Virus record (IMG/VR): IMGVR_UViG_3300025705_000005 | Span: 1-64,000 of that record | Reading direction: 5' to 3' (one strand) | Origin: a virus | DNA length: 64,000 nucleotides | Part shown: piece after piece, positions 1 through 64,000 of the stretch | Layout: every line of letters starts with the position of its first letter | Position numbering within the stretch: position 1 is the stretch's first letter | Notes under the pieces: generated by a model | What the model saw: only the letters and a program-made list of their open reading frames with translations | The model's database searches: none | Told to the model about the DNA's origin: nothing | Made by a program: the position numbers and the translations under genes

Positions 1-1902
1 AGATGGAACTGCTTTTTTAACATTATCAAATGCCCAATTAGAACTAATTGATGTTGTTGTAGCTCCATCGACAGGAGTATCGTGAATACCTCTCCAAGTA
101 TTATTATCCGTAGTTTTGTACCCAGCAGATGCGTGATTTCCCCACCCATATGCAGTATTCCAATTTGCTGAATTACCGCCACTAGCAGTTACTGTACCAC
201 TAGTCCAAATATTAGTACCCATAGCAGATTTTCCAGTACCATTGTCACACCATACCATTTGGTGTCCACCTGCCATTGTACCACCTGTGGTGTTATTTGT
301 ATGTTTATATGCTAGACCGTATAAGTTACCGAAGTTAGTACCGCTAGCATGGTTTTTATAAGCTGTTCCCATTGACCATATATGGTCTGTTTTATAAGAA
401 TCGTATGTACCAAAGATACCCTCATCTCTAGCAGTAGATACTAATCCACCTGAGAATGTATCATCAGCGTTTGATTTTAAGTATGTGGATGAATCAAGTG
501 CATCTAATTTGTTTTTTAATGTGGTTGTAAAGTTTTGTTGAGTCAATCCACCAGCACCAACTGAATAAGTGGTATTTGTATCTGTTGAACTGATTACACC
601 TTCAGAACTTATTGCTATATTAGTTCCTGCCGTTAATGCTTTAACTACATTTGTAGTATCTGTTGGGGTCGCTCCTGCAGTAATTCCATCTAATTTAGAT
701 TTTAAAGTAGTGGTAAAGTTCTTTTGTGTTAATCCACCATCACCTACGGAGTAAGTAGTGTTGTTATCAGATGCCCAAACTGCTGTTCCACTTGAAGAGT
801 ACTTTAGGAACTGTCCACTTGAACCACCCGTTGGTATATGGTTATTTCCAGCACCTGTTGGGTGAGAATAATTGTTTGCTGAAGTTGCTATTCCATCTAA
901 CTTAGTTTTTAATGTGGTTGTAAAATTCTTTTGTGTTAAACCGCCATCACCAACTGAATAAGTGGTGTTAGTATCTGTTGAACTGATTACACCACCACTG
1001 CTTATTGCTACATTAGTTCCTGCTGAGAAGTTAGCTCTTACTTGAGCTGCTGATAATTGTGTGTTTGTATCTGTATAGGTTTTGATATAACCCATTTTTT
1101 CTATATCACCATCACTTAGTTGGGTGTTTGTATTTGTAGATGAAATAACCCCGGTTGATGAGATTTGTACATTAGTTCCAGCACTTATTATTGAATTTCT
1201 AAAATTTGTAGGGGTTAAATATCTAAGATAGTCATCTTGTGAACAATATATACGAGTTAATGTCCCACTAGCAGTACCTGATGTTGTGTTTATCCACCCA
1301 GTATCTAAATAACCACTACTATTTGTTCTTACTACTCTATTTGCTACGTTATTTCTACCTGTATGTAAATCTAATCCATCTAATAAATTTGAATCTGCTG
1401 CTTTGCCTGATGTACTTAATTTTCCAGCCAATGCAGTTGTCATTGAACCTGCGAAATCAGCATCATCACCTAAAGATGCGGCTATTTCGTTTAATGTATC
1501 TAATGCTGCTGGAGCAGAATCAACTACTGCCTGAATAGCTGCATCTACTTGAGCTGATGTTCGGTATCCTGCTCCATTTGTTAATTGATTGTTGTTAGTT
1601 ACATTAGTTGCAGTTGTTGAAATAACACCTGTGCTATTATTATAAGATATTAGCCCAGTACCCGAAATCTTACCTCTTACATCTGCTGTTGATAACTGAG
1701 TATTATTATCCGTAGTTTTAAACCCAGCATCTGAAATTACTTTCGTAATGTCCTCATCACTTCGCTGAGTATTGGTATCAGTAAATAATGCGTTTGAAGG
1801 TACTGCTTTTTTAACATTATCAAATGCCCAATTAGAACTAATTGATGTTGTTGTAGCTCCATCGACTGGAGTATCGTGAATACCTCTCCAAGTATTATTA
1901 TC
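1..1902 (-). repeat. Near-identical repeat inside the partial fibre gene, third copy at 5699-5779
   Basis: Bases 8-108 and 1802-1902 match over 101 bases with a single difference at base 73. The first 81 bases of the second copy are identical to 5699-5779 in the neighbouring fibre gene. The encoded peptide is HDTPVDGATTTSISSNWAF followed by DNVKKAVPSNA. The entry spans the outermost bases of the two copies within this gene. Confidence 0.9.
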
Positions 1903-2700
1903 AGTCCAAGGAACGTTAACGTACATTTTCTCAGAACTAACTTCGACTGGGTAATTCTTTCCACTTTCAGCAAATCCAATTTTGAATCCACCTCTTGTCA
2001 ATGATGAACCAGCTGGAAGTGTGTATGTAAAGTTATTAGCGTCAGTTGCTCCTGTATATCCTAAATCTTTTAAAGTTAATGTTCTCGTAGCAACTGTTCC
2101 GTTTGCATCAGTAACGTGACCCGAAGTATCCGTTGTTATATTAAAATCTAAATCAGAAATTACAGTAGCACCTTCCAATGCAGTTGTATCGATGTTGATA
2201 TCATCACCAGGATGTGTTGGGTGAGTGTAAACTGTATTGTTATCAGTCCAAGGTACATTCACATACATTTTTTCTGAAGAAAGTTCGACTGGGTAATTCT
2301 TTCCACTTTCTGTGTAACCAATCTTAAATCCACCTCTTGTCGATGCAGTTCCTAATGGAAGTGAGTAATTGTTATATGTGTTTGAGTTAAATGCATTTGA
2401 ACCTAATGTGTGGTATTTAACAACCCCATTTGAATCTCTAGTTAAAAACTTTATTGAAGTATCCGATGTACTATCTAATGTCTCAGGACCTGTTAAAATA
2501 ACATTACCATCGAAGGTTGAAGTTCCATCTGCATTTACGTTTAGTATTGGTACTCCTGATATATCTGATACTGAGAATAAATCTCCAGTCAAATCATCAG
2601 TTATTGAGAATAATTGTCCTTGTGAGCCTTGTATATCTAATACTACCGAGCCCGAGCCTTCTACGATGAGACCCTTTTTTACTTTAAATTCATTTGCCAT
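1..2700 (-). CDS. Tail-fibre-like repetitive protein, 3' end outside the window
   Basis: The reading frame is open from ATG at 2700 to the window edge, giving the first 900 codons of a protein that continues to the left. The N-terminus reads MANEFKVKKGLIVEGSGS. The rest is built from loosely repeated Asn/Thr-rich blocks: NNTxYSVGxGGLTQxNFTTTLKxKLDxI occurs several times, and blocks with SRGGFKIG, KNYPVEVSSEKMYVNVPWTDNNT recur. This composition is typical of phage tail fibres that trimerise as extended beta structure, and a host-binding or chaperone domain would be expected in the missing C-terminus. A weak Shine-Dalgarno (AAAGGT) precedes the ATG, and a promoter-like motif lies 39 nt upstream. 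It shares near-identical DNA with the fibre gene at 4879-6099. Receptor specificity cannot be read from the sequence. Confidence 0.8.
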   Translation of the reverse strand, partial: MANEFKVKKGLIVEGSGSVVLDIQGSQGQLFSITDDLTGDLFSVSDISGVPILNVNADGTSTFDGNVILTGPETLDSTSDTSIKFLTRDSNGVVKYHTLGSNAFNSNTYNNYSLPLGTASTRGGFKIGYTESGKNYPVELSSEKMYVNVPWTDNNTVYTHPTHPGDDINIDTTALEGATVISDLDFNITTDTSGHVTDANGTVATRTLTLKDLGYTGATDANNFTYTLPAGSSLTRGGFKIGFAESGKNYPVEVSSEKMYVNVPWTDNNTWRGIHDTPVDGATTTSISSNWAFDNVKKAVPSNALFTDTNTQRSDEDITKVISDAGFKTTDNNTQLSTADVRGKISGTGLISYNNSTGVISTTATNVTNNNQLTNGAGYRTSAQVDAAIQAVVDSAPAALDTLNEIAASLGDDADFAGSMTTALAGKLSTSGKAADSNLLDGLDLHTGRNNVANRVVRTNSSGYLDTGWINTTSGTASGTLTRIYCSQDDYLRYLTPTNFRNSIISAGTNVQISSTGVISSTNTNTQLSDGDIEKMGYIKTYTDTNTQLSAAQVRANFSAGTNVAISSGGVISSTDTNTTYSVGDGGLTQKNFTTTLKTKLDGIATSANNYSHPTGAGNNHIPTGGSSGQFLKYSSSGTAVWASDNNTTYSVGDGGLTQKNFTTTLKSKLDGITAGATPTDTTNVVKALTAGTNIAISSEGVISSTDTNTTYSVGAGGLTQQNFTTTLKNKLDALDSSTYLKSNADDTFSGGLVSTARDEGIFGTYDSYKTDHIWSMGTAYKNHASGTNFGNLYGLAYKHTNNTTGGTMAGGHQMVWCDNGTGKSAMGTNIWTSGTVTASGGNSANWNTAYGWGNHASAGYKTTDNNTWRGIHDTPVDGATTTSISSNWAFDNVKKAVPS

Positions 2701-2739
2701 AGTTGTTACCTTTCATTGTCCAGGTTATACATTATTTTA

Positions 2740-2748
2740 TATAAATAT
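2740..2748 (-). promoter_or_regulatory. Promoter-like TATTTATA motif upstream of the partial fibre gene
   Basis: The sense strand reads ATATTTATA, 39 nt before the ATG at 2700. The same element recurs before at least a dozen other genes in the window, so I read it as the phage late-promoter core. There is no clear -35 element. Functional assignment is inference from recurrence. Confidence 0.55.
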
Positions 2749-2771
2749 CTACTTTAGATATTAAACGTTTT

Positions 2772-3929
2772 TTATATTCCGAATCTTTTTCTATATGCGT
2801 TAAAGTTTTGTTTTACTTCTGAATCAGATAGTATTCTATTATATACTTTAAATATAGGAACATCCACATTACTATATGTTACACTTTGCCATCCACCTGG
2901 AACTGTACCTATGTACCAATTCATATTAGATGCGGCTGTAACTCCACCTTGAGAATTTGTGGTAGATGATTCTAAAACCCCATTGGTGTATATTTTCATA
3001 GCTTGAGTTGATTTGTTGTAACTAAAAGTACAAATATACCACTCATCAGCTGAAATTGTTGTTGTACCAGTTGGGTCATCAGTTCCCCACCCATGCATTT
3101 GAAATTTATTATTTTGTAATCCTAACCAAATTCTATTGGTGGCAGATGAACCATTTGCATAAACTGCTAGTGGTGAAAAATTAGAATAAGAACCATTCAT
3201 TTTAAATGCAATTTCAATTGTTTTAGCATCTGAAGTAATATCTGTAGAACCTGGTATTGTTAAAGAATCATCAGTGCCATCAAACTCAGGCTGGCCAGTT
3301 GAATCAAAACTTACATTTGATACATCTATATCAGTTGTTTTTTTTAGGTCTATGAGGGAAGTAGTAGATGAGCGGGTTCCGTCTACGTGTGGACTTACAT
3401 CACTTCCTAATTCATATTGAGGTGCTGTGAAATAAGCGATTCCGTTGGTTCTGTAGGCGTTAGCAATATTTCCATAATTAGTAACAGCATTGGTTACTGT
3501 TTGAGACAATCTAACCCATTCACCAATTGGGGGTGTTTGCGAGCTACCGTACGCCCATGGGTGCCAGTGTTGCCCAACAGTTACCGTACTTCCTGATTCT
3601 AAATAGCAATAAACACTATGTACATAATCACCACCTACTCCATTTACAACTTGGGATGTACCCATTATACCTTGATTCAATGCACCATCATTAGATTGTA
3701 ATTTATAAACTTCAAACCCTTGAACCTCAATTGGTGGTGGTACGGGTGGTGTTGCGTTTCTAGTAGCTGTTATGTCTCCACTGGTATAACTATGTGTGTT
3801 TTTATTCCAAGTATTAGCCGTAGGCTTACCTTTATAAAATCTAGTGCTTATAACATTATCAGCTACTCCATACCCAGTATCATATCCGAATACCAATCCA
3901 TCTGTTACTATATCTGGTCCTGTTTTCAT
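2772..3929 (-). CDS. LamG/concanavalin-like tail-fibre accessory protein (385 aa)
   Basis: Probable receptor-binding or fibre-tip protein. The N-terminus (PDIVTDGLVFGYDTGYG) and C-terminus (VKQNFNAYRKRFGI) match the 201-aa protein at 4272-4877, which has PNIVKDGLVLQLDAANTK and TQNFNAFRGRFEI. These ends are a common signature of phage LamG-type jelly-roll proteins. Residues about 205-375 look like the LamG fold: PEFDGTDDSLTIPGS, then alternating strands, then VPIFKVYNRILSDSEV. Residues about 30-190 form a second, unrecognised beta-rich domain absent from the 201-aa paralogue. The gene ends a run of closely packed fibre genes (2-12 nt gaps), and GGGAAATAATATG gives a weak ribosome binding site. 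The ligand, possibly a surface glycan, is inference. Confidence 0.75.
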   Translation of the reverse strand: MKTGPDIVTDGLVFGYDTGYGVADNVISTRFYKGKPTANTWNKNTHSYTSGDITATRNATPPVPPPIEVQGFEVYKLQSNDGALNQGIMGTSQVVNGVGGDYVHSVYCYLESGSTVTVGQHWHPWAYGSSQTPPIGEWVRLSQTVTNAVTNYGNIANAYRTNGIAYFTAPQYELGSDVSPHVDGTRSSTTSLIDLKKTTDIDVSNVSFDSTGQPEFDGTDDSLTIPGSTDITSDAKTIEIAFKMNGSYSNFSPLAVYANGSSATNRIWLGLQNNKFQMHGWGTDDPTGTTTISADEWYICTFSYNKSTQAMKIYTNGVLESSTTNSQGGVTAASNMNWYIGTVPGGWQSVTYSNVDVPIFKVYNRILSDSEVKQNFNAYRKRFGI

Positions 3930-3930
3930 A

Positions 3931-4260
3931 TTATTTCCCGTCTACTTCAGTTACCCAATTACTTCCCGTAAGTACATTTAGTATTTCTGTATGGTTGTAT
4001 TCACTATAAGATGAACTATAAATGTCAGGTCTCCCATATACACCTGCTTCAGTAGTATATGTAACCTCTTCGTTTGTTTCAGCATCTGTGTATGTAGTAT
4101 CAAAGGAAGAAGTTACTATATTTACTTCGTATTTTACAAACGTTAGTGTTCCATCATTAGATACTCTCAACTTATCAATTGATGATTGGTGTACTTGATT
4201 AAAGTCAATTGATTCTGTTAAGTTTGTTGGTATTACCAACCATCTTCTGTTTTCAAACAT
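3931..4260 (-). CDS. Small conserved fibre-module protein (109 aa), function unknown
   Basis: The sequence begins MFENRRWLVIPTNLTESIDF and is mostly short polar beta-prone segments, with no signal peptide or membrane segment. Residues FENRRWLVIPT and DKLRVSNDGTLTFVKYEV look like a compact conserved core of a small protein often found beside phage fibre genes. It lies between two LamG paralogues with a 1-nt gap downstream and an 11-nt gap upstream, so all three are probably co-translated. AAGGGAAAG precedes the ATG. A fibre assembly factor or a small decoration subunit are both possible, and I cannot choose between them. Confidence 0.65.
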   Translation of the reverse strand: MFENRRWLVIPTNLTESIDFNQVHQSSIDKLRVSNDGTLTFVKYEVNIVTSSFDTTYTDAETNEEVTYTTEAGVYGRPDIYSSSYSEYNHTEILNVLTGSNWVTEVDGK

Positions 4261-4271
4261 AACTTTCCCTT

Positions 4272-4877
4272 TTATATTTCAAATCTACCTCTAAATGCAT
4301 TAAAGTTTTGTGTACTTTCGGCTGATGTAAGATTTTTATTATACATTTTAATCATAGCTATTTGATTATTACCAAAAGTGTAACTACCATATTGATTAAA
4401 ATGATGATTACTAGCAGCTGACATATTAACATTCTTAAATTCCATCATCATCCATTCATCTGTTCTTATAAAATCATATATGTTAGAACGTTGTGTTGTG
4501 TTTGTATGAAATGTAGGTGTACCATAAGTACCACTATTGTAAAATTTATTCCCTGAACGATATGCTCCTAAATAAGAACCACTTTCCCCATTGGTTGCCC
4601 AAAATAGAGCTTGGGCATCTGTTGTTCTCATCCAATATACTAAAGTACATTGGGTTGATGTTGTTATTGTTGCGTTTCTACTCGCCCCACCATCTGCTAA
4701 AGTGAAGTATCCATCAGAATTGTGAGTTATACCACTACCATCTAAAGTGAAATCAAAATTATTACCACTTAAATCATACCAAGTACTTCCGGCAGCAGGG
4801 TATGATTTTGTGTTAGCAGCATCTAATTGAAGAACTAACCCATCTTTAACTATATTTGGTCCTCTAAATATTGCCAT
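4272..4877 (-). CDS. LamG-type concanavalin-like protein (201 aa)
   Basis: A single-domain jelly-roll protein. The N-terminal signature PNIVKDGLVLQLDAANTKSY followed by WYDLSGNNFDFTLDG is typical of phage LamG proteins, where this segment forms the first strands of the fold. The C-terminal NQIAMIKMYNKNLTSAES and QNFNAFRGRFEI are the usual closing strands. It is a shorter paralogue of the 385-aa protein two genes downstream. The gene follows the 406-aa fibre gene with a 1-nt gap, and AAGGATG precedes the ATG. The likely role is carbohydrate binding at a fibre tip; this is family knowledge plus position, not direct evidence. Confidence 0.78.
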   Translation of the reverse strand: MAIFRGPNIVKDGLVLQLDAANTKSYPAAGSTWYDLSGNNFDFTLDGSGITHNSDGYFTLADGGASRNATITTSTQCTLVYWMRTTDAQALFWATNGESGSYLGAYRSGNKFYNSGTYGTPTFHTNTTQRSNIYDFIRTDEWMMMEFKNVNMSAASNHHFNQYGSYTFGNNQIAMIKMYNKNLTSAESTQNFNAFRGRFEI

Positions 4878-4878
4878 A

Positions 4879-6099
4879 TTATATCATCCTTGGTAAAACT
4901 TTAACTTTCCAATCATTTGATGTAACTGTAGCTCTGAATCTCATACTATCTGTATCAATATCACAAAATAGTTTTACATCAGAAGTATCTCCCAAATCAG
5001 CCGTTGATGTTTCCATAAATTCTACATTTGTACCATCATTTACAGCCGTTACTGTACCAGCTCTCATATTACCACTCTTTATGACTACATAATCAAAAAA
5101 TACTGCATTCCAAGGGCTAGTATAAACAGACATAATTGTTTCTGTCCCTATATCAATATTATCGTTTTCCTGTACAAACGGAATAGCATCTAATTTATCT
5201 TTTAATGTACTGGTAAAATTATGTTGTGTTAGTCCACCATTTCCAATTGCGTAAGTTGTATTTACAGAATTGATTTTAATGGTATTGTTAGTATCATCTT
5301 TAACTACAGTAGTGTTTGTACCATTAGTCCATTGAGCTGATGCTACATCTCTAATTTCTTCATCACTTCTTTGAGTATTTGTATCTGTATTTGTATCTGT
5401 TGATGAAAAAACAAATTCACCTGATGCTTTTTCTACTATAGTTACATTATCTCCACCGACTAAGTTGATATTTCCAGTACGATAAGTACCTGAATTATCT
5501 TTTCTGATTGAAGTTACAGTGTTGTCATTAGCATCTGATGTTGTTAGTGCAAACGTAGTACCATCTTGTTTAGTAAAGGTTGTAGTATCATTAGATACTG
5601 TAGCACTTACTACGGGGTTTACATTTTTTTCAATTGTATCTACAATTGATTGGTCACTTCGTTGAGTGTTTGTATCTGTAAACAATGCGTTAGATGGAAC
5701 TGCTTTTTTAACATTATCAAATGCCCAATTAGAACTAATTGATGTTGTTGTAGCTCCATCGACTGGAGTATCGTGAATAGCTCTTTGAGTGTTGTTATCA
5801 GTCCAAGGAACGTTAACAAACATCTTCTCCGAAGATATCTCAACAGGATAGTTTTTGCCACTCTCTGTGTATCCAATTTTAAATCCACCTCTTGTCGATG
5901 ATGAACCTAATGGTAATGAATAGTTATTATATGTGTTTGAATTAAATGCGTTTGAACCTAATTCTCTAGTTCCTACTACTCCACTACTATTAATCATTAA
6001 TGAAGTTGCTTCAGAAGATTGGGCTGAAGTTCCTGTTATTTTTAAGGTTGCTAGTTCAGCTGAAGAACCACTGGTTATTAGTTTTTTCCAATTTGGCAT
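4879..6099 (-). CDS. Tail-fibre protein with NWKK docking N-terminus (406 aa)
   Basis: The N-terminus MPNWKKLITSGSSAELATLK parallels MANWKKVIVSGSNAELNTVT of the 501-aa fibre at 6472-7977, which suggests a shared attachment domain. Residues about 45-110 (NSNTYNNYSLPLG, TRGGFKIGYTESGKNYPVEI) and 110-145 repeat blocks found in the partial fibre gene at 1-2700. The C-terminal about 90 residues (from FVQENDNIDIGTETIMSVYT) are unrelated to the repeats, contain a compact beta-rich stretch, and end in KVKVLPRMI; this may be the receptor-facing tip. AAAGGAAAAG lies before the ATG. The upstream leader is unusually structured and has its own entry. Confidence 0.78.
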   Translation of the reverse strand: MPNWKKLITSGSSAELATLKITGTSAQSSEATSLMINSSGVVGTRELGSNAFNSNTYNNYSLPLGSSSTRGGFKIGYTESGKNYPVEISSEKMFVNVPWTDNNTQRAIHDTPVDGATTTSISSNWAFDNVKKAVPSNALFTDTNTQRSDQSIVDTIEKNVNPVVSATVSNDTTTFTKQDGTTFALTTSDANDNTVTSIRKDNSGTYRTGNINLVGGDNVTIVEKASGEFVFSSTDTNTDTNTQRSDEEIRDVASAQWTNGTNTTVVKDDTNNTIKINSVNTTYAIGNGGLTQHNFTSTLKDKLDAIPFVQENDNIDIGTETIMSVYTSPWNAVFFDYVVIKSGNMRAGTVTAVNDGTNVEFMETSTADLGDTSDVKLFCDIDTDSMRFRATVTSNDWKVKVLPRMI

Positions 6100-6130
6100 A
6101 ATTTCTTTTCCTTTTAGTTATGGTTGGTTA

Positions 6131-6194
6131 CTTACAAAATGTAAGCCCACTTCCCTTTCGGGCCAATATCTTTCGGATATTTAGTTATAAATAT
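6131..6194 (-). promoter_or_regulatory. Promoter-like motif followed by three consecutive leader hairpins
   Basis: In the sense direction an ATATTTATAA motif (6185-6194) is followed by AATATC-CGAAA-GATATT (6165-6181), CCC-GAAA-GGG (6153-6162, with an alternative GCCC/GGGC pairing) and CTTAC-ATTTT-GTAAG (6131-6145), then a single-stranded A-rich stretch and the ribosome binding site of the fibre gene starting at 6099. The stems are read directly from complementarity. A role in mRNA stability or translation control is inference. Confidence 0.5.
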
Positions 6195-6212
6195 GTAATT
6201 ATTTATTATTAA

Positions 6213-6244
6213 ATAAAAAAACCCCTACATTTCTGTAGAGGTTT
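6213..6244 (-). terminator. Rho-independent terminator after the 67-aa gene
   Basis: The sense strand has the stem CCTCTAC / GTAGGGG (one G-T pair) around an AGAAAT loop, followed directly by seven T residues. It lies 14 nt after the stop codon at 6258 and separates this gene from the fibre gene at 4879-6099, which has its own promoter-like motif. Confidence 0.85.
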
Positions 6245-6257
6245 TAATAATTACCTA

Positions 6258-6461
6258 TTAAGGTTTTAATAGTTGTTGTATTTTAACCGCCGTTTCGTAA
6301 ACAAGTTGAACATCACGCCCTTCAAAATTAGATTTGGCTATCAACTGTAAGAGGAATTCTAATTCTTCTTTGGATAACGTAATTTCTTTGTCTGTTTCTC
6401 CACTAAGGTTATTTCGTAAACTTTTAATATCTTTCATAATTTTTTCTATAACTTTTTTCAT
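6258..6461 (-). CDS. Small charged protein of unknown function (67 aa)
   Basis: Begins MKKVIEKIMKDIKSLRNNLSG and is predicted to be largely alpha-helical, with alternating Lys/Glu and Leu heptad-like spacing (LSKEELEFLLQLI, VYETAVKIQQLL). It has no membrane segment. It sits 10 nt after the 501-aa fibre gene and is followed by a strong terminator, so it is the last gene of that transcript. No convincing Shine-Dalgarno precedes the ATG. A small coiled-coil chaperone for the preceding fibre would fit the position, but nothing in the sequence proves it. Confidence 0.65.
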   Translation of the reverse strand: MKKVIEKIMKDIKSLRNNLSGETDKEITLSKEELEFLLQLIAKSNFEGRDVQLVYETAVKIQQLLKP

Positions 6462-6471
6462 TAAAATTTAC

Positions 6472-7977
6472 TTACTCAGTATAAATCCAGATATCTTCTA
6501 ATTTATCAACATACATATTACCAGTTTTTGCATATCCTGCTACTTGTGCACCAACATTACCGTAATGTACTGCTACTGCGTATGCATCAGATGCTATTGA
6601 TGTTTGTCCTTCAGTTGCGCCTGATAAATCAAATGCCCATCTTCCCGCTGAGTTATCCCAACCAAAAGATGTACCAGCACCTTCGATAACTATACCACCA
6701 TCTACTGCAGTTTCTGTACCATCGGCTAAGTTAATGAATTGGTCTGTTACATTTAAGTTTGCCGTATCTACAGTTGTAGTTGTTCCACTTACAACTAAAT
6801 CACCAGTTACAACAAGTTTGTTTCCAATTGTTACTACATCAGTTGAATCACCAATTGATACTGCATTACTTGCAAATGGTCCTGCTAATCTAGTCTTTAA
6901 GTTTGCTACAGATACATCTACATCTGTATTTGTTACTTTAGCGTTGTTAAGAACATGCTCATCAAATATTGCTTTGGTCATAATACCAGCATTAGTTGTT
7001 GTTGCCGCACCAATTGAAGCGTTAGTACCATCTGAAGAGTTAATTCTTACTGCAGTAGCACTAAGTGTAGTTGATAAATCTGTAGTTACGTTTGATACTT
7101 TAGCTTTGTTAGCGTTTACGACATCAAATAAACCCGATGTCATTATACCAGCTGCATCAGTTGTGGCTGCAGTTATCTCTGCATCCGTTCCATCTGAAGA
7201 TTTTACTGTTACTGTAGTTGCAGTTACTGCAGTAGATAAATTTGTAGTTACGTTTGATACTTTAGCGTTGTTAAGAACATGCTCATCAAATATTGCTTTT
7301 GACATTACACCTGATACAGATGTTGTAGCGATTGGGATAACTGCATTAGTACCATCAGATGATACGATTGTTCTAGCCCCAGTTGTTCCAGTAATACTTA
7401 AATTTGTAGTTACGTTTGTTGCTTTAGCTTTGTTAGCTTCTACGATATCAAATAAAGCCGATGTCATTATACCAGCTGCTTCAGTTGTTGCTGAAGTCAA
7501 TTCTGCATCTGTTCCATCTGAAGATGTTATTGTTATCTTATCAGTAGCTACTTCTGCAGCTAAATCAGTTTTTACGTTTGTATTTTTAGCAGTGTTTGCT
7601 ACAATCTCATCAAATTTTGCTTTTGTTAATACACCCGCAGCTGTTGTTGATGCTGCTCCTATTGCAACATTAGTACCATCAGATGAATTTATTGTAACGT
7701 CTGATGTAGTTACTGTTTTAGATAAGTTAGTAGAAACGTTTGCCGTTGTAAATGGTAGCTGAGAGATATTGATAAATTTCTCTACACCTGCATCCGATAA
7801 TATTAATTTGTCTGTGGCTGCTACGGTTATTGCCGTACCATCCGTAAATGATTCGATATTTATCGAACCTGCGGGCACATTTGTTAGTGCCGAACCATCT
7901 CCACTAAAGAATGATGCAGTTACTGTATTTAGTTCTGCATTACTTCCGGAGACAATTACTTTTTTCCAATTAGCCAT
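6472..7977 (-). CDS. Tail-fibre protein with tandem 54-aa repeats (501 aa)
   Basis: The N-terminus MANWKKVIVSGSNAELNTVT is shared with the 406-aa fibre. Residues about 80-360 are at least five tandem copies of a roughly 54-aa unit with the pattern VTTDLS...SSDGTxAxI..AT(T)xAGIMT(K/S)A(L/I)FD, ending in N(K/N)AK. Every second copy is more alike, giving a two-unit super-repeat. The last 140 residues change character (KLVVTGDLVVSGTTTTVDTANLNV, then DGGIVIEGAGTSFGWDNSAGRWAF), a beta-helical segment common near fibre C-termini. The AGAGGAAA ribosome binding site is good, and two promoter-like motifs lie upstream. The role is host recognition or fibre shaft; the receptor is unknown. Confidence 0.8.
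   Translation of the reverse strand: MANWKKVIVSGSNAELNTVTASFFSGDGSALTNVPAGSINIESFTDGTAITVAATDKLILSDAGVEKFINISQLPFTTANVSTNLSKTVTTSDVTINSSDGTNVAIGAASTTAAGVLTKAKFDEIVANTAKNTNVKTDLAAEVATDKITITSSDGTDAELTSATTEAAGIMTSALFDIVEANKAKATNVTTNLSITGTTGARTIVSSDGTNAVIPIATTSVSGVMSKAIFDEHVLNNAKVSNVTTNLSTAVTATTVTVKSSDGTDAEITAATTDAAGIMTSGLFDVVNANKAKVSNVTTDLSTTLSATAVRINSSDGTNASIGAATTTNAGIMTKAIFDEHVLNNAKVTNTDVDVSVANLKTRLAGPFASNAVSIGDSTDVVTIGNKLVVTGDLVVSGTTTTVDTANLNVTDQFINLADGTETAVDGGIVIEGAGTSFGWDNSAGRWAFDLSGATEGQTSIASDAYAVAVHYGNVGAQVAGYAKTGNMYVDKLEDIWIYTE
6935..7299 (-). repeat. Internal repeat of the 501-aa fibre gene
   Basis: Bases 6935-6975 and 7259-7299 are identical over 41 bases and are spaced 324 bases (108 codons) apart, twice the 54-codon protein repeat. 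The phase keeps the frame, so copies could be lost or gained by recombination without disrupting the protein. Confidence 0.8.
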
Positions 7978-8029
7978 TTTGTTTTTCCTCTTAGTTGTTT
8001 GTTAAACTGTTTGTTATGTATATTACCGT

Positions 8030-8067
8030 TATAAATATACAGTTATTATTATTACCCTTATAAATAT
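8030..8067 (-). promoter_or_regulatory. Two tandem promoter-like motifs upstream of the 501-aa fibre
   Basis: Two copies of ATATTTATAA (8030-8038 and 8059-8067) lie 29 bases apart. Each is followed in the sense direction by a similar AxGGTAATA string. The distal copy overlaps the 3' end of the gene at 8058-8498. This is the only clear doubled copy of the motif in the window. Confidence 0.55.
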
Positions 8068-8498
8068 ATAAAAAAGTTACTACCACTTACTGCGGTATCA
8101 CCTTGTACTCCAGCTGATAAGGTTGCTTTTGATGGTACTTTTAAATCCCCACCATCTCTTACCGATATTCTATCTACATTAAATACACCATCCTTATCAA
8201 CATATACCTTATCAGTACCACCAATTTTTATTGTAAATACATTTTCAGTTGGCGATTGATTTGATACTAAAGTTAATGATGATGTTACTGCTCCAGTTAA
8301 TTCAACTGAACCTGTTATCTGTGCGTTAGTAGTTACAATTGATTCTAATGAATCAGAACCATTATTTTTTTTAAAAAATAACTTACCATCAAATGTATTT
8401 ACAGCAAGCTCACCTAAAGATAAAGAACCTACATCAGGTACTCTACTTTCAGTATCACTTCGTTTTAATTGTATTCTATTTGCTATATTTGATGCCAA
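8058..8498 (-). CDS. Short tail-fibre/tropism-determinant-like protein (146 aa), TTG start
   Basis: The N-terminus RIQLKRSDTESRVPDVGSL followed by LGELAVNTFDGKLFFKK is the widespread phage fibre N-terminal signature (often RRDT...LxxGEIG...TGKL), thought to dock onto the baseplate or fibre base. The rest is beta-rich (VELTGAVTSSLTLVS, GGTDKVYVDKDGVFNVD) and ends without a large tip domain. The start is TTG at 8498, six bases after a strong AGGAG; an ATG is not available in that position. It lies 23 nt after the 399-aa fibre gene. It may be a short fibre or a connector. Confidence 0.75.
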   Translation of the reverse strand: MASNIANRIQLKRSDTESRVPDVGSLSLGELAVNTFDGKLFFKKNNGSDSLESIVTTNAQITGSVELTGAVTSSLTLVSNQSPTENVFTIKIGGTDKVYVDKDGVFNVDRISVRDGGDLKVPSKATLSAGVQGDTAVSGSNFFIYL

Positions 8499-8521
8499 CT
8501 CAATCTCCTAAATAAAATTTA

Positions 8522-9721
8522 TTAAAAGTTTCCACCATCAATTGAACTAAAAGAAAAACTTCCTGTTAATTTCAATGAACCTGTTATTGTATGAACATCT
8601 GTTATTTCATCTCCAAATTTATTTGAACCAGTTGCGAATGATATGGATTGTGATACTACATTTGTAATTACCTTAGTTGCGTTTAGTGTTCCGATGTTTA
8701 AATTCTGCCCTACTAATCCAGCAACGATTCCCGCTGAACCACTTATTGTTCCAGATGGTACTGAAGTTAGATATGTTCCTAAATCACTAATCTGAGATTC
8801 TGTTATGGTTATTTGTGATGAACCTGAAACAGTTCCAGTAGGTACTGAAGTTAGATATGTTCCTAAATCACTAATCTGAGATTCTGTTATGGTTATTTGT
8901 GATGAACCACTTATAACACCTTCAGTATTTAACTTATCTTTTACATTTGAATCAAAGTTTGTTATTGAATCTGCGTTTACTTGAGCTGAACCCGATACCA
9001 ATCCAGCTGGCTTACCTGATAGTTCAGCGAAAGAACTAGCCCCACCGCCACTACCACCAATTGAACCATCATCGATTTGTGAACGAAGTGTTCTACCAAT
9101 ATATTGATAAACTGTTATATAAACAAATTGATTTGATGATGGTTGGTTACTACCAACCCAAGTTAAAACACCTGTTTTAAAATCAAATACATATGATGCT
9201 GGGTCAGATGGTGAAGATGTAATACTTCCTGCTGAACTAGCCGTATCTTTATATACAACAACCTTATAACCTGGAGTTGAACTCTCAGTATTATTTGGTG
9301 AATCACTCGCAATTATATATTTTGGTGATACAAAATTTGTTTGTTGGTCAGTTTCAATTAATTGGTCTGAGGTTACTGTATCTGAAACTGATGATGGGTC
9401 TGAAGTTGTAAAGTAATAAACTTCTCTTTGCCCATCAGCTGCTTGTTTTAATTTTTTTCTCCAATAATATTTTAGAACGGAAACATCTGTTTCGATTGAT
9501 GGATTAACAACACTACCAGATATTACTTCACCATTTTGTGATGAACCACTATATGCTAATTGTGTACTACCCGTTGGGATAAGACCATCATCGGTAAGTA
9601 TTTCACCTGCCCCTAAATCAAAAACATCAGTAAATGCTTCTTGTCCTAGTGATAGGTTATCGGTTGTAAACCTTCTACCCTGTAATAATCTCTCCGACCT
9701 ATTATCTGAATTATATGCCAT
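8522..9721 (-). CDS. Tail-fibre protein with SGSSQI repeats (399 aa)
   Basis: Residues 1-210 form a distinct N-terminal domain (RLLQGRRFTTDNLSLGQEAF, then VLTWVGSNQPSSNQFVYITV). Residues about 210-380 carry repeats of the type GxxSGSSQITITESQISDLGTYLTSVP, also seen in the 407-aa fibre at 12298-13521. The C-terminus SLKLTGSFSFSSIDGGNF resembles that of the 407-aa protein (DTIDGGGFF). A central Gly-rich hinge (GGSGGGAS) separates the halves. AGAGGAAT precedes the ATG. Likely an elongated trimeric fibre or whisker-like protein; the exact role is unknown. Confidence 0.75.
   Translation of the reverse strand: MAYNSDNRSERLLQGRRFTTDNLSLGQEAFTDVFDLGAGEILTDDGLIPTGSTQLAYSGSSQNGEVISGSVVNPSIETDVSVLKYYWRKKLKQAADGQREVYYFTTSDPSSVSDTVTSDQLIETDQQTNFVSPKYIIASDSPNNTESSTPGYKVVVYKDTASSAGSITSSPSDPASYVFDFKTGVLTWVGSNQPSSNQFVYITVYQYIGRTLRSQIDDGSIGGSGGGASSFAELSGKPAGLVSGSAQVNADSITNFDSNVKDKLNTEGVISGSSQITITESQISDLGTYLTSVPTGTVSGSSQITITESQISDLGTYLTSVPSGTISGSAGIVAGLVGQNLNIGTLNATKVITNVVSQSISFATGSNKFGDEITDVHTITGSLKLTGSFSFSSIDGGNF
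8757..8908 (-). repeat. Exact 68-bp direct repeat in the 399-aa fibre gene
   Basis: 8757-8824 and 8841-8908 are identical, with an 84-base period (28 codons). The encoded unit includes ITITESQISDLGTYLTSVP. A diverged relative lies in the 407-aa fibre gene near 12960-13025. Confidence 0.9.
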
Positions 9722-9736
9722 TTTTATTCCTCTTTA

Positions 9737-12229
9737 TTACGATACTGAAACCGTTATTTGTTCCAATGTTTGTGATGGTGTTCCTTTATATCTAATAACT
9801 AACCAAACTTTATCATTTGATGCGTTAATTGTTTGCCCACCAGCGTTATTTAAACCTAATGTTAATGTTCCGTTTGAATTTGATATAGATGAGAAATCTC
9901 CTTTAACATCTACACTATCACTAAATGGGTTTGTTGCCCCAGTTGATTGGGAATTCAAACTACCACCATATGATTGATTACCTTTAACTGCATCGAATAT
10001 AGTTGATGCGGTTGAACCAAACATAACACCTACTGCTATTTTATTAGCAGATGTGCTATCAAACGTTACAAAATCAGCTGATGAATTTGGATACATATCA
10101 ATTGTTAATGTACCTTTGTTGTTTGTAGCGTTTGTATCAAACTCTCTTACATACCATTTGTAATGTGCTGCGTTATATGATGAATCATCATACCAATATC
10201 CGTTTGCTGATTCGTGGTTAACTAAGTAACCCGGTTTAACCTGTAAATCTTTACCATCTCCATTGGTTAATGTTGTTGCAGAATTCCACCCGTTTGATAA
10301 TGCGGTTGATGTGCTGATTATTCTTCTATAAGTTTCATTTGTGAATCTCTCTACTAATGTAGTTGATGCAGTTCCACCACCAAAGTAACCCATTGAACCA
10401 TTTGAAGCAGATTGTCCGAATGTTCCGGCTGTATGTAATAATACTGTCTTACTATCTAATGTACTTTGTGAACCAGCTCTGTTTTTTGCAGTAGTGGTTA
10501 AAGTAAATGAAGTATCACTAAATCCACTTACGTTGATTGTATCGCCTGTTCCACTAATTCCATAAGTTGCATCTACTTCTACTAAATCTGTTCTATATGG
10601 TACACCACTATTTCTTCTAGTTTGTCCATCAGCTGATGTTACCATTCCAGATGTTTGGATTGTACCACCACTTGTTGATAGAGTATCTAAACCTGATGTC
10701 TTTGTGATTGTATATCCACCTGTACTTCCTATTGATACATTTACTACTGAACTATTAGCTGAATACATTGGTTCGAATACTCCACTAGCAGTTGCAACCA
10801 ATCCCCAAGTACCACCACTTATATATGGTGCTCCAGAAAGAGAAGATGAAGTTAATGTAAGTGGAGTTAGCACTTCACCACTACTTGCCAATGAGTTTGT
10901 ACCTATATTTGAATCAATTGATGAAATCGGTGCCCAAAATATTGCATCACTTGCTTCTTTAGATACAAATGCTGCCTGAGAACCAGTTTTGATTCCAATT
11001 GTTGTAGTTAATAGATATGTTCCTGATGCTGATACTGATGTATTTGCTTCTGTAGTCCATCCCATCATATCTTGTGAGAATACATTTGCGAATTTACCAT
11101 CTTGAAATGCTGCAGGTATAACTGCTGGGTTAGCAGTTGATATTTTAGCGATTGTTACTCCATTTGAAGTAGAAAATGATGAATTAGATAAAGTTACTGA
11201 TGATGCCGATACTTCAGTTTGTGTTCCACTATTATTATTGTTGAATCTAAATGCATGTGTTCCTTTTACTTGAAATTCACTTGCCCCACCACTATTTAAT
11301 GAACCTAATCCGAATAATTGTGAATCAGCTGATGATTGTATTGATGTAGAACCACCTGCTACTGAAGAATATGATATTCCGTATCCAGTATTAGTATATA
11401 TTGTTTTACTTGGAAATATAGTTCCCCCAACTGATGCGAATCCTTTATCAATAAGATAACCTAAATCATCAATATCATTATCATTTGGAATATAACCAGC
11501 TGGCGCTGTTGATGTCCCAACATTACTCTTAGTTGCTGATATAGCACTATAAGTTTTTGAATTTGGAGTTGGATTAGCTGCTGATGAGGATAATAGCCCC
11601 GCAACAAATCTTAACACCTCAGATACATCTGTATCTTTTGTGAAATTATTAAAATATGAACCATCTAAGTTACTTCCCCAATCATTTGATGTTGGTACAC
11701 CTACATTAATGTTATGTGCCTTAATAGATTGAGATACATCCAATGCAGTATCACCTGAACCTGTAATTTGTAAATTTATACCATCTACTTTAGATAATAC
11801 AGCTGATATTTCTTCAAATATACCACTTCCACCAAAACCTGCGGCTGCTGCTGCTCCAGAAACTTCAGTTGCGAAGTTATCTATGGAGTTTTTAGTTAAA
11901 ATTATCTCAGAATGACCTGATGTTCCATCAGAATGTGCATTTAGAATGTACATTTTCTTATTGGTTGAATCATAATATGGTAACCCATCTAAGGTTGACC
12001 CATAATTAGCAACAGTTATTGTTGGGAGTCCAGCTCCAGTGTATAATTTTGATATTGGTGCGTAATCATTAGCAGCTGTTGAACCACCTGGTTTACCTAT
12101 GTAAACTATTGGTCCATCTACCTTACCATCTACTGAACCACTACCGATTACAATTTCTGCTTCACCAAATGATGCGATATTCCTTACGGATGCTATCGAA
12201 CCTCTTCTATGTTTTATTGTTTGAGCCAT
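9737..12229 (-). CDS. Large tail-fibre protein with IKHRRG N-terminus (830 aa)
   Basis: The N-terminus MAQTIKHRRGSIASVRNIA followed by FGEAEIVIGSG resembles the phage fibre attachment signature (IQHRRGT...GE). The body is Ser/Thr/Gly/Asn-rich beta structure with no strict repeat. Residues about 640-830 form a more complex terminal region (RFTNETYRRIISTSTALSN, YKWYVREFDTNATNN, then VWLVIRYKGTPSQTLEQITV) with more aromatic residues, and this is the best candidate for a tip domain. An Ala-rich segment GAAAAAGFGGSG lies near residue 130. GGGATAAAAATATG gives a weak ribosome binding site, and a promoter-like motif lies 51 nt upstream. Receptor-binding is inferred from composition and neighbours. 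Confidence 0.78.
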   Translation of the reverse strand: MAQTIKHRRGSIASVRNIASFGEAEIVIGSGSVDGKVDGPIVYIGKPGGSTAANDYAPISKLYTGAGLPTITVANYGSTLDGLPYYDSTNKKMYILNAHSDGTSGHSEIILTKNSIDNFATEVSGAAAAAGFGGSGIFEEISAVLSKVDGINLQITGSGDTALDVSQSIKAHNINVGVPTSNDWGSNLDGSYFNNFTKDTDVSEVLRFVAGLLSSSAANPTPNSKTYSAISATKSNVGTSTAPAGYIPNDNDIDDLGYLIDKGFASVGGTIFPSKTIYTNTGYGISYSSVAGGSTSIQSSADSQLFGLGSLNSGGASEFQVKGTHAFRFNNNNSGTQTEVSASSVTLSNSSFSTSNGVTIAKISTANPAVIPAAFQDGKFANVFSQDMMGWTTEANTSVSASGTYLLTTTIGIKTGSQAAFVSKEASDAIFWAPISSIDSNIGTNSLASSGEVLTPLTLTSSSLSGAPYISGGTWGLVATASGVFEPMYSANSSVVNVSIGSTGGYTITKTSGLDTLSTSGGTIQTSGMVTSADGQTRRNSGVPYRTDLVEVDATYGISGTGDTINVSGFSDTSFTLTTTAKNRAGSQSTLDSKTVLLHTAGTFGQSASNGSMGYFGGGTASTTLVERFTNETYRRIISTSTALSNGWNSATTLTNGDGKDLQVKPGYLVNHESANGYWYDDSSYNAAHYKWYVREFDTNATNNKGTLTIDMYPNSSADFVTFDSTSANKIAVGVMFGSTASTIFDAVKGNQSYGGSLNSQSTGATNPFSDSVDVKGDFSSISNSNGTLTLGLNNAGGQTINASNDKVWLVIRYKGTPSQTLEQITVSVS

Positions 12230-12280
12230 ATTTTTATCCCATTACTTGTATATAGTTTCTACTATTACCTTTAGTTCTTT

Positions 12281-12290
12281 TATAAATATA
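12281..12290 (-). promoter_or_regulatory. Promoter-like TATTTATA motif upstream of the 830-aa fibre
   Basis: The sense strand reads TATATTTATA, 51 nt before the start codon at 12229, followed by AAAGGTAATAG, which resembles the string after the motifs at 8030 and 8059. It lies between the 407-aa and 830-aa fibre genes. Confidence 0.55.
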
Positions 12291-12297
12291 AATTATT

Positions 12298-13521
12298 TTA
12301 GAAAAACCCCCCACCGTCGATAGTATCTTTCGTATTTCCTACCTGAATTGATGCTGAAGCTATATAAGCTCCTATTTGTTCTTCTAAAACTTTTAACCTA
12401 CCTTTCACAACCAATGCGTTCCCTGCATCGGATGCTGATGTCTGTGTAAATACAGATTGCCCGTTCACTGTAAAATCACCTTTGATATCCACACTACCAG
12501 TTACTCTTAAATTATTCGATGTTAGTAGATGTGTATATGATGCTGGGTCTTGAGAACCAGTATTCCATATTGATGTACCACCAGAACCACCACCACCACC
12601 TAAACCAGCTAATGAAACTGTATTACCATTCGATATGGTTAAATTATTCCCTGCTAATGTTAATTGTTGTGAATCAGTTTCGGATGTTAGGTATCCTAAC
12701 GCTGCTATTTGTGCTGAACCACTAATTGTTCCAGCAGGAATTTCAGTTTTAGAACCACTTAATACACCTGTCCCATCTAAGGTTCTCAATACCGAACCAC
12801 TAACTAACCCATCGGGTAAATCAGAACCAGTTGGTATCGTAACACTATTACCATTAGATATTGTTAGAGTATCACCTACATAAGTAAGTGTTTGTGAATC
12901 AGTTTCGGATGTTAGGTATCCTAACGCTGCTATTTGTGCTGATGAGGATATTGTTCCAACAGGAACTGATGTTAAGTATGATTGTAAATCACTAATCTGT
13001 GATTCTCTGATAGTGACTTGTGATGAACCACTTATAGTTCCAGCTGGTAGTTGAGCTACTAAAGAACCACTAAGTACACTTTCTGTATTTAGTTTAGTTT
13101 TTACCTTACCATCAGAATATTGATTTATCAATGAGTAGTTAGTTGTTGATGTTACATCTACTTGAGATGAACCACTCACTAATCCAACTGGTAGCTGCTC
13201 TGAACCACTAATAACACCCGATGGTAGTAAACTTTTTACTTGAGCTGAACCACTTACTAAATCATCTCCAATTTCATTACCATATCGTATATCAAACTCA
13301 GGTATTAATTGTGCGGATGAACTAATAACATTTTCTGCGTTTAATCTAACTTTTACATTAGACACAAAGTTATCTCTAACAGAATTGTTAGCTAATATGG
13401 AATTTTTTTGAAATGGTGTTACTGTAGTCGGTAGGTTTGCTAAATCATAGTAATCTATATTAGTTAAACCACTGCCATTACCTATGTATGACCCGCTGAA
13501 TGAACCTGTGTAATCTGCCAC
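12298..13521 (-). CDS. Tail-fibre/whisker-like repetitive protein (407 aa), GTG start
   Basis: Residues 1-30 (ADYTGSFSGSYIGNGSGLTN) form a Gly/Ser-rich N-terminus. Residues 60-300 repeat a roughly 30-aa unit with the core GxxSGSSQV or SGSAQIAALGYLTSETDSQ. The C-terminal 110 residues switch to LRVTGSVDIKGDFTVNG and then a helical coiled-coil-like RLKVLEEQIGAYIASASI, ending in DTIDGGGFF. A collar or whisker fibre like T4 Wac would combine repeats with a trimerising C-terminus, but I see no fibritin homology. The start is GTG at 13521, with AAGGGA as ribosome binding site. Confidence 0.75.
   Translation of the reverse strand: MADYTGSFSGSYIGNGSGLTNIDYYDLANLPTTVTPFQKNSILANNSVRDNFVSNVKVRLNAENVISSSAQLIPEFDIRYGNEIGDDLVSGSAQVKSLLPSGVISGSEQLPVGLVSGSSQVDVTSTTNYSLINQYSDGKVKTKLNTESVLSGSLVAQLPAGTISGSSQVTIRESQISDLQSYLTSVPVGTISSSAQIAALGYLTSETDSQTLTYVGDTLTISNGNSVTIPTGSDLPDGLVSGSVLRTLDGTGVLSGSKTEIPAGTISGSAQIAALGYLTSETDSQQLTLAGNNLTISNGNTVSLAGLGGGGGSGGTSIWNTGSQDPASYTHLLTSNNLRVTGSVDIKGDFTVNGQSVFTQTSASDAGNALVVKGRLKVLEEQIGAYIASASIQVGNTKDTIDGGGFF
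12668..12942 (-). repeat. Exact 50-bp repeat in the 407-aa fibre gene
   Basis: 12668-12717 and 12893-12942 are identical and lie 225 bases (75 codons) apart, in frame. They encode the SAQIAALGYLTSETDSQ unit. Confidence 0.9.
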
Positions 13522-13552
13522 AATTTTCCCTTAATTATTTTTGTTAGTTAAC

Positions 13553-13561
13553 TATAAATAT
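13553..13561 (-). promoter_or_regulatory. Promoter-like motif, 31 nt before the 407-aa fibre
   Basis: The sense strand reads ATATTTATA and ends exactly 31 nt before the GTG start at 13521. The same 31-nt spacing occurs at three other genes (starts 24182, 26759, 50958). Confidence 0.6.
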
Positions 13562-13569
13562 TGTAATTT

Positions 13570-14229
13570 TTAGTAATCAGTTAGTAAAGTTAAAATTTCA
13601 TCTAAAGATTCATGTCTATGATTATCTTTTAACACAATATCATACACATAATTCGAACCTTTTAACTTTGGAACTTCATGCACAGCTGAATCATTATTGA
13701 ATTTTAAATCAATTTGTTGTTTATCACCACAAAGTATCATTGTAGAACCTTTTCCTACTCTACCCAATACCATTAGTAGTTGTTGTTTAGTTAGATTTTG
13801 AAACTCATCGACAATACATATTGCGTTATCAAAAGTTCTTCCTCTAAAATGTGTTAAAGATACTAATTCTATCTTCTCATCTTGTATCATCTTATCTAAT
13901 ATCGCTGGTTTGTTGTAAACTTTCCTCATATTAGCTTTAATTGGTACTAACCAAGGTTCCATTTTCTCTTCTAATGAGCCGGGAAGAAATCCATTATCCT
14001 CATTTGATACTGTTGGTCTTGTTATAACAATTTTGTTTACTTGTCTTTTAAAAAACATATCTAATCCTATTTGACATGCTAATAATGTTTTACCACTACC
14101 TGCTTTACCTACAATAAAATTAAATGGGTGATTTAATATTTGTGCTTTTGCTAACTTCTGTTCCTCTGATAACGTAATAGAGAATCTAATCGTTCCTTTT
14201 GGTGGAGCTTTGTCTTTGTTTTCAGCCAT
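13570..14229 (-). CDS. phoH: PhoH-like P-loop ATPase (219 aa)
   Basis: A cytoplasmic ATPase of the PhoH family, widespread in T4-like and marine phages; its role in infection is not settled (links to phosphate stress and RNA metabolism have been proposed). The Walker A GKAGSGKT is at residues 41-48 with K47. The PhoH-specific RPTV and GFLPGSLEEKMEPW follow, then THFRGRTF and the Walker B CIVDEFQNLT. The length matches the compact phage PhoH core with no extra RNA-binding domain. It has its own promoter-like motif upstream and follows the capsid-gene terminator, so it is probably transcribed separately from the head genes. AAAAGGAAAAT is the ribosome binding site. Confidence 0.93.
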   Translation of the reverse strand: MAENKDKAPPKGTIRFSITLSEEQKLAKAQILNHPFNFIVGKAGSGKTLLACQIGLDMFFKRQVNKIVITRPTVSNEDNGFLPGSLEEKMEPWLVPIKANMRKVYNKPAILDKMIQDEKIELVSLTHFRGRTFDNAICIVDEFQNLTKQQLLMVLGRVGKGSTMILCGDKQQIDLKFNNDSAVHEVPKLKGSNYVYDIVLKDNHRHESLDEILTLLTDY

Positions 14230-14264
14230 ATTTTCCTTTTCAAAATTTATTAATAACTCTTTAG

Positions 14265-14272
14265 TATAAATA
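14265..14272 (-). promoter_or_regulatory. Promoter-like motif upstream of phoH
   Basis: The sense strand reads GTATTTATACTAAAGAG, with the TATTTATA core 35 nt before the ATG. It lies just downstream of the capsid-gene terminator, as expected for a new transcription unit. Confidence 0.55.
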
Positions 14273-14284
14273 CAATCAAAGGCA

Positions 14285-14313
14285 TAAAAAAAGGGGAAAT
14301 TTCTTTCCCCTTA
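14285..14313 (-). terminator. Strong terminator after the major capsid gene
   Basis: The sense strand reads AAGGGGAAA-GAAA-TTTCCCCTT followed by a run of T. It is a 9-bp perfect stem with a GAAA tetraloop, starting 29 nt after the capsid stop codon at 14342. Confidence 0.92.
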
Positions 14314-14341
14314 ATTTAAAAACTATACAATAATCAAATGA

Positions 14342-15976
14342 TTACTGAATTCTGTTTAATGAATCTACATATACTTTACCATAGAACTCACCTCTTAACA
14401 TCTTCTTCGCGTAACGTGTCATAACACCTTTACGTGGAGTGAAGTTTTTAGGGTCATATACTAAAGGAGTCATAATTAACGGAATGTATGGTGCGTAAAC
14501 CGCTCCAGTTTCAAGGAATTGTGTTCCTCTGTAACCCATTAATATTACGTTCTCTTTCATGTAAGGATTCTTATAAACTTGGAATCTACTATTCAATGAA
14601 CCAACTTTTGTTACACCAAACGCAAATTGAGCATCACCATTGTCAGCTGAACTAGCATAACCTGGGATAGATTCAATTATTGTTGCAACATCTGGAGATA
14701 CAACTAAGAAATTAGCTCCACCTCTTAATGTTTTTTGGTGAATAGAGTTAGATACACCAGCAATAACTGTTCCAAGTGTTTGAAACCAATTTTGTTGGTT
14801 GTAAGCAGATGCGGCAACTTCAGCAGCACCCATTGGTGCAAATCCGTTTCCGTCCCATACTCTACCAGCTTGCGCTGACCAGTATCCAGTTGATTTAGCA
14901 TCTTGCATTAACATATCTAAGATTTCAAAATCGATTTCTTGCGAAATGTATTCTGATAACATAGATGTTAATTCAGCTTCTGCATCAATTGAATGATAAG
15001 CGTTTAAATCCTGTGCGAATTCAGGAGTCCATTGTGCTTTCAACTTACGTGTCTTAGCAACAATTGGTAAACTCTTCATTTCAACGTTCAATTCAGGAAT
15101 ATCCAAATCAACACCTTTATCTTCAAAGTCACCTCTAGAGATATCATCTGGTTGTTTGTGGTAAGCTACTTTAACGGTATCAGTTAAGATAGTCGCTGCT
15201 GTTACTTCAGCTACAAACGTTATATCACCATTATCAGCGATTGTAGTATACTGTGGGTATTGGTTAAGAATAGATGTGGTTGAACCAAGTAATCTAAATC
15301 CTCTAATTCCCTTATCATCTGCATTTTCAAATTCAGATGCATCGATTGTAATTTTACATACTGTTCCACCTGCTACCATTTTAGCTGCGTTAGATGCAGA
15401 AAATGCCGTGTCATAGTTGTAATCTATTGGTGATAATGCACCAGTTGCAAAAGTATTTGCAGCAGCATCTGCACCAATTGAATTGTCGCCTGTAGCTACA
15501 TCATTCAATGAGTATCCAAATCTACCTGCACCATACAAACCACCTGATGGGTCTGAAGTAGTTTCAGTAATACCGAATACAGAATCAGCTTGTGAATCTT
15601 TTCCAGAACCACTAGCGAATCCAGCTTGGTTAGTACCATATTTAAAATCTAGATAAAATACTAGACCTGATGGTAAGTTCATTGGTTGTACTGATACGAA
15701 ATCTTTTGCTACGATTTCACTAAAGATTCTTCTTACTAATGGTAATGCTACACCTGCCCACTCTTCTGAGTTTGCTGTAGTACCAGTAGAAGAAGCTTCT
15801 TTTACTAATTGTCTTGCTTGGTTTTCTAAAAGAGTTGCAACGCCTGCTTTTTCAACATCGTTTGCTATTCCTTCTAAAAGACCGGTTTTCTCCCACTTAC
15901 CAGCTAAAGCTCTTGTAGCTTCAGATAGTCTTGCAGTATGAGAAGAACCTTCATTTAAAATGTTTTTTAAATCCAT
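14342..15976 (-). CDS. 23: Major capsid protein, T4 gp23-like (544 aa)
   Basis: HK97-fold shell subunit. The length is close to T4 gp23 (521 aa). The N-terminal about 60 residues are helical and should be removed by the prohead protease; they contain ILNE, RLSE, LLE and LVKE sites, and the best candidate for the final cut is after E60 (LVKE, then ASSTGT), comparable to E65 in T4. The mature part begins with EEWAGVALPLVRRIFSEIVA, a strongly conserved gp23 segment, followed by VSVQPMNLPSGLVFYLDF. AKTRKLKAQWTPEFAQDLNA and GKVYVDSLNRIQ at the C-terminus are also typical. TAGGAGA gives one of the strongest Shine-Dalgarno sites in the window, and a strong terminator follows. Confidence 0.95.
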   Translation of the reverse strand: MDLKNILNEGSSHTARLSEATRALAGKWEKTGLLEGIANDVEKAGVATLLENQARQLVKEASSTGTTANSEEWAGVALPLVRRIFSEIVAKDFVSVQPMNLPSGLVFYLDFKYGTNQAGFASGSGKDSQADSVFGITETTSDPSGGLYGAGRFGYSLNDVATGDNSIGADAAANTFATGALSPIDYNYDTAFSASNAAKMVAGGTVCKITIDASEFENADDKGIRGFRLLGSTTSILNQYPQYTTIADNGDITFVAEVTAATILTDTVKVAYHKQPDDISRGDFEDKGVDLDIPELNVEMKSLPIVAKTRKLKAQWTPEFAQDLNAYHSIDAEAELTSMLSEYISQEIDFEILDMLMQDAKSTGYWSAQAGRVWDGNGFAPMGAAEVAASAYNQQNWFQTLGTVIAGVSNSIHQKTLRGGANFLVVSPDVATIIESIPGYASSADNGDAQFAFGVTKVGSLNSRFQVYKNPYMKENVILMGYRGTQFLETGAVYAPYIPLIMTPLVYDPKNFTPRKGVMTRYAKKMLRGEFYGKVYVDSLNRIQ

Positions 15977-16003
15977 TTTTTTTCTCCTATTAAGTTTATT
16001 AAT

Positions 16004-17005
16004 TTATTTTAAACCAGCTAGCTTTTTCCATCTAGCGGCCATATCATTGCCCTCAGAAATTATTTTCTTTGGTGCTGAACTTTGTGTTGCTTTAGAAGCA
16101 TAACCTTCTTTTACAACAGTTCTTTTCTTTTTCGAAACATTTAAGTTTTCTGCTAATGTTGAGAATACCAATTTCACTTCTCTTACTGATGAAGTTCTAT
16201 CGAAGTTTTCAAGTACTTTTACTTTTTGTCCTTCGTTTAAATCAAAAGTTCTGAATAGTTTGTTAGTATAAAGTAACTTAGCGTTCAACAGATTTACTTC
16301 ATTGATAGTTTTTTGTAAACTTTCAATTGTTAAATAAGCTTCTTCTAATTCATCTTCAACACTTTCTTCTTCAACACTTTCTTCTTCTGATACTTCTTCT
16401 TCTGAATCATCTTCCATTTCTTTCAAAGTTCTAATAACTTCGTCTAAATCGATTTCTTCTTCTTCGTCCATATCATCTTCTTCAGCAACAGCTTCAGCTT
16501 CTTCTGATTCGTAAGTTTCTTCAGCTGATTCTTCATCATCTTCAGATACTTCATCATCAGCCATTTCAGCTTCTAATTCAGCGATTACAGATTCTAAATC
16601 TAAATCATCTTCATCCATATCTTCTTCAGATACTTCTGAATCTTCTTCAGATTCTTCTTCTTCGGTTACTTCTTCATCTTCTGATTCGTAAGCTACTTCA
16701 GCAGATTCTTCATCTTCTTCGGTTACTTCTTCTTCAGCAGGTACTTCTTCTTCACCTTCTAAGTTATCTTCAACTTCTTCTTCAGAACCCATTTCCGAAT
16801 CCATGTCAGCTTCCATTTCTGGTGCTTCCATTTCATCTTCCATTTCATCTTCATCAGCTTCTTCAGCTAATTTTGCAGAAATCATTGATTGTAACTTAGG
16901 TGTGAATGCTTCTTCTAAGGCTAACTTAGCGTTTGCTAGAGCAGTTTCTTTAACGGCTTTAGCATCAGCGATAGCTTCAGATAACAAATCTTTTCTATTT
17001 GCCAT
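16004..17005 (-). CDS. 22: Acidic prohead core scaffold protein, gp22-like (333 aa)
   Basis: Internal scaffold that guides shell assembly and is then degraded by the prohead protease. Residues 1-50 are helical (KDLLSEAIADAKAVKETALAN). Residues about 50-225 are an almost uninterrupted run of Glu, Asp and Ser with EEVSEEDEESAEE-like repeats. Residues 225-290 form a coiled coil (LEEAYLTIESLQKTINEVNL). The C-terminus carries KEG and ISEG sites and ends MAARWKKLAGLK. The acidic low-complexity block is longer than in T4 gp22. The position directly before the capsid gene fits gp22, and the assignment rests on position, composition and protease sites rather than clear homology. A TAGGAGA ribosome binding site is present. 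Confidence 0.85.
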   Translation of the reverse strand: MANRKDLLSEAIADAKAVKETALANAKLALEEAFTPKLQSMISAKLAEEADEDEMEDEMEAPEMEADMDSEMGSEEEVEDNLEGEEEVPAEEEVTEEDEESAEVAYESEDEEVTEEEESEEDSEVSEEDMDEDDLDLESVIAELEAEMADDEVSEDDEESAEETYESEEAEAVAEEDDMDEEEEIDLDEVIRTLKEMEDDSEEEVSEEESVEEESVEDELEEAYLTIESLQKTINEVNLLNAKLLYTNKLFRTFDLNEGQKVKVLENFDRTSSVREVKLVFSTLAENLNVSKKKRTVVKEGYASKATQSSAPKKIISEGNDMAARWKKLAGLK

Positions 17006-17112
17006 AATTATTCTCCTAAATTGTTTTTGGAAATAAGATTATTATAAATCTTAATAGATATTATTTAACTAATATATTTAATCACCTATTGGAAAGTGAT
17101 ATTTTTATCTTC

Positions 17113-17120
17113 TATAAATA
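17113..17120 (-). promoter_or_regulatory. Promoter-like motif upstream of the scaffold-capsid operon
   Basis: The sense strand reads CTATTTATAG, about 107 nt before the scaffold ATG. A weaker match (GATTTATAA) lies nearer the gene at about 17041-17049. The leader between motif and gene is A/T-rich and contains no gene. Confidence 0.45.
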
Positions 17121-17136
17121 GTGATGTAAAATTGAA

Positions 17137-17155
17137 AACACTAAAAAAGTGTTAA
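17137..17155 (-). terminator. Weak terminator after the bS21 gene
   Basis: The sense strand has AACACT-TTTTT-AGTGTT followed by TTCAATTTT, starting a few bases after the bS21 stop codon. The stem is only 6 bp and the T-tract is interrupted, so some read-through into the scaffold-capsid genes is likely. Confidence 0.5.
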
Positions 17156-17159
17156 CTAT

Positions 17160-17426
17160 TTATTCTTCGTTTTGTCTACGTTGCCAATCAGCTCGGACTG
17201 CTAGTTGCATTTTCCTTCTTTTTATTGCTGATGGTTTTAGATATTCTTTACGTTCTTTTAATTCTTCAAGCTTTCCACTTTCTTTCATTTTTCTTTTAAA
17301 TGCTTTTAAAGCTAGTTCGATATTTCCGTTAACTACTCTAACTCCAGTATAACAACCTGGAATCTCCATATCTTCTCTTCTAACTTTTTTGTAAGGTTTT
17401 TTAAATTTGTTTTCGTTATCTTGCAT
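17160..17426 (-). CDS. rpsU: Phage-encoded ribosomal protein bS21 (88 aa)
   Basis: A homologue of the small-subunit protein bS21, which sits near the 3' end of 16S rRNA at the anti-Shine-Dalgarno. Residues 28-86 fit the family: GVRVVNGNIELALKAFKRK, then ESGKLEELKERKEYLKPS and a basic tail AIKRRKMQLAVRADWQRRQ. A 27-residue N-terminal extension (KFKKPYKKVRREDMEIPG) is unusual, because cellular bS21 starts close to the VxV strand. I chose the ATG at 17426 because the upstream alternative codons lie in the terminator hairpin region and lack family similarity. No Shine-Dalgarno precedes it. It lies in the late head-gene cluster, so it is probably made late. Phage bS21 genes are known from aquatic phages, where ribosome takeover has been proposed. 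Confidence 0.88.
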   Translation of the reverse strand: MQDNENKFKKPYKKVRREDMEIPGCYTGVRVVNGNIELALKAFKRKMKESGKLEELKERKEYLKPSAIKRRKMQLAVRADWQRRQNEE

Positions 17427-17446
17427 ATTGTTTTGATAAATGTTTA

Positions 17447-17485
17447 TAAAAAAATACACCTACCACATTGTTGTTGATAGGTGTA
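17447..17485 (-). terminator. Terminator hairpin doubling as bS21 leader structure
   Basis: The sense strand has TACACCTA ... TAGGTGTA (8-bp stem) followed by seven T. It ends the transcript of the 131-aa gene (stop at 17514). A promoter-like motif lies immediately before the stem, so a bS21 transcript starting there would carry this hairpin near its 5' end. Confidence 0.8.
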
Positions 17486-17494
17486 TATAAATAT
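17486..17494 (-). promoter_or_regulatory. Promoter-like motif upstream of bS21
   Basis: The sense strand reads GATATTTATATACACC, abutting the terminator stem. It is 59 nt from the bS21 ATG. Confidence 0.5.
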
Positions 17495-17513
17495 CTAAAT
17501 AAATTTAGTAAAA

Positions 17514-17909
17514 TTACTTTTCCATTCCTCTGAATGATTTAATTTTATATTTTTTGTAAAGTGCACCTATCTCTTTATGAAATGGTAACATTTGTTGATT
17601 GTAAACTTTAGCTGATTGGTCTTTCAGTTGAACCATTTGAATTATATCGTGGTCATCAGCTTTCTTAGCAAACTTAGTTCCAACATAACCTGATGCATTC
17701 TTTCTGATTACATCTGGATTTGGAACTTCATTAATAGTACCTTCATTAACTCCTTCAGATAAATCATCAATACCCTGCTTCATATCTCCAAATAGTTTTC
17801 CAAATTGTTTTTGTTGTTTGGAATCTAATTTTTTAATATTCTTTAGATGTTTCTTTACCATAAAAGATAAGTCAACTGAAATGTCTTGTAGTATATCTGA
17901 GTAATCCAT
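17514..17909 (-). CDS. Head-core-associated protein with clustered protease sites (131 aa)
   Basis: Not recognised by family. The protein is helical and charged, beginning MDYSDILQDISVDLSFMVKK. Residues 50-75 contain three closely spaced candidate prohead-protease sites (DLSEG, VNEG, TINEV). The C-terminal half (FAKKADDHDIIQMVQLKDQS, then KVYNQQMLPFHKEIGALYKKY) is helical. The ATG at 17909 was chosen because AGGATAACCACA gives a ribosome binding site and the gene then begins 5 nt after the preceding stop; an upstream in-frame extension would overlap that gene. It sits between the core polyprotein-like gene and bS21 and ends at a strong terminator. A minor core or internal head protein is likely. 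Confidence 0.7.
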   Translation of the reverse strand: MDYSDILQDISVDLSFMVKKHLKNIKKLDSKQQKQFGKLFGDMKQGIDDLSEGVNEGTINEVPNPDVIRKNASGYVGTKFAKKADDHDIIQMVQLKDQSAKVYNQQMLPFHKEIGALYKKYKIKSFRGMEK

Positions 17910-17914
17910 TGTGG

Positions 17915-20152
17915 TTATCCTATTTTCTTTAGTGAGTGTGTTTGTGTTGCCAACCAATATTTGTCTGGTAATCCAGCCATCTTAGATGCTTTCTTAATAG
18001 CTTCAACTGTATTTCTTGCTTTTACTTTATATACATTCTTCTTAGATAGTTTAACACCACCAAGATTCATATCAGCAAAACTCATTTCCCAAGTTGCAAA
18101 TCCACCTTCGTTGATTTCTTCTTCTTCTACTTCTTCGGATTCGTTTACTTTTTTATTACTAACTGAAGCTAACATATCTTTTGCTGATACTTTCATCTTC
18201 ATTAATTTAGATGATGGTAGTTCACCAAATCCAAATGACTCGTTTAACATAGAAGTAAGTTTCATTGATTTAGATTCGTTTGAAAATTCTTTTGCGTTTT
18301 CTTTATCATCCTTATCAACTGATTTTACAGGATACGTTTTACCATCTACAGAAAATTCACTATCACCATTTGCGATTGCTTTAGCTCTAGCGGCACCGAA
18401 TTCATTTCCTTCTTCAACCGTTTCTTCTTCATCATGCGATTCATTGATTTCGTAATACTTTCCTAACACTTCACCTATTTCATCATAAGTAGATTCTAAT
18501 CTCTGTTGTAGTGTTCCAACTTCTCTCAAAGTTTTCTCAAATATTCTAAATGATTCATTCATTCTCTTTACGTGTCTACTAACTGTAATACCATCAAATG
18601 AACCTTCAGTTTCTTTAACCATATTTTTACCAGCTGATTCTACTAACCCTCTGATTGATTCGTACACATCAGATAATCCTTCGTTTCTATATACAGTTTC
18701 ACCAAACGATTTGTATGCTTTAACTGCTTCTAAAAATGCTTGCTTTTGTTCCGTAGTCATTTCTGAAGATTCTTCTCTTCTCTCTTCATCGTTTTCTTTA
18801 ACGAATGGAGTGTGGAATGGGTTTGAATAAACTTTACCGTTTTCAAACGATTCTTTTAATATATCTTTTAGTTTCATAGTTCCCTCTTTTGTTATTTCCA
18901 TCATCTTCTTAGCCTCAGCTTCGATTTGTTTCTTAATGTTAGATGGTACTTTTTTATCGTAATATTTTATTTTTCCTTTTGAATCAATGTGAGCTACATT
19001 TTTGTAATCACCATTTTCTTCTTCGGCTTTATTGTAAACAGTCAATCCGTTTCCTTTACGAGCCATTCCAATATCGTACTTAGCTTCGTTCATTACTGAT
19101 TCGCTCATACTTAATATTGCTTTTTTCTTTTTCAACATTAGTTTAAGAAATAACTCTACCAATTTACCATTCTTATCATCAGTCATACGGTGTGGTCTAC
19201 CAACAAAATCTTGTCCGATACCATCCATCTTACCTGAACGTTGAAATTTAATCATACCTGATTGTGATTTAATTGCAAAGTCACCCATACCTAAATGTAC
19301 AAGCTCTGAATTTGGTAATACACCTTTACTATAGTTTACAAAGTTACTATCTACTATTGTTTGGTTTCCAACTCTTTCGTAGTGACCTACATCCTTACCT
19401 TCATTTACTACTGATTCATCAACTGCTGGTTTAATAAACATTAATCCAACTTTTGATTTAGGTACTTTTAATTTTTTGATTGCTAATAGTTTTGCGTTGT
19501 AAAGGTCTTTAGCTTCACCTTTTTTAATTTCAATTTTCTTACCATTGTATCCAGCAATCCATCCTGCAAACGTTGATTCGTTTACTGATTCGTTCTTTGT
19601 ATCTGAATACAAATCTTTAACCCACTCCATTGATTCTTTATTTGGCTTAACCTGCTTACCATACTTTTTGAAGAATTTTTTAATAAACTCTTCTTCAGTT
19701 GATGATGACTTAATTGTAAGGTGTATATCACTCATCACACCCTCTTTAAGTCCCTCAGGAACACAATTAGGAACATCTTTACCATTCTTCTTCTTCATAC
19801 CTACCATTTGGTAGTTCTTCCAACAGGGGTTATCATCTTCATTTACATTATCTCTCATTGCTTTTGATAAATCGCTGATGTACTTTAGTTCTTCTTTAGC
19901 ACCTTTGTGTTTAGCGTATCTATCTAAACCAAACGACATCATAATACCTAATGATAAATGTAATCTAGCTTTTGCTGCTTTTGGATACTTTCTACCATAA
20001 GGAGATGAGTTAAACCAATCAATCATAGCTTGTGCCATTTCTTTTGATAGTTTGATTCCCTCTACTCTATCAGTATTTCCTTTTACAATCTGTTTTAGTC
20101 CACCGATTGCTGAGATTTCGTTAAGTGAGTTTTTTATATCTGTTAATTTCAT
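17915..20152 (-). CDS. Polyprotein-like internal head/core protein (745 aa)
   Basis: A string of small unrelated modules separated by hydrophobic-Asn-Glu sites that resemble prohead protease targets (SLNE, SVNES, VVNEG, VMNEA, MNES, EINES, MLNES, KVNES, EINEG). Three segments begin with a related amphipathic leader: MKLTDIKNSLNE at the N-terminus, MKLKDILKESF near residue 425 and MKLTSMLNESF near residue 640. Recognisable modules include TFAGWIAGYNGKKIEIKKGE with VPKSKVGLMFIKP, and a basic C-terminal module ending LATQTHSLKKIG. The ATG at 20152 has AAGGGAAATAAT before it; the longer frame would overlap gp21. It lies directly after the protease gene. Delivery of several small proteins into the capsid is a fair inference, while a plain scaffold component is the alternative. 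Confidence 0.75.
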   Translation of the reverse strand: MKLTDIKNSLNEISAIGGLKQIVKGNTDRVEGIKLSKEMAQAMIDWFNSSPYGRKYPKAAKARLHLSLGIMMSFGLDRYAKHKGAKEELKYISDLSKAMRDNVNEDDNPCWKNYQMVGMKKKNGKDVPNCVPEGLKEGVMSDIHLTIKSSSTEEEFIKKFFKKYGKQVKPNKESMEWVKDLYSDTKNESVNESTFAGWIAGYNGKKIEIKKGEAKDLYNAKLLAIKKLKVPKSKVGLMFIKPAVDESVVNEGKDVGHYERVGNQTIVDSNFVNYSKGVLPNSELVHLGMGDFAIKSQSGMIKFQRSGKMDGIGQDFVGRPHRMTDDKNGKLVELFLKLMLKKKKAILSMSESVMNEAKYDIGMARKGNGLTVYNKAEEENGDYKNVAHIDSKGKIKYYDKKVPSNIKKQIEAEAKKMMEITKEGTMKLKDILKESFENGKVYSNPFHTPFVKENDEERREESSEMTTEQKQAFLEAVKAYKSFGETVYRNEGLSDVYESIRGLVESAGKNMVKETEGSFDGITVSRHVKRMNESFRIFEKTLREVGTLQQRLESTYDEIGEVLGKYYEINESHDEEETVEEGNEFGAARAKAIANGDSEFSVDGKTYPVKSVDKDDKENAKEFSNESKSMKLTSMLNESFGFGELPSSKLMKMKVSAKDMLASVSNKKVNESEEVEEEEINEGGFATWEMSFADMNLGGVKLSKKNVYKVKARNTVEAIKKASKMAGLPDKYWLATQTHSLKKIG

Positions 20153-20162
20153 ATTATTTCCC

Positions 20163-20780
20163 TTAGATTGAACAAACACCATCTATTTCACAGATGATAT
20201 CTCTTACCAATGTATTAATTTTTTTATATGAAGGTTTTTTACCCTTACTTACTACTGATTCATTTACAGGTCTCATAAATGCACCATGTGTTGATGGGTT
20301 TGAAACAAAATCCCAACAAATTAAATCAAAATCATCTTCTACAGTTACAGTTTTACCATTACTAGCTTCTTTTACAGAACCCATACCTCTTGAAGAGATA
20401 CCAACAGTACAACCTGCCTCTAAAAGTTCTTTGAGGATGTTGCCTGCTGGAGTTTTAAGTACTTCTACCTTACCCATTACATCATCACCCTTCCAATATA
20501 CTTCTCTGATGATATGTGAAGTATTTTTTAGTTCAACTACAGAAGATTCAGGATGGTCTAACTCACCAAATGCTCTATTTTCTTTAATTTCTCTACCTTT
20601 GTACTTTTCCACTTCTCTTTCTAAGATTGAACGTGGATAAACTCTACCATTTTGGTTTTCAGCTTCAGCTCTTTGTAGCACACCATTAACAATCAACCTA
20701 CCATTGTTATCTTCCAATGATTCATTGATTTGCCTCTTAGTTAGAGTAAAAGGAATTGTATCTATAAGTAATCTACCCAT
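20163..20780 (-). CDS. 21: Prohead core protease, T4 gp21-like (205 aa)
   Basis: Serine protease that matures the prohead by cutting scaffold and capsid proteins after [hydrophobic]-x-Glu. The catalytic region shows FGELDHPESS with H76 and CTVGISSRGMGS with the candidate nucleophile at S129 or S130, followed by DLICWDFVSNPSTHGAFM. This matches the phage U9/S80-type prohead protease pattern. Sites INES (residues 18-21) and VNES (172-175) near each end suggest self-processing. The length is close to T4 gp21 (212 aa). The ATG at 20780 overlaps the stop of the 44-aa gene (TAATG), with GGGGAG as ribosome binding site; an in-frame GTG at 20792 is less likely. It lies next to its probable substrates. 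Confidence 0.92.
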   Translation of the reverse strand: MGRLLIDTIPFTLTKRQINESLEDNNGRLIVNGVLQRAEAENQNGRVYPRSILEREVEKYKGREIKENRAFGELDHPESSVVELKNTSHIIREVYWKGDDVMGKVEVLKTPAGNILKELLEAGCTVGISSRGMGSVKEASNGKTVTVEDDFDLICWDFVSNPSTHGAFMRPVNESVVSKGKKPSYKKINTLVRDIICEIDGVCSI

Positions 20781-20914
20781 TATGCTCCCCACACTTTTCG
20801 TTTTCTATATAAATCAAACATGATTTGTGCTACTTCATATCTTATAAGTAGACGAATATTCTCCAAATCCTTATTTGAAAGTTCTTCTTTTAATATTTTC
20901 TTTTTTAAACTCAT
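20780..20914 (-). CDS. Very small coupled gene between gp20 and gp21 (44 aa)
   Basis: The product begins MSLKKKILKEELSNKDLENI and ends RKRKVWGA. It is helical and highly charged with no membrane segment. Its ATG overlaps the stop of the 162-aa gene (ATGA), and its stop overlaps the gp21 start (TAATG), so it is tightly coupled on both sides, which strongly supports real translation. In T4 the small core proteins gp67 and gp68 occupy this position. No sequence similarity to them can be claimed by eye, but a small basic core or protease-coupling protein fits. Confidence 0.72.
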   Translation of the reverse strand: MSLKKKILKEELSNKDLENIRLLIRYEVAQIMFDLYRKRKVWGA

Positions 20915-21399
20915 GATGAAAGTTCTTTTAAGCTTCTAGCCACTTTTAACATACGTTCTGATATCTTAGAGAATCTTCTTTGAGTCGATTCCCAATACTG
21001 ACCATTATGAACACCTGCTTCAGTTTTCAATTTAGTGTTTTGATTAACGATTCTCTCTAACTTAAACATCATACTATTGATTTCTTTAATAGAATGGTTA
21101 ATTTTCTGATGTTGTTTTAGGTTCTCATCTTTCTTATACTCTTTATAAGAAATTTCGTTAATTTTATTTTCTAACTTACGTTCTAATGATTCTAATTTTT
21201 TTGAGTTCATCTTTGATTCCTTTGTTTTCTTATAACCTAACACCTCAATGTGGTCATCATCCAACTCATCCTCTTCTTTACTCTTAGAAAACGCATGTGG
21301 AGTTTTTACAGGGCCTTCACCACCATCTAAATTAGCAGTTACGTTAGCTTCTTCTATTTCTTCAAACTTATTTTCAATTTCTTTTAGTAAACTTTTCAT
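20911..21399 (-). CDS. Coiled-coil core-region protein (162 aa)
   Basis: Starts MKSLLKEIENKFEEIEEANV, which carries a LLKE site like those in the other head proteins. Residues 20-60 are polar and acidic (SKEEDELDDDHIEVLGYKKT), and residues 65-162 are a long coiled coil (KLESLERKLENKINEISYKE, then IKEINSMMFKLERIVNQN). It overlaps its upstream neighbour by ATGA (21396-21399) and its downstream neighbour by ATGA, making a tightly coupled set between portal and protease. The position corresponds to gp67/gp68 of T4, so a prohead core component is the best guess. No family was recognised. Confidence 0.72.
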   Translation of the reverse strand: MKSLLKEIENKFEEIEEANVTANLDGGEGPVKTPHAFSKSKEEDELDDDHIEVLGYKKTKESKMNSKKLESLERKLENKINEISYKEYKKDENLKQHQKINHSIKEINSMMFKLERIVNQNTKLKTEAGVHNGQYWESTQRRFSKISERMLKVARSLKELSS

Positions 21400-22244
21400 T
21401 TGAATACCCTTTTTAGTTCGTTATGAAGTTCTGTATATCTTAGTAATGATAAAATCTGAGCTTCTGTAATTACTTTAGCTATCTTTACTTTGGATATTAG
21501 TTTTACAACTTCGTTTACTTTAATCTGAGTAACCTTATCTGTAACTTTAACTGCTTTAATGCTTTTTGATAAAGAATTACATTCTCTTACTACAAACTTT
21601 TTCAGTTTTTCAGAATTATCTACAGAGTTAATATACTCTCTAAGGATATCTTGCTGTTTATCAGTTAATGTAGTATATTTGTTGTTGAAATTTTCAACTA
21701 ACATCTTCCAAGCAAGTAATCTTACTTCTTTTGGTTGTTTTGAATACTCTTCATTAATAGTACTAACTACTACATCAGTAGGTTGTGAGTTGCCTGTTAA
21801 AGATTCCATTAATGTAGATTTACATTCTACATATTCTTTTGGATTATCTGAATTGCTATGTTCAAACAATTTATATATAGATGCATTCTCTTTATAGTTA
21901 GATACTCTATAGTTAAAGAAATCTTCTAATACAAAGTTTTTCTTTATTGCTTTAATCAGATTGTATTTTTGTTTATTAAGAGCCGATTCACTTAATTTAG
22001 CTCGTTCGCTTAAAATAATGTTTACAAATTCAGAAGCTTTGTAGTCTGAACTGAATGATTCTTCTATCAACGCTTTATACAGTCTAAGCTCTTTAGCTAA
22101 CTCAGTACTTTTACCAAAATGCTCTCTTATAGTATAAGTAGCTTTAGAATCTCTGTTGTTTAAAGTATCAGTACTTATCTGTCGCACTAATAATTCAAAT
22201 AGAATTCCTGTGTTTTTGTACTTACTATGTTTTAATTTTTTCAT
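21396..22244 (-). CDS. Conserved head-module protein after the portal (282 aa)
   Basis: An all-helical protein, beginning MKKLKHSKYKNTGILFELLV and continuing RQISTDTLNNRDSKATYTIR. Lys, Glu and Asn are abundant, and candidate protease sites include LMES and TINEE. Its function is unknown; genes of this kind often sit between portal and protease in marine T4-like phages. I chose the ATG at 22244 because GAGGAACACA precedes it; an ATG at 22256 lies inside that ribosome binding site, although it would place the promoter-like motif at a more typical distance. It overlaps the 162-aa gene by 4 bases. An internal core or portal-associated chaperone would fit. Confidence 0.72.
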   Translation of the reverse strand: MKKLKHSKYKNTGILFELLVRQISTDTLNNRDSKATYTIREHFGKSTELAKELRLYKALIEESFSSDYKASEFVNIILSERAKLSESALNKQKYNLIKAIKKNFVLEDFFNYRVSNYKENASIYKLFEHSNSDNPKEYVECKSTLMESLTGNSQPTDVVVSTINEEYSKQPKEVRLLAWKMLVENFNNKYTTLTDKQQDILREYINSVDNSEKLKKFVVRECNSLSKSIKAVKVTDKVTQIKVNEVVKLISKVKIAKVITEAQILSLLRYTELHNELKRVFK

Positions 22245-22288
22245 TGTGTTCCTCATCGTTTTGGATAAAAGTAACTATGTATTTTGTT

Positions 22289-22297
22289 TATAAATAT
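22289..22297 (-). promoter_or_regulatory. Promoter-like motif before the gp20-gp21 intergenic gene set
   Basis: The sense strand reads TATATTTATAAAC between the portal stop (22305) and the 282-aa gene. It would start a transcript covering the 282-, 162-, 44-aa and gp21 genes and probably the core protein. Confidence 0.55.
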
Positions 22298-22304
22298 AAT
22301 AATT

Positions 22305-24182
22305 TTAAGAATCCAATATGTTTTTTTCATCTAATAATGGTGATGGTGTCTCATTTGTATCAGTTTTTAAAGATTCACGCAACATTTCCTTTGTTTTTAC
22401 TTTAGATTTCATACGTGATACTATCCCTGTAATTTGTTCTTGATTGATAACTGAAGTAGCATTGTATCGTTCATTCTTAGATAAAGATTTGTTACCTAAT
22501 GGGTCTCTACCAAATGGATTTTCATCCGTACCATAGTTACCACCTTCTTTAGGTCTACCTGCTCCATCAAATCCACCTTCTGGCGCCCCACCTTTGTTTT
22601 CACCAAATGGGTCGTTTCCACTATCACCACCACCTTCATCACCACCTTGTTGTAATGTTGCTAAATCATGTGGAGTACCAAATGATTCACCAGTCTTAAC
22701 CGGGTCATTACCTTCTGATTCAATTTGTTCATGTCTGAATCCTAATTTTAAATCATTGATAACTTTGAATTGCTCTTCTTTCCACTCATCTTCACTCATA
22801 TTGAATATATTCTTATAAACCCAATCTTGCGATACCATTTTTAAATCTTTTATATCGCTAGCCAATGAAATCTTTTCAGACCAAAGGTTTGCTTTCTCTT
22901 GCTCATATATAATAGATGGATTGGTAAGTTCTAATTCGAAGTTTACTAATTGGTCATCTGTATATCCTTGCGAATATAAATGTACAATTGCAATCTTAGT
23001 TAATTCTGAAAGTACAATCTTTTGGATTCTTTCTACAGAACGTGCAAATCTAATATCTTCTTGTGCTAATGTAGCTTTTCCTTCTACACCTTCTTCATAC
23101 CCAATAAATGCTTTCGGAACTTTAAGTGCAGCTAACATTCTGTTTCTTAGGTATTCAATATCATCAATACCACCAAACTCCATTCCACTTAGGGAATCAA
23201 TCTCAGTACCACTCTGCCCACCTCTTACAGGTAGATAGTAATCTTCCATCATATTCTGCATATTGAATTTAAGATTGTAATCACCAGTAGTTTCATCGAT
23301 ATAAGGAACTTTTTTCATCTGGTCTATAATAGATGCCATATATGTATCTACTTCTGCAGGTGGAATGTTTCCAATATCAATTTTAAAGATTCTCTTTTCA
23401 GGTGCTCTCATAATTCTATGAATCATCATAGCATCTTCCATAAGAGTTAATTGTTTCCAAGTCTTTCTTGCACCTTCTAATAGTGAACGGCCATAAGGAA
23501 GGAAGTTTGTATCTGTTAATAATCTAAAGTGAGCCACCTGAAACGATTCTAAGAACTTAGTATTGTTTCTTTGTGAAATGGCGTTTGTATTTTGTTCTTC
23601 TACTTCAAATCTTACTGAGTAAGGATTATCTAAATCATATCCTTCTTCTCTACGAGTTTCATAACAAGATAATGGTTGTGCATTTACAACACCTAACTCA
23701 TCATCAATATCTAAGTAAAGATAATAATCACCATATTTGTTCATACCTCTAACCCAAGACCAAAGATTGAACTCAATGTTCAATACATCGTAGAATAAGT
23801 TATGTAATGTTTTCTTTAATTTTTCATCATTAGATTTAATACGGATTACATCACCCATATCATTTTTTAACGTACATTCATCTGAGTATATATCTAAAAT
23901 AGATGAGATAATAGAATCCTTATCCATTGCCTCATAATCTGTATATAGTTCTAACTTATTTGAATGATAATTAAATCTTTCGTTGTATGTTTGCCAATTC
24001 TTTCTTGAGTTAGAACCATGCAATCTACCATACCTATCATAATACGCAGAACCTCTACGATTACCATCAGATTGTAGTCTTGATGAATCTACTACCTTTA
24101 ACTTATCTTTACCAACTCTTCTTACAACTACTTGAGTTGAGAATAATCTCTTTAATCTACCAAATAATGATGTATCTGCCAT
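22305..24182 (-). CDS. 20: Portal vertex protein, T4 gp20-like (625 aa)
   Basis: Dodecameric portal through which DNA is packaged. Residues about 35-470 match the T4-type portal: RRGSAYYDRYGRLHGSNSRK, YTDYEAMDKDSIISSILDIYSDECT, then RTWKQL-type helices and LMEDAMMIHRIMRAPEKRIF, a well conserved segment, followed by VPYIDETTGDYNLKFNMQNM. Compared with T4 gp20 (524 aa) it has a C-terminal extension of about 120 residues, Gly/Asn/Asp/Pro-rich (GGDEGGGDSGNDPFGENKGG) and then helical and basic. That tail carries LRES near the end, a possible protease site. Its promoter-like motif is exactly 31 nt upstream. There is no strong Shine-Dalgarno; the stretch before the ATG is A-rich. Confidence 0.94.
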   Translation of the reverse strand: MADTSLFGRLKRLFSTQVVVRRVGKDKLKVVDSSRLQSDGNRRGSAYYDRYGRLHGSNSRKNWQTYNERFNYHSNKLELYTDYEAMDKDSIISSILDIYSDECTLKNDMGDVIRIKSNDEKLKKTLHNLFYDVLNIEFNLWSWVRGMNKYGDYYLYLDIDDELGVVNAQPLSCYETRREEGYDLDNPYSVRFEVEEQNTNAISQRNNTKFLESFQVAHFRLLTDTNFLPYGRSLLEGARKTWKQLTLMEDAMMIHRIMRAPEKRIFKIDIGNIPPAEVDTYMASIIDQMKKVPYIDETTGDYNLKFNMQNMMEDYYLPVRGGQSGTEIDSLSGMEFGGIDDIEYLRNRMLAALKVPKAFIGYEEGVEGKATLAQEDIRFARSVERIQKIVLSELTKIAIVHLYSQGYTDDQLVNFELELTNPSIIYEQEKANLWSEKISLASDIKDLKMVSQDWVYKNIFNMSEDEWKEEQFKVINDLKLGFRHEQIESEGNDPVKTGESFGTPHDLATLQQGGDEGGGDSGNDPFGENKGGAPEGGFDGAGRPKEGGNYGTDENPFGRDPLGNKSLSKNERYNATSVINQEQITGIVSRMKSKVKTKEMLRESLKTDTNETPSPLLDEKNILDS

Positions 24183-24213
24183 AATGCTTTTTCTTTAATT
24201 ATCACTTATAATA

Positions 24214-24222
24214 TATAAATAT
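24214..24222 (-). promoter_or_regulatory. Promoter-like motif, 31 nt before the portal gene
   Basis: The sense strand reads GTATATTTATATATTATAAG, and the core ends exactly 31 nt before the ATG at 24182. It is located between the terminase and portal genes. Confidence 0.6.
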
Positions 24223-24249
24223 ACAAAAAATATTTTTAATAACCTAATT

Positions 24250-25821
24250 TTATAGTAACCAACTTATATCTTCATCACCTTTACCAGTTTTAACCTTCCA
24301 AGAATCCGTTGCTTTACCTTGGTTTGTTTTAAAAACACCTGAGTGTTTGGTAGTATGGTTTAATGCCCTTCTAGTTAATTCAATTCCTTGCTGTCTAAGT
24401 TTAAGTGCGGTATCTCTTACCCATAACCCTGTACAAAATGATATTGTTAAATCATCATTATATCCAGATTGAGCTTCTGCTCTACTTCCATTCCATATAA
24501 AAGTAAAAAGTTCATCAATTAATCTTTTGGAACGGATGATTGGAACTCTTTCTCTCATATAAGTATCTAATTTTGATATAACTAATGGGCGTGTTCTACT
24601 AGTCATTGAAAACCCTGGAACCATTTGGGATTTATCTTTTAAATCATATCCCTTTTGTAAATGTATATCTTCATCTACATATCCAAATTCTTTAAAAGAA
24701 TAATATAGATTAGAATAATTTCTATCTATTGCTTCTTGAATAACTGCCCAACCAATATTAGCGTTTTCAATCACTAATAATGCATCGTTCCATTCGGTTG
24801 CAACGTTTACTAACATATTACCATAATCTTTAGTACCAATCTTACCTTTGTACTCAGCAACCTGCTCTACACTCTCTACATCAATGACGTGGAATGCTGA
24901 ATAATCTGCTCCATCACCTCTAGCGACATCGGCAACTACTACATAATCTTTAGTATAATTTGGTTGTGACCATAACCAATAGTTTCCATCGAACCCTCTT
25001 TTTTCAACTGGTTCTTGTACATGAGTTTCTTCATACCATTTTAGGAGCTGCCCATCTACAACTGTATAACCAGAACTGATAAAATCACAATCACATTCCT
25101 GTGCTGCCATCTTCTCACCTAATAGTTGAGTTTGTTCTACTCTCCAAGATTCATTTCTTTCAGGGTGTACAGTCCAATGAAGTTTGATTGGATTCCAACC
25201 ATCATTCTGTTCACCTTTTAACCAAGTTTTGTGAAAGAAGTTACCAACACCATTGGGAGTTGATAATACAATTGCCTTACCACCAGTTGAAAGAGTAGAT
25301 TGAGCGGATGCCCAAATCTCATCTACACTTTTAATAAATGCAGCTTCATCTATAATCAACATTGATAATGCTTCTGAACGACCTGCATCACCACTAGCTG
25401 ATGTTGCTTTGATTGTTGAACCATTTCGTAATCGTAAGGATAGTTTGTTATCTTCTTCAGTTTCACCTCTTAGCCAACTCGGTAAGTTCTCATGCATATA
25501 CCTAACCTTAGTAACTAAGTTTTTAGCTACCTCTTGTTTAGTTGCAATTACCAATATGTTTTTATCTTCGTGAAATAACATCATCCATAAAGAATAACCT
25601 GCGGATAATGTTGAGATACCTAACTGACGTGATTTAAGGATTACATTGTATCGGTGGTCGTTAAACTCACCCATAACATCTTCTTGGAAAGGATACAAAT
25701 CAAAAAGAATCTTACCTCTCTTTGGGTGTTGTATATAACAATACTTCTTAAAGAAGTAAACTGGGTCTGTAGCACATTTAACGTACTCTTCCCTAATAAG
25801 TTCTTTTATGTTCTTGCTCAT
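24250..25821 (-). CDS. 17: Terminase large subunit, T4 gp17-like (523 aa)
   Basis: Packaging motor with an N-terminal ATPase and a C-terminal RNase-H-fold nuclease. Residues 62-71 (LKSRQLGIST) are the Walker A equivalent; the usual GK[TS] lysine is replaced by Ile, and the lysine sits at K63 before SRQ, a deviant form seen in some terminases. Walker B is MLIIDEAAF, and the coupling motif is VLSTPNG. Nuclease acidic residues are in VVVADVARGDGADYSAF, LLVIENANIGW and NDDLTISF. It starts at ATG 25821, overlapping the upstream stop by ATGA. Its length is shorter than T4 gp17 (610 aa), mainly at the N-terminus. No small terminase is evident nearby. Confidence 0.95.
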   Translation of the reverse strand: MSKNIKELIREEYVKCATDPVYFFKKYCYIQHPKRGKILFDLYPFQEDVMGEFNDHRYNVILKSRQLGISTLSAGYSLWMMLFHEDKNILVIATKQEVAKNLVTKVRYMHENLPSWLRGETEEDNKLSLRLRNGSTIKATSASGDAGRSEALSMLIIDEAAFIKSVDEIWASAQSTLSTGGKAIVLSTPNGVGNFFHKTWLKGEQNDGWNPIKLHWTVHPERNESWRVEQTQLLGEKMAAQECDCDFISSGYTVVDGQLLKWYEETHVQEPVEKRGFDGNYWLWSQPNYTKDYVVVADVARGDGADYSAFHVIDVESVEQVAEYKGKIGTKDYGNMLVNVATEWNDALLVIENANIGWAVIQEAIDRNYSNLYYSFKEFGYVDEDIHLQKGYDLKDKSQMVPGFSMTSRTRPLVISKLDTYMRERVPIIRSKRLIDELFTFIWNGSRAEAQSGYNDDLTISFCTGLWVRDTALKLRQQGIELTRRALNHTTKHSGVFKTNQGKATDSWKVKTGKGDEDISWLL

Positions 25822-26417
25822 TTCTTTCCCAATTTCCAAAGAAACTGAGTAGATATGATTGGTTGGAATTGGTCATTTAATCCAATACCCAATCCAAATG
25901 CCTGCTTCTTCTTTGTTCTAAGTAATATAGAACCACCAACATAATTAAATTGCTTAGTTGTTCCATTCAAACCAAATCCTACATAGAATTCGTTTTTATT
26001 AATATACTTTGTTTCAGTTACAGTAGTTGTTGGGTAGATTAAATCGTAGATTATTTTTCTTGATAAAATTTTGTTCTGTGAGATAGTATCTTTAATTGTT
26101 AAATTCAATGAATCTAATTGTTGAAAGTCCTCATAAACATATTTTGCGAAGTAATCCTCTAAAATAGATAGAGTATCAATTTTCTGAGTTAACCTAATGG
26201 TATCAATCTCAGTTTTGATTCTGGTAACTATTTTAGGAACGTATTTTGTAACTTCTTTAGTAATGGTGTCGTATTTCGTTTCTACCTTTGTGATAATAGT
26301 AGGCTCGGATGGAGTATTATCTACTCCACCTGTACCACTGCATTGTCTTAGAAAAATTATTACTATAATTAATACTAAGATTATCAGATTCTTAAAATTT
26401 CCGATATACTTTTCCAT
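25818..26417 (-). CDS. Membrane-anchored coiled-coil protein, possible lysis or envelope factor (199 aa)
   Basis: An N-terminal hydrophobic helix (residues 10-24, LIILVLIIVIIFL) is followed by RQCSG with Cys26. Residues 40-150 are a Thr/Lys/Glu-rich extended or coiled-coil stretch with repeated D(T/S)I patterns (KYDTITKEVTKYVPKIVTRI). The last 60 residues alternate aromatic and polar positions (EFYVGFGLNGTTKQF, then FGLGIGLNDQFQP) and end in FLWKLGKK, suggestive of beta strands that insert into an outer membrane. This anchor-spacer-beta architecture could bridge the Gram-negative envelope like a spanin, but no spanin homology is visible. It is tightly coupled to the terminase gene (ATGA). Confidence 0.6.
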   Translation of the reverse strand: MEKYIGNFKNLIILVLIIVIIFLRQCSGTGGVDNTPSEPTIITKVETKYDTITKEVTKYVPKIVTRIKTEIDTIRLTQKIDTLSILEDYFAKYVYEDFQQLDSLNLTIKDTISQNKILSRKIIYDLIYPTTTVTETKYINKNEFYVGFGLNGTTKQFNYVGGSILLRTKKKQAFGLGIGLNDQFQPIISTQFLWKLGKK

Positions 26418-26426
26418 TTGCTACGC

Positions 26427-26759
26427 TTATTTTTTAGTAGCAGGTTTTCTTTTTTTGTTTGCTGGCTTTCTACCTTTTCGGTTTCCACCCTTTGCAGCTT
26501 CTACAACATCTTTAGATTGTTTAGCTAAGTTTTTACCAGCTTCTTTAACGTCTTTAAGTTCTTCTTTAACTCTCTTAACTCTACGTTTAACTTCTGATTT
26601 TACTTCTGCTACTTCTTCTTTGATATCTTCTACTGTATCCTCTACTACATCAGGAATAAAATCTCCATCTCTATCTTTGATTTTTCCAGTGTATAGTAAA
26701 ACTGCGTATGTTGCTGCTATAACTGCTACAATTCCTACGATAATTAATAATGTACTCAT
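26427..26759 (-). CDS. Small membrane protein with DRDGDFIPD motif (110 aa)
   Basis: Residues 3-23 form a transmembrane helix (LLIIVGIVAVIAATYAVLLY). Residues 29-37 (DRDGDFIPD) match the Ca-binding thrombospondin-3-type repeat pattern DxDxDGxxD in shortened form. Residues 37-90 are a charged helix of Lys/Glu/Val repeats, and the C-terminus is very basic (RKGRKPANKKRKPATKK). A cytoplasmic basic tail or DNA/envelope contact is plausible. It forms a two-gene set with the 199-aa membrane protein 9 nt downstream, and its promoter-like motif is exactly 31 nt upstream. The function is unknown. Confidence 0.65.
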   Translation of the reverse strand: MSTLLIIVGIVAVIAATYAVLLYTGKIKDRDGDFIPDVVEDTVEDIKEEVAEVKSEVKRRVKRVKEELKDVKEAGKNLAKQSKDVVEAAKGGNRKGRKPANKKRKPATKK

Positions 26760-26790
26760 AATTTGCCTTTTTAGATTAAACTTCTTATAC

Positions 26791-26799
26791 TATAAATAT
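26791..26799 (-). promoter_or_regulatory. Promoter-like motif, 31 nt before the membrane-protein pair
   Basis: The sense strand reads CATATTTATAGTATAAG, ending exactly 31 nt before the ATG at 26759. It would drive the 110-aa, 199-aa and terminase genes. Confidence 0.6.
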
Positions 26800-26822
26800 G
26801 GTAATATATTTAATAAACCTAT

Positions 26823-28607
26823 TTACCATTTTCTACAAGACCAATAGTTTGCTTTCCATTTTGGTCCAGGGTTATCACAATTCATTCTAGCTCTAAATGA
26901 TTTTCTAGCTTCTGGATTATCTTTTTTGATTACCATTCCTTTTTGCCCAAAGTGAACTACTACAACATTTCCTTTTTCGTTCTTAACATATACTTTGAAT
27001 TTTTTAGAATCACCTTGCATTGGTTTGTTAAGTTCTACTTTTCTACCTTGATACTCAGCCTCTTCAATTACTTCAGAAGTATTTTCTTTTTTCATAAGTT
27101 TGTAAGCCGTATGCCCCATCATTACGATACCACTCTTAACAAACTTATCTTTATTAGATTGTTTTTTAAGTGCATCATATACTTGAATCATTAGGTTTGC
27201 TGAATTCATATCAACTCTTACCTTCTTACCACTCTTAGTATCTTTAATCAAATCGTTTTGTGAATCTTTTACGATTTTTCTTAATTGAGTAATTACTTCA
27301 GGTTCTTTAGCTTCGTTGATTGATTCGTTTACACCTTTGAATCTTCTTTTAATATCGTTGTAAAATTTCTTATGATATTTTTTAGGAATATGGTCTGATT
27401 TTAAGTAATCATATAAATCTTGCTCATCACTCCACATTTGCCCTGCAGCTTCATGTTGTGTTGAACTATACCCAGCAGCGATATCTAACATAGTGTACAT
27501 ATCATTATGATTTAAACTTTCGTTTACCGATTCATTTATATCTTCAATGGTAGCTGCCATATTACCAATTGCCATAGTTACGTTTCCGTTTCTCTGATAT
27601 AAATAATACTTAACACCTTTTGGGTTTGTTACATTCTGAAGGATTATACGTTCTACTTTTTGTTTACCTACTAAAGTTTTACCCTTAGTTACTTTGAATT
27701 TTGCTTCATTACCACTACTCATTGATGAACCATACTTAATTGTAATCTCATCACCTTTTTTGAGTTTATCGTAAATCTTAAATCTGGCTTTCATATCCAT
27801 AGATTTACCTTCGGTTAATCCCTGTTGGTTGTTTATTTCATTTACTTTTTGTTCGATAGTATCAACGTGTGATTGAATATAAGAATGTTCTTGTTCCAAT
27901 CCCATTATTTTTGCCATCTTCATAATATTTTTTGCGATATTATTAGCAACCATTGAATAATCTCTCTCAGGGCTGTATCCTTCTCTCTGAATATGTTCTT
28001 CTATAAAGAAAAGTGCATCTTGTAATCTTACACTTCTTTCAGCCATATCCATATCAACACCTTTGGATTCTATATCACCATATAGTGATGATGCGCCAGG
28101 ACACATGTGGAAGTATTTAGTTTGGTATTCACCTATCTTAATTTCTTCTTTATCATTTTCATCTTCACCCATTGTACTCATATCTTCATACTCATGTGAG
28201 TGGGTTACTTCTTTAATATATTGAGTTACAAAGCTTCTAAAATTTTCATTCATTCCTTCTTTAAGAGAAGTTACTTTAGCACCTACGGGCCCACCAATAA
28301 ACATTGAAACAAAGAATGCTATCGCATCAATGATATCATACCCATCCCATTTTGCTGCCTTAGCGATTGGTTCACCATGATTCTGTTCGATTGAATCTTC
28401 CAAATCTTTTCTACCAGCATATTTGGATTGTTTTGCTTTAGGAAACATTGAATCCACTTTCTTAGCCTCACTATGAAAGTTTGCATCTCTTAGTGCTCCT
28501 ATTAGAATGTGTTTTACTCCATGATGTACTTCTGGGTCTGAACCTTTGTACCCTTTGAAGTATGCATCTAAGTCTTTTTTAACTTTTTTATTTAATCTTG
28601 GATTCAT
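26823..28607 (-). CDS. Modular, polyprotein-like virion protein (594 aa)
   Basis: Several small domains are joined by protease-like linkers. Residues 1-110 form an N-terminal domain (NPRLNKKVKKDLDAYFKGYK, then DAIAFFVSMFIGGPVGAKV, partly hydrophobic). The linker SLKEGMNENFRSFVTQYIKE follows. Later linkers are GLTEGK, INESVNES and VNESINEA. The C-terminal about 70 residues (YQGRKVELNKPMQGDSKKF, then KSFRARMNCDNPGPKWKANY, ending WSCRKW) are a conserved phage domain I know from marine T4-like head proteins, with two Cys near the end. The general architecture matches the 745-aa core protein at 17915-20152. It lies upstream of the membrane pair and downstream of the 194-aa gene (2-nt gap). Packaging in the head is inferred. 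Confidence 0.7.
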   Translation of the reverse strand: MNPRLNKKVKKDLDAYFKGYKGSDPEVHHGVKHILIGALRDANFHSEAKKVDSMFPKAKQSKYAGRKDLEDSIEQNHGEPIAKAAKWDGYDIIDAIAFFVSMFIGGPVGAKVTSLKEGMNENFRSFVTQYIKEVTHSHEYEDMSTMGEDENDKEEIKIGEYQTKYFHMCPGASSLYGDIESKGVDMDMAERSVRLQDALFFIEEHIQREGYSPERDYSMVANNIAKNIMKMAKIMGLEQEHSYIQSHVDTIEQKVNEINNQQGLTEGKSMDMKARFKIYDKLKKGDEITIKYGSSMSSGNEAKFKVTKGKTLVGKQKVERIILQNVTNPKGVKYYLYQRNGNVTMAIGNMAATIEDINESVNESLNHNDMYTMLDIAAGYSSTQHEAAGQMWSDEQDLYDYLKSDHIPKKYHKKFYNDIKRRFKGVNESINEAKEPEVITQLRKIVKDSQNDLIKDTKSGKKVRVDMNSANLMIQVYDALKKQSNKDKFVKSGIVMMGHTAYKLMKKENTSEVIEEAEYQGRKVELNKPMQGDSKKFKVYVKNEKGNVVVVHFGQKGMVIKKDNPEARKSFRARMNCDNPGPKWKANYWSCRKW

Positions 28608-28609
28608 TT

Positions 28610-29194
28610 TTATGCTCCGTTATTTTTTAGCTTATCTATAAAGTTTTCTTTAAAGGTTTTAAATTCGTTATCAATTTTTTCTACCACTTCTTCTTCTGTC
28701 ATTCCTTCATTCCATTTTTCAATAGAACCATCTTCATTTATAAAAGATGCTTGAAGAGTTGATTTAATAACTTCCTTTTCCATCTCAGCTTGTTTTAACC
28801 AAGCTTCGGCGTTTGCTAGTAACTTTTTCTTTTCATACTCTTCGTACTTACCATCTAATTTTAATTGATGTTCCATTTCTACAACACAATTTAAACACAT
28901 ACCATGTATAGCTTTCATTTTTAAATCAGCTCTACTTGGTTCTGTAGTAGTACAAGTTTCTTTGTTGCAATTAGGAAATGAATTTAACTCTTCTCTGAGT
29001 TTAGCCATTTTCCCAATCTTAACTTTGTAACCATTTCGTTGTTCCCACTTTTGATTTTTATCATCAATCCAAGTTTCTCCAACTTCACGTCTTTCAACGA
29101 CTTTATCAGCAAATGAGATGCTTTTTTTAGTTTGGGTTTTGTGTTGCCCACTTAACATTTCACTTACTGCTTTAATATTTTTTAACTTTGCCAT
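28610..29194 (-). CDS. Conserved protein with a probable zinc-binding site (194 aa)
   Basis: Residues 1-70 are basic and include ERREVGETWIDDKNQKWEQR, a short beta-rich motif. Residues 75-110 hold NCNKETC and then MCLNCVVEME, spaced like a four-Cys zinc ribbon. The C-terminal 80 residues are helical and acidic (EEYEKKKLLANAEAWLKQAE, then TEEEVVEKIDNEFKTFKENF). The family name is not known to me, although proteins of this type recur in T4-like phages. The gene begins 14 nt after a promoter-like motif and is followed at once by the 594-aa gene. Nucleic-acid or protein binding is a possibility. Confidence 0.7.
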   Translation of the reverse strand: MAKLKNIKAVSEMLSGQHKTQTKKSISFADKVVERREVGETWIDDKNQKWEQRNGYKVKIGKMAKLREELNSFPNCNKETCTTTEPSRADLKMKAIHGMCLNCVVEMEHQLKLDGKYEEYEKKKLLANAEAWLKQAEMEKEVIKSTLQASFINEDGSIEKWNEGMTEEEVVEKIDNEFKTFKENFIDKLKNNGA

Positions 29195-29208
29195 AACTTA
29201 TTATTTTA

Positions 29209-29217
29209 TATAAATAT
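29209..29217 (-). promoter_or_regulatory. Promoter-like motif only 14 nt before the 194-aa gene
   Basis: The sense strand reads CATATTTATATAAAATAATAAG directly before the ATG at 29194. If this is a -10-type element, the transcript would have a very short leader. Confidence 0.5.
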
Positions 29218-29230
29218 GAAAATAAAATCT

Positions 29231-31528
29231 TTAAGAGTAAAATAACCCTAAAATCTGATTTAGTGATGCGAATGTACCTGTTAATTTGTATGTTCCACCT
29301 TTATATGTGAATACAATACCCTCATTTGGTACAATCTTATCCTTACCACCTACAGCGGCTAATCTTTCTAATTCCATTTTTAATTTTGCAATCTTCTTTG
29401 GGTCTCCACTCTTCTGAACATCTTTGATTGTGGAATCCAATCTCTTCTTCATATCTCTAACTGCCTTATCAGGGTTAACTGTTAATGCTGAACCCATAAA
29501 TGAAAGTACATCTGCACCTACACCTAAGAATATATCTTCGAACTTACGAAGGTTTGTTTTAGATATTTTTGCTTTATCCTGTTTATCAGTTTTGGTTGCC
29601 CAATCTAATACTTTAGAATCAGAAATATTCTTTTTGTTTAATCTAAATGAGTTATCATAGAATGCCCATCTTTTAACCAACGCCATTTTAGTTTTGTTAT
29701 CTAATGTAGATGGTGAATTTTTATCAACATATTGTTCCCACCATGCTTGATGGTAATCTGCAACACCATTAGAATCTTTTAGTTTAAATTCTTTTTGAAC
29801 TTTGTTTAATTGTGAGTAGTACTTACCTTGTAACTTAGAAAGTTCTACCGATTGTGGTAGATTTACAACAGGTGGTCCTTGAATTGTATAATTCTTTTGA
29901 ACATCCTGATTGATTTGTTTAATCATACCAGCTAATATTCTAGCAGATGAAGTATCAGCTCCAATTGCTTTTCCATTCTCATCATAATCCATTGTTCCGT
30001 GGAATACTAAAAGTGGTTGTCCATAAGGAATCACATTTACTGATGTTGGGAATATAACTTCTATATTCATAAAGGATGAACCTTGATTGAATACTTTATC
30101 TCTTTGTGCTTTTGATAATCCTTTGATTGCTTTAGATAAATCTTCCATAGCGAAATTGTATGCATCGGTTAATCCACCTCTACCTTGAAACTTAGAAGCT
30201 ACTCCACTAATATCCAATGCGTTTTCACCACTATTCTTTAGGTGTCCACCATTACGAGCGGCGATTAATCCTTTATCATCTCTCCAACTAATAGCAAGTG
30301 CTTGTCCATCTGTTTTTTCTCTAGTGAATTCTAACTTACCATTTAAAGCGTTTGATATGATTGTTTTTAAATCACCAAACGTTAGATTCATCTCTGTATC
30401 AAATGGGTGAGCCATATGTCCGTATGCTCCACCTTCAGTAATCAATCCTTCTTTTACTATATTTTCTGGTGAAGTTTCTTTTTTAGGTTCATTCTTAGAA
30501 CTATCTTTTGATTTTTCAGCTCCTAAGAAATCAACAAGTTCATAACCTACCATAGTAGCTACTGTTGTTATCTTATCTGCCCATGCTTTGTAAGCATCAG
30601 TTCCTTTTAAATCAGTATATCTTTGAGATTGTGCATCTAATCCTGCAAGACCTGATGGGAAGTATGATACTGGGTATTTATCTTCAATATTTCTATTATC
30701 ATCAGCGTATATAGTTTCATCATCGGTATCTAATATATAATCAACTACCAACCATCCTAATCTTTTTGCTGTTTCATCACCAACTGCTTTATATGATTTT
30801 GAGTTACCATAATATGCGCCTGGCCCATCATCAACACCTTGTGAGTTACCACCAACACCTACTTTGGTAGAATTGGCTTCTGATAATAATTTATTAAAAT
30901 CAAATGTAGATAAAAAAGATTCCATCTGCTTTGATATCTTACTTAGTTTACCTGTTATGAATTTGAATATCTTTGGATTAAACTTTCCATCGTATGCTTT
31001 TTTGAAACCAGCCTTTTTTGAATCATCACTACCTAATGATAATAACTTTCTAACTTCAGTTCCACTAATACCACCACTTTGAGCTGGTGCTACATAAACA
31101 TATCCTTTATCTTCATATCCTTTTTCAATTCTATCAGGATGGTATGGTTCAAAGTATTTACCTTTTAATCTGTATCTATCCTTTTCACCAACTACAGTTA
31201 CAAATGCTGTTTTAGATGAATCAAACTTACCTATAATTTCTTTTGGGGCGTATGGGTTTTTGATTTGAACAATTTTAGATGATGGAATGCCAAACATCTT
31301 TGTCATAATCATTTTCTTTTCATTAAACTTAAATGGTGATTTGATATTATCTGTTTTATTAGATGTACCAATCCACACATTATCTCTACCAAATTGTTTT
31401 ACCAAATGTTCGTAGGTAGCATTATGCCCTTTATGAAAGGGTTGAAATCTACCAGCGTAAACTACTACCTTTTTTTCTATATTCTCAGTTAAGATTTCCT
31501 TAACCCATTCTTTAATTAATTTTCCCAT
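29231..31528 (-). CDS. Nucleotidyltransferase-ligase-like fusion protein (765 aa)
   Basis: Two enzyme-like domains in one chain. Residues about 20-185 form a cytidylyltransferase/NMNAT-type Rossmann domain: GRFQPFHKGH (26-35) carries the HxGH motif, and SGGISGTEVRKLL carries the ISGTxxR motif. Residues about 365-765 resemble the covalent nucleotidyltransferase fold of DNA/RNA ligases: EKTDGQALAISW has KxDG with K405 (motif I), NIEVIFP near residue 490 fits motif IIIa, EGIVF at 736-740 fits motif IV, and YKLTG at 747-751 is a partial motif V lacking the second lysine. A helical linker lies between. The N-terminus KLIKEWVKEILTEN carries an ILTE protease-like site. The substrates cannot be read off. 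NAD metabolism, RNA repair or capping are possibilities. Confidence 0.82.
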   Translation of the reverse strand: MGKLIKEWVKEILTENIEKKVVVYAGRFQPFHKGHNATYEHLVKQFGRDNVWIGTSNKTDNIKSPFKFNEKKMIMTKMFGIPSSKIVQIKNPYAPKEIIGKFDSSKTAFVTVVGEKDRYRLKGKYFEPYHPDRIEKGYEDKGYVYVAPAQSGGISGTEVRKLLSLGSDDSKKAGFKKAYDGKFNPKIFKFITGKLSKISKQMESFLSTFDFNKLLSEANSTKVGVGGNSQGVDDGPGAYYGNSKSYKAVGDETAKRLGWLVVDYILDTDDETIYADDNRNIEDKYPVSYFPSGLAGLDAQSQRYTDLKGTDAYKAWADKITTVATMVGYELVDFLGAEKSKDSSKNEPKKETSPENIVKEGLITEGGAYGHMAHPFDTEMNLTFGDLKTIISNALNGKLEFTREKTDGQALAISWRDDKGLIAARNGGHLKNSGENALDISGVASKFQGRGGLTDAYNFAMEDLSKAIKGLSKAQRDKVFNQGSSFMNIEVIFPTSVNVIPYGQPLLVFHGTMDYDENGKAIGADTSSARILAGMIKQINQDVQKNYTIQGPPVVNLPQSVELSKLQGKYYSQLNKVQKEFKLKDSNGVADYHQAWWEQYVDKNSPSTLDNKTKMALVKRWAFYDNSFRLNKKNISDSKVLDWATKTDKQDKAKISKTNLRKFEDIFLGVGADVLSFMGSALTVNPDKAVRDMKKRLDSTIKDVQKSGDPKKIAKLKMELERLAAVGGKDKIVPNEGIVFTYKGGTYKLTGTFASLNQILGLFYS

Positions 31529-31562
31529 AGTAATAAATATCCTATTTTTAATTTAAAAGTGA

Positions 31563-32420
31563 TTATCCACAATGATAAGTACATGCAATTAATTTTGAAG
31601 ATGATGGTTCGGTTGACCAATCTACATCTTCTAATGATTTTGCTACTGTATAATTTGCTAAAAATTCACTATTCTGTTTACACCCATATCCACCAGAACC
31701 TGATGCGGTTGTTATATAATCACCATTTTCAATGTTACCATTTTGGGAACATACTAAAATTATACCATCACCAATCGACCACGCAGCGTGATAATCATCT
31801 TCACCTTCATCTCTTACTCGAGAATACATATATACACCAAATACTCTTTTGTCTTGATATGTTGATGATGTTACACAATATTCTATTGGCTGAACATCTT
31901 TCCCTATAAGTTCTGATTTTACTACTGAAAGTATTGTACCTTCTGGATAAATATGATAAAGTGAGTTATCAATCGAACCCGTATCTGCTATTTTATCAGC
32001 CGATGTGGAATCTGATTGTAACAATACGGCTTTGTGTTCTCCAGTAAATGTATTATACGCCACTGTATAACCATATGCACTAATAGAACCCAATGAAATA
32101 TTATTTCCTGCATAGAAATCTATAAGATAATTGTATTGATTATTACTATAATAACTCCAATCATCACCACATCTTATTTTTATTCCCTTATCACCATTGG
32201 AATAGCTGCTAGCGTAATTGTTCACTTGTAGAGCATATGTGCTTGTACCGGGTACGGTTATTTCAATTGGTTCAATTGAAGTAATAGAACCTGATGAAAT
32301 TAACCCCTCTCTGAATGTAATTTTTTCGTGAGAGTTATCAGTTGAATCTTCCATTACTAATGAACTTGATACTTTTGTAAATATATATTTGTGTCCGTTA
32401 AATAAATCTTTATCTGCCAT
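31563..32420 (-). CDS. Fibre-tip protein with Peptidase_G2-like C-terminus (285 aa)
   Basis: Residues 1-110 are a beta-rich domain (HEKITFREGLISSGSITSIE, then STYALQVNNYASSYSNGDKG). Residues about 115-285 resemble the intramolecular-chaperone/autoproteolytic domains found at the end of phage fibres: GTILSVVKSELIGKD, IILVCSQNGNIENGDYITTA, GYGCKQNSEFLANYTVAKSL, ending KLIACTYHCG. In such proteins the motif NGDxI...GYGxKQ...YTVAK marks the folding domain. Here it is encoded separately, immediately downstream of the 3345-aa giant fibre, so it may cap that fibre. No promoter-like motif or strong ribosome binding site precedes it. Confidence 0.65.
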   Translation of the reverse strand: MADKDLFNGHKYIFTKVSSSLVMEDSTDNSHEKITFREGLISSGSITSIEPIEITVPGTSTYALQVNNYASSYSNGDKGIKIRCGDDWSYYSNNQYNYLIDFYAGNNISLGSISAYGYTVAYNTFTGEHKAVLLQSDSTSADKIADTGSIDNSLYHIYPEGTILSVVKSELIGKDVQPIEYCVTSSTYQDKRVFGVYMYSRVRDEGEDDYHAAWSIGDGIILVCSQNGNIENGDYITTASGSGGYGCKQNSEFLANYTVAKSLEDVDWSTEPSSSKLIACTYHCG

Positions 32421-32448
32421 ATTACTTTCCTTTTAATTTTTTAAACTA

Positions 32449-35400
32449 TCAATTTTGCACCAGTCCCTGTCCACTACGAGTAGTCAGAGTGTATGTTTGT
32501 AATAGTAACCCAAAGCTTGAGTAGCCCGATGTAATTGCACCATCATCAAATTGTATCCCATCATCTTGAATAGATAATTCTAATCTAGCAATATCATCTG
32601 ACCCAGCGTTTGTTGGGAATAATATATCATTTATTACATATGGTGGTGCTACCTGTAATGTTAAATTCATTGTTACACTTCCACCCAAAGAACCATCTAA
32701 AACTAATGTAGTGTGGCCACTAACTGTTTGATAATAAGAACCTGAATTTGCACTATTAACATTTACAAACTTTTCAACAATATTAGTTGCGGTTACGAAT
32801 CCTTCTTTAGTTACTTCAAAACCAGGACTTACAAAACCACCTAATTTCATAGAACCACTATCTAAACTTATAACTGAACCCTCATTAGGTGATAGGTTAA
32901 GTGATTGTAGTTCACCAGTCTTAATTTGCCTTCCACCAATTTGTGTTCCAAGGTTTGTTTTTGGTTTTATTACTAAATCTCTAACATACGCAGAGTTAAG
33001 TCCATTCCCAGACCAATTTAATATATTCATTGAAAAGAATTCAGTCCCTGCTGATGGGGTGTAATTCGTTTGATATGTAATCCATTCTTGTGGCCAATAA
33101 GAACCATTTAAGTTATTACTTACATTACCTACACCAGCTGAACCTGATATTTTTGTCCAACTTAAAGTAGCTTCACCACTAGTACTAAGGGAACCTGGTT
33201 CTGAATTACTGCTGTTGGCATATGAAGCATGGGTTATAAATTTTACACCATCTTCTCGTGCACTTGCATCATTAGATTCATACACTCTTAGATACATACC
33301 TGTTGTACCTGATGTATAGTTGGTAGCACCACCTTTAACAGTTATTGTTATTCTATATGCAGATGCTTCCTTTTTTATAATTTTGGTTGCCATTCCAATA
33401 GTAGTATCCCCAGGGTTGGATAATTCTACAACTTTACCAATAGTACCCCCGAAATCACTAAATTTTATATTACTTGCGACATTATTCCCATATGTTGAAA
33501 AGAAATCTGCAGGTCTACCATCCAATGCGCTAATACCAGCCGATGGGTTTGTTATTTCGTTAAATAGATTTTCTACAGCTTCAGCAGGGTCACCAAGTGT
33601 AATTGCATTCCCATCCGCATCCAAAACAGAGATAGCTCCAGTTACTTGTACTGCCCCACCACTATCTATTTCGAAATTAGGAGTACTGATTTCTAATTTA
33701 CCAGCAGTATGATTAAATCTCATGTAATTACCACCAAGTTCACCAACTGCGAATTTAGCATTTGGTCCATCTAATAATATACCTTTTTCTGTAGTGTATG
33801 CCCCAGTACCACCAATTTTCATTACACCATCATTAAGATATAACGCAGTACCTGTATCGGTTGATAAGTTGTTTGATTTTATAGTACCTGTTGTAATTGA
33901 ATCACCACTAATTCTACTTGTACCACCAGAACTAAATTCTTTTATTTTTATATAATCAACATGCGTTATACCCTGCGTATCATTGTAGTTCAATAATAGA
34001 TATGCTGATATGAATCCATTATTGATTTCAGCTCTCAACGTTCCAGGATTAGTTTTATCATCGTGCATCGTAGTATCACCATTTGAACCACCTGTTCTTG
34101 TTGCTCCTTTGAAATAACCTTTGAATGTTTGGAAATACCCAGTACCATTACCAGTACCTAAATTATTAGATGATAGAGTAATATAATGACCTGAAGTATT
34201 ATTATTCCCATCATAACCAACTCTAGTTACACCATCTGATTGCATTCCGTTTATACCAACATATGCTCTTGTATTAGATGTACCAGCCGTTCTTTTGATT
34301 CTAACTTCTACCTCATATAATGATGATTCATTAAATGGTATCAATGTATTAGAAATTATATTTGCTTCATCATCACCACTATTGTTTCCTACAACAAGCG
34401 CTTTACCTGAAATACAATCCGTATCTGCCTCTAATGATGGAGTAGAACTACTCGCCCCTTTGTTCCAAAACCAAGCATCACCTGTCCCATCCATCTTTGG
34501 AGCATTACCACCATTTGTATCACCTACAGCTGAGTATTGTGAGAAATCATCAAAGAATACTACATTACCATCTCCGTTATCAGGTCTACCTCTAAAGGTT
34601 ACATCACCTGCGATTTCTACGTTTCCATTCGAACCACTAATATATTGTGAAGTTCCACTTCCTAATAAGAACTTATCTACTTCTATATTTGCGTTTGAAC
34701 CACTAATTAATAATGATTTATTAGTATTGTTCCATGCTAAGTAACCATCGCTTGGATTACTTGCTCCACTAGCATTTCCACCTAAGTAAAAATTACCACC
34801 ACTATCTAAGAATGATGTGAAATCTGCTAATGTTGCGGTTGTTCCACTACCAATTGCCCCATGATATCCAAATACATCTGAGTTCATTAGTAAACCTGCT
34901 GCTAACGTACCTTGTACTCCACTTAATGATGCATCTAAGAATGAGAAGTCTTGATTGTTTGCTCCTTGGTCTCCCTGCGGTCCAGCTTTAGATTTAGCTA
35001 TTGAGTAAGTTTTAGATATTGAAACACCACCACTAACAGCTGTAAGTATTACAGAACCACTATCGGGTGTTAATGCTGAAATTGTTAGTACTCTGTTACT
35101 GATTGTTGCAGTGAGGTCTGTTGAGTTTTGGTTTGTTACAGTATAATTAGATGATACGTTTGTTACACCTTCATATATAAACATTTCAGTACCACTACCA
35201 TTAAATGATGAAACAGTTCCATCATTAGCAGCTGGAACTACATCAGCTTCAGATGTTAGGAATGCCGTTACTGCATCTACCCCACCAGCACCAGCTGCGC
35301 CAGGTTGAACTGCTACAATTGTAACTGTATCAAATGTTAATTCAGTTGTTGAATCAGCTGCTTCAGATACACTAACTGTAATTGTTTTTGGAGTTGAGAA

Positions 35401-38400
35401 ATATGATGATGGAATTGTGAAGTTTTTTGTATCACCATTTGCTGATACTCCATTTGTATATGTAAGTTCATCTGTTATACCATCGCCTGTAAATTTAAAG
35501 TACCCATCTGTAAAGTTTTGTGAATTTGCTGATAATGTAATTGTACCACTTGGTGAAGGGTTTAACCCATCTGCATCATATGTTACAACATTAGTTGCCG
35601 CAGTTAATGATACAGTTTTAGAACCAGACCCGGCTGCTCCTGGAGCTCCATCAGTACCTGCTCTAGATTTAACTAATGACATTGTTTTATCAATCTTTAC
35701 AACCCCAGTTGATAAATTACCACTACCATCTTTTACTTCTTTAATTTCAATATAATCTAATCTAACTACTCCGTTGTTGGTAGGGTGACTAGCTATAAAC
35801 ATTGGTGATATATAAGTTGCGTTTGTATGGATAGTTTTTGGATTATTAATATCAGGAGATTCACCACTATTAGTTGCACTTGATGCACCATGACCTGAGA
35901 AATATCCTCTCTTAGTTACCCAATCTGTACCTTCGTTTTCACCAAATGAAAACCCAGCTGCAGCTATATAATGTTGACTACTAAAAGTATTGCTACCAAC
36001 TACGTTACGTTTTGTGCTTTCATTACTCCAACCATTTACACCAACATAAACTGTTCCAGTACCAGAAACTCTTTTAAACCTAGCTTCAATATAATAAGTT
36101 TTAGTATCATCATAAGCAAATATATCTTTACCTGCTATCCAAACCCTATCATTATCAGCATTATTACCAAATTCAACATAGTTGTTTCTTAATTCACCAT
36201 CACCTGAACCAATACTTATAGTATCAGGATTATCAACTAAGTGCCAATCGTTATCAGTTCCATTAATATCACCAGCACCCCCAACAAGAAATTGTGAGGT
36301 AGCCCAATCTTCACCAGTTCTACTTCCCCAACCACTATGATGGATACCACCACTAATTGCAGTGATTATTACAGAACCACTATCGTGATTCATATTTGTA
36401 ACATTTAAGGATGATGAATTAAATGAGTTAAAATCGTTATCAACAGTAATGCCTGTATTGGATACTCCATTGATAAAGTAGTTTGTTGTTTTATCTGTTA
36501 CACCTTCAAAAATTGTAACATCAGTTTCTGCTCCTACATATGATGGAACTAAACCATCAGCACCTGCTGCTAATGTGTGTGATTCGTTACCTACTATAAC
36601 AGTAATAGCATCAGTACCCGATGTACCATCTGCTCCACCATCTAAGGCGAATATTTTAAATGAATCACTTAAAGATCCTGATGTTACTGTTATCGTTATT
36701 GGGTATTTAGCTTTAGGAGATGGTGAGTTTGTATTAAATACTAAACTACCACTTATTACTCCACTATTATTTGGTAATGAAGTAGGGGCAAATGTAGGTA
36801 CATTATGACTACCACCAACTGCATCTATAATTGTTATATCAGATGCCGTTAAAGTTTTTCCTAAATTTTGTTGAGTAATAAATAACTCAATTGTTGTATC
36901 ATCAGGTGTTGTTGCTGATGCTGATGCAAACGCAAATACTTGTGAATCACCAGTTAATGATATTAAGGATGCTGATGTTCCTGGCGCTCCATCTGAACCA
37001 TCATCTCCTTGCAGTGCTTGTGATATAGACATCAATTTAGTTAATACAACTGAACCTGATGTTGCTGTAATTTCAACTGAACCACTAAATGGAGTTGTTG
37101 AATTTGTTATTGTTACAGTATCACCACTAGTCGTTGTTGTAATATGAGATGAAATTGAACCAGTGTTTATAGTATAATCATTGGTTACATTTGATGTACC
37201 TTGAAATACTAAAATATCTGTACTTGCTCCTGCGAATGATATTACATCACCTGATGAACTTACAGGAAGTGTATGTGAATCGTTAGTTAATAATGCCGTT
37301 ATTGCTGATACACCTGATGTACCATCTGAACCACCCTCAACTTTAAATATTTTTACTGCGTCTTGAAGTGAATCTTTTGTTGCTGATATGGTTAGTGGGA
37401 ATTTTGATTTATCACTACCCATACCACCAGCATTTGTATTCCCTGCAAATGATACTGAACCACTTACTATACCCGTACCACTAACAGCGTCTGTATTATC
37501 AAATGTAAAGTTTGTAATATTACCACCACCATTCATTTGTATTGTAACATCACTTGCTGAAATAGGTGCTACTAAATTCTGTTGTTGAAAACTAAATTCT
37601 ATAGAAGATGGAGTTGCTGATGTATCTATAACATCATCGAATGCCATAACCTGTGAATCTAAACTACCAATAAGTAATTTAGCAGATGTTCCATCTGAAC
37701 CATCAGGCCCTTGTTTGGATTTAACCAAACTCATTATTTTATCTATACTTACACTACCACTTGAAGCGTTTATATTAACATAAGCGCTATCAGCTGTCAT
37801 CGTTGATATGGTAACTGTGTTTCCACTATCCGATGCACTTACCCCAGCACCATTAGATGATGATATAACATAATTAGAAGTTACATTTGTGATTCCTTCA
37901 AATACTTCCATATCCGTAGAACCACCCGCAAATACTGCAATTGAGCCAGATGAATCAGCTGCGAATGTATGTGATTCGTTTGTAAGGAAAGCAATTACTG
38001 CATCCGTTCCATCTACTCCATCTCCACCACCATCAATTTTAAATATTTTTAAACTATCTTCTAATCCATCTTTAGATACTTCAATCGTAATCGGTAACTT
38101 ACTTTTGGTGGATGAAAGAGTTGTATTGAATGTTATACTACCACTAACTTGACCTGTTCCATCTGTTACACTTGCAACAAATGCTGGGTCTGCTAAGGTG
38201 TTTCCACCTGAATCTTTTATTGTTATATCACCAGCATCTATAGTACCACTTAAATTTTGTTGGTTAACAATAATCAATACATCATTATCTATTGGTGTAT
38301 TAGATGATGCTGATGGGAATGAGAATACTTGTGAATCTGATGATAGTGATAACAACTTAGCAGCTGCTCCTGGTAAACCAGCAGTACCCTGCTTTGATTT

Positions 38401-41400
38401 AGAAAGTGTCATCGTTTTAGATAATGATACCGATTCACTAACTGCTGTTATAATAACCGAACCACTATCGTGTGCCATCGATGTGATTGTTACAGTGTTA
38501 CCACTTATAGATGAACTTACAGATGTTGTTGAATCTTTACTAAAAGTATATTCTGAATTCTTATTTGTAGTCCCTTCGAACACTTCCATATCAGTAACTG
38601 CTCCAACGAATGATACTACAGTTCCATCATTTTGTGAAGGTAACGTATGAGATTCATTGGTTAGGAATGTAGTTACTGCATCCACACCACCTACCCCATC
38701 ACTACCACCTTCTACTTTAAATATTGTTACGGAATCCGTTAGAGTATCATTTGTACAAGATATGGTTAATGGTAAACTAGTCTTAGCTCCATTTAAACCA
38801 CCACTACTAAATCCACCTGTATATGAAACGCTACCACTTACTATACCACTTTTTTGGTTTGTGGGCCCACCTACACTATTATTGTTGAATGAGAAGTTTG
38901 TAACATTATTACTATCTGCGGTGGTGATTGTTATATCACTACTTACAATAACATCATTTAAGTTTTGTTGAGAAAATGAGAAGTTAATTGTACCTGGCGT
39001 TGCTGAGTTATCTGTTGAATCATCAAATGCGAATATCTGAGAATCTACACTTCCTATTAATGTTTTTGCGTTATCACCACTTACACCCGGAGTTCCATCC
39101 TGGCCATCATCACCTTGTCTAGTAATACCAATCGACATTATTTTTGATAATGATACCGATTCACTAACTGCGGTTATTGTAACTGAACCACTATATGGTG
39201 ATGTGGTATTTGTTATCGTAAACGCATTTGATGATGAAGTTACCGTTATATATGCTGCTGAACTTTCTGTAAATGAATAGTTTGATGTTTTATCTGTAAT
39301 ACCCTCAAATACTTTCATTTGAGTGTCAGCTCCTGCATATGATTGAATTGCGCCTGAACTACTCAATGGTAGTGTGTGTGATTCATTTGTTAAAAATGCC
39401 GTTACTGCATCTACACCAGCAGCACCATCCGAACCAGGTTGTAATCCAAATAATGTTAAACTATCAGTTGATGCGGCTGTTCCACCAGAAGAACCTGTAA
39501 ATGCTCTTACTTCATATGTTTTAGGAGTAGATGAAGTTGGTTTCTCCAATGCAGTATTAACAGTGAATGTGTTTGTTGTACTTCTACTTCCTTGAATGGT
39601 AGCATCTTTATAAAATTCATAATACACATCACCTATAAAGTTTTGTGGTGTTGCGGTTAGTGTTATTGTTTGACCAGATGGTGCTTCATCTCCAAACTCA
39701 TCAAATGTTACTACATATTTATCAGCTGATAGTTCTACTGTTCGTGCTATAGAACCACTTGATACATTATCAATTGCCGTTTCAACGGATGTTCCATCTG
39801 CGAAGTTTAACTGCCCAGTGATTGATAATGTAGATGTTGATGGATTCCAAGATAGTTTATTACCTAATGAGAATTGAGAACCTGAATCTACATAGAACCC
39901 AGTATTAGCATTATTATAAGCCCCATGTATTCCAGTAAATAATTTACCATCAGCCATACTAATTCCACCGATAGAACCTGTTTTTGCAATTATACCACCT
40001 TGAAGGAATACATTATCGGTTGCTAATCCAAACCCTGGATTTGAATTACCAAACACATAATCTGAATTTGCCAATCCACTTAAATCACCTAATCTTACTT
40101 TTAACGCTACATCGTATAATCCACTACCTGTTCTTTCAACAACATCCATATATGGTGTATTCACATCATTTGGATTTGCGTTCATTTTGATATAACCAGT
40201 ATTTAATTTACCAGTCGAAACAATAACTTGCCCATCTTCGTATGATTGAGCTGCTGAACCTAAATCACCAACGAATTCACCTTGAGAACCACTTCCGTAT
40301 GCTCTCTGTACCATTATTCTACCATAGGTTTCATCTTCATTCGAACCATCACTATCTATTGATGCTGAATTTAATAAAACATATTCTGTTTGGAAACCTG
40401 TATTATCTACTTTCTTTATAAGGAGTATTTCACCTTGAGAGAATCCACTAGCGTTCTTTACAGACATCGTAGTTTCTGTGTCTGTTAACGAACCAGTAAT
40501 TGTTGTTGAGTTAGCTACCCATAATTGTCCACCAACTGCGTTTACAGATTCTTTTTCAAAAGTTGTTGTTCTTAACGTACCTCTAATTCTTACGTTTTCA
40601 AATTCTGCAGTTCCATTTCCTTCAGATGAAATCTTCCACCCTTTTAATCCACTTGCGAAATCTCTAGTTTGTAAGATACCTTCAGGTTTCATTATAAGGT
40701 TTCCACCTTCTATAGAACCCGTTGTAATACCCCAACCACCAATCGATGCTGATACGAATCTTGCGAAACCATCTGCTTTGATAGATGAGGATGAGTTTGT
40801 TTCAGTAGATGCTGCGCCATTTATTAATGCTGGTGTTTTTATATTTTCTACAGTTAAATCTGATAGAATTGTTGCGTTCGCTCCAATTATTAAACTACCT
40901 TCTCCACTATTTGCTTTAGGGTCTAAGTGAAATATAGATGAACTAATTTCAATATTACCATCCGAACCACTTATGTATTGTTCGGTTAGATTACCAATAA
41001 AGAACTTATCAGTTTTAACATCTAAAATACCACCATTTGCTGTTGAGAATACAAGGTGTCTGTCATCGTTATCTCCAACGAACTGCATACCAACACCTAA
41101 TAGCTGGTCTTCACCAAATACAAGATTACCCGAACCACTATAGATTACGAATCCACCTGGTGCTTTTCCTAATGATGCTGAAGTTATACCTCTGTATCCA
41201 ACGGAACGCATGAATCCACTACTAGAACCACCAATTTCAATACCAGTTCCTAATGTATTGGATATAAAAATAGAACCACTAATTAAGTTCTCTTCACCAC
41301 CAATGTAAACTTGCTCACCATCAAATACAAATGGCTCTGATATTGTTTCAGTTCTTGATATACTACCCTCAGCGTTTAAATATAATAACTTTAGTATCTT

Positions 41401-42486
41401 AGGGTCATTTAAGTTTTTAGAAGGAATAGGTACTTTTATATGTGCTGTAGAGCTATATGGTATTGATACTTCATTTAGTAATTCAAAGTCTGCAGATAAT
41501 CCTTCTGATTTAGCTAATATTTTAATTTTATCTACAACACCAGTTATAGGGTCTATGTTACTGAATTGTAAATCTACAAAGTTTCGTTTGTTTTGTGTTA
41601 CTGTATTAGAACCACTCTTAATATATTGTATTTTATAATCTGCTTCAGATACAGATTCGTATGTATGTGTTAAATCTTCTCTACCAGCAAATGATGTTGT
41701 AAAGTTTGTTAATGTCTTTACATATGTACTATTTAATAATTTTTCAATTGATGAACTAAAGAATGTAGAACTCTCTGGTCCTTCAATATTAGCTACAGGG
41801 AATGCTGGTTCTGTAAAGTTATTCAGAATTATAGTTCCACCAATCATTTCAGAATTGAATGTAGAACTATCAGCAATTTGAATTACAGGCGTTGTACCAC
41901 TAAATAAATACTTCGCCTTACCAGTCTGAACTGTTTGTGTTAATGTGTTATTGGTTTGTGCTTGGTTTTCGTATGGTTCTACACTTTGAGAAACTACTAC
42001 GCTTGGTACGTTAGTAGGATTAAATATAATCTCTGATGAATTATTTCTATCTCTATCTACATTTAATGTAGTTTGCCATTTAACGTTTATCTTACCTCTC
42101 TGATTAGGTGGTAGTGGATTTCCGTTTAAATCAACGTTAGCAATACCTAATAGAGTAATAGTAGCCTCGCCATTTGGAGTGTTATCAATACCCTTATCGT
42201 TATAAATCCATATAGATATTACTCTACTTTTATCAGCTTCTAAATAATCAGGAATCTCAAAGTATATAGGTTGTCCGTTAGAATCTCTAACATCGACATA
42301 TATTTGAGTACCATCCACTAAGTTAGTTGGATGAGCAGTAATTCTTAATAAGTTTTTACCTTTTTGTAAAACCTGTGGGACATCAGAAACTCTAAAGTAC
42401 TTAGTTGAACGCTGACTATCATCAACGATGAACGTTTGTATATCTTTTAAGTTCTCTCTGTCTGAAAATTTATATTCTAAGGACAT
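32449..42486 (-). CDS. Giant multi-domain tail fibre/adhesin (3345 aa)
   Basis: Residues 1-190 form an attachment domain (SLEYKFSDRENLKDIQTFIV, then YLEADKSRVISIWIYNDKG). About 190-1000 carries strands and SGSxGNIEISSS segments. From about 1030 to 2500, two Ig-like modules alternate: type A contains (F/L)LTNESHTLP...VFEG and appears six times, type B contains DSQ(V/I)FAF...QQNL and appears at least five times, with collagen-like linkers (GDDGQDGTPG, QGPDGSDG, AGTDGAPG) between them. A lectin-like module (about 2045-2255) interrupts one A module, and two related modules lie at about 2630-2855 and 2970-3180. The C-terminus ends with a beta-rich cap. TAGGAGA precedes the ATG. This is likely the main long host-binding fibre; its size is far larger than T4 gp37 (1026 aa). 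Confidence 0.82.
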   Translation of the reverse strand: MSLEYKFSDRENLKDIQTFIVDDSQRSTKYFRVSDVPQVLQKGKNLLRITAHPTNLVDGTQIYVDVRDSNGQPIYFEIPDYLEADKSRVISIWIYNDKGIDNTPNGEATITLLGIANVDLNGNPLPPNQRGKINVKWQTTLNVDRDRNNSSEIIFNPTNVPSVVVSQSVEPYENQAQTNNTLTQTVQTGKAKYLFSGTTPVIQIADSSTFNSEMIGGTIILNNFTEPAFPVANIEGPESSTFFSSSIEKLLNSTYVKTLTNFTTSFAGREDLTHTYESVSEADYKIQYIKSGSNTVTQNKRNFVDLQFSNIDPITGVVDKIKILAKSEGLSADFELLNEVSIPYSSTAHIKVPIPSKNLNDPKILKLLYLNAEGSISRTETISEPFVFDGEQVYIGGEENLISGSIFISNTLGTGIEIGGSSSGFMRSVGYRGITSASLGKAPGGFVIYSGSGNLVFGEDQLLGVGMQFVGDNDDRHLVFSTANGGILDVKTDKFFIGNLTEQYISGSDGNIEISSSIFHLDPKANSGEGSLIIGANATILSDLTVENIKTPALINGAASTETNSSSSIKADGFARFVSASIGGWGITTGSIEGGNLIMKPEGILQTRDFASGLKGWKISSEGNGTAEFENVRIRGTLRTTTFEKESVNAVGGQLWVANSTTITGSLTDTETTMSVKNASGFSQGEILLIKKVDNTGFQTEYVLLNSASIDSDGSNEDETYGRIMVQRAYGSGSQGEFVGDLGSAAQSYEDGQVIVSTGKLNTGYIKMNANPNDVNTPYMDVVERTGSGLYDVALKVRLGDLSGLANSDYVFGNSNPGFGLATDNVFLQGGIIAKTGSIGGISMADGKLFTGIHGAYNNANTGFYVDSGSQFSLGNKLSWNPSTSTLSITGQLNFADGTSVETAIDNVSSGSIARTVELSADKYVVTFDEFGDEAPSGQTITLTATPQNFIGDVYYEFYKDATIQGSRSTTNTFTVNTALEKPTSSTPKTYEVRAFTGSSGGTAASTDSLTLFGLQPGSDGAAGVDAVTAFLTNESHTLPLSSSGAIQSYAGADTQMKVFEGITDKTSNYSFTESSAAYITVTSSSNAFTITNTTSPYSGSVTITAVSESVSLSKIMSIGITRQGDDGQDGTPGVSGDNAKTLIGSVDSQIFAFDDSTDNSATPGTINFSFSQQNLNDVIVSSDITITTADSNNVTNFSFNNNSVGGPTNQKSGIVSGSVSYTGGFSSGGLNGAKTSLPLTISCTNDTLTDSVTIFKVEGGSDGVGGVDAVTTFLTNESHTLPSQNDGTVVSFVGAVTDMEVFEGTTNKNSEYTFSKDSTTSVSSSISGNTVTITSMAHDSGSVIITAVSESVSLSKTMTLSKSKQGTAGLPGAAAKLLSLSSDSQVFSFPSASSNTPIDNDVLIIVNQQNLSGTIDAGDITIKDSGGNTLADPAFVASVTDGTGQVSGSITFNTTLSSTKSKLPITIEVSKDGLEDSLKIFKIDGGGDGVDGTDAVIAFLTNESHTFAADSSGSIAVFAGGSTDMEVFEGITNVTSNYVISSSNGAGVSASDSGNTVTISTMTADSAYVNINASSGSVSIDKIMSLVKSKQGPDGSDGTSAKLLIGSLDSQVMAFDDVIDTSATPSSIEFSFQQQNLVAPISASDVTIQMNGGGNITNFTFDNTDAVSGTGIVSGSVSFAGNTNAGGMGSDKSKFPLTISATKDSLQDAVKIFKVEGGSDGTSGVSAITALLTNDSHTLPVSSSGDVISFAGASTDILVFQGTSNVTNDYTINTGSISSHITTTTSGDTVTITNSTTPFSGSVEITATSGSVVLTKLMSISQALQGDDGSDGAPGTSASLISLTGDSQVFAFASASATTPDDTTIELFITQQNLGKTLTASDITIIDAVGGSHNVPTFAPTSLPNNSGVISGSLVFNTNSPSPKAKYPITITVTSGSLSDSFKIFALDGGADGTSGTDAITVIVGNESHTLAAGADGLVPSYVGAETDVTIFEGVTDKTTNYFINGVSNTGITVDNDFNSFNSSSLNVTNMNHDSGSVIITAISGGIHHSGWGSRTGEDWATSQFLVGGAGDINGTDNDWHLVDNPDTISIGSGDGELRNNYVEFGNNADNDRVWIAGKDIFAYDDTKTYYIEARFKRVSGTGTVYVGVNGWSNESTKRNVVGSNTFSSQHYIAAAGFSFGENEGTDWVTKRGYFSGHGASSATNSGESPDINNPKTIHTNATYISPMFIASHPTNNGVVRLDYIEIKEVKDGSGNLSTGVVKIDKTMSLVKSRAGTDGAPGAAGSGSKTVSLTAATNVVTYDADGLNPSPSGTITLSANSQNFTDGYFKFTGDGITDELTYTNGVSANGDTKNFTIPSSYFSTPKTITVSVSEAADSTTELTFDTVTIVAVQPGAAGAGGVDAVTAFLTSEADVVPAANDGTVSSFNGSGTEMFIYEGVTNVSSNYTVTNQNSTDLTATISNRVLTISALTPDSGSVILTAVSGGVSISKTYSIAKSKAGPQGDQGANNQDFSFLDASLSGVQGTLAAGLLMNSDVFGYHGAIGSGTTATLADFTSFLDSGGNFYLGGNASGASNPSDGYLAWNNTNKSLLISGSNANIEVDKFLLGSGTSQYISGSNGNVEIAGDVTFRGRPDNGDGNVVFFDDFSQYSAVGDTNGGNAPKMDGTGDAWFWNKGASSSTPSLEADTDCISGKALVVGNNSGDDEANIISNTLIPFNESSLYEVEVRIKRTAGTSNTRAYVGINGMQSDGVTRVGYDGNNNTSGHYITLSSNNLGTGNGTGYFQTFKGYFKGATRTGGSNGDTTMHDDKTNPGTLRAEINNGFISAYLLLNYNDTQGITHVDYIKIKEFSSGGTSRISGDSITTGTIKSNNLSTDTGTALYLNDGVMKIGGTGAYTTEKGILLDGPNAKFAVGELGGNYMRFNHTAGKLEISTPNFEIDSGGAVQVTGAISVLDADGNAITLGDPAEAVENLFNEITNPSAGISALDGRPADFFSTYGNNVASNIKFSDFGGTIGKVVELSNPGDTTIGMATKIIKKEASAYRITITVKGGATNYTSGTTGMYLRVYESNDASAREDGVKFITHASYANSSNSEPGSLSTSGEATLSWTKISGSAGVGNVSNNLNGSYWPQEWITYQTNYTPSAGTEFFSMNILNWSGNGLNSAYVRDLVIKPKTNLGTQIGGRQIKTGELQSLNLSPNEGSVISLDSGSMKLGGFVSPGFEVTKEGFVTATNIVEKFVNVNSANSGSYYQTVSGHTTLVLDGSLGGSVTMNLTLQVAPPYVINDILFPTNAGSDDIARLELSIQDDGIQFDDGAITSGYSSFGLLLQTYTLTTRSGQGLVQN
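35240..39400 (-). repeat. Coding repeat array in the giant fibre, about 700-bp period
   Basis: Six copies of the NESHTLP-type module start near 39390, 38650, 37980, 37275, 36575 and 35250. The spacing is about 670-730 bases except for the last interval, about 1325, which contains the inserted lectin-like module. Positions are approximate; identity between copies is partial at the protein level. Confidence 0.75.
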
Positions 42487-42540
42487 TCATTTCTCCTACT
42501 GTTTCTACTTTATATATAAGTATGAAAAATACACTTATAA

Positions 42541-45500
42541 CTATAAATATCTAATTGATGAAAATCCATCTAATTTTGTGATATCTATTATTTGGTCAAC
42601 CATATCCCTAGTCTTATCTATATGTGAGATTGTAACTATGAAATCAAATTCGTTCTTTAGGTAATCGAATAATAAATATAAAGAATTAAAGTTATCTGTA
42701 TCTAAAGAACCAAACCCCTCATCAATTGCTATAAAGTTTGGACGTGGTAGATTTGACACATTTACTAATGCGGTTCTAATTGCTACGGATGAAATAAACT
42801 TCTCCATACCACTTGTTAATTCTAGTGGCCAAAACTCTTCAGTTCCATATGCTATATATGAATTTATATTCTTACCATCTGTATTAAGTATGATTTGGAA
42901 ATCTACAATTGGTTGTAGTATATTATTTATCTCTACTTCTAATTTAGGTAATATGTCTGATATTAATTGGTATGGTATCCCATCTCTTCTTACACATTGT
43001 AAGTAGTATTCATACCCCTCATACTTTTTTTCCATCAATTCTAACTTATCTATAGAATCATTTACAGTTTTAATAACGTTTTGTGAAATTTTAATATCAC
43101 CACTAACATCAATAATATCATCATTTAGATTCATAATATCTTCATCAATAATATCTAAAGATAATTTGGTTTTATCAATTTTTTGTTGTACTTTTATGTT
43201 ATGCTTTACTGATGCCGTTTGTTCTAACGATTTACTTATATCTGAAGATGTGTATTTAAGTTTAGTTATTAAGTCTGATAACTCTAAGTTACATGATTTA
43301 TTAGTTAACTCTAACTTCTCAATCTGATTGGTTAGTTTATCATATTTATCTTTTAATTCTTTTACACTTACTAATACCTCTCTAACATCAAACTTAAACA
43401 TATCAGATTTCATATCCAGTATTTCCGAAGATAATCGTTTTGATTTGGAAGTTAGTTTAATTATATCATCTGATAATGTTTTTGATTGTTTAGCAAATGG
43501 AGTGTTTTTATTCTTTACACAATGTTCACAATCATCATCGAATGATAAAGAACCAATACCATCTAAATGTTCTTGTTTATGCTCAATATCAGTATTTAAA
43601 GTATCTAACGATGATGTTATCTCTTCTAACCTATTAACATATGCTTGGTATTTTATATGGCTTTCTTGTAATTTGTTTAAATCGTATGATTGATATTCAG
43701 TACTAACTGATTTTAGTTCAATTGATATATTATCCAATTCATCTTTATAATCCGTACATTCTGATGATTTATCTGAAATTTCTAACTCCAGCGAATCTTT
43801 TAATCTTATTAGAGAATCTGTATCTATTATAGTATCATCTACGTTTTTTAATTCTGATATTAAGATATCCTTTTCTTCTCTAAGAAGTGTTCGTTTACCC
43901 TTTAACTTAGATATTTTATCATTACACTTTACCAATACCTTTTGATTCTTTTCCAAATCCTCTTTTGCTTCTACTAACTTATCAGTAAAGTTTTGATTCT
44001 TATAATCTTTTAAGAGTGCACTTAACTCCCTAATCTCATCATTAGCTATTTGATATAATTCTTCAAATACATTCATATCTAAGAATTGAGCAAGTAGTTC
44101 TTTCTTTTCTCTTTGTGATTTTTCAATGAACCCACCACTATTAGATTGGTTAGACATTGCTGTAAGAATGAAATCTTCGTATGAACCTACATACTGCCTA
44201 ATTATAGAGTTTGTATCTCTACGTTCCTCACCATTTAATGAATGAGTAATACCATCTACTATACAATAAAATTCTACATCTACCTTTACAGTTCCTCTTT
44301 TTGGAGATTTCTTACCAATTCGTTCTATGAAGTAATCTACCCCATTTATCTCAAAATTAAACTTACAATCGAATTTTGTTTTAGAATAATTTAAAACATC
44401 TAATGCTTTTGTTGTACGAGAACATCTATCAAATAAACAAAACGATAACGCATCCCATAGTGATGATTTACCACTAGCATTTGGTGCGAATATCCCATAT
44501 GCACCTTTCATTTGTGAGAAATCAATTATATTCTTAGGTCCATATGAAAACATATTTGAAAACTCAAATGTTTTTGGTTTCCATATAATATTCTTCATAC
44601 CCTTAACACTACCCAATTTATTGTTTATATCTTGGTTAATAGTTCGTATAACTTCCAGTTGTTCATCAGCTATAACATATTTATCAGATAAGTACGATTC
44701 CATCATTTGATTTTGAAATCCAATATCTCTTACGTTTTGTAGGGTTAGGCTCGAATTACCACTAGAATCTTTTCTATCTGATAATACTTTTTGAATTGTT
44801 AGTTCCTGTACTTTCCTACCTACTTTTACCTCTGATATGATTTTCTTTAATTGAGATTGGGATGTATCCTTAACTCTAACTCTCATACGAGGTTTGTTAG
44901 GAATTGTTGGATTACCAATCACTTTACCATCTTCTACATCAATAGTAACATACCCATAATCGTTGTGAATTGGAACGAATTCCGATTCTTTGGTTTGAAC
45001 ATCCCATACTAAGATTCCATGCTCAGGATACTTAGCTTCAGCATGATTCTGCATAATTGTAGAACCACAATACTTAATCGTACCCTCATCGTTTAGTGAT
45101 TGATTTGGTACGTGAATATCACCTAATAGTACTAAATCGTATCCATCGAATGAATCTACTTTTACGTTTTTATTCTCTAATTGGAATCCGTATTCTGTTT
45201 TTACCTTATCGACAGGAGCATGATATAAAGCAATCTTATAATCACCATGTACCTCTTCAGATGGGATAATTTCCTTAGATTCCCCAAAAACCGATGAGTG
45301 TGAAAAGGAAATTCCACCCATTTTCCAAACTCCATCATCCTTCAGATAATGTAGATTTGAATGGTTTAGTGCATTTACAATTGGTGATAACGCATCTAAT
45401 CGAGATGGGTTATTTAGGTTAGCATCGTGGTTACCTGGTATTAAAATGGTTGGTAACATATCTGATAAGTTCTTTAGAAATGTTTGTGTCATCTCTATAA

Positions 45501-45711
45501 CTTCAGGAGTCATATCCGTTTTTGCGTGAACAATATCCCCACAAAGAACGATAACACTATCATCAGTTTTGGTGGTTTTTATGTACTCATAAAGGTTTTC
45601 GAATACTTCTCTATACTCTTTATGTCTTTTTAAATTTCTGATATGTACATCAGCTATGTGGTAAATCTTTTTGATTGTACCATCATACTTAATTCTTTTT
45701 GATTTTCTCAT
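42541..45711 (-). CDS. Single-chain Mre11-Rad50 (gp47-gp46/SbcD-SbcC) fusion (1056 aa)
   Basis: Exonuclease-ATPase for recombination-dependent replication and host DNA breakdown, normally two proteins in T4. Residues 15-330 are the Mre11/SbcD metallophosphoesterase: HIADVH (D21, H23), CGDIVH (D59), PGNHD (N94, H95), ALYHAP and LLGDIHVPN. Residues about 375-1050 are the Rad50/SbcC part: Walker A GIFAPNASGKSS with K415, long coiled coils around a CEHC zinc hook (C728, C731), the signature LTSGMEKF, and Walker B FIAIDEGFGSLD (D997, E998). No stop or frameshift separates the halves. The gene overlaps the primase by 4 bases. Confidence 0.93.
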   Translation of the reverse strand: MRKSKRIKYDGTIKKIYHIADVHIRNLKRHKEYREVFENLYEYIKTTKTDDSVIVLCGDIVHAKTDMTPEVIEMTQTFLKNLSDMLPTILIPGNHDANLNNPSRLDALSPIVNALNHSNLHYLKDDGVWKMGGISFSHSSVFGESKEIIPSEEVHGDYKIALYHAPVDKVKTEYGFQLENKNVKVDSFDGYDLVLLGDIHVPNQSLNDEGTIKYCGSTIMQNHAEAKYPEHGILVWDVQTKESEFVPIHNDYGYVTIDVEDGKVIGNPTIPNKPRMRVRVKDTSQSQLKKIISEVKVGRKVQELTIQKVLSDRKDSSGNSSLTLQNVRDIGFQNQMMESYLSDKYVIADEQLEVIRTINQDINNKLGSVKGMKNIIWKPKTFEFSNMFSYGPKNIIDFSQMKGAYGIFAPNASGKSSLWDALSFCLFDRCSRTTKALDVLNYSKTKFDCKFNFEINGVDYFIERIGKKSPKRGTVKVDVEFYCIVDGITHSLNGEERRDTNSIIRQYVGSYEDFILTAMSNQSNSGGFIEKSQREKKELLAQFLDMNVFEELYQIANDEIRELSALLKDYKNQNFTDKLVEAKEDLEKNQKVLVKCNDKISKLKGKRTLLREEKDILISELKNVDDTIIDTDSLIRLKDSLELEISDKSSECTDYKDELDNISIELKSVSTEYQSYDLNKLQESHIKYQAYVNRLEEITSSLDTLNTDIEHKQEHLDGIGSLSFDDDCEHCVKNKNTPFAKQSKTLSDDIIKLTSKSKRLSSEILDMKSDMFKFDVREVLVSVKELKDKYDKLTNQIEKLELTNKSCNLELSDLITKLKYTSSDISKSLEQTASVKHNIKVQQKIDKTKLSLDIIDEDIMNLNDDIIDVSGDIKISQNVIKTVNDSIDKLELMEKKYEGYEYYLQCVRRDGIPYQLISDILPKLEVEINNILQPIVDFQIILNTDGKNINSYIAYGTEEFWPLELTSGMEKFISSVAIRTALVNVSNLPRPNFIAIDEGFGSLDTDNFNSLYLLFDYLKNEFDFIVTISHIDKTRDMVDQIIDITKLDGFSSIRYL
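42542..42550 (-). promoter_or_regulatory. Promoter-like motif before the giant fibre
   Basis: The sense strand reads GATATTTATAGTTATAAG, 55 nt before the ATG at 42486 and overlapping the last codons of the Mre11-Rad50 gene. Confidence 0.55.
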
Positions 45712-46649
45712 ACACCTAATAACTTATACTCCATTAACTTTCTTAGTGAAAGTAATTCAGTATTTTTTATTTTTTCATTAATAGTTTTAAAACCCATATC
45801 TGATGGGTCTGAATCTTTTAGTTCAACGATGTGAACATTTACTCCGTTATTCATAAGGGATTCTGCGAATCTAAGTGAATTCTTAAATGCATCGGAATCT
45901 AATGCTAAATACACACTTTTTACCCCCTTACTCATTATTTTCTTTTGTAGTTCCGATTGTGGTGATTTACCAAACAATGGAATACTATTCATTCTAACTG
46001 CTATAGCATCAAATACTCCTTCACAAATTACAATTGGTAAATCCCAATTAACAAACATCTCAAACCCTACTACATCTTTGGATACATCAGGATTCTTATG
46101 TTTGAATGCAGAATCATAAAAACTTCTACCTACAAAATAATTTAACATACCATTCTCATCATAAGATGGTACGATTATTTTATGTTTGTATATACCTTCC
46201 TCACAATACCCCATTTGGTACTTTAATACCTCTGCTGGTGTTACACCTCTTCTATTCAAATAAGATATAGCATGCTTCCTTATAACTGATGTGGAAGCCT
46301 TCCATAATGGAATGTATTCAGATGGGAGTTGAACCAACTCAGTTTTACCATTATTTTCAGAATTTGGTAAATTTGAGTATCTATACTTTCTACTAAAGAT
46401 TGAGTTGTGTGCATCCCATACTTCCTTAGATACTTTAAGTTTTCTGAAAAGAGAGCGTATTGATTTACCCTTTTCATCAGATATCCAACAATGCCAAGGG
46501 TTATCGGCATTAGAATTTAACTTTATGTTTATCTCCAATTTAGGTTTATGATGATTCACAAACGGAGACCAAAACGCATAGTTATCGCCTGATGTTTTCT
46601 TAGCTTTACCTAAGATTGATTCTAATAAAGATAGTAGCTGTTCTTCCAT
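45708..46649 (-). CDS. DnaG-type primase with degenerate zinc-binding site (313 aa)
   Basis: Primes lagging-strand synthesis in the T4 scheme (gp61 role). The Toprim domain is visible: VICEGVFDAIAVRMNS (acidic motif) and LALDSDAFKNSLR (DxD motif). An RNA-polymerase-like region precedes it (YLNRRGVTPAEVLKYQMGYC). The N-terminal zinc ribbon typical of DnaG, C-P-x-x-x-x-H-x-x-S...C-x-x-C, is degenerate here: FWSPFVNHHKPKLEIN has Ser28 at the first Cys, and WHCWIS keeps only Cys54. The ATG at 46649 starts 5 nt after a TATTTATA motif, so the mRNA may be almost leaderless; an upstream TTG would place the motif inside the coding sequence. It overlaps the recombination gene by ATGA. Confidence 0.88.
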   Translation of the reverse strand: MEEQLLSLLESILGKAKKTSGDNYAFWSPFVNHHKPKLEINIKLNSNADNPWHCWISDEKGKSIRSLFRKLKVSKEVWDAHNSIFSRKYRYSNLPNSENNGKTELVQLPSEYIPLWKASTSVIRKHAISYLNRRGVTPAEVLKYQMGYCEEGIYKHKIIVPSYDENGMLNYFVGRSFYDSAFKHKNPDVSKDVVGFEMFVNWDLPIVICEGVFDAIAVRMNSIPLFGKSPQSELQKKIMSKGVKSVYLALDSDAFKNSLRFAESLMNNGVNVHIVELKDSDPSDMGFKTINEKIKNTELLSLRKLMEYKLLGV

Positions 46650-46654
46650 ATTGT

Positions 46655-46663
46655 TATAAATAT
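46655..46663 (-). promoter_or_regulatory. Promoter-like motif 5 nt before the primase ATG
   Basis: The sense strand reads TATATTTATAACAATATGG, in which ATG is the primase start. This spacing is the shortest in the window, and if transcription starts at the usual distance the mRNA would be leaderless. Confidence 0.5.
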
Positions 46664-46679
46664 ACAAATAATAATTGGA

Positions 46680-47105
46680 TTATCCAAAGAATTTCTGAAT
46701 TTCTTTTTCATCTATCCATTCTTGTGGGATTTCTTTTTTTGCCCATTTGAATCCGTTCTTCTCACACCATTGTGCATATGTGGTTTTAGAACCTTTGTAT
46801 ATTTTAGAATTTGGAGATTGTAATACGAACCTTAAATCCATATCAGGATTCTGTTCTTTTATATGTAAATGTTTTTTTCTATCTTCTGGTAAGAACCAAC
46901 CTTTTGATTCTATAAAGATATTATTAGGTAATCTGAAATCAGGTTTGTAAGTATGATGAGTTGCTGGGATTGTATATGATACTTCGTGCTTTTCGTATTC
47001 ACCATCAATTCCTTTAGATTTTAATTGTTCATCTATATGAGTTTCTAACCCACTCTTATGACCCTTCAGTTTTTGGATATGGGACCAATTTCCTTTTTTA
47101 TTCAT
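46680..47105 (-). CDS. T7-endonuclease-I-like Holliday junction resolvase (141 aa)
   Basis: A PD-(D/E)xK resolvase that cuts branched DNA before packaging; in T7 this is gp3. The active-site pattern fits well: E21 (in SGLETHI), D56 in HTYKPDFRLP, E66 and K68 in IFIESKGWF. These correspond to E20, D55, E65 and K67 of T7 endonuclease I. Also present are DRKKHLHIKEQ and GSKTTYAQWCEKNGF, both characteristic of the family. The length is close to T7 gp3 (149 aa). T4 itself uses the unrelated endonuclease VII (gp49), so this is a replacement. It lies in the same small DNA-metabolism island as primase and Mre11-Rad50. Confidence 0.93.
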   Translation of the reverse strand: MNKKGNWSHIQKLKGHKSGLETHIDEQLKSKGIDGEYEKHEVSYTIPATHHTYKPDFRLPNNIFIESKGWFLPEDRKKHLHIKEQNPDMDLRFVLQSPNSKIYKGSKTTYAQWCEKNGFKWAKKEIPQEWIDEKEIQKFFG

Positions 47106-47122
47106 AACTTTTTATTTTTATA

Positions 47123-49189
47123 CTAACTAAATCTATTGGTGTATTTGTGTGGAATTTCCCAAGGTTCGAGGTCATCGGGTGTTGGGTCGTTAGGTGGTAA
47201 AACATTTGGAGAATACATATCAGCTGCGAAACTATTTGGTTGGTCAAATGCTTCACCCAATTCCCCACCAACTAAAATATCAGGTCTATCTAACTTACCC
47301 CAAACAAATTTACTATTACCTTGCTTATCTTTAACTTCAGTAATTGTAGCGGTTCTACCACTCATTAAAGAACCAGTGCCAGGTGCTCCAAACGCCCCAT
47401 CTAAATCTAATCTAACTTTTACTGTAATATCTACATCATCTCTGTTTTGAATTGCCGATGCTAATTTACCAATTGCTATTAAATCACCATTTGGATTGTA
47501 TAACCCAATTGCTGTATAGTAATTCTTAAAATCAGAACCAGTAACAAACCCTTTCATTATAGAACTATTTGCATTGTTATTTAATTTCAACGTTGGGTTT
47601 TGAGATACATTAAATTCATTAGAACCTACTTCACATAATATATTTAATTCATGTAACGTTTTTGATGATTTGTATTTAGTAAGGTGTCCCCATTGAGATA
47701 CATTTGTAGTTCCAACTTCAGTACCATAATCCCAATTTCCAGTCTGCCCTGTCCAAATATATCTATATTTTGGTCTTGGGTCTGATACTACCATTAATCC
47801 GTGATTATAAAATACTTCACCAACTACGTTAGTTTGAAATGCTGAACCTGTTAAATAATCATTGTTTGCTAATGATTTTATTTCGTTAGTAGATAATGCT
47901 TTATTGTAAATACGGAACTCATCTAACGAACCACTTAATACATTATGGTCTGTTGCTTTATCCTCAGCCCACCCATCTGATAGAGTTTTACTACCCAATG
48001 TGATATCGTATGTATTAGTTATACCTTTTAGTGTAATTACTTTGTTACTACCACTTGTAGGTAATAACCCTGTACTTTCTTTAACACCATCAATCCATAG
48101 CTCTAATTTTTCAGCGTTTTTATTAAAACAAATATGATGAGGTAAGTTATCATTTATTTTAGTTGTTGATTCGGCTACTACAGTTTGATTTCCGTTTGAT
48201 AAAGATATCGTAACTTTTCCACTATCCGCCCCAGTTGTTTGATTTTTTACTTCAATATCAAACGGATAGATTGGTGATACTATATTTCTTCTTCTTAATT
48301 CATCTTGTAGTAATTGGTTTTGTCCGTAATCTTTTTCAGTTCCTCTTTTAGATACTATCGTATTAAACGAAGTTGCTGTATCTTTTTGAGTTGTTGGTAA
48401 GTGAGTCCATATTGATAATGAGTAATCTGTTGTTTCGAAAAACTCATACTCTTTTTTGTGGTCTATTCTAATGTATGATTTATCACCATCGAATGCTACC
48501 TTAGTTCCGGCTGCTAGTTGAAAATCTCCAGTAGTGTTTATGCCGGGTAAATAGTTTACATTCCTACCAACTCCATTATTTAAGTAACCACTTCTATCTT
48601 CAATTACATCATCGTAATTTGTGTATCTTGGAACTACCTCATCGTTGAATCCCCAATAACCTACTAAGTTACCAAATGGAACATACGAACCAGTATCTAA
48701 ACCATCATCATATAAATGACCGTGGAATTCATCAACTTTTAAATCTTTTAAAATTATTGATTTACAATTTGATGAAGTCATAGAAGTATCAATAACTTCT
48801 ACACTACCAAATTTAATACCATCACCTATTCTGTTTTGTGGAACTGAGAATATTGATGCAGATGCATATAAATCTCTTTCAATTCTAGGTCTATGTTTGA
48901 AAAACATTTGGTTGAGGCCTGACCATACAACTTTTTGATGTTTTAATTTAATAAACGGAGTATTTCCAGAAGATGAATTATCTATCTGGTCGGTTTCTCT
49001 GTATGCTGGGATTGATATTGATTCCGAAACATTAATCTTCTCACCAAAAGCTGGGGATATACCTTTTATTACCGAAATTAAAAACGAATCACTTCGTTGA
49101 TTAATATCAGTAACTACCCAGCGCTTGTGAGTATTGAATGGTCTTAATTGTATGCCACCCCCATTGATTGGTTTGTAAGCTGTTGCCAT
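47123..49189 (-). CDS. Tail structural protein with LamG domain (688 aa)
   Basis: Residues 1-165 form an N-terminal domain (GGGIQLRPFNTHKRWVVTDI, then FFKHRPRIERDLYASASIFS). Residues about 170-440 are a LamG/concanavalin-like fold (LVGYWGFNDEVVPR, LNNGVGRNVNYLPG, TDYSLSIWTHLP, HHICFNKNAEKLELWIDGVK, SLDEFRIYNKALSTNEIKSL). Residues about 470-645 match the C-terminal half of the 352-aa protein just upstream (YTAIGLYNPNGDLIAIGKLA against YITTVGLYNSTQELLAVAKL), so the two are paralogues and this one carries an extra lectin domain. It is probably a baseplate-distal or fibre-connecting component; the exact T4 counterpart is unclear. Confidence 0.78.
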   Translation of the reverse strand: MATAYKPINGGGIQLRPFNTHKRWVVTDINQRSDSFLISVIKGISPAFGEKINVSESISIPAYRETDQIDNSSSGNTPFIKLKHQKVVWSGLNQMFFKHRPRIERDLYASASIFSVPQNRIGDGIKFGSVEVIDTSMTSSNCKSIILKDLKVDEFHGHLYDDGLDTGSYVPFGNLVGYWGFNDEVVPRYTNYDDVIEDRSGYLNNGVGRNVNYLPGINTTGDFQLAAGTKVAFDGDKSYIRIDHKKEYEFFETTDYSLSIWTHLPTTQKDTATSFNTIVSKRGTEKDYGQNQLLQDELRRRNIVSPIYPFDIEVKNQTTGADSGKVTISLSNGNQTVVAESTTKINDNLPHHICFNKNAEKLELWIDGVKESTGLLPTSGSNKVITLKGITNTYDITLGSKTLSDGWAEDKATDHNVLSGSLDEFRIYNKALSTNEIKSLANNDYLTGSAFQTNVVGEVFYNHGLMVVSDPRPKYRYIWTGQTGNWDYGTEVGTTNVSQWGHLTKYKSSKTLHELNILCEVGSNEFNVSQNPTLKLNNNANSSIMKGFVTGSDFKNYYTAIGLYNPNGDLIAIGKLASAIQNRDDVDITVKVRLDLDGAFGAPGTGSLMSGRTATITEVKDKQGNSKFVWGKLDRPDILVGGELGEAFDQPNSFAADMYSPNVLPPNDPTPDDLEPWEIPHKYTNRFS

Positions 49190-49219
49190 GCGGTTTCATT
49201 ATCGTTCTTAAAATATTAT

Positions 49220-50278
49220 TTAAAAGTCTAACTTAACTTTCACCAATACTTCATTTGAAAATGATTTTAAAATTGGTTTAGATAACTTAGCCACTGCTAA
49301 TAGTTCTTGTGTGCTATTGTATAATCCAACAGTCGTAATATACGATTTAGGATTGTTTGCAAATGTGGTTTGTTTAAATGCCCCATTTGAACCAGTAGTA
49401 AAAGACGGATTGTTTGAGAAGTTATACTCACCATTCTTAGCTCTTATGAAATAGAATGTTGATTGTACTTTTTCTTCATTTCTTGCTGCAAATCCGTTAT
49501 TAGCGTTAATAGCGGCCGCTCCACTAATTGATGTAAATAATCTGAATGCATTATCACCATTTGTGTTTGAAGCTACATTAGTACCAAAATTTAATTGTGC
49601 TAAATCTAACTTCTGAGCATTTAGTATAATAACACCCTGCTCAGGATATACAGAACCATATTCAATAGCTGAATTTTCAACTCCGTTTAGGATTGAACCT
49701 GAAACTAAACTATATACTCTACCAATTTGTGTTGCTGCTTGTTGAGTATCTCCACTATTATCAATTAAGTTGATTACTAAGTTAGAAGAATCTACTGCCG
49801 GAGTTGATGCTCCATTAAGTTTAGCTAAATTTAATTGGAAGTTACCTGGATCTAATCTATCTTTCAATCTAGCACGATTCATATTAATTGCGTAAATGTG
49901 CTGAGTTGCTGTATTGTTAAACTTAAATACTCTCTGATTATCAGGAAGTAGGATTTGTGCGTATTGTGAATAGATTGCATTAGATGGAGAATCTTCATTC
50001 TGCCCTAATGAACCACTACCTTGGTTGTGCCCATATGTTATTGAAAATTGCGATTCAGATGTAACTGCTGTAGATATCCCATCGAATACCTCATAGTAGT
50101 ATTGTTTCTGAATATCTGATTGTGCTGAAGATGTATGAAATGATGTTAACGTTCCTACGTTACCACTCCACAAACCTCTTGTCACTTTTTCTACACCACC
50201 TTCTACTACATCACCTACTTTTAGTGCTGTGTAAACTCTTTTTGATGTATTAAACGAACCTGCTGGTAAAATTGCCAT
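49220..50278 (-). CDS. Tail/baseplate structural protein (352 aa), paralogue of the LamG protein
   Basis: Begins MAILPAGSFNTSKRVYTALK. Residues 60-160 include SQFSITYGHNQGSGSLGQNE and a long polar region with NRARLKDRLDPGNFQLNLAK. The C-terminal about 90 residues (FIRAKNGEYNFSNNPSFTTG, then YITTVGLYNSTQELLAVAKL, ending VLVKVKLDF) match the 688-aa protein. It lies in a colinear run with the 220-aa gene upstream (17-nt gap) and the 688-aa gene downstream (30-nt gap). Likely a baseplate or tail-tip subunit; no closer assignment is possible from sequence alone. Confidence 0.75.
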   Translation of the reverse strand: MAILPAGSFNTSKRVYTALKVGDVVEGGVEKVTRGLWSGNVGTLTSFHTSSAQSDIQKQYYYEVFDGISTAVTSESQFSITYGHNQGSGSLGQNEDSPSNAIYSQYAQILLPDNQRVFKFNNTATQHIYAINMNRARLKDRLDPGNFQLNLAKLNGASTPAVDSSNLVINLIDNSGDTQQAATQIGRVYSLVSGSILNGVENSAIEYGSVYPEQGVIILNAQKLDLAQLNFGTNVASNTNGDNAFRLFTSISGAAAINANNGFAARNEEKVQSTFYFIRAKNGEYNFSNNPSFTTGSNGAFKQTTFANNPKSYITTVGLYNSTQELLAVAKLSKPILKSFSNEVLVKVKLDF

Positions 50279-50295
50279 ATCTATTCCCTATTTCT

Positions 50296-50958
50296 TTATA
50301 TTGTTGAATCCAATGTGTTACCTACTGAAATATCAGGGTTGTTAGTTACAGTTAAATCAATTTCTGTTCTACCACCTGTTTCATTTCCGATAACAAATAT
50401 TTTTGTTGAAATATCTGTGTTATCTGCTAATACTTTAGTATTAATTGTAAATGTACTATTTGTACTAATAGTAACACTTCTTCTATCTTCATTAGCACCA
50501 ACTGCATCTGCGTTGTTTGCTATCCCACTACCATCACCTATTACAGATGCCGCATCTGAGTTCAATAACGTTACAGTATAACCTAATGTATCATTTCCAC
50601 CATTTTTAGTAGTTAATGTTACAGTCTGTGATTGTCCACCTTCTTCTAAACTAATTGAGCTTGGGTTTGATTGAATAATTGGAATTCTGATTGTATTTTT
50701 TGGAAGTGTTAACAACTTATATCTTAATGAGTAATTCTCATCTGTTACTGCCTCTACTATTGGCATGTTTTCTATTATGATACCATAATAGTCCGAACCT
50801 AGCGGATGCGCTGGATTCCATAGTTCGTAGTCTACCTCATCATCTGCCAATGCGAACTGACTGATTACGAAGAAGTCTCTACCTTTTGCTAGAAGCTCTC
50901 TACCTTTTTTGGTAAGAATAGCGTCTACTGTTATTGATGAATTATCTAAATATCCCAT
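50296..50958 (-). CDS. Conserved tail-module structural protein (220 aa)
   Basis: The N-terminal 90 residues (MGYLDNSSITVDAILTKKGR, then FFVISQFALADDEVDYELWN) look like a conserved domain that I know from tail modules of marine T4-like phages, with VDAILTKKGRELLAKG as its clearest part. The rest is an Ig-like beta sandwich (SISLEEGGQSQTVTLTTKNG, then RRSVTISTNSTFTINTKVLA). The promoter-like motif is exactly 31 nt upstream of the ATG, and AAAGGG provides a weak ribosome binding site. A baseplate or fibre-attachment subunit is likely. Confidence 0.72.
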   Translation of the reverse strand: MGYLDNSSITVDAILTKKGRELLAKGRDFFVISQFALADDEVDYELWNPAHPLGSDYYGIIIENMPIVEAVTDENYSLRYKLLTLPKNTIRIPIIQSNPSSISLEEGGQSQTVTLTTKNGGNDTLGYTVTLLNSDAASVIGDGSGIANNADAVGANEDRRSVTISTNSTFTINTKVLADNTDISTKIFVIGNETGGRTEIDLTVTNNPDISVGNTLDSTI

Positions 50959-50989
50959 TTGTTATACCCTTTTACAATTTGTTTTCTTA

Positions 50990-50998
50990 TATAAATAT
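50990..50998 (-). promoter_or_regulatory. Promoter-like motif, 31 nt before the 220-aa tail gene
   Basis: The sense strand reads TAATATTTATATAAG, ending exactly 31 nt before the ATG at 50958. A run of T precedes it in the sense direction and may end the upstream transcript. Confidence 0.6.
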
Positions 50999-51037
50999 TA
51001 AAAAAAAACTTTTTACACTAACTTTTAATATTTTTGA

Positions 51038-52129
51038 TTAGTATCTTTGTTTTCTATCCTCTTTATCATACTTCACACATAAATCTTCTTCGGTGTTATC
51101 ACCACCCAAAGATTTTCTTAATACATCTAAAATCTCTCTTTTTTCTTCGTAATTTTCGAATGGAGATTTCTGTGATGGTCTGATAAGTATATCCGTTTCT
51201 TTAGTTGCTGATTGAGAATCAAAATCGGATTCATCACTTTCAACTATATCTCTATGTGGAACTATTGGTCTACCTAAACGGATTTCCATTTGCTTCATTT
51301 CTTTAATAGTTCGTTCTATCTTATTTAAACCATCTAACTCAGGATTTCTTTGTATCTTCTCCTGCTGTTCTATAATTATCTCTTCTTCTAAAAAAGTTGA
51401 AACGTTTTTTTCTGTTTTTGTATTTGTAAGCATTTTAACTTCTTTTTGCTTTCTTAACTTCTCTTCTTCAAGACGCTTAACCATTTTATCTTTTAGAGCT
51501 TTCTTCTGTTGTAATATCAATTCAGCATTACGAATAGATTCTGCTTTAATCTTATCAATATCCTTATCCTTTATAGATTTTTCTCCTACAATATCTGGAT
51601 ACTTCTTTTTAAGATATATATCGAAATCAATTCTCATTTGCTTCAATTCTTCTCTGAACATTTCTCTTCTCTTAATCTCATCTTGAAAAGCTTCTTGTAT
51701 CTTTAAGAATCGTTCATCTTCAATCTCCCTACGTTCAACTTCTTCTATATATATCCTACGCTTATCTTCTTCGTTATAATCTTTAACATCTAATACTGGG
51801 TCTGACAGGATTTCTTCTGCTTTTGGATTTAGTATATCATGTATAATTGAATCTACACTACCATCCAATGTAGGTAATGGTTTTACTAAGTTGATTAAAT
51901 CTTTTTCTTTTACCTTATCATCTTTAGTGATTACTATATTGTCCTTTAAAGGTTTTCCTATTTTTATTAAAACTTCAGGATCTTTTATTGCCTTAGATAT
52001 CTTAGTAGATTCATCAACGTTTCTTTTAGGGTCTTTAATTAATGGTCTAGATATACGCTCGCTCATTCGTTTATCGATTAGTTTATTTAATCGATTACCA
52101 CTGTCTCTTATATTTCTTCTACTTGCCAT
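51038..52129 (-). CDS. Long charged coiled-coil protein of the baseplate module (363 aa)
   Basis: Almost entirely Lys/Glu/Arg/Asp-rich with heptad-like repeats (RRIYIEEVERREIEDERFLK, RREMFREELKQMRIDFDIYL, KALKDKMVKRLEEEKLRKQK), so a long alpha-helical rod is expected. The N-terminal 90 residues are basic (ASRRNIRDSGNRLNKLIDKR) and the C-terminus is polar. It has no transmembrane segment. A strong TAGGAGA ribosome binding site is present, and the gene follows the 1479-aa wedge gene with a 13-nt gap. A structural spacer, or a chaperone for the large neighbour, is possible. No family was recognised. Confidence 0.72.
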   Translation of the reverse strand: MASRRNIRDSGNRLNKLIDKRMSERISRPLIKDPKRNVDESTKISKAIKDPEVLIKIGKPLKDNIVITKDDKVKEKDLINLVKPLPTLDGSVDSIIHDILNPKAEEILSDPVLDVKDYNEEDKRRIYIEEVERREIEDERFLKIQEAFQDEIKRREMFREELKQMRIDFDIYLKKKYPDIVGEKSIKDKDIDKIKAESIRNAELILQQKKALKDKMVKRLEEEKLRKQKEVKMLTNTKTEKNVSTFLEEEIIIEQQEKIQRNPELDGLNKIERTIKEMKQMEIRLGRPIVPHRDIVESDESDFDSQSATKETDILIRPSQKSPFENYEEKREILDVLRKSLGGDNTEEDLCVKYDKEDRKQRY

Positions 52130-52142
52130 ATCTTATCTCCTA

Positions 52143-55100
52143 TTAAAAAGGTGAACCATTCTTTATATCAAATTCTTTTCTTCTGAACATTTCTGAATCA
52201 CGAAGTTTTAATTCTTTTTTATATCTCACATCAAACTCATCTGCTCTTGCATCTTCAATAGAAATCATTTTCTCTATCTTTCTTCTGAACTCTTGTAACT
52301 CTCTTCTGTACTCTTTAAGTCGTTTCCAATAAAGGTCATCATTGATTATTAAATCATCAATATCTAATGTACCCAACCCAGTTCCAGATATAACATCTAA
52401 GTTTCCTTCTTCTGATGTTTGTGATGTGTTTATTAACACATTAGGGTCTGCTTTAAATATTTCTATTACAGGTTTTCCATCTGGAGTATCAGGTGAATTT
52501 GTTGTTAGTGAGTCAGATGTCATCTTACATCCTAAGAATCTTAAATTCTCAACTGCTAATGGTAATTCATCTGTTGATACCTGAGATGGGATTAGTGATG
52601 ATGAGTTTGGAAGATTCATAGATGCTGATAGTTCCGAACTAAAGAACAACTTCACACTCTGTGCATATTGTGATGGTTTACTATTTACTATATTAGTTGC
52701 AATTGGGTTGTAGTTCCAACTTCCATTTGAACCAGTATTCCAATTTAAGCCAGCCCCAACATCCGCACCTGCTTTGTAAACAGGTATTGTGTATTTGTAT
52801 GTTGATGGTGCGTACATATCTTTAATTTGTGGATTACCTACATCTTCTACATCATCTTTTTGTGATGTAATAATAAACAGATTATCTAAATCTATAGAAT
52901 CACCTTCATAAAGTATATTTTCAGCTGATATGTTGTATGAATTTGTTATTTCAGTTTCATAACCAACTTCTTCTGCAGATATGTTGTATGAATTTGTTAT
53001 TTCAGTTTCAAATAAATGAAAAGATGATTCTAATGGTCTTTCCATTGTTGCTATTGTTACATCATACATAGGTCTAGTCTGAGTTACCTTTGAAAATGAT
53101 TTAACTTTAGGTCTTTCTAAAATATGTGGTTCTATTAATATACCTGAGTTGTAATCAACCCTAGCTGGCATCGTTTGTCTAATTTGTTCAAACACCGACA
53201 TATCGTATTTAGCAAGAATATCAATCGTATTATTGATTAAGTTTTTGTTTGAGTATTTTTTAAATACTTGTCTACGAACATAATCTAATTGTTCGTTTTG
53301 TTCTGTATATCCACTTCTGTTATCAGGATCGCCAATTAAATTATCTATTTCAAAATAACCTGTATGGTTTATGATATCATCGTTATACATTTTAGTAGCG
53401 GCTAAATAAACACCCACCACATTTGAATCAACTGGTGCTGAATCGTATTGGGATTTTTCTACTTTGTTATCTGTATTTAATACACCTCTCAATGGGTTAC
53501 TCTCAACTCTAACTTTATTATTCATAATATTGTTAGCCCCAGCTGATGGTACTTTTGTGTAGTACTCTTCAGTTACACCAATCAAATCATCGTTTTCAAA
53601 ATTAAATAATGATGCTGATAGTATATAATTGTTTTCTGTTTTAAATACTTTTTGATTCGGATGCTGTGATGCATGTGAATCAGGATTGTTAATTGTCTTT
53701 AAATTAGAATCTGGTAAAAATCTAAACTTTAAATCAAAGTAAGATGATGTCATAGCGTTACCATGATATGATTCTCTAGATAGAGTATGTTCATCGATAA
53801 CAATATCTTTTAATGCTTCAGCCCAATATCTAATCTCTTGAATAGAACCACTCATTGGATTTACATCACCCCAAATGGTTGGGGCTCCTGATATAGTTCC
53901 GAATGAATTACCAAATTCAACAGTACCACTATCTACCCAAGCTTTATTATATGATGATTCGGTTGAACCATTAATTGATATACTAGCAGATTCACTTATT
54001 GTTATTCTATCTTTTTTATTTTTTCTATACTGTAGTTTGTATATGTTATCTTTAGTTATATCATCAACTGAATTTTCTCTTTCAATTAATAATGTACCCA
54101 TAAGAGAATCAAATATATTCACATCATTTATAGATGCTGATTTATATCCACCACTTCCACTTAAATAAAAGTGTATGTTACCTTTAGAGTTACTTAAATC
54201 GGTTGGTGTAGTTGATTCATATAATACTGCAAAATCATTTCCTTTTCTGATTATACCAGTATCTCTATTTAAGTTTTGTTGAAGTTGTATTTCTATAACA
54301 TCTATTGGGTTTGGGTCATTAATTTCATAAGTTGCTGGGTCTATATCAGTAACCTTATCCCAAGGAACTGTAATGTAGTTATCTTTATCCATTCTTAAAT
54401 GGTAAACAAATCTATCATGTTCCCAATATTGCCTTACATTATTTTCAATTATAGGTCCACCATATTCTCTAATTGATAAGAATGTTTGTGGAATACCATA
54501 TGTAGCAATTAATGCTTTAACGGCTCTTGCCGAACCTTTTGTTTTTAGAAGATATGGAATATTGTTTACAATTCTTCTCCATACTTCATTATTAATTTGT
54601 TCGTGTGATTTAGATGGGAGTGAACCACTATTAGGTACATTACCAAACTTATCAGTTCCCAATCCAAACTCCCATAACTCAGATGTATCTTTACCATGTG
54701 TTAGTTTCCAACCCATAGATTTTGCTACATCATAAAGAAGTTCGTTTGGCATACCATCGTATGGATGTTCTTCTCTTTCGTTAACAGATGTTAATGCGTT
54801 TATATAAGACCAAGTTATATCAAAATGATGCCCAATCATATCTACGAATAAAACATATTCTTGATTTAACGGGTCCTCAACAATTGAGGCTGGTACTACT
54901 TTTGTTAATCTAGCATCGTTAAGTGAATCAAAGATACTTGCCGAATCTATTAAACCATTATAAGCGCTTATTGCTTCAGATGAAGTTACACTATAATTTA
55001 CATTAGGATATGTACTTTGCTTTGGCCAAGGATGTAATTGGAAATTGGAAGAACTATAATGAGTATATAAAGAACCAGTAGATTCTTGATACATCCAACG

Positions 55101-56582
55101 CTCCCAACCATCCATACCACTTACAACATTATCTTTTCTTGATATAGATTGTGATATATTTGTTGATGCATCCGAACCACTTACTGATTCTAATGTATTT
55201 ATTCTTGCATCAAATTGTTCTATAAGAGATAGTTTGTATTTTAGATTATTTACACGCTCAACAGCTGATGAGTATTTTACAAAGTTACCAAAGTATGTGT
55301 AATCTAAATTAAGATTCACATTACCAAACGAACCACTAATATACTTATCAATTATTTGTTGTGAAGTTGAAAGGTTAGTATCTAATAAATCATTCCAACT
55401 TTTTAAATCAGTACCTTGAGATTTCCCATAGTTACCCATATCAATCTTAAAGTTTGGTGCTGAGAAGTTAGGTTGTTCTGATGGTTTATCTATATCATAT
55501 AATAGTACTCTATCAATGTAAGATTCCCTTACCATATTATCAATAGTACAATTGAATGGGGATAACCCATCTTTTAAAGGTTTGTATAATTTTATTATTA
55601 CACTATGAAGTTTAGATGGGACAAATGATTCATCGTAGTATCTAACTTTAGAATATTTTTTAATATCGGAGTACCCTCTAGTCCAATTACTTATAGGAGG
55701 TCTGTTATAGTATTCGCACCCAGCTGGTATTGGGTATTGTAAATCAGTTATAGGATTTCCTTGAATGTAATACTCCTTCTCCCCATTTGCATTTGTTTCC
55801 TGTTGATACTCTGCGTTTCCGAATTCGTTTATTACTAAATTAAATCGTGCACTTCTTCCAGTAGCTCTGAAAACATTCTTTTGAAAGTTGTTGGGTAATT
55901 CATCATTGTAGAATTCAATCCATTGGTTTGCATCCTTACCCTCAGTTGATGGAGAAAAGAATGTTAGTGAACCATTAGTCATACTACCTGTGGGGTGTAA
56001 TACGTTTGTTACTATCTCACCTACTCTTTTATTGTTATAAAAACTAATATCAGTAATCATTGATATTTCGTTTTGCCCAAAGTTTAATGCTAAATTTAAC
56101 TTATCTCCAGCTTTTCCAATTCCTTGTTGAGGTGGGTTAGTTACAAGATTAAATAATGTTTGTAAATTATAGTTATCACTTTCTACTACTAATTCTAATT
56201 CAGTTCCATCTGAATTTATATTAGCAACCTTCATTGTAGGTGATAGTTTTTTTACAAAATTGTAAACTAAACTATAGTACCCTGAATCTAAATTACCTAA
56301 TCTAACATCACCTTCAGGTTTTACTAAGATATCAACATCTATATCTTCTTCTGTAGTATTATTTTGATAATTAATTGAATAAGGTTCATTTGAATGAACC
56401 AATTTATCTGCTGAAAATATATGTGATTCTACTAAAGTTTGTGTATCTAAATTACCTGTTTGTAATTTTAGTATATTTTTCTCTAAGTTTATAAAATCCG
56501 ATAAGGAATAAACTTGGACAGACTCTACAGGTACCTTTGATGATACTAATATATCCGTATTTTGAAATCTATCTATTCCCAT
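52143..56582 (-). CDS. Large baseplate wedge-like protein (1479 aa)
   Basis: Begins MGIDRFQNTDILVSSKVPVE. Residues about 600-720 contain ITWSYINALTSVNEREEHPY and WRRIVNNIPYLLKTKGSARA, followed by ATYGIPQTFLSIREYGG; this is a tail-protein-I-like signature known from contractile-tail wedge proteins. A LamG-like segment follows (about 720-950). FEQIRQTMPARVDYNSGILI near residue 1140 is conserved in marine T4-like phages. The C-terminus is a charged helix (EYRRELQEFRRKIEKMISIE). Its position after gp6 and its size suggest a role like T4 gp7, the wedge initiator, but sequence similarity to gp7 is not evident. A short tandem repeat lies near residue 1205. Confidence 0.72.
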   Translation of the reverse strand: MGIDRFQNTDILVSSKVPVESVQVYSLSDFINLEKNILKLQTGNLDTQTLVESHIFSADKLVHSNEPYSINYQNNTTEEDIDVDILVKPEGDVRLGNLDSGYYSLVYNFVKKLSPTMKVANINSDGTELELVVESDNYNLQTLFNLVTNPPQQGIGKAGDKLNLALNFGQNEISMITDISFYNNKRVGEIVTNVLHPTGSMTNGSLTFFSPSTEGKDANQWIEFYNDELPNNFQKNVFRATGRSARFNLVINEFGNAEYQQETNANGEKEYYIQGNPITDLQYPIPAGCEYYNRPPISNWTRGYSDIKKYSKVRYYDESFVPSKLHSVIIKLYKPLKDGLSPFNCTIDNMVRESYIDRVLLYDIDKPSEQPNFSAPNFKIDMGNYGKSQGTDLKSWNDLLDTNLSTSQQIIDKYISGSFGNVNLNLDYTYFGNFVKYSSAVERVNNLKYKLSLIEQFDARINTLESVSGSDASTNISQSISRKDNVVSGMDGWERWMYQESTGSLYTHYSSSNFQLHPWPKQSTYPNVNYSVTSSEAISAYNGLIDSASIFDSLNDARLTKVVPASIVEDPLNQEYVLFVDMIGHHFDITWSYINALTSVNEREEHPYDGMPNELLYDVAKSMGWKLTHGKDTSELWEFGLGTDKFGNVPNSGSLPSKSHEQINNEVWRRIVNNIPYLLKTKGSARAVKALIATYGIPQTFLSIREYGGPIIENNVRQYWEHDRFVYHLRMDKDNYITVPWDKVTDIDPATYEINDPNPIDVIEIQLQQNLNRDTGIIRKGNDFAVLYESTTPTDLSNSKGNIHFYLSGSGGYKSASINDVNIFDSLMGTLLIERENSVDDITKDNIYKLQYRKNKKDRITISESASISINGSTESSYNKAWVDSGTVEFGNSFGTISGAPTIWGDVNPMSGSIQEIRYWAEALKDIVIDEHTLSRESYHGNAMTSSYFDLKFRFLPDSNLKTINNPDSHASQHPNQKVFKTENNYILSASLFNFENDDLIGVTEEYYTKVPSAGANNIMNNKVRVESNPLRGVLNTDNKVEKSQYDSAPVDSNVVGVYLAATKMYNDDIINHTGYFEIDNLIGDPDNRSGYTEQNEQLDYVRRQVFKKYSNKNLINNTIDILAKYDMSVFEQIRQTMPARVDYNSGILIEPHILERPKVKSFSKVTQTRPMYDVTIATMERPLESSFHLFETEITNSYNISAEEVGYETEITNSYNISAENILYEGDSIDLDNLFIITSQKDDVEDVGNPQIKDMYAPSTYKYTIPVYKAGADVGAGLNWNTGSNGSWNYNPIATNIVNSKPSQYAQSVKLFFSSELSASMNLPNSSSLIPSQVSTDELPLAVENLRFLGCKMTSDSLTTNSPDTPDGKPVIEIFKADPNVLINTSQTSEEGNLDVISGTGLGTLDIDDLIINDDLYWKRLKEYRRELQEFRRKIEKMISIEDARADEFDVRYKKELKLRDSEMFRRKEFDIKNGSPF
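52927..53010 (-). repeat. In-frame tandem duplication in the 1479-aa gene
   Basis: 52927-52959 and 52978-53010 are identical over 33 bases with a 51-base period (17 codons). The protein reads ETEITNSYNISAE twice. Confidence 0.92.
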
Positions 56583-56596
56583 TTGTTACCTTTTTA

Positions 56597-57610
56597 TTAA
56601 TCTGCCCTAGTTTCAGTTTCTTGTGCTTCATCTTGATTTCCTATTGCTACATTTCCACCAGAAGCTACCGTATCACCGAATGGCGGCCAAGATATTGATG
56701 GTTCTTCAGGTAATTGTGCCGTTACTTCAAATACACACTTATGACCATAAATATAAACTCCATCATTAATCGAACCAAATACTGATGATATTTGGAATAA
56801 ATCATTTTCTACTAATTGTGAGTTTGGAATATCTAATACACATTGTAACATTGGGTATGATGGAGACGTGTACGTCTGTCCTTTTGTATTAAATCTATAT
56901 GTTGGGACAGCGAAATCACCAGCTCTTTGCCTTCGTATAGAAGCGTATGCTCCTACATCATTTCCATTAGAATGTGCTATACAAAAACTAACCACTGCTC
57001 TAATATTAAGGTTTCTTCCCGATTCTATTAATTCTTTAGTAACTCTATATCCAAAGTCTTGCAGTTCTGGTCCGAATACTTTAGTATCCCATCGTATTTC
57101 TTTATGACCTGCTGAAGTAAGGTATCCATCAGATTCATCCCTTACTCCATTATTATAGTAACTTACACCACCAAAGTGAGAATTCTGAAATGCGTACCCA
57201 TTTCCAACTTCATCAGGTTTTTTATCTCTAGCGGATTGGGCTGCTGATGATAATTCATATCTACCACTAAATTCATCTTTTGGTTCATCCTCTGGTTCTG
57301 CACCCTGAATGGATACTAATTTATTACCTTGAACTTCATATAGGTTTGATTCCTCTATAAAGTTTTGTTGTATTATTTCTAATGGTACTTCTGGTAGATT
57401 GACTATTAACTCATTTGATAATTGGTCAATAGTACGGTTAAATACAGATTCTTCATAGTTTGTAAAAACGGCTGGTACTTTTTTATACCCATACGCTAAC
57501 CCTGGTGTTTCATCCGTATCTATAGTATAAGACACAATCTGATTAGAGCTATTTCGTTTAATATCTCTAAGTTGTTGTTCTTGCTCTGTTGTTATATTTT
57601 GTTCTGCCAT
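56597..57610 (-). CDS. Baseplate-module structural protein (337 aa)
   Basis: Not recognised by family. Residues 1-110 are helical and polar (ITTEQEQQLRDIKRNSSNQI). Residues 120-310 form a beta-rich core with conserved-looking aromatic positions (SHFGGVSYYNNGVRDESDGY, then YASIRRQRAGDFAVPTYRFN). The C-terminus is acidic and low-complexity. The length resembles T4 gp8 (334 aa), which also lies near gp6 and gp7, but this is a coincidence of size and position rather than proven homology. The ATG overlaps the stop of the upstream gene (TAATG), showing tight coupling. Confidence 0.7.
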   Translation of the reverse strand: MAEQNITTEQEQQLRDIKRNSSNQIVSYTIDTDETPGLAYGYKKVPAVFTNYEESVFNRTIDQLSNELIVNLPEVPLEIIQQNFIEESNLYEVQGNKLVSIQGAEPEDEPKDEFSGRYELSSAAQSARDKKPDEVGNGYAFQNSHFGGVSYYNNGVRDESDGYLTSAGHKEIRWDTKVFGPELQDFGYRVTKELIESGRNLNIRAVVSFCIAHSNGNDVGAYASIRRQRAGDFAVPTYRFNTKGQTYTSPSYPMLQCVLDIPNSQLVENDLFQISSVFGSINDGVYIYGHKCVFEVTAQLPEEPSISWPPFGDTVASGGNVAIGNQDEAQETETRAD

Positions 57611-59634
57611 TATCTTACCACTTTAAATACGAACCCATCGAAATATTGCTTATTACTATTTCTATCAACTCTAAATTCGAATTGATAAAATCTCTCAGGT
57701 TGTAATGTATTAAATCTAAAATCAAAAAAGTTTCCAGTTGAATCACAACTTACTTTTGTATAAGCCGTATCAAACGGAATCAATACTAAATTTGTTTCTA
57801 CATCTCTAACCTGGTAATAAGTAGTTGATGGGAGATATTTAATTTGGGTGTATGGTGCCGAATTAGTAAAACTTCTTTGAGGATATGTTTCTCTACCAAC
57901 AACTCTTAATTTAGCTCTTGATAATTCTTTATATTCTGTTTTTAAATTCTTCATATATAACGTTATATCATCCGATGTTAGTTCTGTAAGTGAACCTGTT
58001 GCGAATGTTGAATCATCCCACTTAGCTTCCAATGTAGGAACGTATATAGTATGGGTATTATTTGAAAAGAATTTAGATGAACCATATTTTAAAGAATCAG
58101 CTTCTTCCGAACTACTTCTCTTAATTAAGAACCCATCATTAGGCCTAGCAAGCTCCAACATATCTGTTACATATTTTGTAACATCTAAGTTTAAGTTATT
58201 AGTATATTTTGAAAATGTTTGTGAGTATTGTGTATTATCCACAGAAGCAGTGTACCAAGTAGCTCCACCAGAATTTTTATTCCACCCCGCTTCAGATACA
58301 GCAGCTGTAGAGATGGAACCTGTATATGTTAATTTGAAATCATCTAATGAACCAGTCATCGATGAGTTTGCTGAATTAAAATATGTGTATGCGAATATAT
58401 AATTTCCAGTCTTTATTGGTGTAAATGATAACGATTGTGTTCCAGCTGAAGTAAATTTACTTCTCAATCCATCTACACCTGTTCTCATATTCAACCCATC
58501 TGCATCATATATTGTAAAATCTATTTGACTAAAATCACCAGGCGTTATTGATGAGGATAATTGATAGTTAACTCCTTTTTGAAGTTCTATTGAGTATTGT
58601 GCATCAGCACCACCTTCTTTTGCATATAAATTTAATTTAGATTCTGATGCGAACATTCTTATGTTTGCATCTATAGAATGATTAACTCTGTTTCTTAATT
58701 TAAAATTACCTTCGTTTTGAGTAAACGTATCCCATACTATTAAGTTACCTTCTTTTTGATAAACATAAACTTCATCAAATGAACCAGTGGTTGATGTACC
58801 ATCACCACTCCCATCAAAGAACGTAAATCTTAATTCATGCTCACCGGTTGCAGTTGCTGTTAAATCAAATGATTGAGTTGATGATGCAGTTATAGCACCT
58901 ACCATACCAGCATAATCTCCTTCAGTTTTAAGAACCCCATTAGGGTCTTTGATTCTGAATGTCACATCATCAAATGATGCGGGGTCTATTTGAAATTGTA
59001 CTCCATAATTAATACCATTTTGTAGATACGCTGGAAATACTAATGTAGTTCCTGCGAAGTTAGATGCTGATATAATTAGTTTTTCGTTTTGTATTAATGC
59101 GCTTGGTTCATTTCCATTAAAATCATTTATAGATTCTGTTAAATGAGCTGAACCAGTACCATTCGTAAATGATTCGTATAATACAACTCCTGATTTTGGT
59201 GTTGTTTCTACGGCTACTCCGTTAAATATGGATGTTCCACCTACATTCCATAATAAAGTTCCTTCACGTCGCTCCCAACTACACCCATCACTATTGATTG
59301 GGGTATCATAAAATTGCCCCATACCCTCAGACCAACTTTGTGATACTGGGTAAACTTCTAATTTGTATTCTGATAATACTTCTTCTTCACCTACAGATGT
59401 TAGGTTCAATTGAAAATTAGGACTTGAAGGGATATCACCATCTACTATAGATTTAGATATAGCAGCAATATCAAATTTAGTTAATACTCTACTATTACCT
59501 ACAAGTGTAGATTGAGTAGCCTCATCGTAAAGTTTACTAACCTCTAAGACTTCATCTAAACCTGTGTTTTGTGACTTGCGAGTGTTCAACTCATAAATCG
59601 TAGTGTCTTTTTGTCCGTATATTCTATAAATCAT
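57610..59634 (-). CDS. DNRLRE-like structural protein with inserted lectin-like repeats (674 aa)
   Basis: Residues 1-145 look like the first half of a DNRLRE/CBM96-type beta sandwich: YGQKDTTIYELNTRKSQNTG, then VLTKFDIAAIS and CSWERREGTLLWNVGG. Residues about 455-560 supply the other half: WNKNSGGATWYTASVD, LDVTKYVTDML and GFLIKRSSSEE, with HTIYVPTLEAKWDD. Between them are two tandem modules of about 145 residues, each with a YESFTNG- or WDTFTQN-like start and a SFDEVYVYQ- or SLDDFKLTYT-like end, resembling carbohydrate-binding modules. The last 110 residues are a conserved C-terminal domain (LKTEYKELSRAKLRVVGRET). It lies immediately after gp6, so a baseplate decoration or wedge-associated role is likely. 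Confidence 0.75.
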   Translation of the reverse strand: MIYRIYGQKDTTIYELNTRKSQNTGLDEVLEVSKLYDEATQSTLVGNSRVLTKFDIAAISKSIVDGDIPSSPNFQLNLTSVGEEEVLSEYKLEVYPVSQSWSEGMGQFYDTPINSDGCSWERREGTLLWNVGGTSIFNGVAVETTPKSGVVLYESFTNGTGSAHLTESINDFNGNEPSALIQNEKLIISASNFAGTTLVFPAYLQNGINYGVQFQIDPASFDDVTFRIKDPNGVLKTEGDYAGMVGAITASSTQSFDLTATATGEHELRFTFFDGSGDGTSTTGSFDEVYVYQKEGNLIVWDTFTQNEGNFKLRNRVNHSIDANIRMFASESKLNLYAKEGGADAQYSIELQKGVNYQLSSSITPGDFSQIDFTIYDADGLNMRTGVDGLRSKFTSAGTQSLSFTPIKTGNYIFAYTYFNSANSSMTGSLDDFKLTYTGSISTAAVSEAGWNKNSGGATWYTASVDNTQYSQTFSKYTNNLNLDVTKYVTDMLELARPNDGFLIKRSSSEEADSLKYGSSKFFSNNTHTIYVPTLEAKWDDSTFATGSLTELTSDDITLYMKNLKTEYKELSRAKLRVVGRETYPQRSFTNSAPYTQIKYLPSTTYYQVRDVETNLVLIPFDTAYTKVSCDSTGNFFDFRFNTLQPERFYQFEFRVDRNSNKQYFDGFVFKVVR

Positions 59635-59647
59635 ACTATATCCTCGT

Positions 59648-61588
59648 TTAGAACTGCTGTGTTATAACCTGTCCTCTAATATCTGTATTTGGAAATTTAA
59701 CTTCAAATATGGATGGGTCTTTAGGCGGATATATTACACCACCTTTGGTTGCGTTAATTATACTATATTTGTTTGGTGAGTAGTTTCCATTAAATTTATT
59801 AGTAATTTGTAAACCACCCTTACCATCTTTATCAGGTCTTACTACAGTTTGTACCCCATCTACCTTATCAATCTCCACATATAACTTAGATAGATTAATT
59901 GGTTCATTAATTCTCCAATTATCAATATCAAAGTAACTTTTTAATCTATCAATAGCTCTTAATAAAACTTCGTTAGAGTTATACTCAGGTAAAACTACAA
60001 TTTCAAAGTTTACACCAATATTTACAACATGTGCATCTTTAATATTAACTGCATCTGTTAACAATCTATGATATGATATATAAGTTTTTAAATTATACTT
60101 TGTTGCTGGATTTAAAGCCGTTAGGTTTTTCTGATTATCATAACCACAAGTATATAAATTTAATGCTAATGGGTTTGGAATCTCAGTATTGATATACTGA
60201 CCATCTACTTTTGAATTTTCCAATTGATAGTCTTGAACTAAATATGCTTTTGCTACTGAACCGAATTGAGGTGGAAGTGCGTAACATCTCATTACATAAT
60301 CTTCTCTCGTTACAGTTCTATTTTGAGCGGCGAAGAATGCCATAGCATTCTGTCTAATTTCTTCTTGAGATTCTGTTGTTTTACCACCAACAGCTGCGTT
60401 TGGATTTGAACATGCTATTGATTGTTTACAAAATGAAACTAAGTTTTTGTTTAAATTTATTTCGTTTTTGAAAATAGTGTTACTTGATACAACACTAACT
60501 AAATCTCCAGCTGGAACATTATCTACAATACCATTACCTATTAAGTAAGTAACAGTAAGAGTTGTATTTTGTGGTGCAACACCATAGGTTTTTGTATATA
60601 AGAAGTTAGATGGGTCTAATGTTGTATCTAAATTCTGATTTTCTGCATAAAGTGCTGAACCTACGTTATCGGGATTAGGAATTATCTCTTCATCTGCATT
60701 AGATGATATACCCGCTCCAAACCCAATAACCATTATACCATCATCTTCAAAGTTTGTTGTATATCTTTTAGGAACTCTGTTAAGTTCTAAGAGGTATGGT
60801 GTATCACCACTGTATTGGTGTAGGTATGTTGAGTTATCTTCGTTGTTATCTATTTGTTCAAATACAGTATCTTGTGCTAAGTAAGGAACTCTAGTCCAAG
60901 TATCCCCATCTGAATCTTTAATGTTTTTTATTCTAACTAAGTTTTCTTCTTCTATCTTAATCTTATCGTATATCTTAGGTGATGTAAAATTAAAGGTTTT
61001 TACCTTCTCTTTACCACTAGTAGCTTTAATTTGTTTCTTTAACAAATAGTAAACTGGTACATTTGTATTTTCATCTATTTGATATACTGATATTTCTGTT
61101 GGGTCAAATGATGATGAGAACGCAAAATCAATAGGAGCTATAGTTGTAAACTCTACATCTGAATAATCCGTAGAACCAATAATCATATTAGCCCCAACTG
61201 TCATAGCGTAATCAAAATCAGGTTTTACATTATCACCAACCCCAGTTGCTGGTACTAATTGAAATACATCCATTGTTACTGATGCTGGAATAATATTCTT
61301 AGGTTTATATCCTAAAGAGTTTACTATATTAAATAAGTTTACATTCTCTTCGGCTGTACTTAGTAACGATTCTCTTAATTGTGTATCTGTATAGAATGAT
61401 AACACATCACCCACATACGATGCCATTTCCATAAACATCATACCAGGAGATGATTCGTTAAAATCATTGTAAGTATTTGGGAAGTAGTTTTTAGAAAACT
61501 CAATTAGGTTTTTTCTAAACTCTCCAAAATCTCTACCGACTAACGATACATCCTTTTGTACTAAATCTGATTTCTTTTTATTTGCCAT
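59648..61588 (-). CDS. 6: Baseplate wedge subunit gp6, baseplate J-like (646 aa)
   Basis: Ring-forming wedge protein of contractile tails. The length is close to T4 gp6 (660 aa). The N-terminal signature FRKNLIEFSKNYFPNTYNDF, SPGMMFMEMASYVGDVLSFY, then TDTQLRESLL is the conserved gp6/baseplate J hallmark. The central region carries NRTVTREDYVMRCYALPPQF, also conserved. The C-terminal domain includes VVLPEYNSNEVLLRAIDRLK and the wedge-to-wedge contact region. It is placed directly after gp25 (9-nt gap), as expected because gp25 and gp6 interact at the baseplate core. Confidence 0.95.
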   Translation of the reverse strand: MANKKKSDLVQKDVSLVGRDFGEFRKNLIEFSKNYFPNTYNDFNESSPGMMFMEMASYVGDVLSFYTDTQLRESLLSTAEENVNLFNIVNSLGYKPKNIIPASVTMDVFQLVPATGVGDNVKPDFDYAMTVGANMIIGSTDYSDVEFTTIAPIDFAFSSSFDPTEISVYQIDENTNVPVYYLLKKQIKATSGKEKVKTFNFTSPKIYDKIKIEEENLVRIKNIKDSDGDTWTRVPYLAQDTVFEQIDNNEDNSTYLHQYSGDTPYLLELNRVPKRYTTNFEDDGIMVIGFGAGISSNADEEIIPNPDNVGSALYAENQNLDTTLDPSNFLYTKTYGVAPQNTTLTVTYLIGNGIVDNVPAGDLVSVVSSNTIFKNEINLNKNLVSFCKQSIACSNPNAAVGGKTTESQEEIRQNAMAFFAAQNRTVTREDYVMRCYALPPQFGSVAKAYLVQDYQLENSKVDGQYINTEIPNPLALNLYTCGYDNQKNLTALNPATKYNLKTYISYHRLLTDAVNIKDAHVVNIGVNFEIVVLPEYNSNEVLLRAIDRLKSYFDIDNWRINEPINLSKLYVEIDKVDGVQTVVRPDKDGKGGLQITNKFNGNYSPNKYSIINATKGGVIYPPKDPSIFEVKFPNTDIRGQVITQQF

Positions 61589-61597
61589 ATCTTTAAC

Positions 61598-62035
61598 CTA
61601 TTCTATTACGCTTCCAGCTGAATCAACAAATATTATTATTTGTCTATTTGCACCCTGCTCCGTTACCCTAAATCTTAATTTTATTCTTACAAAATTTCTG
61701 TCGGGTTCTGTTTCAATATCTATATTGTCAATAACTATATAAGGTAACCAAAATTTTATATCTTTCGAGAGAGTTTCTGAAATCCTATCACTAAGGTTCA
61801 AATCTATATTTTCAAATAGTTGAGCGTACACATCTGAACCAAATAATGGTTGAAATGGTCTTTCACCTTTTTTAGTCAATAATAGATTCTTCAAATTAGA
61901 TACTGCTTGCTCTTCAGTTGTATAACTTAGTGTAAACAATCCGTTTGGTTTCCCAAATGGTAGTTTAATGCCAACAGCAACATCCTTTTTAAAGTCTATA
62001 GGATTGTAGAAATATTCTTTTCTCTCTTTAGCCAT
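61598..62035 (-). CDS. 25: Baseplate wedge subunit gp25 (145 aa)
   Basis: GPW/gp25-family protein at the sheath-baseplate junction. Core motif: FTLSYTTEEQAVSNLKNLLL, then TKKGERPFQPLFGSDVYAQL, followed by the beta-rich IVIDNIDIETEPDRNFVRIK. The length is close to T4 gp25 (132 aa). The ATG at 62035 is preferred; a GTG at 62038 overlaps the upstream stop, and AAGGG serves either. The coupling with the upstream 159-aa gene is tight. Confidence 0.93.
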   Translation of the reverse strand: MAKERKEYFYNPIDFKKDVAVGIKLPFGKPNGLFTLSYTTEEQAVSNLKNLLLTKKGERPFQPLFGSDVYAQLFENIDLNLSDRISETLSKDIKFWLPYIVIDNIDIETEPDRNFVRIKLRFRVTEQGANRQIIIFVDSAGSVIE

Positions 62036-62037
62036 CA

Positions 62038-62517
62038 CTATCTACCCTTCTTCTTATCAATCGCTTTCATCAATTGAGAATAATCTTTAGTTATAGCTCC
62101 CATTACATTTGCTACTTCTGGATTGCTCGTATCAATTGGTCTACCATCTATATCAACGGTTGGTGCTACTGAAGTAGAACCACCTTGCATAAATGATTGA
62201 GCTTGATTAGATGAGAATTGAGTATCATTGAGATTTCTCCACTCACCACTATCAGCTACCTCATTTAACATATCGTTTAACATTGGATTCTTAATAAATG
62301 TTTTTTGTTCTGTTTTAGGTGTTCCACTATCTTCAGAAAGAAGTTCTGATAAATTAATATCTAGTGGGTCTTTTTCAACTATTCTTTTTTTAACTTTTAC
62401 TTCTTTGATAATTGGCTTAGAAGCATTTCTAACTTCCGTAATGATAGGTTTAAGTTCTTCACGAACAACCTTTCTTACTACTAATTCCAATAATTGTGCT
62501 AATTCTTTTGCTTTCAT
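62038..62517 (-). CDS. Helical protein of the baseplate module (159 aa)
   Basis: Residues 1-55 are a charged coiled coil (LAQLLELVVRKVVREELKPI, then KPIIKEVKVKKRIVEKDPLD). Residues 56-95 carry two LLSE/MLNE-like sites and are polar. Residues 100-159 are low-complexity and then helical (MGAITKDYSQLMKAIDKKKG). No family was recognised. It lies directly upstream of gp25 and 16 nt downstream of a promoter-like motif, so it probably starts a baseplate transcript. An assembly chaperone or tape-measure-type cap is conceivable. Confidence 0.7.
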   Translation of the reverse strand: MKAKELAQLLELVVRKVVREELKPIITEVRNASKPIIKEVKVKKRIVEKDPLDINLSELLSEDSGTPKTEQKTFIKNPMLNDMLNEVADSGEWRNLNDTQFSSNQAQSFMQGGSTSVAPTVDIDGRPIDTSNPEVANVMGAITKDYSQLMKAIDKKKGR

Positions 62518-62533
62518 AATTGTGTACTTTATA

Positions 62534-62542
62534 TATAAATAT
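62534..62542 (-). promoter_or_regulatory. Promoter-like motif before the gp25-gp6 genes
   Basis: The sense strand reads TAATATTTATATATAAAG, 16 nt before the ATG at 62517. A short AAAAC-GAAA-GTTTT stem lies immediately upstream and may be a weak terminator of the previous transcript. Confidence 0.5.
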
Positions 62543-62566
62543 TAAAAACTTTCGTTTTACACCAAT

Positions 62567-63175
62567 TTAAACCAAACCAACCCAAGGTTGTGGTGAAGGA
62601 AATGGTGGAAGTGGTGTTGCAGGTGAACCTGGAAATACTAATTCGGTATGTAATCCACCAACAGTCGTTAAATGATTCTTAAATGCAGTTACTAATTTTG
62701 TTGCGAATGGAATACCATATGGAACTGCAGATTGTGTATGTGTGAATGCTGTTAACAAATCGTTTTGTAACGCTGGGATAACCCCACCATTATTTATGAT
62801 ATGTGATATTGGTGCAGGTACTCCAACTGTTGCTGTTGATAAACCCATATTGACTGGATGAAATGGTGCTGGGGACATTGTGGTTGATAACCAATATGTT
62901 GATGTTGCGTTAGCCCAATCTAAAAAGTGAGGTAACTTTGGTTTACCTTCAGATTCCCTTATATCATTTAACGTTTTCATTATAGCCATCTTAATTGGAA
63001 CGTATGGTGCTTGTACCAATGGTAGGTTTGCATGGAGTGATGTCTTAGCAAGTTTTACTGCTTTATGATACTCTGATGCTATCTTCTCAGCGGTTTCTTC
63101 GTGAGTCTTTCCTTCTATAGATGAGTTAAGGTAACCACCTACTACTGGTATGAATGTGGGCCAAAGTGCGGACAT
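62567..63175 (-). CDS. Structural protein of the hub/baseplate region (202 aa)
   Basis: Residues 1-75 are a helical domain (PTFIPVVGGYLNSSIEGKTH, EKIASEYHKAVKLAKTSL). Residues 80-202 are rich in Pro, Ala, His and hydrophobics (STTMSPAPFHPVNMGLSTAT, then AVPYGIPFATKLVTAFKNHL), ending with a Pro-rich tail (FPGSPATPLPPFPSPQPW). No PAAR or lysozyme motif is visible. It sits 1 nt after the hub-protein fragment. The role is unknown; a central-spike or hub accessory protein is the best guess from position. Confidence 0.68.
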   Translation of the reverse strand: MSALWPTFIPVVGGYLNSSIEGKTHEETAEKIASEYHKAVKLAKTSLHANLPLVQAPYVPIKMAIMKTLNDIRESEGKPKLPHFLDWANATSTYWLSTTMSPAPFHPVNMGLSTATVGVPAPISHIINNGGVIPALQNDLLTAFTHTQSAVPYGIPFATKLVTAFKNHLTTVGGLHTELVFPGSPATPLPPFPSPQPWVGLV

Positions 63176-63176
63176 A

Positions 63177-64000
63177 TTATTGTTTCATTGCTTTTATATC
63201 ACTAAGTATAGAGGCAACTTTTCCAGCATTTGTAGCCGGACCTGTAGGTCCAACCCCAGTTGCATAAGTTGAAGTTGCTGAGGTTAAATCTTTTAACTCA
63301 CTTGCTAACTTCTCTATCAAAGTAAATAGTTTATCCATCTCCATCTGCCAACCCGGTGTTGCATTTATAATATCTTTTTTAGCAGCTATTATAACACTTT
63401 CGTTTTTAGCGTTTAGAAATATTCTATCGGAATTCATTACTATTGATGGTTTGGAATAACTACCAGGGGCAGGAAGTCCACCTAATCCAGTTTGTGCTGG
63501 GGTTAGTTTTATTTTCTGAGATGAACCTAACCATATAGATGAAAGGTCATCATTAACATCCTCTATAATAAATTTGTTATATGAACCACCACTCTTTCTA
63601 CCATTAGAGATAATAGTAATAGGGTCATTATCAGTTGAAGAACTCCAAGTTGGGGTTTTAGTTGTATCCGAACCGTTGGGTGTATATCCAAATCTCATTG
63701 AGTGTCCGAATCTACCTTCTAATAATACATCACCTATAAATGGTTGAACCGAACCTACATCACTTCTTTCAGAAAATCCTTTACCTAATTTAGATGAAGA
63801 ACCACCACCACTAATACCTGGAACACCTGCGGCTGCTGCTGCGTATCCTGCTGCTCCTGCGGCTGCTGAAAGTAATGTTTTGGATGTTGGTAATGCGTTG
63901 TTGTGGGGATTCTTTTGTACTGATATCGGATTTAGATAATAGAATGTTGTATTAGAATTTCTTTTTTCGGGCTTTGCTTCACCAGAAGTACCTTGAATTA
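63177..64000 (-). CDS. Baseplate hub/spike-like protein, 5' end outside the window
   Basis: The frame is open from the window edge to the stop at 63177, giving about 273 residues of the C-terminal part. An internal ATG at 63698 is not the start, because the upstream codons read in frame as GDVLLEGRFGHS, continuous with MRFGYTPNG; EGRFG-x-S-x-RFG is a common segment in phage hub proteins related to gp5. An Ala/Gly-rich stretch (LLSAAAGAAGYAAAAAG) precedes it. Residues after it include WLGSSQKIKLTPAQTG and IVMNSDRIFLNAKNESVIIA, the latter like the beta-prism repeats of spike proteins. The C-terminus is Ser/Thr/Gly-rich and helical. No lysozyme domain is visible in this part. Confidence 0.75.
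   Translation of the reverse strand, partial: IQGTSGEAKPEKRNSNTTFYYLNPISVQKNPHNNALPTSKTLLSAAAGAAGYAAAAAGVPGISGGGSSSKLGKGFSERSDVGSVQPFIGDVLLEGRFGHSMRFGYTPNGSDTTKTPTWSSSTDNDPITIISNGRKSGGSYNKFIIEDVNDDLSSIWLGSSQKIKLTPAQTGLGGLPAPGSYSKPSIVMNSDRIFLNAKNESVIIAAKKDIINATPGWQMEMDKLFTLIEKLASELKDLTSATSTYATGVGPTGPATNAGKVASILSDIKAMKQ

What the first reader, a model, noticed from the sequence alone, without database searches (positions are those of the whole stretch)
17160..17494. Late phage-encoded bS21 with an N-terminal extension, combined with selective strong Shine-Dalgarno sites
The 88-aa protein is clearly bS21-like. In Bacteroidota, bS21 with neighbouring proteins is reported to occlude the anti-Shine-Dalgarno. 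In this window only about five genes carry a TAGGAGA site (starts 15976, 17005, 8498, 42486, 52129), including capsid, scaffold and giant fibre, while most others have weak A-rich leaders. A phage bS21 that changes anti-Shine-Dalgarno access late in infection could favour exactly those mRNAs. Phage bS21 has been described; linking it to this split in ribosome binding sites within one genome is my inference.
Basis: partly seen in the sequence, partly recalled or inferred. Interest (0 to 1): 0.8.

Follow-up and report, generated by a model that had tools for sequence, protein, structure and literature searches.

The report
Phage bS21 heading capsid transcription unit
This phage carries its own copy of a small ribosomal protein at the head of its capsid genes and marks the capsid and scaffold genes with classical ribosome-binding sites, but the evidence suggests its host already uses such sites, so the proposed late translation switch is not needed.

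Summary
Observation mostly confirmed. 17160-17426(-) encodes an 88-aa bS21 with an N-terminal extension, and five genes carry TAGGAGA sites. The sites are part of a graded Shine-Dalgarno (SD) spectrum, not a clean split; only those of capsid and scaffold are conserved among relatives.

The window belongs to the Far-T4 phages. In 120 non-redundant relatives, bS21 and an SD before the capsid gene co-occur (65 both, 45 neither, 10 mixed), but on the tree this is only about five changes.

The phage has Arg at that position. So do many cells of the same phylum, and those cells use SD: 112/538 genes with Arg54, against 7/357 with Tyr54. Relatives G001 and Mel-JY01 carry the promoter grammar of Arg54 hosts (TTG-N20-TAnnTTTGT), not that of Tyr54 hosts. 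The simplest account is a phage matched to an SD-using host, with SD placed on abundant late proteins.

A late switch in a Tyr54 host is not excluded (about 12%). New here: the residue-54/SD correlation, the Arg54 phage variant, and a conserved promoter-like box and covarying hairpin before an SD-less bS21.

The parts
17160..17426 (-). phage bS21, 88 aa; N-terminal extension with KVRREDMEIPGC motif; Arg at the Tyr54 position (residue 78)
   Evidence: PF01165 E 1.4e-12; alignment to F. johnsoniae 7jil chain and to relatives
17455..17485 (-). hairpin TACACCTATC...GGTAGGTGTA, followed by T7 (17448-17454); conserved and covarying upstream of bS21
   Evidence: 97% of cells paired, 13 cells changed on both sides, 0/500 shuffles as high; slid controls 27-48% paired
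17486..17494 (-). ATATTTATA box, candidate phage late promoter -10 element
   Evidence: TATTTATA nearly or fully invariant in 21 relatives; TATTTATA occurs upstream of 12 window genes on the coding strand against 0 for the reverse orientation
16004..17005 (-). probable capsid scaffold (acidic, just upstream of the capsid gene)
   Evidence: position and composition; no Pfam or PHROG match
17012..17018 (-). TAGGAGA SD of the scaffold gene
   Evidence: SD conserved in orthologues of 12 of 13 bS21-positive phages or groups, absent in immuto
14342..15976 (-). major capsid protein, gp23 family
   Evidence: PF07068 E 1.4e-77
15983..15989 (-). TAGGAGA SD of the capsid gene
   Evidence: conserved in 65 of 69 bS21-positive relatives, absent in 45 of 51 bS21-negative ones
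8504..8510 (-). TAGGAGA SD of gene 8058-8498 (TTG start, weak tail-fibre similarity)
42492..42498 (-). TAGGAGA SD of the 3345-aa ORF 32449-42486
52136..52142 (-). TAGGAGA SD of ORF 51038-52129 (363 aa, no family)
   Evidence: not conserved in orthologues

Best explanation
The window is the late region of a Far-T4-type phage of a Bacteroidota-lineage host whose own bS21 carries Arg54, so its anti-SD is not sequestered and SD sites work normally. Shown by sequence: bS21 is the first gene after a candidate late promoter box and a covarying hairpin, followed on the same strand by scaffold and capsid, both with conserved SD, while bS21 has none. Inferred: these three genes form one late transcript; phage bS21 is made without the SD-based feedback that controls host rpsU, enters new or exchanging 30S subunits, and keeps or biases initiation capacity for phage mRNA while capsid proteins are made in bulk. 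The SD sites are ordinary host-type signals placed on the most abundant late proteins; bS21 is not a switch that makes them readable.
For: bS21 family match and Arg at position 54. In 40 sampled cell genomes of the phylum, SD at 5-9 nt occurs in 112/538 genes with Arg54 and 7/357 with Tyr54, Mann-Whitney p = 3.6e-6. Close relative phages have a similar SD level (16-31% of genes against 6-8% internal background). Host-type promoters: spacing exactly 20 in G001 (8-9 sites), G002 (5-6) and Mel-JY01 (17-20), as in Arg54 cells (17 sites at 20) and unlike Tyr54 cells (broad 18-22, maximum 19); T follows TTTG in G001, Mel-JY01 and most Arg54 cells, mostly C in Tyr54 cells. Controls with Tyr54-type hosts or bS21 show no SD use: immuto (no bS21) 3.4% against 16.8%, phages with unextended Tyr54 bS21 mostly at background. 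bS21-first order, promoter-like box and hairpin. Phage bS21 can enter ribosomes in another system (Pelagibacter phage HTVC008M protein in E. coli, PMC6375957).
Against: The host of the window itself is not identified; its 74-kb record holds no host-type promoter. The core of its bS21 (residues 10-50) is not clearly closer to Arg54 cells (50.5% against 48.0% identity, but a lower BLOSUM score, 87 against 96). Outside its late block, G002 has SD at background level (9/121), lower than expected if its host reads SD throughout. Phe/Tyr54 members of the family also use SD, so phage residue 54 does not always report the host. The 40 cell genomes are related to each other, so the p-value overstates independence, and they were drawn from the better matches to the phage protein.
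Confidence: 0.6

Rival explanations
1. One reading: the host is a Tyr54 Bacteroidia cell with a blocked anti-SD; the phage Arg54 bS21 replaces host bS21 late, frees the anti-SD like the Y54A mutant, and so favours SD-bearing scaffold and capsid mRNAs over host mRNAs.
For: Arg at 54; Y54A in F. johnsoniae raises SD-reporter translation about 3-fold (PMC9976891); SD denser in the late block of G001, G002, G009 and near absent from genes behind host promoters in G001 (1 of about 12 distinct genes, many leaderless); bS21 core slightly closer to Tyr54 cells by BLOSUM score; marine Far-T4 often predicted to infect Flavobacteriales (PMC13037479).
Against: Promoter spacing and flanking base fit Arg54 cells; Mel-JY01 puts SD on genes behind host promoters; Phe/Tyr54 family members use SD too; in F. 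johnsoniae only very strong SD responded (rpsU below about -13 kcal/mol, or AGGAGGU) and a 4-nt AGGA did not, while these sites reach only about -7.
Confidence: 0.12
2. The phage bS21 is a spare part: it only restores bS21 lost or limiting in infected cells and has no effect on mRNA choice; SD use is unrelated to it.
For: bS21 presence and SD change only about 5 and 7 times on the capsid tree, so their association may be one historical coincidence; relatives L350-L375 lack bS21 in the contigs searched, one of them 297 kb, yet keep AGGA before the capsid gene.
Against: Retention of bS21 next to scaffold and capsid across very divergent relatives and the conserved N-terminal motif suggest a specific role.
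Confidence: 0.2
3. The N-terminal extension, not residue 54, changes mRNA handling: it reaches the mRNA/SD helix and favours SD-bearing or A-rich phage leaders.
For: The extension with a basic stretch and [ILV]PG-like motif is common to most SD-using family members with Arg, Phe or Tyr54, and is absent from the unextended Tyr54 phages that lack SD; L069 and L074, bS21-positive but without capsid SD, lack the motif.
Against: Mel-JY01, L303, L304, L178, L184 and L185 lack the motif and use SD; L083 has the motif but no capsid SD. The trait follows one phage lineage.
Confidence: 0.08

Closest known systems
Phage bS21 of freshwater Bacteroidetes phages (Chen et al. 2022, PMC9723584)
   Same: bS21 near capsid, portal, protease and terminase genes; late role proposed; bS21 replacing host copy proposed
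   Different: There all 61 proteins keep an aromatic residue at 54 and the gene lies on the opposite strand; here Arg54, same strand as scaffold and capsid, N-terminal extension, and SD use in the genome
Autoregulated rpsU of Flavobacterium johnsoniae (McNutt et al. 2023, PMC9976891)
   Same: same protein family; residue 54 and anti-SD access central
   Different: Host rpsU has an extended SD (below -13 kcal/mol); the phage gene has none and starts behind a hairpin
Far-T4 phages (Roux et al. 2015, PMC4360716; Tominaga et al. 2020, PMC7198788)
   Same: gp23 capsid related to Rhodothermus phage RM378 (37% over 99%), gp20-like portal, terminase, PhoH
   Different: no mention of S21 or Shine-Dalgarno found in a text search of the 2015 paper
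Pelagibacter phage HTVC008M bS21 (Mizuno et al. 2019, PMC6375957)
   Same: phage-borne bS21, shown to enter E. coli ribosomes
   Different: different host phylum; the window protein has no tblastn match in the phage collection

Membership tests
Ribosomal protein bS21 (PF01165) | profile match over the curated cut-off across the domain | tested here: met
   47.5 bits against 27, profile positions 2-53 of 55
Ribosomal protein bS21 (PF01165) | incorporation into the 30S subunit | not testable with these tools
   shown only for another phage protein in E. coli (PMC6375957)
Bacteroidetes bS21 phages of Chen et al. | aromatic residue at the Tyr54 position | tested here: not met
   Arg78 aligns with Tyr54
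Bacteroidetes bS21 phages of Chen et al. | bS21 on the strand opposite to capsid and terminase genes | tested here: not met
   bS21, scaffold, capsid, portal, terminase all on the minus strand
Bacteroidetes bS21 phages of Chen et al. | late transcription with structural genes | not testable with these tools
   no RNA data; candidate late box only
SD-autoregulated rpsU | extended SD before the bS21 start codon | tested here: not met
   leader pairing +2.0 kcal/mol; rpsU of Arg54 cells often -9 to -13.5
Far-T4 phages | g23, g20, g17 and PhoH with an RM378-side capsid | tested here: met
   capsid, portal, terminase, PhoH; nearest cultured capsids Mel-JY01, immuto, RM378
Phage of a host with blocked anti-SD (Bacteroidia) | host with Tyr54 bS21 and SD-poor genes | tested here: inconclusive
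   promoter grammar of relatives fits Arg54 cells; bS21 core ambiguous

The most novel reading that the evidence does not exclude
The host is a Tyr54 Bacteroidia cell that cannot read SD; the phage Arg54, N-extended bS21 converts its ribosomes late in infection into SD-reading ones, so that the conserved SD on scaffold and capsid become a phage-only code: a specialised viral ribosome.
Probability: 0.12. Interest if true: 0.88.

Novelty: new variant of a known kind. Interest (0 to 1): 0.5.

Why it matters
If the host-matched reading holds, one residue of a ribosomal protein separates SD-reading from SD-avoiding cells across a phylum, and phages follow the host; this would make residue 54 of cellular bS21 a sequence-only predictor of how a host starts translation. 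If the switch reading holds instead, a virus would reprogram mRNA choice by swapping one ribosomal protein. Both are testable with an established F. johnsoniae system.

Tried and rejected
Loss of Tyr54 as the sole determinant of phage SD use: rejected inside the family, because Phe/Tyr54 members use SD. Presence of the PG-like N-terminal motif as the determinant: not clean. Phylogenetic test of bS21 against capsid SD: strong raw association, but only about 5 bS21 changes and too few independent pairs for significance. Early genes SD-less as a general rule: holds in G001, fails in Mel-JY01. Host from MAG co-binning of the capsid gene: 5 of 12 hits in Flavobacteriales bins, 3 from one bin, so weak. 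Cultured relatives by bS21 tblastn: none for the window protein. The phage-promoter search first used TATAAATA; the coding-strand form is TATTTATA, so the 'late promoter' counts are not used. No structure prediction was run.

Full report
What is there. The window is positions 1-64000 of a 74,485-base virus record. Nearly all genes lie on the minus strand. ORF 17160-17426(-) gives 88 residues and matches Ribosomal_S21 over residues 29-79 at 1.4e-12. Downstream on the same strand are a 333-aa acidic protein (16004-17005, probable scaffold by position and composition) and the gp23-like major capsid protein (14342-15976; PF07068, 1.4e-77). Portal, terminase, prohead protease and PhoH are also present. 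The capsid is nearest, among cultured phages, to Mel-JY01 (60%), Flavobacterium phage immuto (55%) and Rhodothermus phage RM378 (37%), which places it among Far-T4 phages (PMC4360716, PMC7198788).

The SD sites. TAGGAGA is no more frequent than chance in the window (7 against 7.95 expected), but five of the seven stand just before gene starts 8498, 15976, 17005, 42486 and 52129. They are the top of a gradient: 14 of 34 late genes carry AGGA, GGAG or GAGG at the right place, with motif ends peaking 6-9 nt before the start. In relatives only capsid and scaffold sites are kept: the letters around them change (TAGGAGA, ACGGAGA, AAAGGAGA) while the site stays.

Association with bS21 in the family. 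Among 120 non-redundant capsid relatives, 65 have bS21 and a capsid SD, 45 have neither, 6 have SD without bS21 and 4 bS21 without SD; one of the four, L328, has AAGGA too close to the chosen start and may be miscalled. The bS21-negative capsid leaders of the immuto clade are nearly free of G. However, bS21 changes only about five times on the tree and independent pairs are too few for a test. The raw table must not be read as 120 independent cases.

SD use over whole genomes. With internal ATGs as control, close relatives have SD in 16-31% of leaders against 6-8% background; immuto has 3.4% against 16.8%. Phages with an unextended Tyr54 bS21 mostly show none (0-10% against 4-10%), with one partial exception, the 735-kb LR756501 (16% against 9%). 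In G001, G002 and G009 SD is denser within 8 kb of late-gene homologues than elsewhere (p = 0.0013, 1.3e-5, 0.0054); over five Arg54 genomes, without capsid and scaffold, the Mantel-Haenszel odds ratio is 2.6, p = 6e-8; no such split in Mel-JY01, G005 or immuto. The genes are not independent, so these p-values are guides.

Residue 54. In F. johnsoniae, Tyr54 of bS21 stacks on A1534 and helps hide the anti-SD; Y54A raises translation of SD reporters (PMC9976891). All 61 phage proteins of Chen et al. keep an aromatic residue there (PMC9723584). The window protein has Arg: QLAVRADW against QKAAYIQT. Most near relatives have Arg; other subclades have Phe or Tyr.

The test that decided most. I sampled cells of the phylum of a Flavobacteriales bin and read bS21 and 20-kb stretches. 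In 24 genomes with Arg54, 112 of 538 genes have an SD 4-mer ending 5-9 nt before the start; in 16 genomes with Tyr54, 7 of 357. So inside this phylum (GTDB sense) there are two kinds of cell, and Arg54 goes with SD use. The sample favours genomes that match the phage protein.

Which kind is the host? Cells with Arg54 have promoters with exactly 20 bases between TTG and TAnnTTTG (17 sites, other spacings 0-4) and mostly T after TTTG; Tyr54 cells have a broad 18-22 with maximum 19 and mostly C. G001, G002 and Mel-JY01 show the sharp 20, and G001 and Mel-JY01 the T. This points to Arg54, SD-using hosts for the clade. The window itself holds no such promoter, being mostly late genes. Against this, the bS21 core of the window is about equally near to both kinds, and published predictions for marine Far-T4 lean to Flavobacteriales (48% of predictions, PMC13037479), although the immuto clade alone could cause that.

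Early against late. If phage bS21 opened the anti-SD, genes read before it should lack SD. In G001, 1 of about 12 distinct genes behind host promoters has SD and many start almost at the promoter (leaderless); in Mel-JY01 about half have SD. The prediction holds in one phage and fails in another.

The bS21 gene's own control region. In 21 relatives a conserved TATTTATA stands about 60 bases before the start. This box occurs upstream of 12 window genes on the coding strand and 0 in reverse, which fits a phage late promoter. It is followed by a hairpin with 97% of cells paired and 13 doubly changed cells (0 of 500 shuffles as high; slid controls 27-48% paired) and a T run. Whether the hairpin ends upstream transcripts or protects the 5' end of the bS21 transcript cannot be told. 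The bS21 leader has no SD, whereas rpsU of Arg54 cells often has one of -9 to -13.5 kcal/mol. I infer that the phage gene escapes the SD-based feedback described for host rpsU.

Conclusion. Best reading: a host-matched, late-made bS21 that leads a bS21-scaffold-capsid unit, with ordinary SD on abundant proteins (0.6). Steps shown: gene, residue, SD sites and their conservation, hairpin, box, cell correlation. Steps inferred: host type, common transcript, incorporation, any effect on mRNA choice.

Noticed in passing
PP395634.1 (Microcystis phage Mel-JY01), loci L124-L133: About 17-20 intergenic TTG-N20-TAnnTTTGT sites, a Bacteroidota-type promoter, and a Far-T4 capsid with bS21: the recorded host Microcystis is doubtful; a Bacteroidota companion of the culture may be the real host.
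   Followed up: partly
window, 12 gene-upstream places, e.g. 17486-17494, upstream of 22305-24182 and 28610-29194 (minus strand): Strand-specific ATATTTATA box upstream of genes in all Far-T4 genomes examined, a candidate late promoter.
   Followed up: partly
G001 loci L093-L098: Many genes behind host-type promoters start 2-7 bases after the TAnnTTTG element, so their mRNAs would be leaderless.
   Followed up: no
loci L192-L221 (phages with Tyr54 bS21): A different motif, TTGA-N19-TAnnAT, is sharply enriched (25 sites against about 4 at other spacings); some loci are near-duplicates.
   Followed up: no
L190, LR756501.1 (735-kb phage): Phage rpsU with a host-like extended SD (AAAGGAGGATAA, -11.8 kcal/mol), unlike the other phage bS21 genes.
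   Followed up: no
loci L350, L352, L360-L363, L371-L375: Far-T4 relatives with AGGA before the capsid gene but no bS21 found in the records searched, one of them 297 kb.
   Followed up: partly

What the first reader, a model, noticed from the sequence alone, without database searches (positions are those of the whole stretch)
17915..20152. Polyprotein-like core protein: small modules separated by hydrophobic-Asn-Glu sites next to the prohead protease
The 745-aa protein contains roughly ten [LIVM]-N-E-[SGA] sites, and three internal copies of an MKL(K/T)xxLxE(S) leader, each starting with Met, as if separate proteins had been fused. The same leader type opens the major capsid protein (MDLKNILNEG). 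gp21 itself has such sites at both ends. This suggests the phage loads several effector-sized peptides into the capsid as one precursor, cut by gp21.
Basis: partly seen in the sequence, partly recalled or inferred. Interest (0 to 1): 0.72.

Follow-up and report, generated by a model that had tools for sequence, protein, structure and literature searches.

The report
Phage head polyprotein built from cassettes
A marine T4-like virus of bacteria appears to load many small proteins into its capsid as one long chain with its own protease's cutting sites between the links, and relatives swap, add and drop links exactly at those sites, so the chain looks like a mix-and-match payload.

Summary
The ORF (17915-20152, minus; 745 aa) lies directly after the gp21-type prohead protease gene. 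It has 8 [LIVM]NE[SGA] sites against 0.23 expected (0 of 1000 shuffles). All 17 such sites in the 42 ORFs scanned fall in six head genes. There are three MKL-type leaders, one N-terminal and two internal. In related contigs, cassettes of mostly 60-110 aa are gained, lost and reordered at the sites: 30 non-redundant homologues show 28 architectures. One cassette follows 11 unrelated upstream cassettes, and 18 of 18 junctions read [VMI]NE|. A second ORF (26823-28607) and the small gene 17514-17957 are further carriers, and cassettes move between all three. In other phages single cassettes are separate genes with their own leader. Two kinds of internal leader junction carry a translated Shine-Dalgarno, apparently a gene-fusion scar. 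The T4 protease rule (L/I-x-E) and the conserved LVKE|A site of this capsid protein point to gp21 as the cutter. One cassette is homologous to a domain of conjugative-element 'polyvalent' proteins. Cleavage, retention in the virion and injection were not shown. New variant of T4-type internal head proteins.

The parts
17915..20152 (-). Polyprotein 1, 745 aa (755 aa from the upstream ATG at 20182)
   Evidence: homologues
20117..20152 (-). Leader 1 MKLTDIKNSLNE| (residues 11-22)
   Evidence: sequence; same leader type opens free-standing cassette genes
19838..20116 (-). Cassette A (23-115, ISAIGGLK...RDNVNE|), pI 9.8
   Evidence: 9 unrelated downstream partners; own gene in L033; in the 147-aa gene of L041
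19577..19837 (-). Cassette B (116-202, DNPCWKNYQMVGMKKKNGKDVPNCVPE...SVNE|)
   Evidence: CWxxY..CVP motif in many marine phages
19400..19576 (-). Cassette C (203-261, STFAGWIAGYNGKK...SVVNE|), pI 9.7
   Evidence: 6 unrelated upstream contexts
19085..19399 (-). Cassette D (262-366, GKDVGHYERV...SVMNE|), pI 9.4
   Evidence: follows the core in L028/L030/L039
18878..19084 (-). Cassette E (367-435, AKYDIGMARKGNG...)
   Evidence: 11 unrelated upstream families, 18/18 junctions [VMI]NE; homologous to a polyvalent-protein domain; pLDDT about 70-80
18851..18877 (-). Leader 2 MKLKDILKE| (436-444), ATG preceded by AGAGGGAACT
18440..18850 (-). Helical core segment (445-581), with an internal MNE|S site at 541-543; the constant part
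   Evidence: relatives at 28-100% identity next to gp21 in 48 loci; alone as a 154-aa gene in Mel-JY01
18266..18439 (-). Segment G (582-639, ...EEGNEFGAARAKAIANG...NESKS)
18239..18265 (-). Leader 3 MKLTSMLNE| (640-648), no Shine-Dalgarno
18107..18238 (-). Segment H plus acidic linker (649-692, SFGFGELPSSK...VNE|SEEVEEEEINE|)
   Evidence: opens a separate gene in L195 and L198
17918..18106 (-). Cassette I (693-755, GGFATWEMSFADM...), pI 10.1
   Evidence: pLDDT 84-93 over most of its length; end of small separate genes in L052, L055
20163..20792 (-). gp21-type prohead protease, hydrophobic-x-E sites near both ends
   Evidence: Peptidase_S77 E 6e-35; GELDHP and GISSRG motifs and end sites in relatives
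26823..28607 (-). Polyprotein 2, 594 aa; cassettes 1-121, 122-257, 258-359, 364-428, 433-516, 517-594
   Evidence: 4 sites vs 0.12 expected; relatives swap cassettes
17514..17957 (-). Third carrier (147 aa; likely start MDYSDILQD, ATG at 17909), GVNE|GTINE|
   Evidence: relatives carry up to five cassettes
14342..15976 (-). Major capsid protein; leader MDLKNILNE|G and conserved LVKE|A maturation-type site
   Evidence: Gp23 E 1.4e-77; alignment of N-termini
16004..17005 (-). gp22-like acidic scaffold protein by position and composition
   Evidence: 88 Glu of 333 aa and one [LIVM]NE[SGA] site; no Pfam or PHROG match to gp22

Best explanation
The protein is a prohead polyprotein. A conserved helical core segment with its own leader enters the prohead scaffold and carries covalently attached cassettes with it. 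The gp21-type protease then cuts after hydrophobic-x-E (mostly V/I/M/L-N-E before S, A or G) and frees about nine or ten pieces of roughly 30-180 aa inside the head. The most likely fate of the small, often basic, variable cassettes is to stay with the DNA and be ejected into the host, as with T4 internal proteins, while core and acidic linker pieces are discarded. Polyprotein 2 and the 147-aa gene are parallel carriers that draw on an overlapping pool of cassettes. The chain evolves by in-frame fusion and exchange of once-separate leader-bearing genes, with the protease sites as joints. Shown here: the sites, their non-randomness and restriction to head genes, cassette exchange exactly at them, free-standing versions, and purifying selection on each cassette. 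Inferred: cutting by gp21, presence of cassettes in the mature head, injection and anti-defence roles (the last two about 0.5 on their own).
For: Sites 8 vs 0.23 expected, 0/1000 shuffles, and only in head genes. Unrelated upstream cassettes joined to the same cassette exactly at hydrophobic-NE: 18/18 and 12/12. 30 homologues, 28 architectures; 112 cassette families in 82 carriers. Permuted order of 80-95% identical segments. Free-standing leader-plus-cassette genes. Core alone in Mel-JY01. T4 gp21 rule L/I-x-E (PMC9026906); conserved LVKE|A in MCP and end sites in gp21. dN/dS 0.09-0.43 per cassette. Folded islands coincide with cassettes E, G, I. Cassette E shared with proteins of the polyvalent type. 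Shine-Dalgarno upstream of internal leader ATGs 19/30 vs 13/425.
Against: No protein data: neither cleavage nor virion content was measured. T4 scaffold proteins gp22, gp67 and gp68 are also cut at many sites and mostly expelled. 35% of NE windows in homologues lack a hydrophobic P3, so not every NE is a site. No cassette has an assigned biochemical function, and no fold match was found.
Confidence: 0.78

Rival explanations
1. A disposable multi-site scaffold or core protein in the style of T4 gp22, gp67 and gp68: the sites serve to chop it so that the pieces leave the head, and the cassettes are only bulk filler of the core.
For: Position between gp21 and gp22/gp23; a helical core segment is the constant part; T4 core proteins are cut into many pieces and mostly removed (PMC9026906).
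Against: Filler would not need dozens of distinct, individually conserved domains (dN/dS 0.09-0.43) that also occur as free genes and in other carriers, one of them shared with polyvalent-type proteins of cellular mobile elements.
Confidence: 0.25
2. An uncut multidomain protein whose hydrophobic-NE stretches are only flexible linkers that tolerate domain shuffling.
For: No cleavage has been shown; shuffling alone needs only linkers.
Against: The linker keeps one narrow sequence, the T4 gp21 rule, which is also the conserved MCP and gp21 self site, and it is confined to head genes.
Confidence: 0.07
3. Separate proteins are made from the one gene by internal translation starts at the leader ATGs rather than, or besides, by cutting.
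For: 19/30 distinct internal leader ATGs carry a Shine-Dalgarno against 13/425 of other internal ATGs. The internal junction ESKGNT|M resembles the real gene start QSKGNN|M at the nucleotide level.
Against: Most cassette junctions have no leader and no ATG. In several relatives the leader's ATG is ATA, ATC or ATT while the leader peptide is kept (L013, L016, L019, L021). Leader type NESKS|MKLTS has no Shine-Dalgarno. Junction types are few, so the statistic is not built on independent events. It may coexist with cutting.
Confidence: 0.1

Closest known systems
T4 internal head proteins IPI, IPII, IPIII and Alt with capsid targeting sequence (CTS)
   Same: Short N-terminal leader ending in x-E cut by the gp21-type protease; small variable cargo in a conserved head-gene setting (PMC3012670, PMC9026906)
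   Different: T4 makes each cargo from its own gene with its own CTS; here many cargos share one chain and most carry no leader of their own
T4 core proteins gp22, gp67, gp68
   Same: Located with gp21 and gp23 and cut at several hydrophobic-x-E sites
   Different: Their pieces are mostly discarded and they are not described as exchangeable conserved domains; no sequence match found here
Giant-phage head proteins with long propeptides (phiKZ, SPN3US)
   Same: Prohead-protease sites after x-E, several sites per substrate
   Different: There the sites clear long propeptides from one mature protein; apart from self-cleavage every identified gp245 cut makes an N-terminal propeptide (PMC10052503)
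Polyvalent proteins of phages and conjugative elements (Iyer et al. 2017, PMC5512222)
   Same: Many small domains in one chain, thought to be delivered with DNA and in part released by proteolysis; cassette E is shared with proteins of this type
   Different: Those use an embedded metallopeptidase and large catalytic domains; here no peptidase domain was found in the chain and the joints match the separate head protease

Membership tests
T4-type internal head proteins | N-terminal leader ending in hydrophobic-x-E | tested here: met
   MKLTDIKNSLNE| and two internal leaders; free genes with MIKLxxxLxE leaders
T4-type internal head proteins | Each cargo is a separate gene with its own CTS | tested here: not met
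   Fused in the window; separate genes exist in L033, L051, L056
T4-type internal head proteins | Present in the mature head and ejected into the host | not testable with these tools
   Needs virion proteomics
T4 core proteins gp22/gp67/gp68 | Sequence relationship to gp22, gp67 or gp68 | tested here: inconclusive
   No Pfam or PHROG core-protein match; such proteins diverge fast
T4 core proteins gp22/gp67/gp68 | Several protease-type sites in one chain beside gp21 and gp23 | tested here: met
Polyvalent proteins | Embedded peptidase (MPTase) domain | tested here: not met
   No peptidase family in Pfam or NCBIfam scans
Polyvalent proteins | Shared domains with conjugative-element members | tested here: met
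   Cassette E 50-57% identical to a domain in large proteins with N6-methylase/Eco57I and SNF2/ResIII domains, two of the three scanned also with MutS_I
Prohead protease family S77 (the 20163-20792 product) | Family profile match and conserved His and Ser motifs | tested here: met
   PF03420 E 6e-35; GELDHP and GISSRG present in all relatives listed

The most novel reading that the evidence does not exclude
A plug-in payload system: a lineage of T4-like phages carries an overlapping pool of more than a hundred small injected proteins as interchangeable cassettes in two or three polyproteins, brings them into the prohead by one covalently attached core segment, unpacks them with the capsid maturation protease and injects them to counter host defences. 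The head protease site acts as the joint for recombination.
Probability: 0.5. Interest if true: 0.9.

Novelty: new variant of a known kind. Interest (0 to 1): 0.75.

Why it matters
In the T4 internal-protein system described in the sources read here, each cargo is a separate gene with its own targeting leader. A cassette polyprotein is a different way to load and evolve a payload, comparable in logic to eukaryotic virus polyproteins but matched to the head-maturation protease. Because cutting sites are also the recombination joints, they make an index: more than 100 cassette families without assigned function can be read off marine metagenomes as candidate injected early proteins. It predicts exact protein termini in virions, which makes it directly testable. 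No paper found in the held library describes it (open-licence papers only).

Tried and rejected
Pfam, NCBIfam and PADLOC scans of both polyproteins and of homologues gave no convincing domain; weak hits (CdiI_2, Big_8, POB3_N) fell below curated cut-offs and were dropped. Foldseek on both AlphaFold models gave nothing below E 0.001, as expected from low overall confidence (mean pLDDT 44.5 and 57.8). A first automatic clustering of segments merged unrelated families and was redone with two-sided coverage. A first regular expression for cassette A downstream contexts was wrong and gave nothing; corrected. L105 cassettes found nothing in plasmids. Chimeric metagenome assembly as the source of the rearrangements was considered and rejected: the same architectures recur in independent data sets (window with L003 and L004; L008/L009; L013/L014; L019/L020; L021-L023; L033-L037), frames stay open, and each cassette shows dN/dS 0.09-0.43. 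The MutS, helicase and methylase parts of the cellular E-domain proteins were not detected in the two polyproteins.

Full report
WHAT IS THERE. The ORF lies on the minus strand at 17915-20182 (755 aa), and the likely start is the ATG at 20152, preceded by AAGGGA. It lies directly downstream of a gp21-type prohead protease (20163-20792; Peptidase_S77 E 6e-35) and upstream of a 147-aa gene, a gp22-like acidic protein and the major capsid protein (Gp23 E 1.4e-77). The record is a 74.5-kb virus contig from IMG/VR. Its capsid protein is closest to Microcystis phage Mel-JY01 (60.5%) and Flavobacterium phage immuto (55%). The host is unknown.

THE MOTIF IS NOT CHANCE. [LIVM]NE[SGA] occurs 8 times against 0.23 in composition-preserving shuffles, and hydrophobic-NE 10 times against 1.25 (0 of 1000 shuffles reached either). 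Of 42 ORFs scanned in the window, the strict motif occurs only in six head/core products (17 sites in all) and never in the large tail-type proteins. In 233 distinct NE windows from homologues, P3 is hydrophobic in 65% against 12% in control proteins, with consensus E-S-[VILM]-N-E|[SAG]. Three MKL leaders are present: one N-terminal, two internal.

HOMOLOGUES SWAP CASSETTES AT THE SITES. A scan of viral contigs gave 77 loci. At the same place, after gp21, complete homologues range from 190 to 1001 aa. Segments of mostly 80-95% identity appear in different orders: L028, L030 and L039 start with the core segment and have D, C, E and H after it, where the window has A-B-C-D-E-core-G-H-I. Cassette E is joined to 11 unrelated upstream cassettes; all 18 distinct junctions read [VMI]NE|. 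The AKEPEVIT cassette of the second polyprotein has 10 unrelated upstream partners, 12/12 ending [VIM]NE|. The widespread AEYQGRK cassette is preceded in 22 distinct contexts by hydrophobic-x-E (IEE, LNE, INE, IKE, ITE, LTE and similar). After cassette A come 9 unrelated cassettes. Across 82 non-redundant carrier ORFs there are 112 cassette families, 46 of them recurrent; the 30 relatives of this protein have 28 different architectures. In an automatic test homology breakpoints fall within 5 residues of a site in 36% of cases against 12% by chance; many of the rest are small indels.

THREE CARRIERS, ONE POOL. The 594-aa ORF 26823-28607 is a second polyprotein with 4 sites against 0.12 expected and the same behaviour in its relatives. 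The 147-aa gene 17514-17957 is a third: its relatives hold up to five segments (L017, 409 aa). One cassette family (F21, GIRFAEA/GMRFAEA) is found in all three carriers, and others in two. In L107 the N-terminal cassette of polyprotein 2 sits in one ORF with cassette C of polyprotein 1.

FUSION OF ONCE-SEPARATE GENES. In L033 cassette A is its own gene, MIKLKDILTE|ISAIGG..., and another cassette is MIKLKNLLSE|KADPAL...; L056 and L051 have more. In Mel-JY01 the core segment alone forms a 154-aa gene after gp21. In L195 and L198 segment H opens a separate gene. Internal leader ATGs carry a Shine-Dalgarno in 19 of 30 distinct contexts against 13 of 425 other internal ATGs. The junction residues ESKGNT| are a translated ribosome-binding site of the same type as the real start (QSKGNN|M). 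Caveat: the internal junctions fall into few types, so these are not 30 independent events, and one type has no Shine-Dalgarno. In some relatives the leader's ATG has become ATA, ATC or ATT while the leader persists, so the start codon is dispensable there.

WHO CUTS. T4 gp21 cuts after L/I-x-E (PMC9026906). In this lineage the capsid protein keeps LVKE|A or variants (LVSE, LLDE, IVSE, LISE), and gp21 itself keeps hydrophobic-x-E|small at both ends in nearly all relatives. The protease keeps its GELDHP and GISSRG motifs. That gp21 cuts the polyprotein is therefore an inference with good support, not a demonstration.

WHAT THE PIECES DO. Each cassette is under purifying selection (dN/dS 0.09-0.43). 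A, C, D and I are basic (pI 9.4-10.1); acidic pieces are G, the end of the core and the linkers. AlphaFold gives confident islands for cassettes E, G, I and part of B and no fixed arrangement between them (mean pLDDT 44.5, pTM 0.20); polyprotein 2 is similar (pTM 0.28). The alignments were shallow, so low confidence elsewhere does not show disorder. Cassette E is 50-57% identical to a domain in large proteins with N6-methylase or Eco57I and SNF2/ResIII domains, two of the three scanned also with MutS_I, and two plasmid records match too. These look like the polyvalent proteins of conjugative elements described in PMC5512222, where MutS-I outside MutS is said to occur only in polyvalent proteins and which are thought to act in the recipient cell. 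This is the best hint that cassettes act after delivery. No cassette has an assigned activity.

MECHANISM. Best reading: the core segment and leader bring the chain into the prohead core; gp21 cuts it; basic cassettes remain with the DNA and are injected; core and linkers are discarded. Confidence is 0.78 for the cassette polyprotein processed in the head and about 0.5 for injected effectors. The main rival is a disposable multi-site scaffold.

NOVELTY. Full-text searches found T4 internal proteins, giant-phage propeptides and polyvalent proteins, but no description of a cassette polyprotein cut by the head protease (open-licence papers only). It is a new variant of the T4 internal-protein strategy.

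Noticed in passing
26826-27059; L118, L159, L126, L134: The C-terminal cassette of polyprotein 2 (EYQGRKVELNKP...NCDNPGPKWKANYWSCRKW, phrog_7595) is very widespread (most of 351 viral hits; Pelagibacter, Roseobacter, Methylophilales and Flavobacterium phages). It also occurs in small single-cassette ORFs and near the N-terminus of a larger ORF that looks like a different prohead protease.
   Followed up: partly
L164-L168; L207:2272-3333: Cassette E domain occurs in methylase-helicase proteins of Clostridia and other MAGs, and in a 353-aa protein of a 158-kb virus contig without the polyprotein.
   Followed up: partly
L160:16007-18532 (Flavobacterium phage immuto gp79): An 841-aa protein of a cultured phage has seven hydrophobic-NE sites and two copies of a related HWWQAK-type domain; a ready laboratory system.
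   Followed up: partly
29231-31528: 765-aa protein with an N-terminal cytidylyltransferase-like domain next to polyprotein 2; immuto has a NadR-annotated relative at a similar place, and a Kyanoviridae phage (C48C1) has a CVP cassette in its cytidylyltransferase gene.
   Followed up: no
25818-26417 and 26427-26759: Two small ORFs with an N-terminal hydrophobic stretch between terminase and polyprotein 2, the second with a Lys/Arg-rich tail; function unknown.
   Followed up: no
32449-42486: A 3345-aa protein with no [LIVM]NE[SGA] site although NES occurs 6 times against 1.2 expected; not explained.
   Followed up: no

What the first reader, a model, noticed from the sequence alone, without database searches (positions are those of the whole stretch)
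29231..31528. NMNAT/cytidylyltransferase-type domain fused to a KxDG ligase-type nucleotidyltransferase domain, inside the virion module
One 765-aa chain carries GRFQPFHKGH and ISGTEVR motifs of nucleotide-transferring Rossmann enzymes and, after a linker, EKTDG (K405), NIEVIFP, EGIVF and YKL, which line up with ligase motifs I, IIIa, IV and a partial V. A protein that could both make a dinucleotide such as NAD and handle a lysine-linked nucleotide suggests RNA or DNA end modification (repair, capping, NAD-linked chemistry). Its position among virion genes and its ILTE protease-like N-terminal site hint that it may be packaged and injected. The motifs are read from the sequence; the function is inference. 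Relatives probably exist in other marine phages but I know of no assigned activity.
Basis: partly seen in the sequence, partly recalled or inferred. Interest (0 to 1): 0.85.

Follow-up and report, generated by a model that had tools for sequence, protein, structure and literature searches.

The report
Head-packaged phage enzyme polyprotein with ligase
A marine T4-like virus of bacteria appears to carry an NMNAT-type enzyme and a new RNA-ligase-like enzyme as one precursor chain that its own head protease would cut apart inside the virus particle, probably so that an RNA-repair kit is injected with the viral DNA.

Summary
The 765-aa minus-strand ORF at 29231-31528 has an NMNAT/cytidylyltransferase-type N-domain and, after a linker, a 400-aa C-domain with KxDG at K405. 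The C-domain has no Pfam, PHROGs or NCBIfam family above threshold but many phage relatives (133 and 406 stretches in two IMG/VR scans, possibly overlapping). K405, D407, G408, R425, E490, E736, G737 and K748 are identical in 169 of 169. Its AlphaFold model (pLDDT 89) has only RNA ligases, DNA ligases and capping enzymes as its first 39 PDB matches, fungal tRNA ligase first. Profile alignment puts K405 on T4 Rnl1 K99.

In relatives the linker grows from 140 to 1,400 aa and takes up CCA-adding, P-loop kinase and HD modules, again separated by such sites. Elsewhere these modules are separate genes.

Best reading: a capsid-targeted, prohead-protease-processed enzyme polyprotein. Fold and catalytic residues about 0.9 likely, packaging and cleavage 0.8, RNA-end (probably tRNA) repair 0.5. 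NAD-linked chemistry is possible, less supported. Cleavage, substrate and activity are untested.

The parts
31484..31528 (-). Residues 1-15, MGKLIKEWVKEILTE: capsid-targeting-type N-terminal helix ending in an L/I-x-E prohead-protease site (cut expected after E15)
   Evidence: E15 invariant in 26/26; helix 2-13 then low confidence in the model; LxE-type N-termini in 42 of 64 distinct family members vs 124 of 512 other ORFs
30929..31474 (-). Residues 19-200: NMNAT/cytidylyltransferase-type (HxGH) domain
   Evidence: Pfam CTP_transf_like E 2.7e-7; PDB NMNAT sequence hits; Foldseek NMNAT hits
31424..31453 (-). GRFQPFHKGH motif, residues 26-35
   Evidence: 54 of 93 distinct relatives keep HxGH, 39 have GxHH instead
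31049..31069 (-). ISGTEVR motif, residues 154-160
   Evidence: S155, G156, T157, R160 invariant in 26/26
30872..30889 (-). Junction site 2, LLSE|A after residue 217
   Evidence: LxE site in this junction in 25/26 full-length relatives; low model confidence from 217 on
30473..30877 (-). Residues 218-352: poorly conserved middle module, fold not identified
   Evidence: weak conservation; mostly low pLDDT; found in 115 family members and no other protein of the loci
30428..30445 (-). Junction site 3, LITE|GG after residue 365
   Evidence: E365 in 117 of 169, M in 50; LxE site in the junction in 25/26; disordered in both models
29234..30433 (-). Residues 366-765: new RNA-ligase-like covalent nucleotidyltransferase domain, last element of the chain
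   Evidence: AlphaFold pLDDT 89; Foldseek PDB and BFVD; profile alignment to T4 Rnl1
30305..30319 (-). Motif I EKTDG, residues 404-408, predicted nucleotidylated lysine K405
   Evidence: E404, K405, D407, G408 169/169; aligned to T4 Rnl1 K99
30047..30067 (-). Motif III-type NIEVIFP, residues 488-494, E490
   Evidence: E490 169/169; aligned to NFEFVAP of T4 Rnl1
29339..29971 (-). Residues 520-730: about 210-residue mostly helical insert between motif III and motif IV, characteristic of this family
   Evidence: secondary structure of the model
29309..29323 (-). Motif IV EGIVF, residues 736-740
   Evidence: E736, G737 169/169
29276..29290 (-). Motif V-like YKLTG, residues 747-751, K748 (single lysine instead of KxK)
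   Evidence: K748, T750, G751 169/169
20163..20792 (-). T4 gp21-type head maturation protease, the expected processing enzyme
   Evidence: phrog_207 E 2e-53
28610..29194 (-). Neighbour gene, 194 aa with a cysteine cluster; homologue in 100 of 178 relative loci, median offset 40 bases downstream
24250..25839 (-). Terminase large subunit; homologue near the gene in 148 of 178 relative loci

Best explanation
The gene encodes a capsid-targeted enzyme polyprotein. Its N-terminal helix (residues 1-15) takes the chain into the prohead core. The phage's gp21-type protease then cuts after E15, E217 and E365, freeing an NMNAT-type HxGH nucleotidyltransferase, a small middle piece and a new RNA-ligase-like covalent nucleotidyltransferase. 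The pieces are injected with the DNA. There the C-domain would bind a nucleotide on K405 and join or modify RNA ends, most likely of tRNAs cut by defence nucleases, with helper enzymes that relatives carry on the same chain or in the next gene (CCA-adding enzyme, P-loop kinase, HD domain). Shown here: domain identity, invariant catalytic-type residues, site placement, and modular fused or split architectures. Inferred: actual cleavage, packaging, injection, RNA as substrate, tRNA repair as purpose. Separate likelihoods: ligase-superfamily domain 0.9; packaged and processed 0.8; RNA-end repair 0.5.
For: Fold: the first 39 PDB matches of the model are all RNA ligases, DNA ligases or capping enzymes, led by fungal tRNA ligase, prob 0.95; the viral library gives RNA ligases after phage cytidyltransferase-like and unnamed phage proteins. 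Sequence: profile alignment to 37 Rnl1 sequences, P 8e-4, puts K405 on K99 and NIEVIFP..NVIPY on NFEFVAPTNRIVLAY; unrelated profiles give 0.08-0.53. All catalytic-type residues 169/169. Processing: [LIVM]xE[AGSNDT] sites 6.2 per 100 residues at the N-terminus and two junctions vs 0.12 elsewhere in 26 relatives; over 91 members 1.64 outside vs 0.12 inside recognised domains (13-fold), control motifs 0.5-2.2-fold; in longer members sites fall between further modules, e.g. HD|CCA at 618 in L043. T4 gp21 cuts after L/I-x-E and CTSs are short N-terminal propeptides (PMC9026906). gp21-type protease present; gene sits beside terminase/portal in most loci. Junctions are low-confidence in the models. 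RNA theme: CCA-adding/polyA-polymerase head in L041, L050, L051, L089, L097, P-loop kinase in L147, L157, L159, L097, HD in L097; the same modules as neighbouring genes in L154, L145/L166, and stand-alone C-domain next to a separate N-domain gene in L081/L096 and L095.
Against: No proteomics or assay for this family. The Foldseek PDB E-values are weak (best 5e-3) and TM-scores low, probably because of the helical insert. The hhalign P-value is for one chosen pair. Motif V has one lysine, not KxK. In 50 of 169 relatives the residue before GG is M, not E, so the last cut may lie a few residues upstream there. The window's own protein has no kinase, CCA or HD module, and the middle piece is unexplained. 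Relatedness of sequences inflates the apparent significance of site enrichment. The role of the NMNAT-type domain in RNA repair is not explained.
Confidence: 0.5

Rival explanations
1. NAD-linked chemistry: the N-domain makes NAD from NMN to counter NAD-depleting defence, and the C-domain uses NAD (as bacterial DNA ligases do) or works on NAD-capped RNA; packaged together for speed.
For: The N-domain's nearest PDB and NCBIfam relatives are NMN adenylyltransferases of the NadM type, with HxGH and SGTEVR intact. P-loop kinases occur fused to NMNAT in NadR (PMC9503650), and some relatives have a kinase before the N-domain. One stand-alone C-domain touches LigA weakly, E 0.055.
Against: All NCBIfam NMNAT models score far below their cut-offs. 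39 of 93 distinct relatives have GxHH instead of HxGH. NadV, reported to accompany every phage NadM (PMC9503650), is absent from 14 of 16 records, among them the 190-kb Mel-JY01 genome. The CCA-adding modules are not explained.
Confidence: 0.2
2. Unprocessed assembly or DNA-maintenance protein: an enzyme acting late in the infected cell (nick sealing before packaging, or tail/head assembly as T4 Rnl1 does for tail fibres), not injected; the LxE motifs serve only to remove it from the core.
For: Late, virion-gene location; T4 RnlA is annotated as both RNA ligase and tail fibre attachment catalyst.
Against: Sites at the domain junctions and their depletion inside domains preserve intact enzymes after cutting, which a discarded core protein would not need; strict conservation of catalytic-type residues.
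Confidence: 0.15
3. RNA or DNA 5'-end capping: the C-domain is a guanylyl- or adenylyltransferase that caps RNA ends, the N-domain supplies a dinucleotide.
For: Capping enzymes share the fold and appear among the structural matches; single-lysine motif V.
Against: RNA ligases rank above capping enzymes; the sequence alignment is to Rnl1; no OB-fold domain follows motif V, the chain ends 17 residues after K748; repair-type companion modules.
Confidence: 0.08
4. Injected protein-modifying effector: the ligase fold has been turned to nucleotidylate host proteins, in the way that T4 Alt is a packaged protein-modifying enzyme.
For: T4-like phages may use the targeting sequence to load diverse proteins (PMC9026906); the large helical insert could bind a partner.
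Against: Companion CCA-adding modules act on RNA, not on proteins; full ligase-type catalytic set retained.
Confidence: 0.07

Closest known systems
T4 RNA ligase 1 (Rnl1, RNA_lig_T4_1, PF09511) and tRNA ligase Trl1 adenylyltransferase domain
   Same: Covalent nucleotidyltransferase fold; motif I KxDG and motif III align in register with Rnl1; Trl1 is the best PDB match.
   Different: Not recognised by Pfam; a ~210-residue helical insert between motifs III and IV; motif V has one lysine; no C-terminal domain after motif V; encoded at the end of a putative packaged polyprotein.
T4 internal head proteins IPI/II/III and Alt (capsid targeting sequence, gp21 processing)
   Same: Short N-terminal helix ending in L/I-x-E, gp21-type protease in the genome, gene in the virion module.
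   Different: Here the chain carries several enzymes separated by further L/I-x-E sites, not one protein with a propeptide.
Polyvalent proteins (PMC5512222)
   Same: Multidomain phage proteins predicted to be injected, with variable domain content.
   Different: Those are described with embedded peptidases, and the passages searched do not report this ligase family, NMNAT fusions or prohead-protease sites at the junctions; here release would be by the head protease.
NadM-type NMN adenylyltransferases (bifunctional NMNAT/Nudix)
   Same: GRFQPFHKGH and SGTEVR, Rossmann-type nucleotidyltransferase domain.
   Different: No Nudix domain; below all NCBIfam equivalog cut-offs; active-site variant GxHH in many relatives.
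Cyanophage cytidyltransferase plus DUF6267 (PF19782) gene pair, e.g. S-RSM4 SRSM4_063/064
   Same: Adjacent overlapping genes for a CTP_transf-type protein and a KWDG-containing 400-aa protein.
   Different: DUF6267 shows no significant profile similarity to the C-domain (P 0.16); relation is a lead only.

Membership tests
Covalent nucleotidyltransferase superfamily (RNA/DNA ligases, capping enzymes) | Motif I KxDG with invariant lysine | tested here: met
   K405, D407, G408 169/169
Covalent nucleotidyltransferase superfamily (RNA/DNA ligases, capping enzymes) | Conserved acidic residues of motifs III and IV, in order | tested here: met
   E490 and E736-G737 169/169
Covalent nucleotidyltransferase superfamily (RNA/DNA ligases, capping enzymes) | Fold of the adenylyltransferase domain | tested here: met
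   Foldseek: first 39 PDB hits all of this superfamily, best E 5e-3, prob 0.95; low TM, probably because of the insert; model pLDDT 89
Covalent nucleotidyltransferase superfamily (RNA/DNA ligases, capping enzymes) | Motif V with two lysines (KxK), as in most ligases and capping enzymes | tested here: not met
   K748-L-T: only one lysine, invariant; this lowers the claim to a divergent member of the fold, not to a canonical ligase
Covalent nucleotidyltransferase superfamily (RNA/DNA ligases, capping enzymes) | Covalent lysyl-NMP intermediate and end-joining activity | not testable with these tools
   needs biochemistry
T4 RNA ligase 1 family (PF09511) / RNA_ligase (PF09414) | Match to the family profile above cut-off | tested here: not met
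   no RNA-ligase Pfam hit among 35 members; one relative touches PF09414 at E 0.008, below cut-off; profile-profile P 8e-4 to Rnl1
NMN adenylyltransferase (NadM/arch NMNAT) | HxGH and (I)SGTxxR motifs in a Rossmann-type domain | tested here: met
   residues 26-35 and 154-160; Pfam CTP_transf_like above cut-off; Foldseek
NMN adenylyltransferase (NadM/arch NMNAT) | Equivalog-level match | tested here: not met
   all NCBIfam NMNAT models far below cut-off, best 33 of 397 bits
NMN adenylyltransferase (NadM/arch NMNAT) | NMN adenylyltransferase activity | not testable with these tools
   needs assay
Capsid-targeted, gp21-processed internal head protein | N-terminal targeting helix ending in L/I-x-E | tested here: met
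   residues 1-15; E15 26/26; enrichment vs other ORFs
Capsid-targeted, gp21-processed internal head protein | gp21-type protease in the genome | tested here: met
   phrog_207 E 2e-53
Capsid-targeted, gp21-processed internal head protein | Presence in virions and cleavage shown | not testable with these tools
   a cytidylyltransferase (ORF154) was found in S-CREM2 virions (PMC10665884), but its homology to this family was not tested
Polyvalent proteins | Multiple functional domains with shuffling between relatives | tested here: met
   architectures
Polyvalent proteins | Characteristic polyvalent domains or embedded peptidase | tested here: inconclusive
   none recognised in the window protein; a weak DUF6782 metallopeptidase match in one relative, E 0.059

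The most novel reading that the evidence does not exclude
T4-like phages of the sea and of lakes carry a complete RNA-end-repair set (P-loop kinase, HD phosphohydrolase, CCA-adding enzyme, NMNAT-type nucleotidyltransferase and a new ligase) as one capsid polyprotein that the head protease cuts into separate enzymes inside the particle, so that repair of nuclease-damaged tRNA can start when the DNA enters. This would be a DNA-phage counterpart of RNA-virus polyproteins and would add RNA ligase to the injected anti-defence proteins.
Probability: 0.35. Interest if true: 0.9.

Novelty: new variant of a known kind. Interest (0 to 1): 0.74.

Why it matters
RNA ligases of phages are known as enzymes made during infection; a version packaged in the head would act before any phage gene is expressed, when host nucleases strike. 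A cargo polyprotein cut by the head protease would also be a general route for loading several enzymes with one targeting signal, which is useful for understanding what T4-like virions inject. The family is widespread in aquatic viromes yet absent from the family libraries searched, so one biochemical test would annotate many genes at once.

Tried and rejected
Sub-threshold Pfam/PHROG/PDB hits of the C-domain (UPF0257, DUF4419, eS6, transaldolase) were rejected as mutually inconsistent. DUF6267 as a sequence homologue: no significant profile alignment (P 0.16), although the best local match does fall on the EG..K region; kept only as a lead. hmmsearch with the family profile on S-RSM4 and S-CAM7 cytidyltransferase neighbourhoods found nothing convincing. 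The middle module (218-352) could not be assigned; weakly conserved and low confidence. Whether the N-domain transfers CMP or AMP cannot be told from sequence; NMNAT-like is favoured by PDB, NCBIfam and Foldseek. The idea that site enrichment merely reflects Glu-rich linkers was tested with control motifs and rejected. Some automatic architecture strings mis-order the ligase module because of spurious partial hits; one search uses only the best C-terminal hit. Active-site geometry could not be measured because coordinates are not exposed. The MAG hits are probably phage contigs; one Firmicutes MAG contig has the same length and a 100% identical match as an IMG/VR record.

Full report
Observation. 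It lies in a run of minus-strand virion genes of a T4-like myovirus: major capsid protein 14342-15976 and gp21-type protease 20163-20792, portal 22305-24182 and terminase 24250-25839. The record is a 74,485-base virus record with one copy.

N-domain. Residues 23-161 match CTP_transf_like above cut-off. PDB sequence hits are NMN adenylyltransferases, and with the full-length model Foldseek returns NMNAT, NadD and PPAT enzymes, NadM-type first, prob 1.00. NCBIfam NMNAT equivalogs score far below cut-off, so the fold is clear and the substrate is not. Among 93 distinct relatives 54 keep HxGH and 39 have GxHH.

C-domain. No Pfam, PHROGs or PDB sequence family is met. Scans of IMG/VR gave 133 relatives of the window protein and 406 of a more distant member (the sets may overlap), plus Mel-JY01 and two huge uncultured phages and contigs from other sources at 24-27% identity. 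K405, D407, G408, R425, E490, E736, G737 and K748 are 169/169. The AlphaFold model has pLDDT 89. Its first 39 PDB matches are all RNA ligases, DNA ligases or capping enzymes: fungal tRNA ligase, archaeal RNA ligase, T4 Rnl1, Naegleria ligase, T4 Rnl2, AsfvLIG; E-values are modest, 5e-3 to 0.5. In BFVD it finds phage cytidyltransferase-like and unnamed phage proteins, then RNA ligases. Profile alignment with 37 Rnl1 sequences has P 8e-4 with K405 on K99 and the NIEVIFP..NVIPY stretch on NFEFVAPTNRIVLAY; unrelated profiles give 0.08-0.53. The family differs by a ~210-residue helical insert between motifs III and IV, a single lysine in motif V, and no domain after motif V.

Polyprotein evidence. 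T4 gp21 cuts after L/I-x-E and short N-terminal targeting sequences carry proteins into the core (PMC9026906). With the pattern [LIM]xE[AGSN] the window protein has three sites only: ILTE|N, LLSE|A and LITE|G. In 26 full-length relatives [LIVM]xE[AGSNDT] occurs 6.2 times per 100 residues at the N-terminus and the two junctions and 0.12 elsewhere; the same pattern with D, K, Q, N, S or T instead of E is not enriched there. Over 91 non-redundant members it is 1.64 outside and 0.12 inside recognised domains, 13-fold, while controls give 0.5 to 2.2. In the long members sites fall between modules: L043 at 454 (before HD), 618 (between HD and CCA), 973/978 (before the ligase); L089 at 375, 1321, 1499; L159 at 73, 706, 1136. 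The N-terminus is a predicted helix, and junctions are low-confidence. Sequences are related, so the counts are not independent, and 50 of 169 have M instead of E before the GG.

Modularity. The part before the C-domain ranges from about 10 to about 1,600 residues. Modules found are CCA-adding/polyA-polymerase head (L041, L050, L051, L089, L097), P-loop kinase of the AAA_33/zeta type (L147, L157, L159, L097; weak similarity of one to seryl-tRNA(Sec) kinase), HD domain (L097) and DUF5661. L097 holds kinase, CCA, HD, NMNAT-type and ligase modules in one chain. The same parts occur as separate genes: N-domain protein next to a stand-alone ligase domain (L081/L096, L095, and further off in L087, L091-L093), kinase gene directly before (L145, L166), CCA-HD gene directly after (L154). 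This pattern suggests that the pieces work in one pathway without needing to be one enzyme.

Context. A terminase homologue lies in 148 of 178 loci, median 1.3 kb downstream, portal in 106, and the 194-aa neighbour in 100, median 40 bases downstream.

Function. RNA repair in phages combines kinases, phosphoesterases, nucleotide-restoring transferases and ATP-grasp-type ligases (PMC7824862, PMC9503650). The module set here matches that list, so RNA-end, probably tRNA, repair is the best-supported function. The NAD reading is weakened by the lack of NadV in 14 of 16 records, although those are partly fragments. A canonical T4-type Rnl1 is also present in two of the 16 records, so the new domain is not simply a replacement. 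A cytidylyltransferase has been detected in S-CREM2 virions, with the authors' caution about carry-over (PMC10665884); its relation to this family is untested.

Verdict. The added finding is that the chain looks like a protease-processed, packaged set of enzymes rather than a fused bifunctional enzyme. Novelty lies in the new ligase-like family and in the polyprotein design; the papers found discuss polyvalent proteins with embedded peptidases and head-protease propeptides, and a full-text search for polyprotein plus prohead protease plus phage gave only four papers, none titled for such a thing. Not shown: cleavage, packaging, substrate and activity.

Noticed in passing
17915-20182 (-): A 755-aa protein beside the protease has 19 [LIVM]xE[AGSNDT] sites against 3 and 6 for the D and K controls, so it may be a heavily cut core protein or a second polyprotein.
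   Followed up: partly
26823-28607 (-): A 594-aa protein with LxE sites at 117, 121, 266, 359, 432 and 516 and a C-terminal phrog_7595 domain of unknown function; another candidate packaged chain, though its D and K control counts are similar.
   Followed up: partly
28610-29194 (-): A 194-aa protein with a cysteine cluster (CNKETC...CLNC) and no known family; close downstream of the ligase-like gene in 100 of 178 loci.
   Followed up: partly
42541-45711 (-): One 1056-aa ORF holds a calcineurin-type phosphoesterase and an SbcC-type ATPase, i.e. T4 gp47 and gp46 functions in a single chain, inside the virion module.
   Followed up: no
32449-42486 (-): A 3345-aa protein with repeated SVxITAxSxSVSLSK-like and collagen-like GxxG units, probably a tail fibre type protein.
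   Followed up: no
L190 (virus record G001, which also holds L016; about 79.5 kb): A separate 1139-aa ORF with a polyA-polymerase head domain elsewhere in the same virus record, possibly a second enzyme polyprotein.
   Followed up: no
L180:2802-4558: In cyanophage S-RSM4 a DUF6267 gene with a KWDG motif overlaps a cytidyltransferase gene by ten bases; DUF6267 may be another ligase-like family paired with an NMNAT-type protein.
   Followed up: partly
N-domains of relatives, e.g. L072, L169: 39 of 93 distinct N-domains carry GxHH in place of the HxGH signature, which suggests a changed substrate or mechanism.
   Followed up: partly
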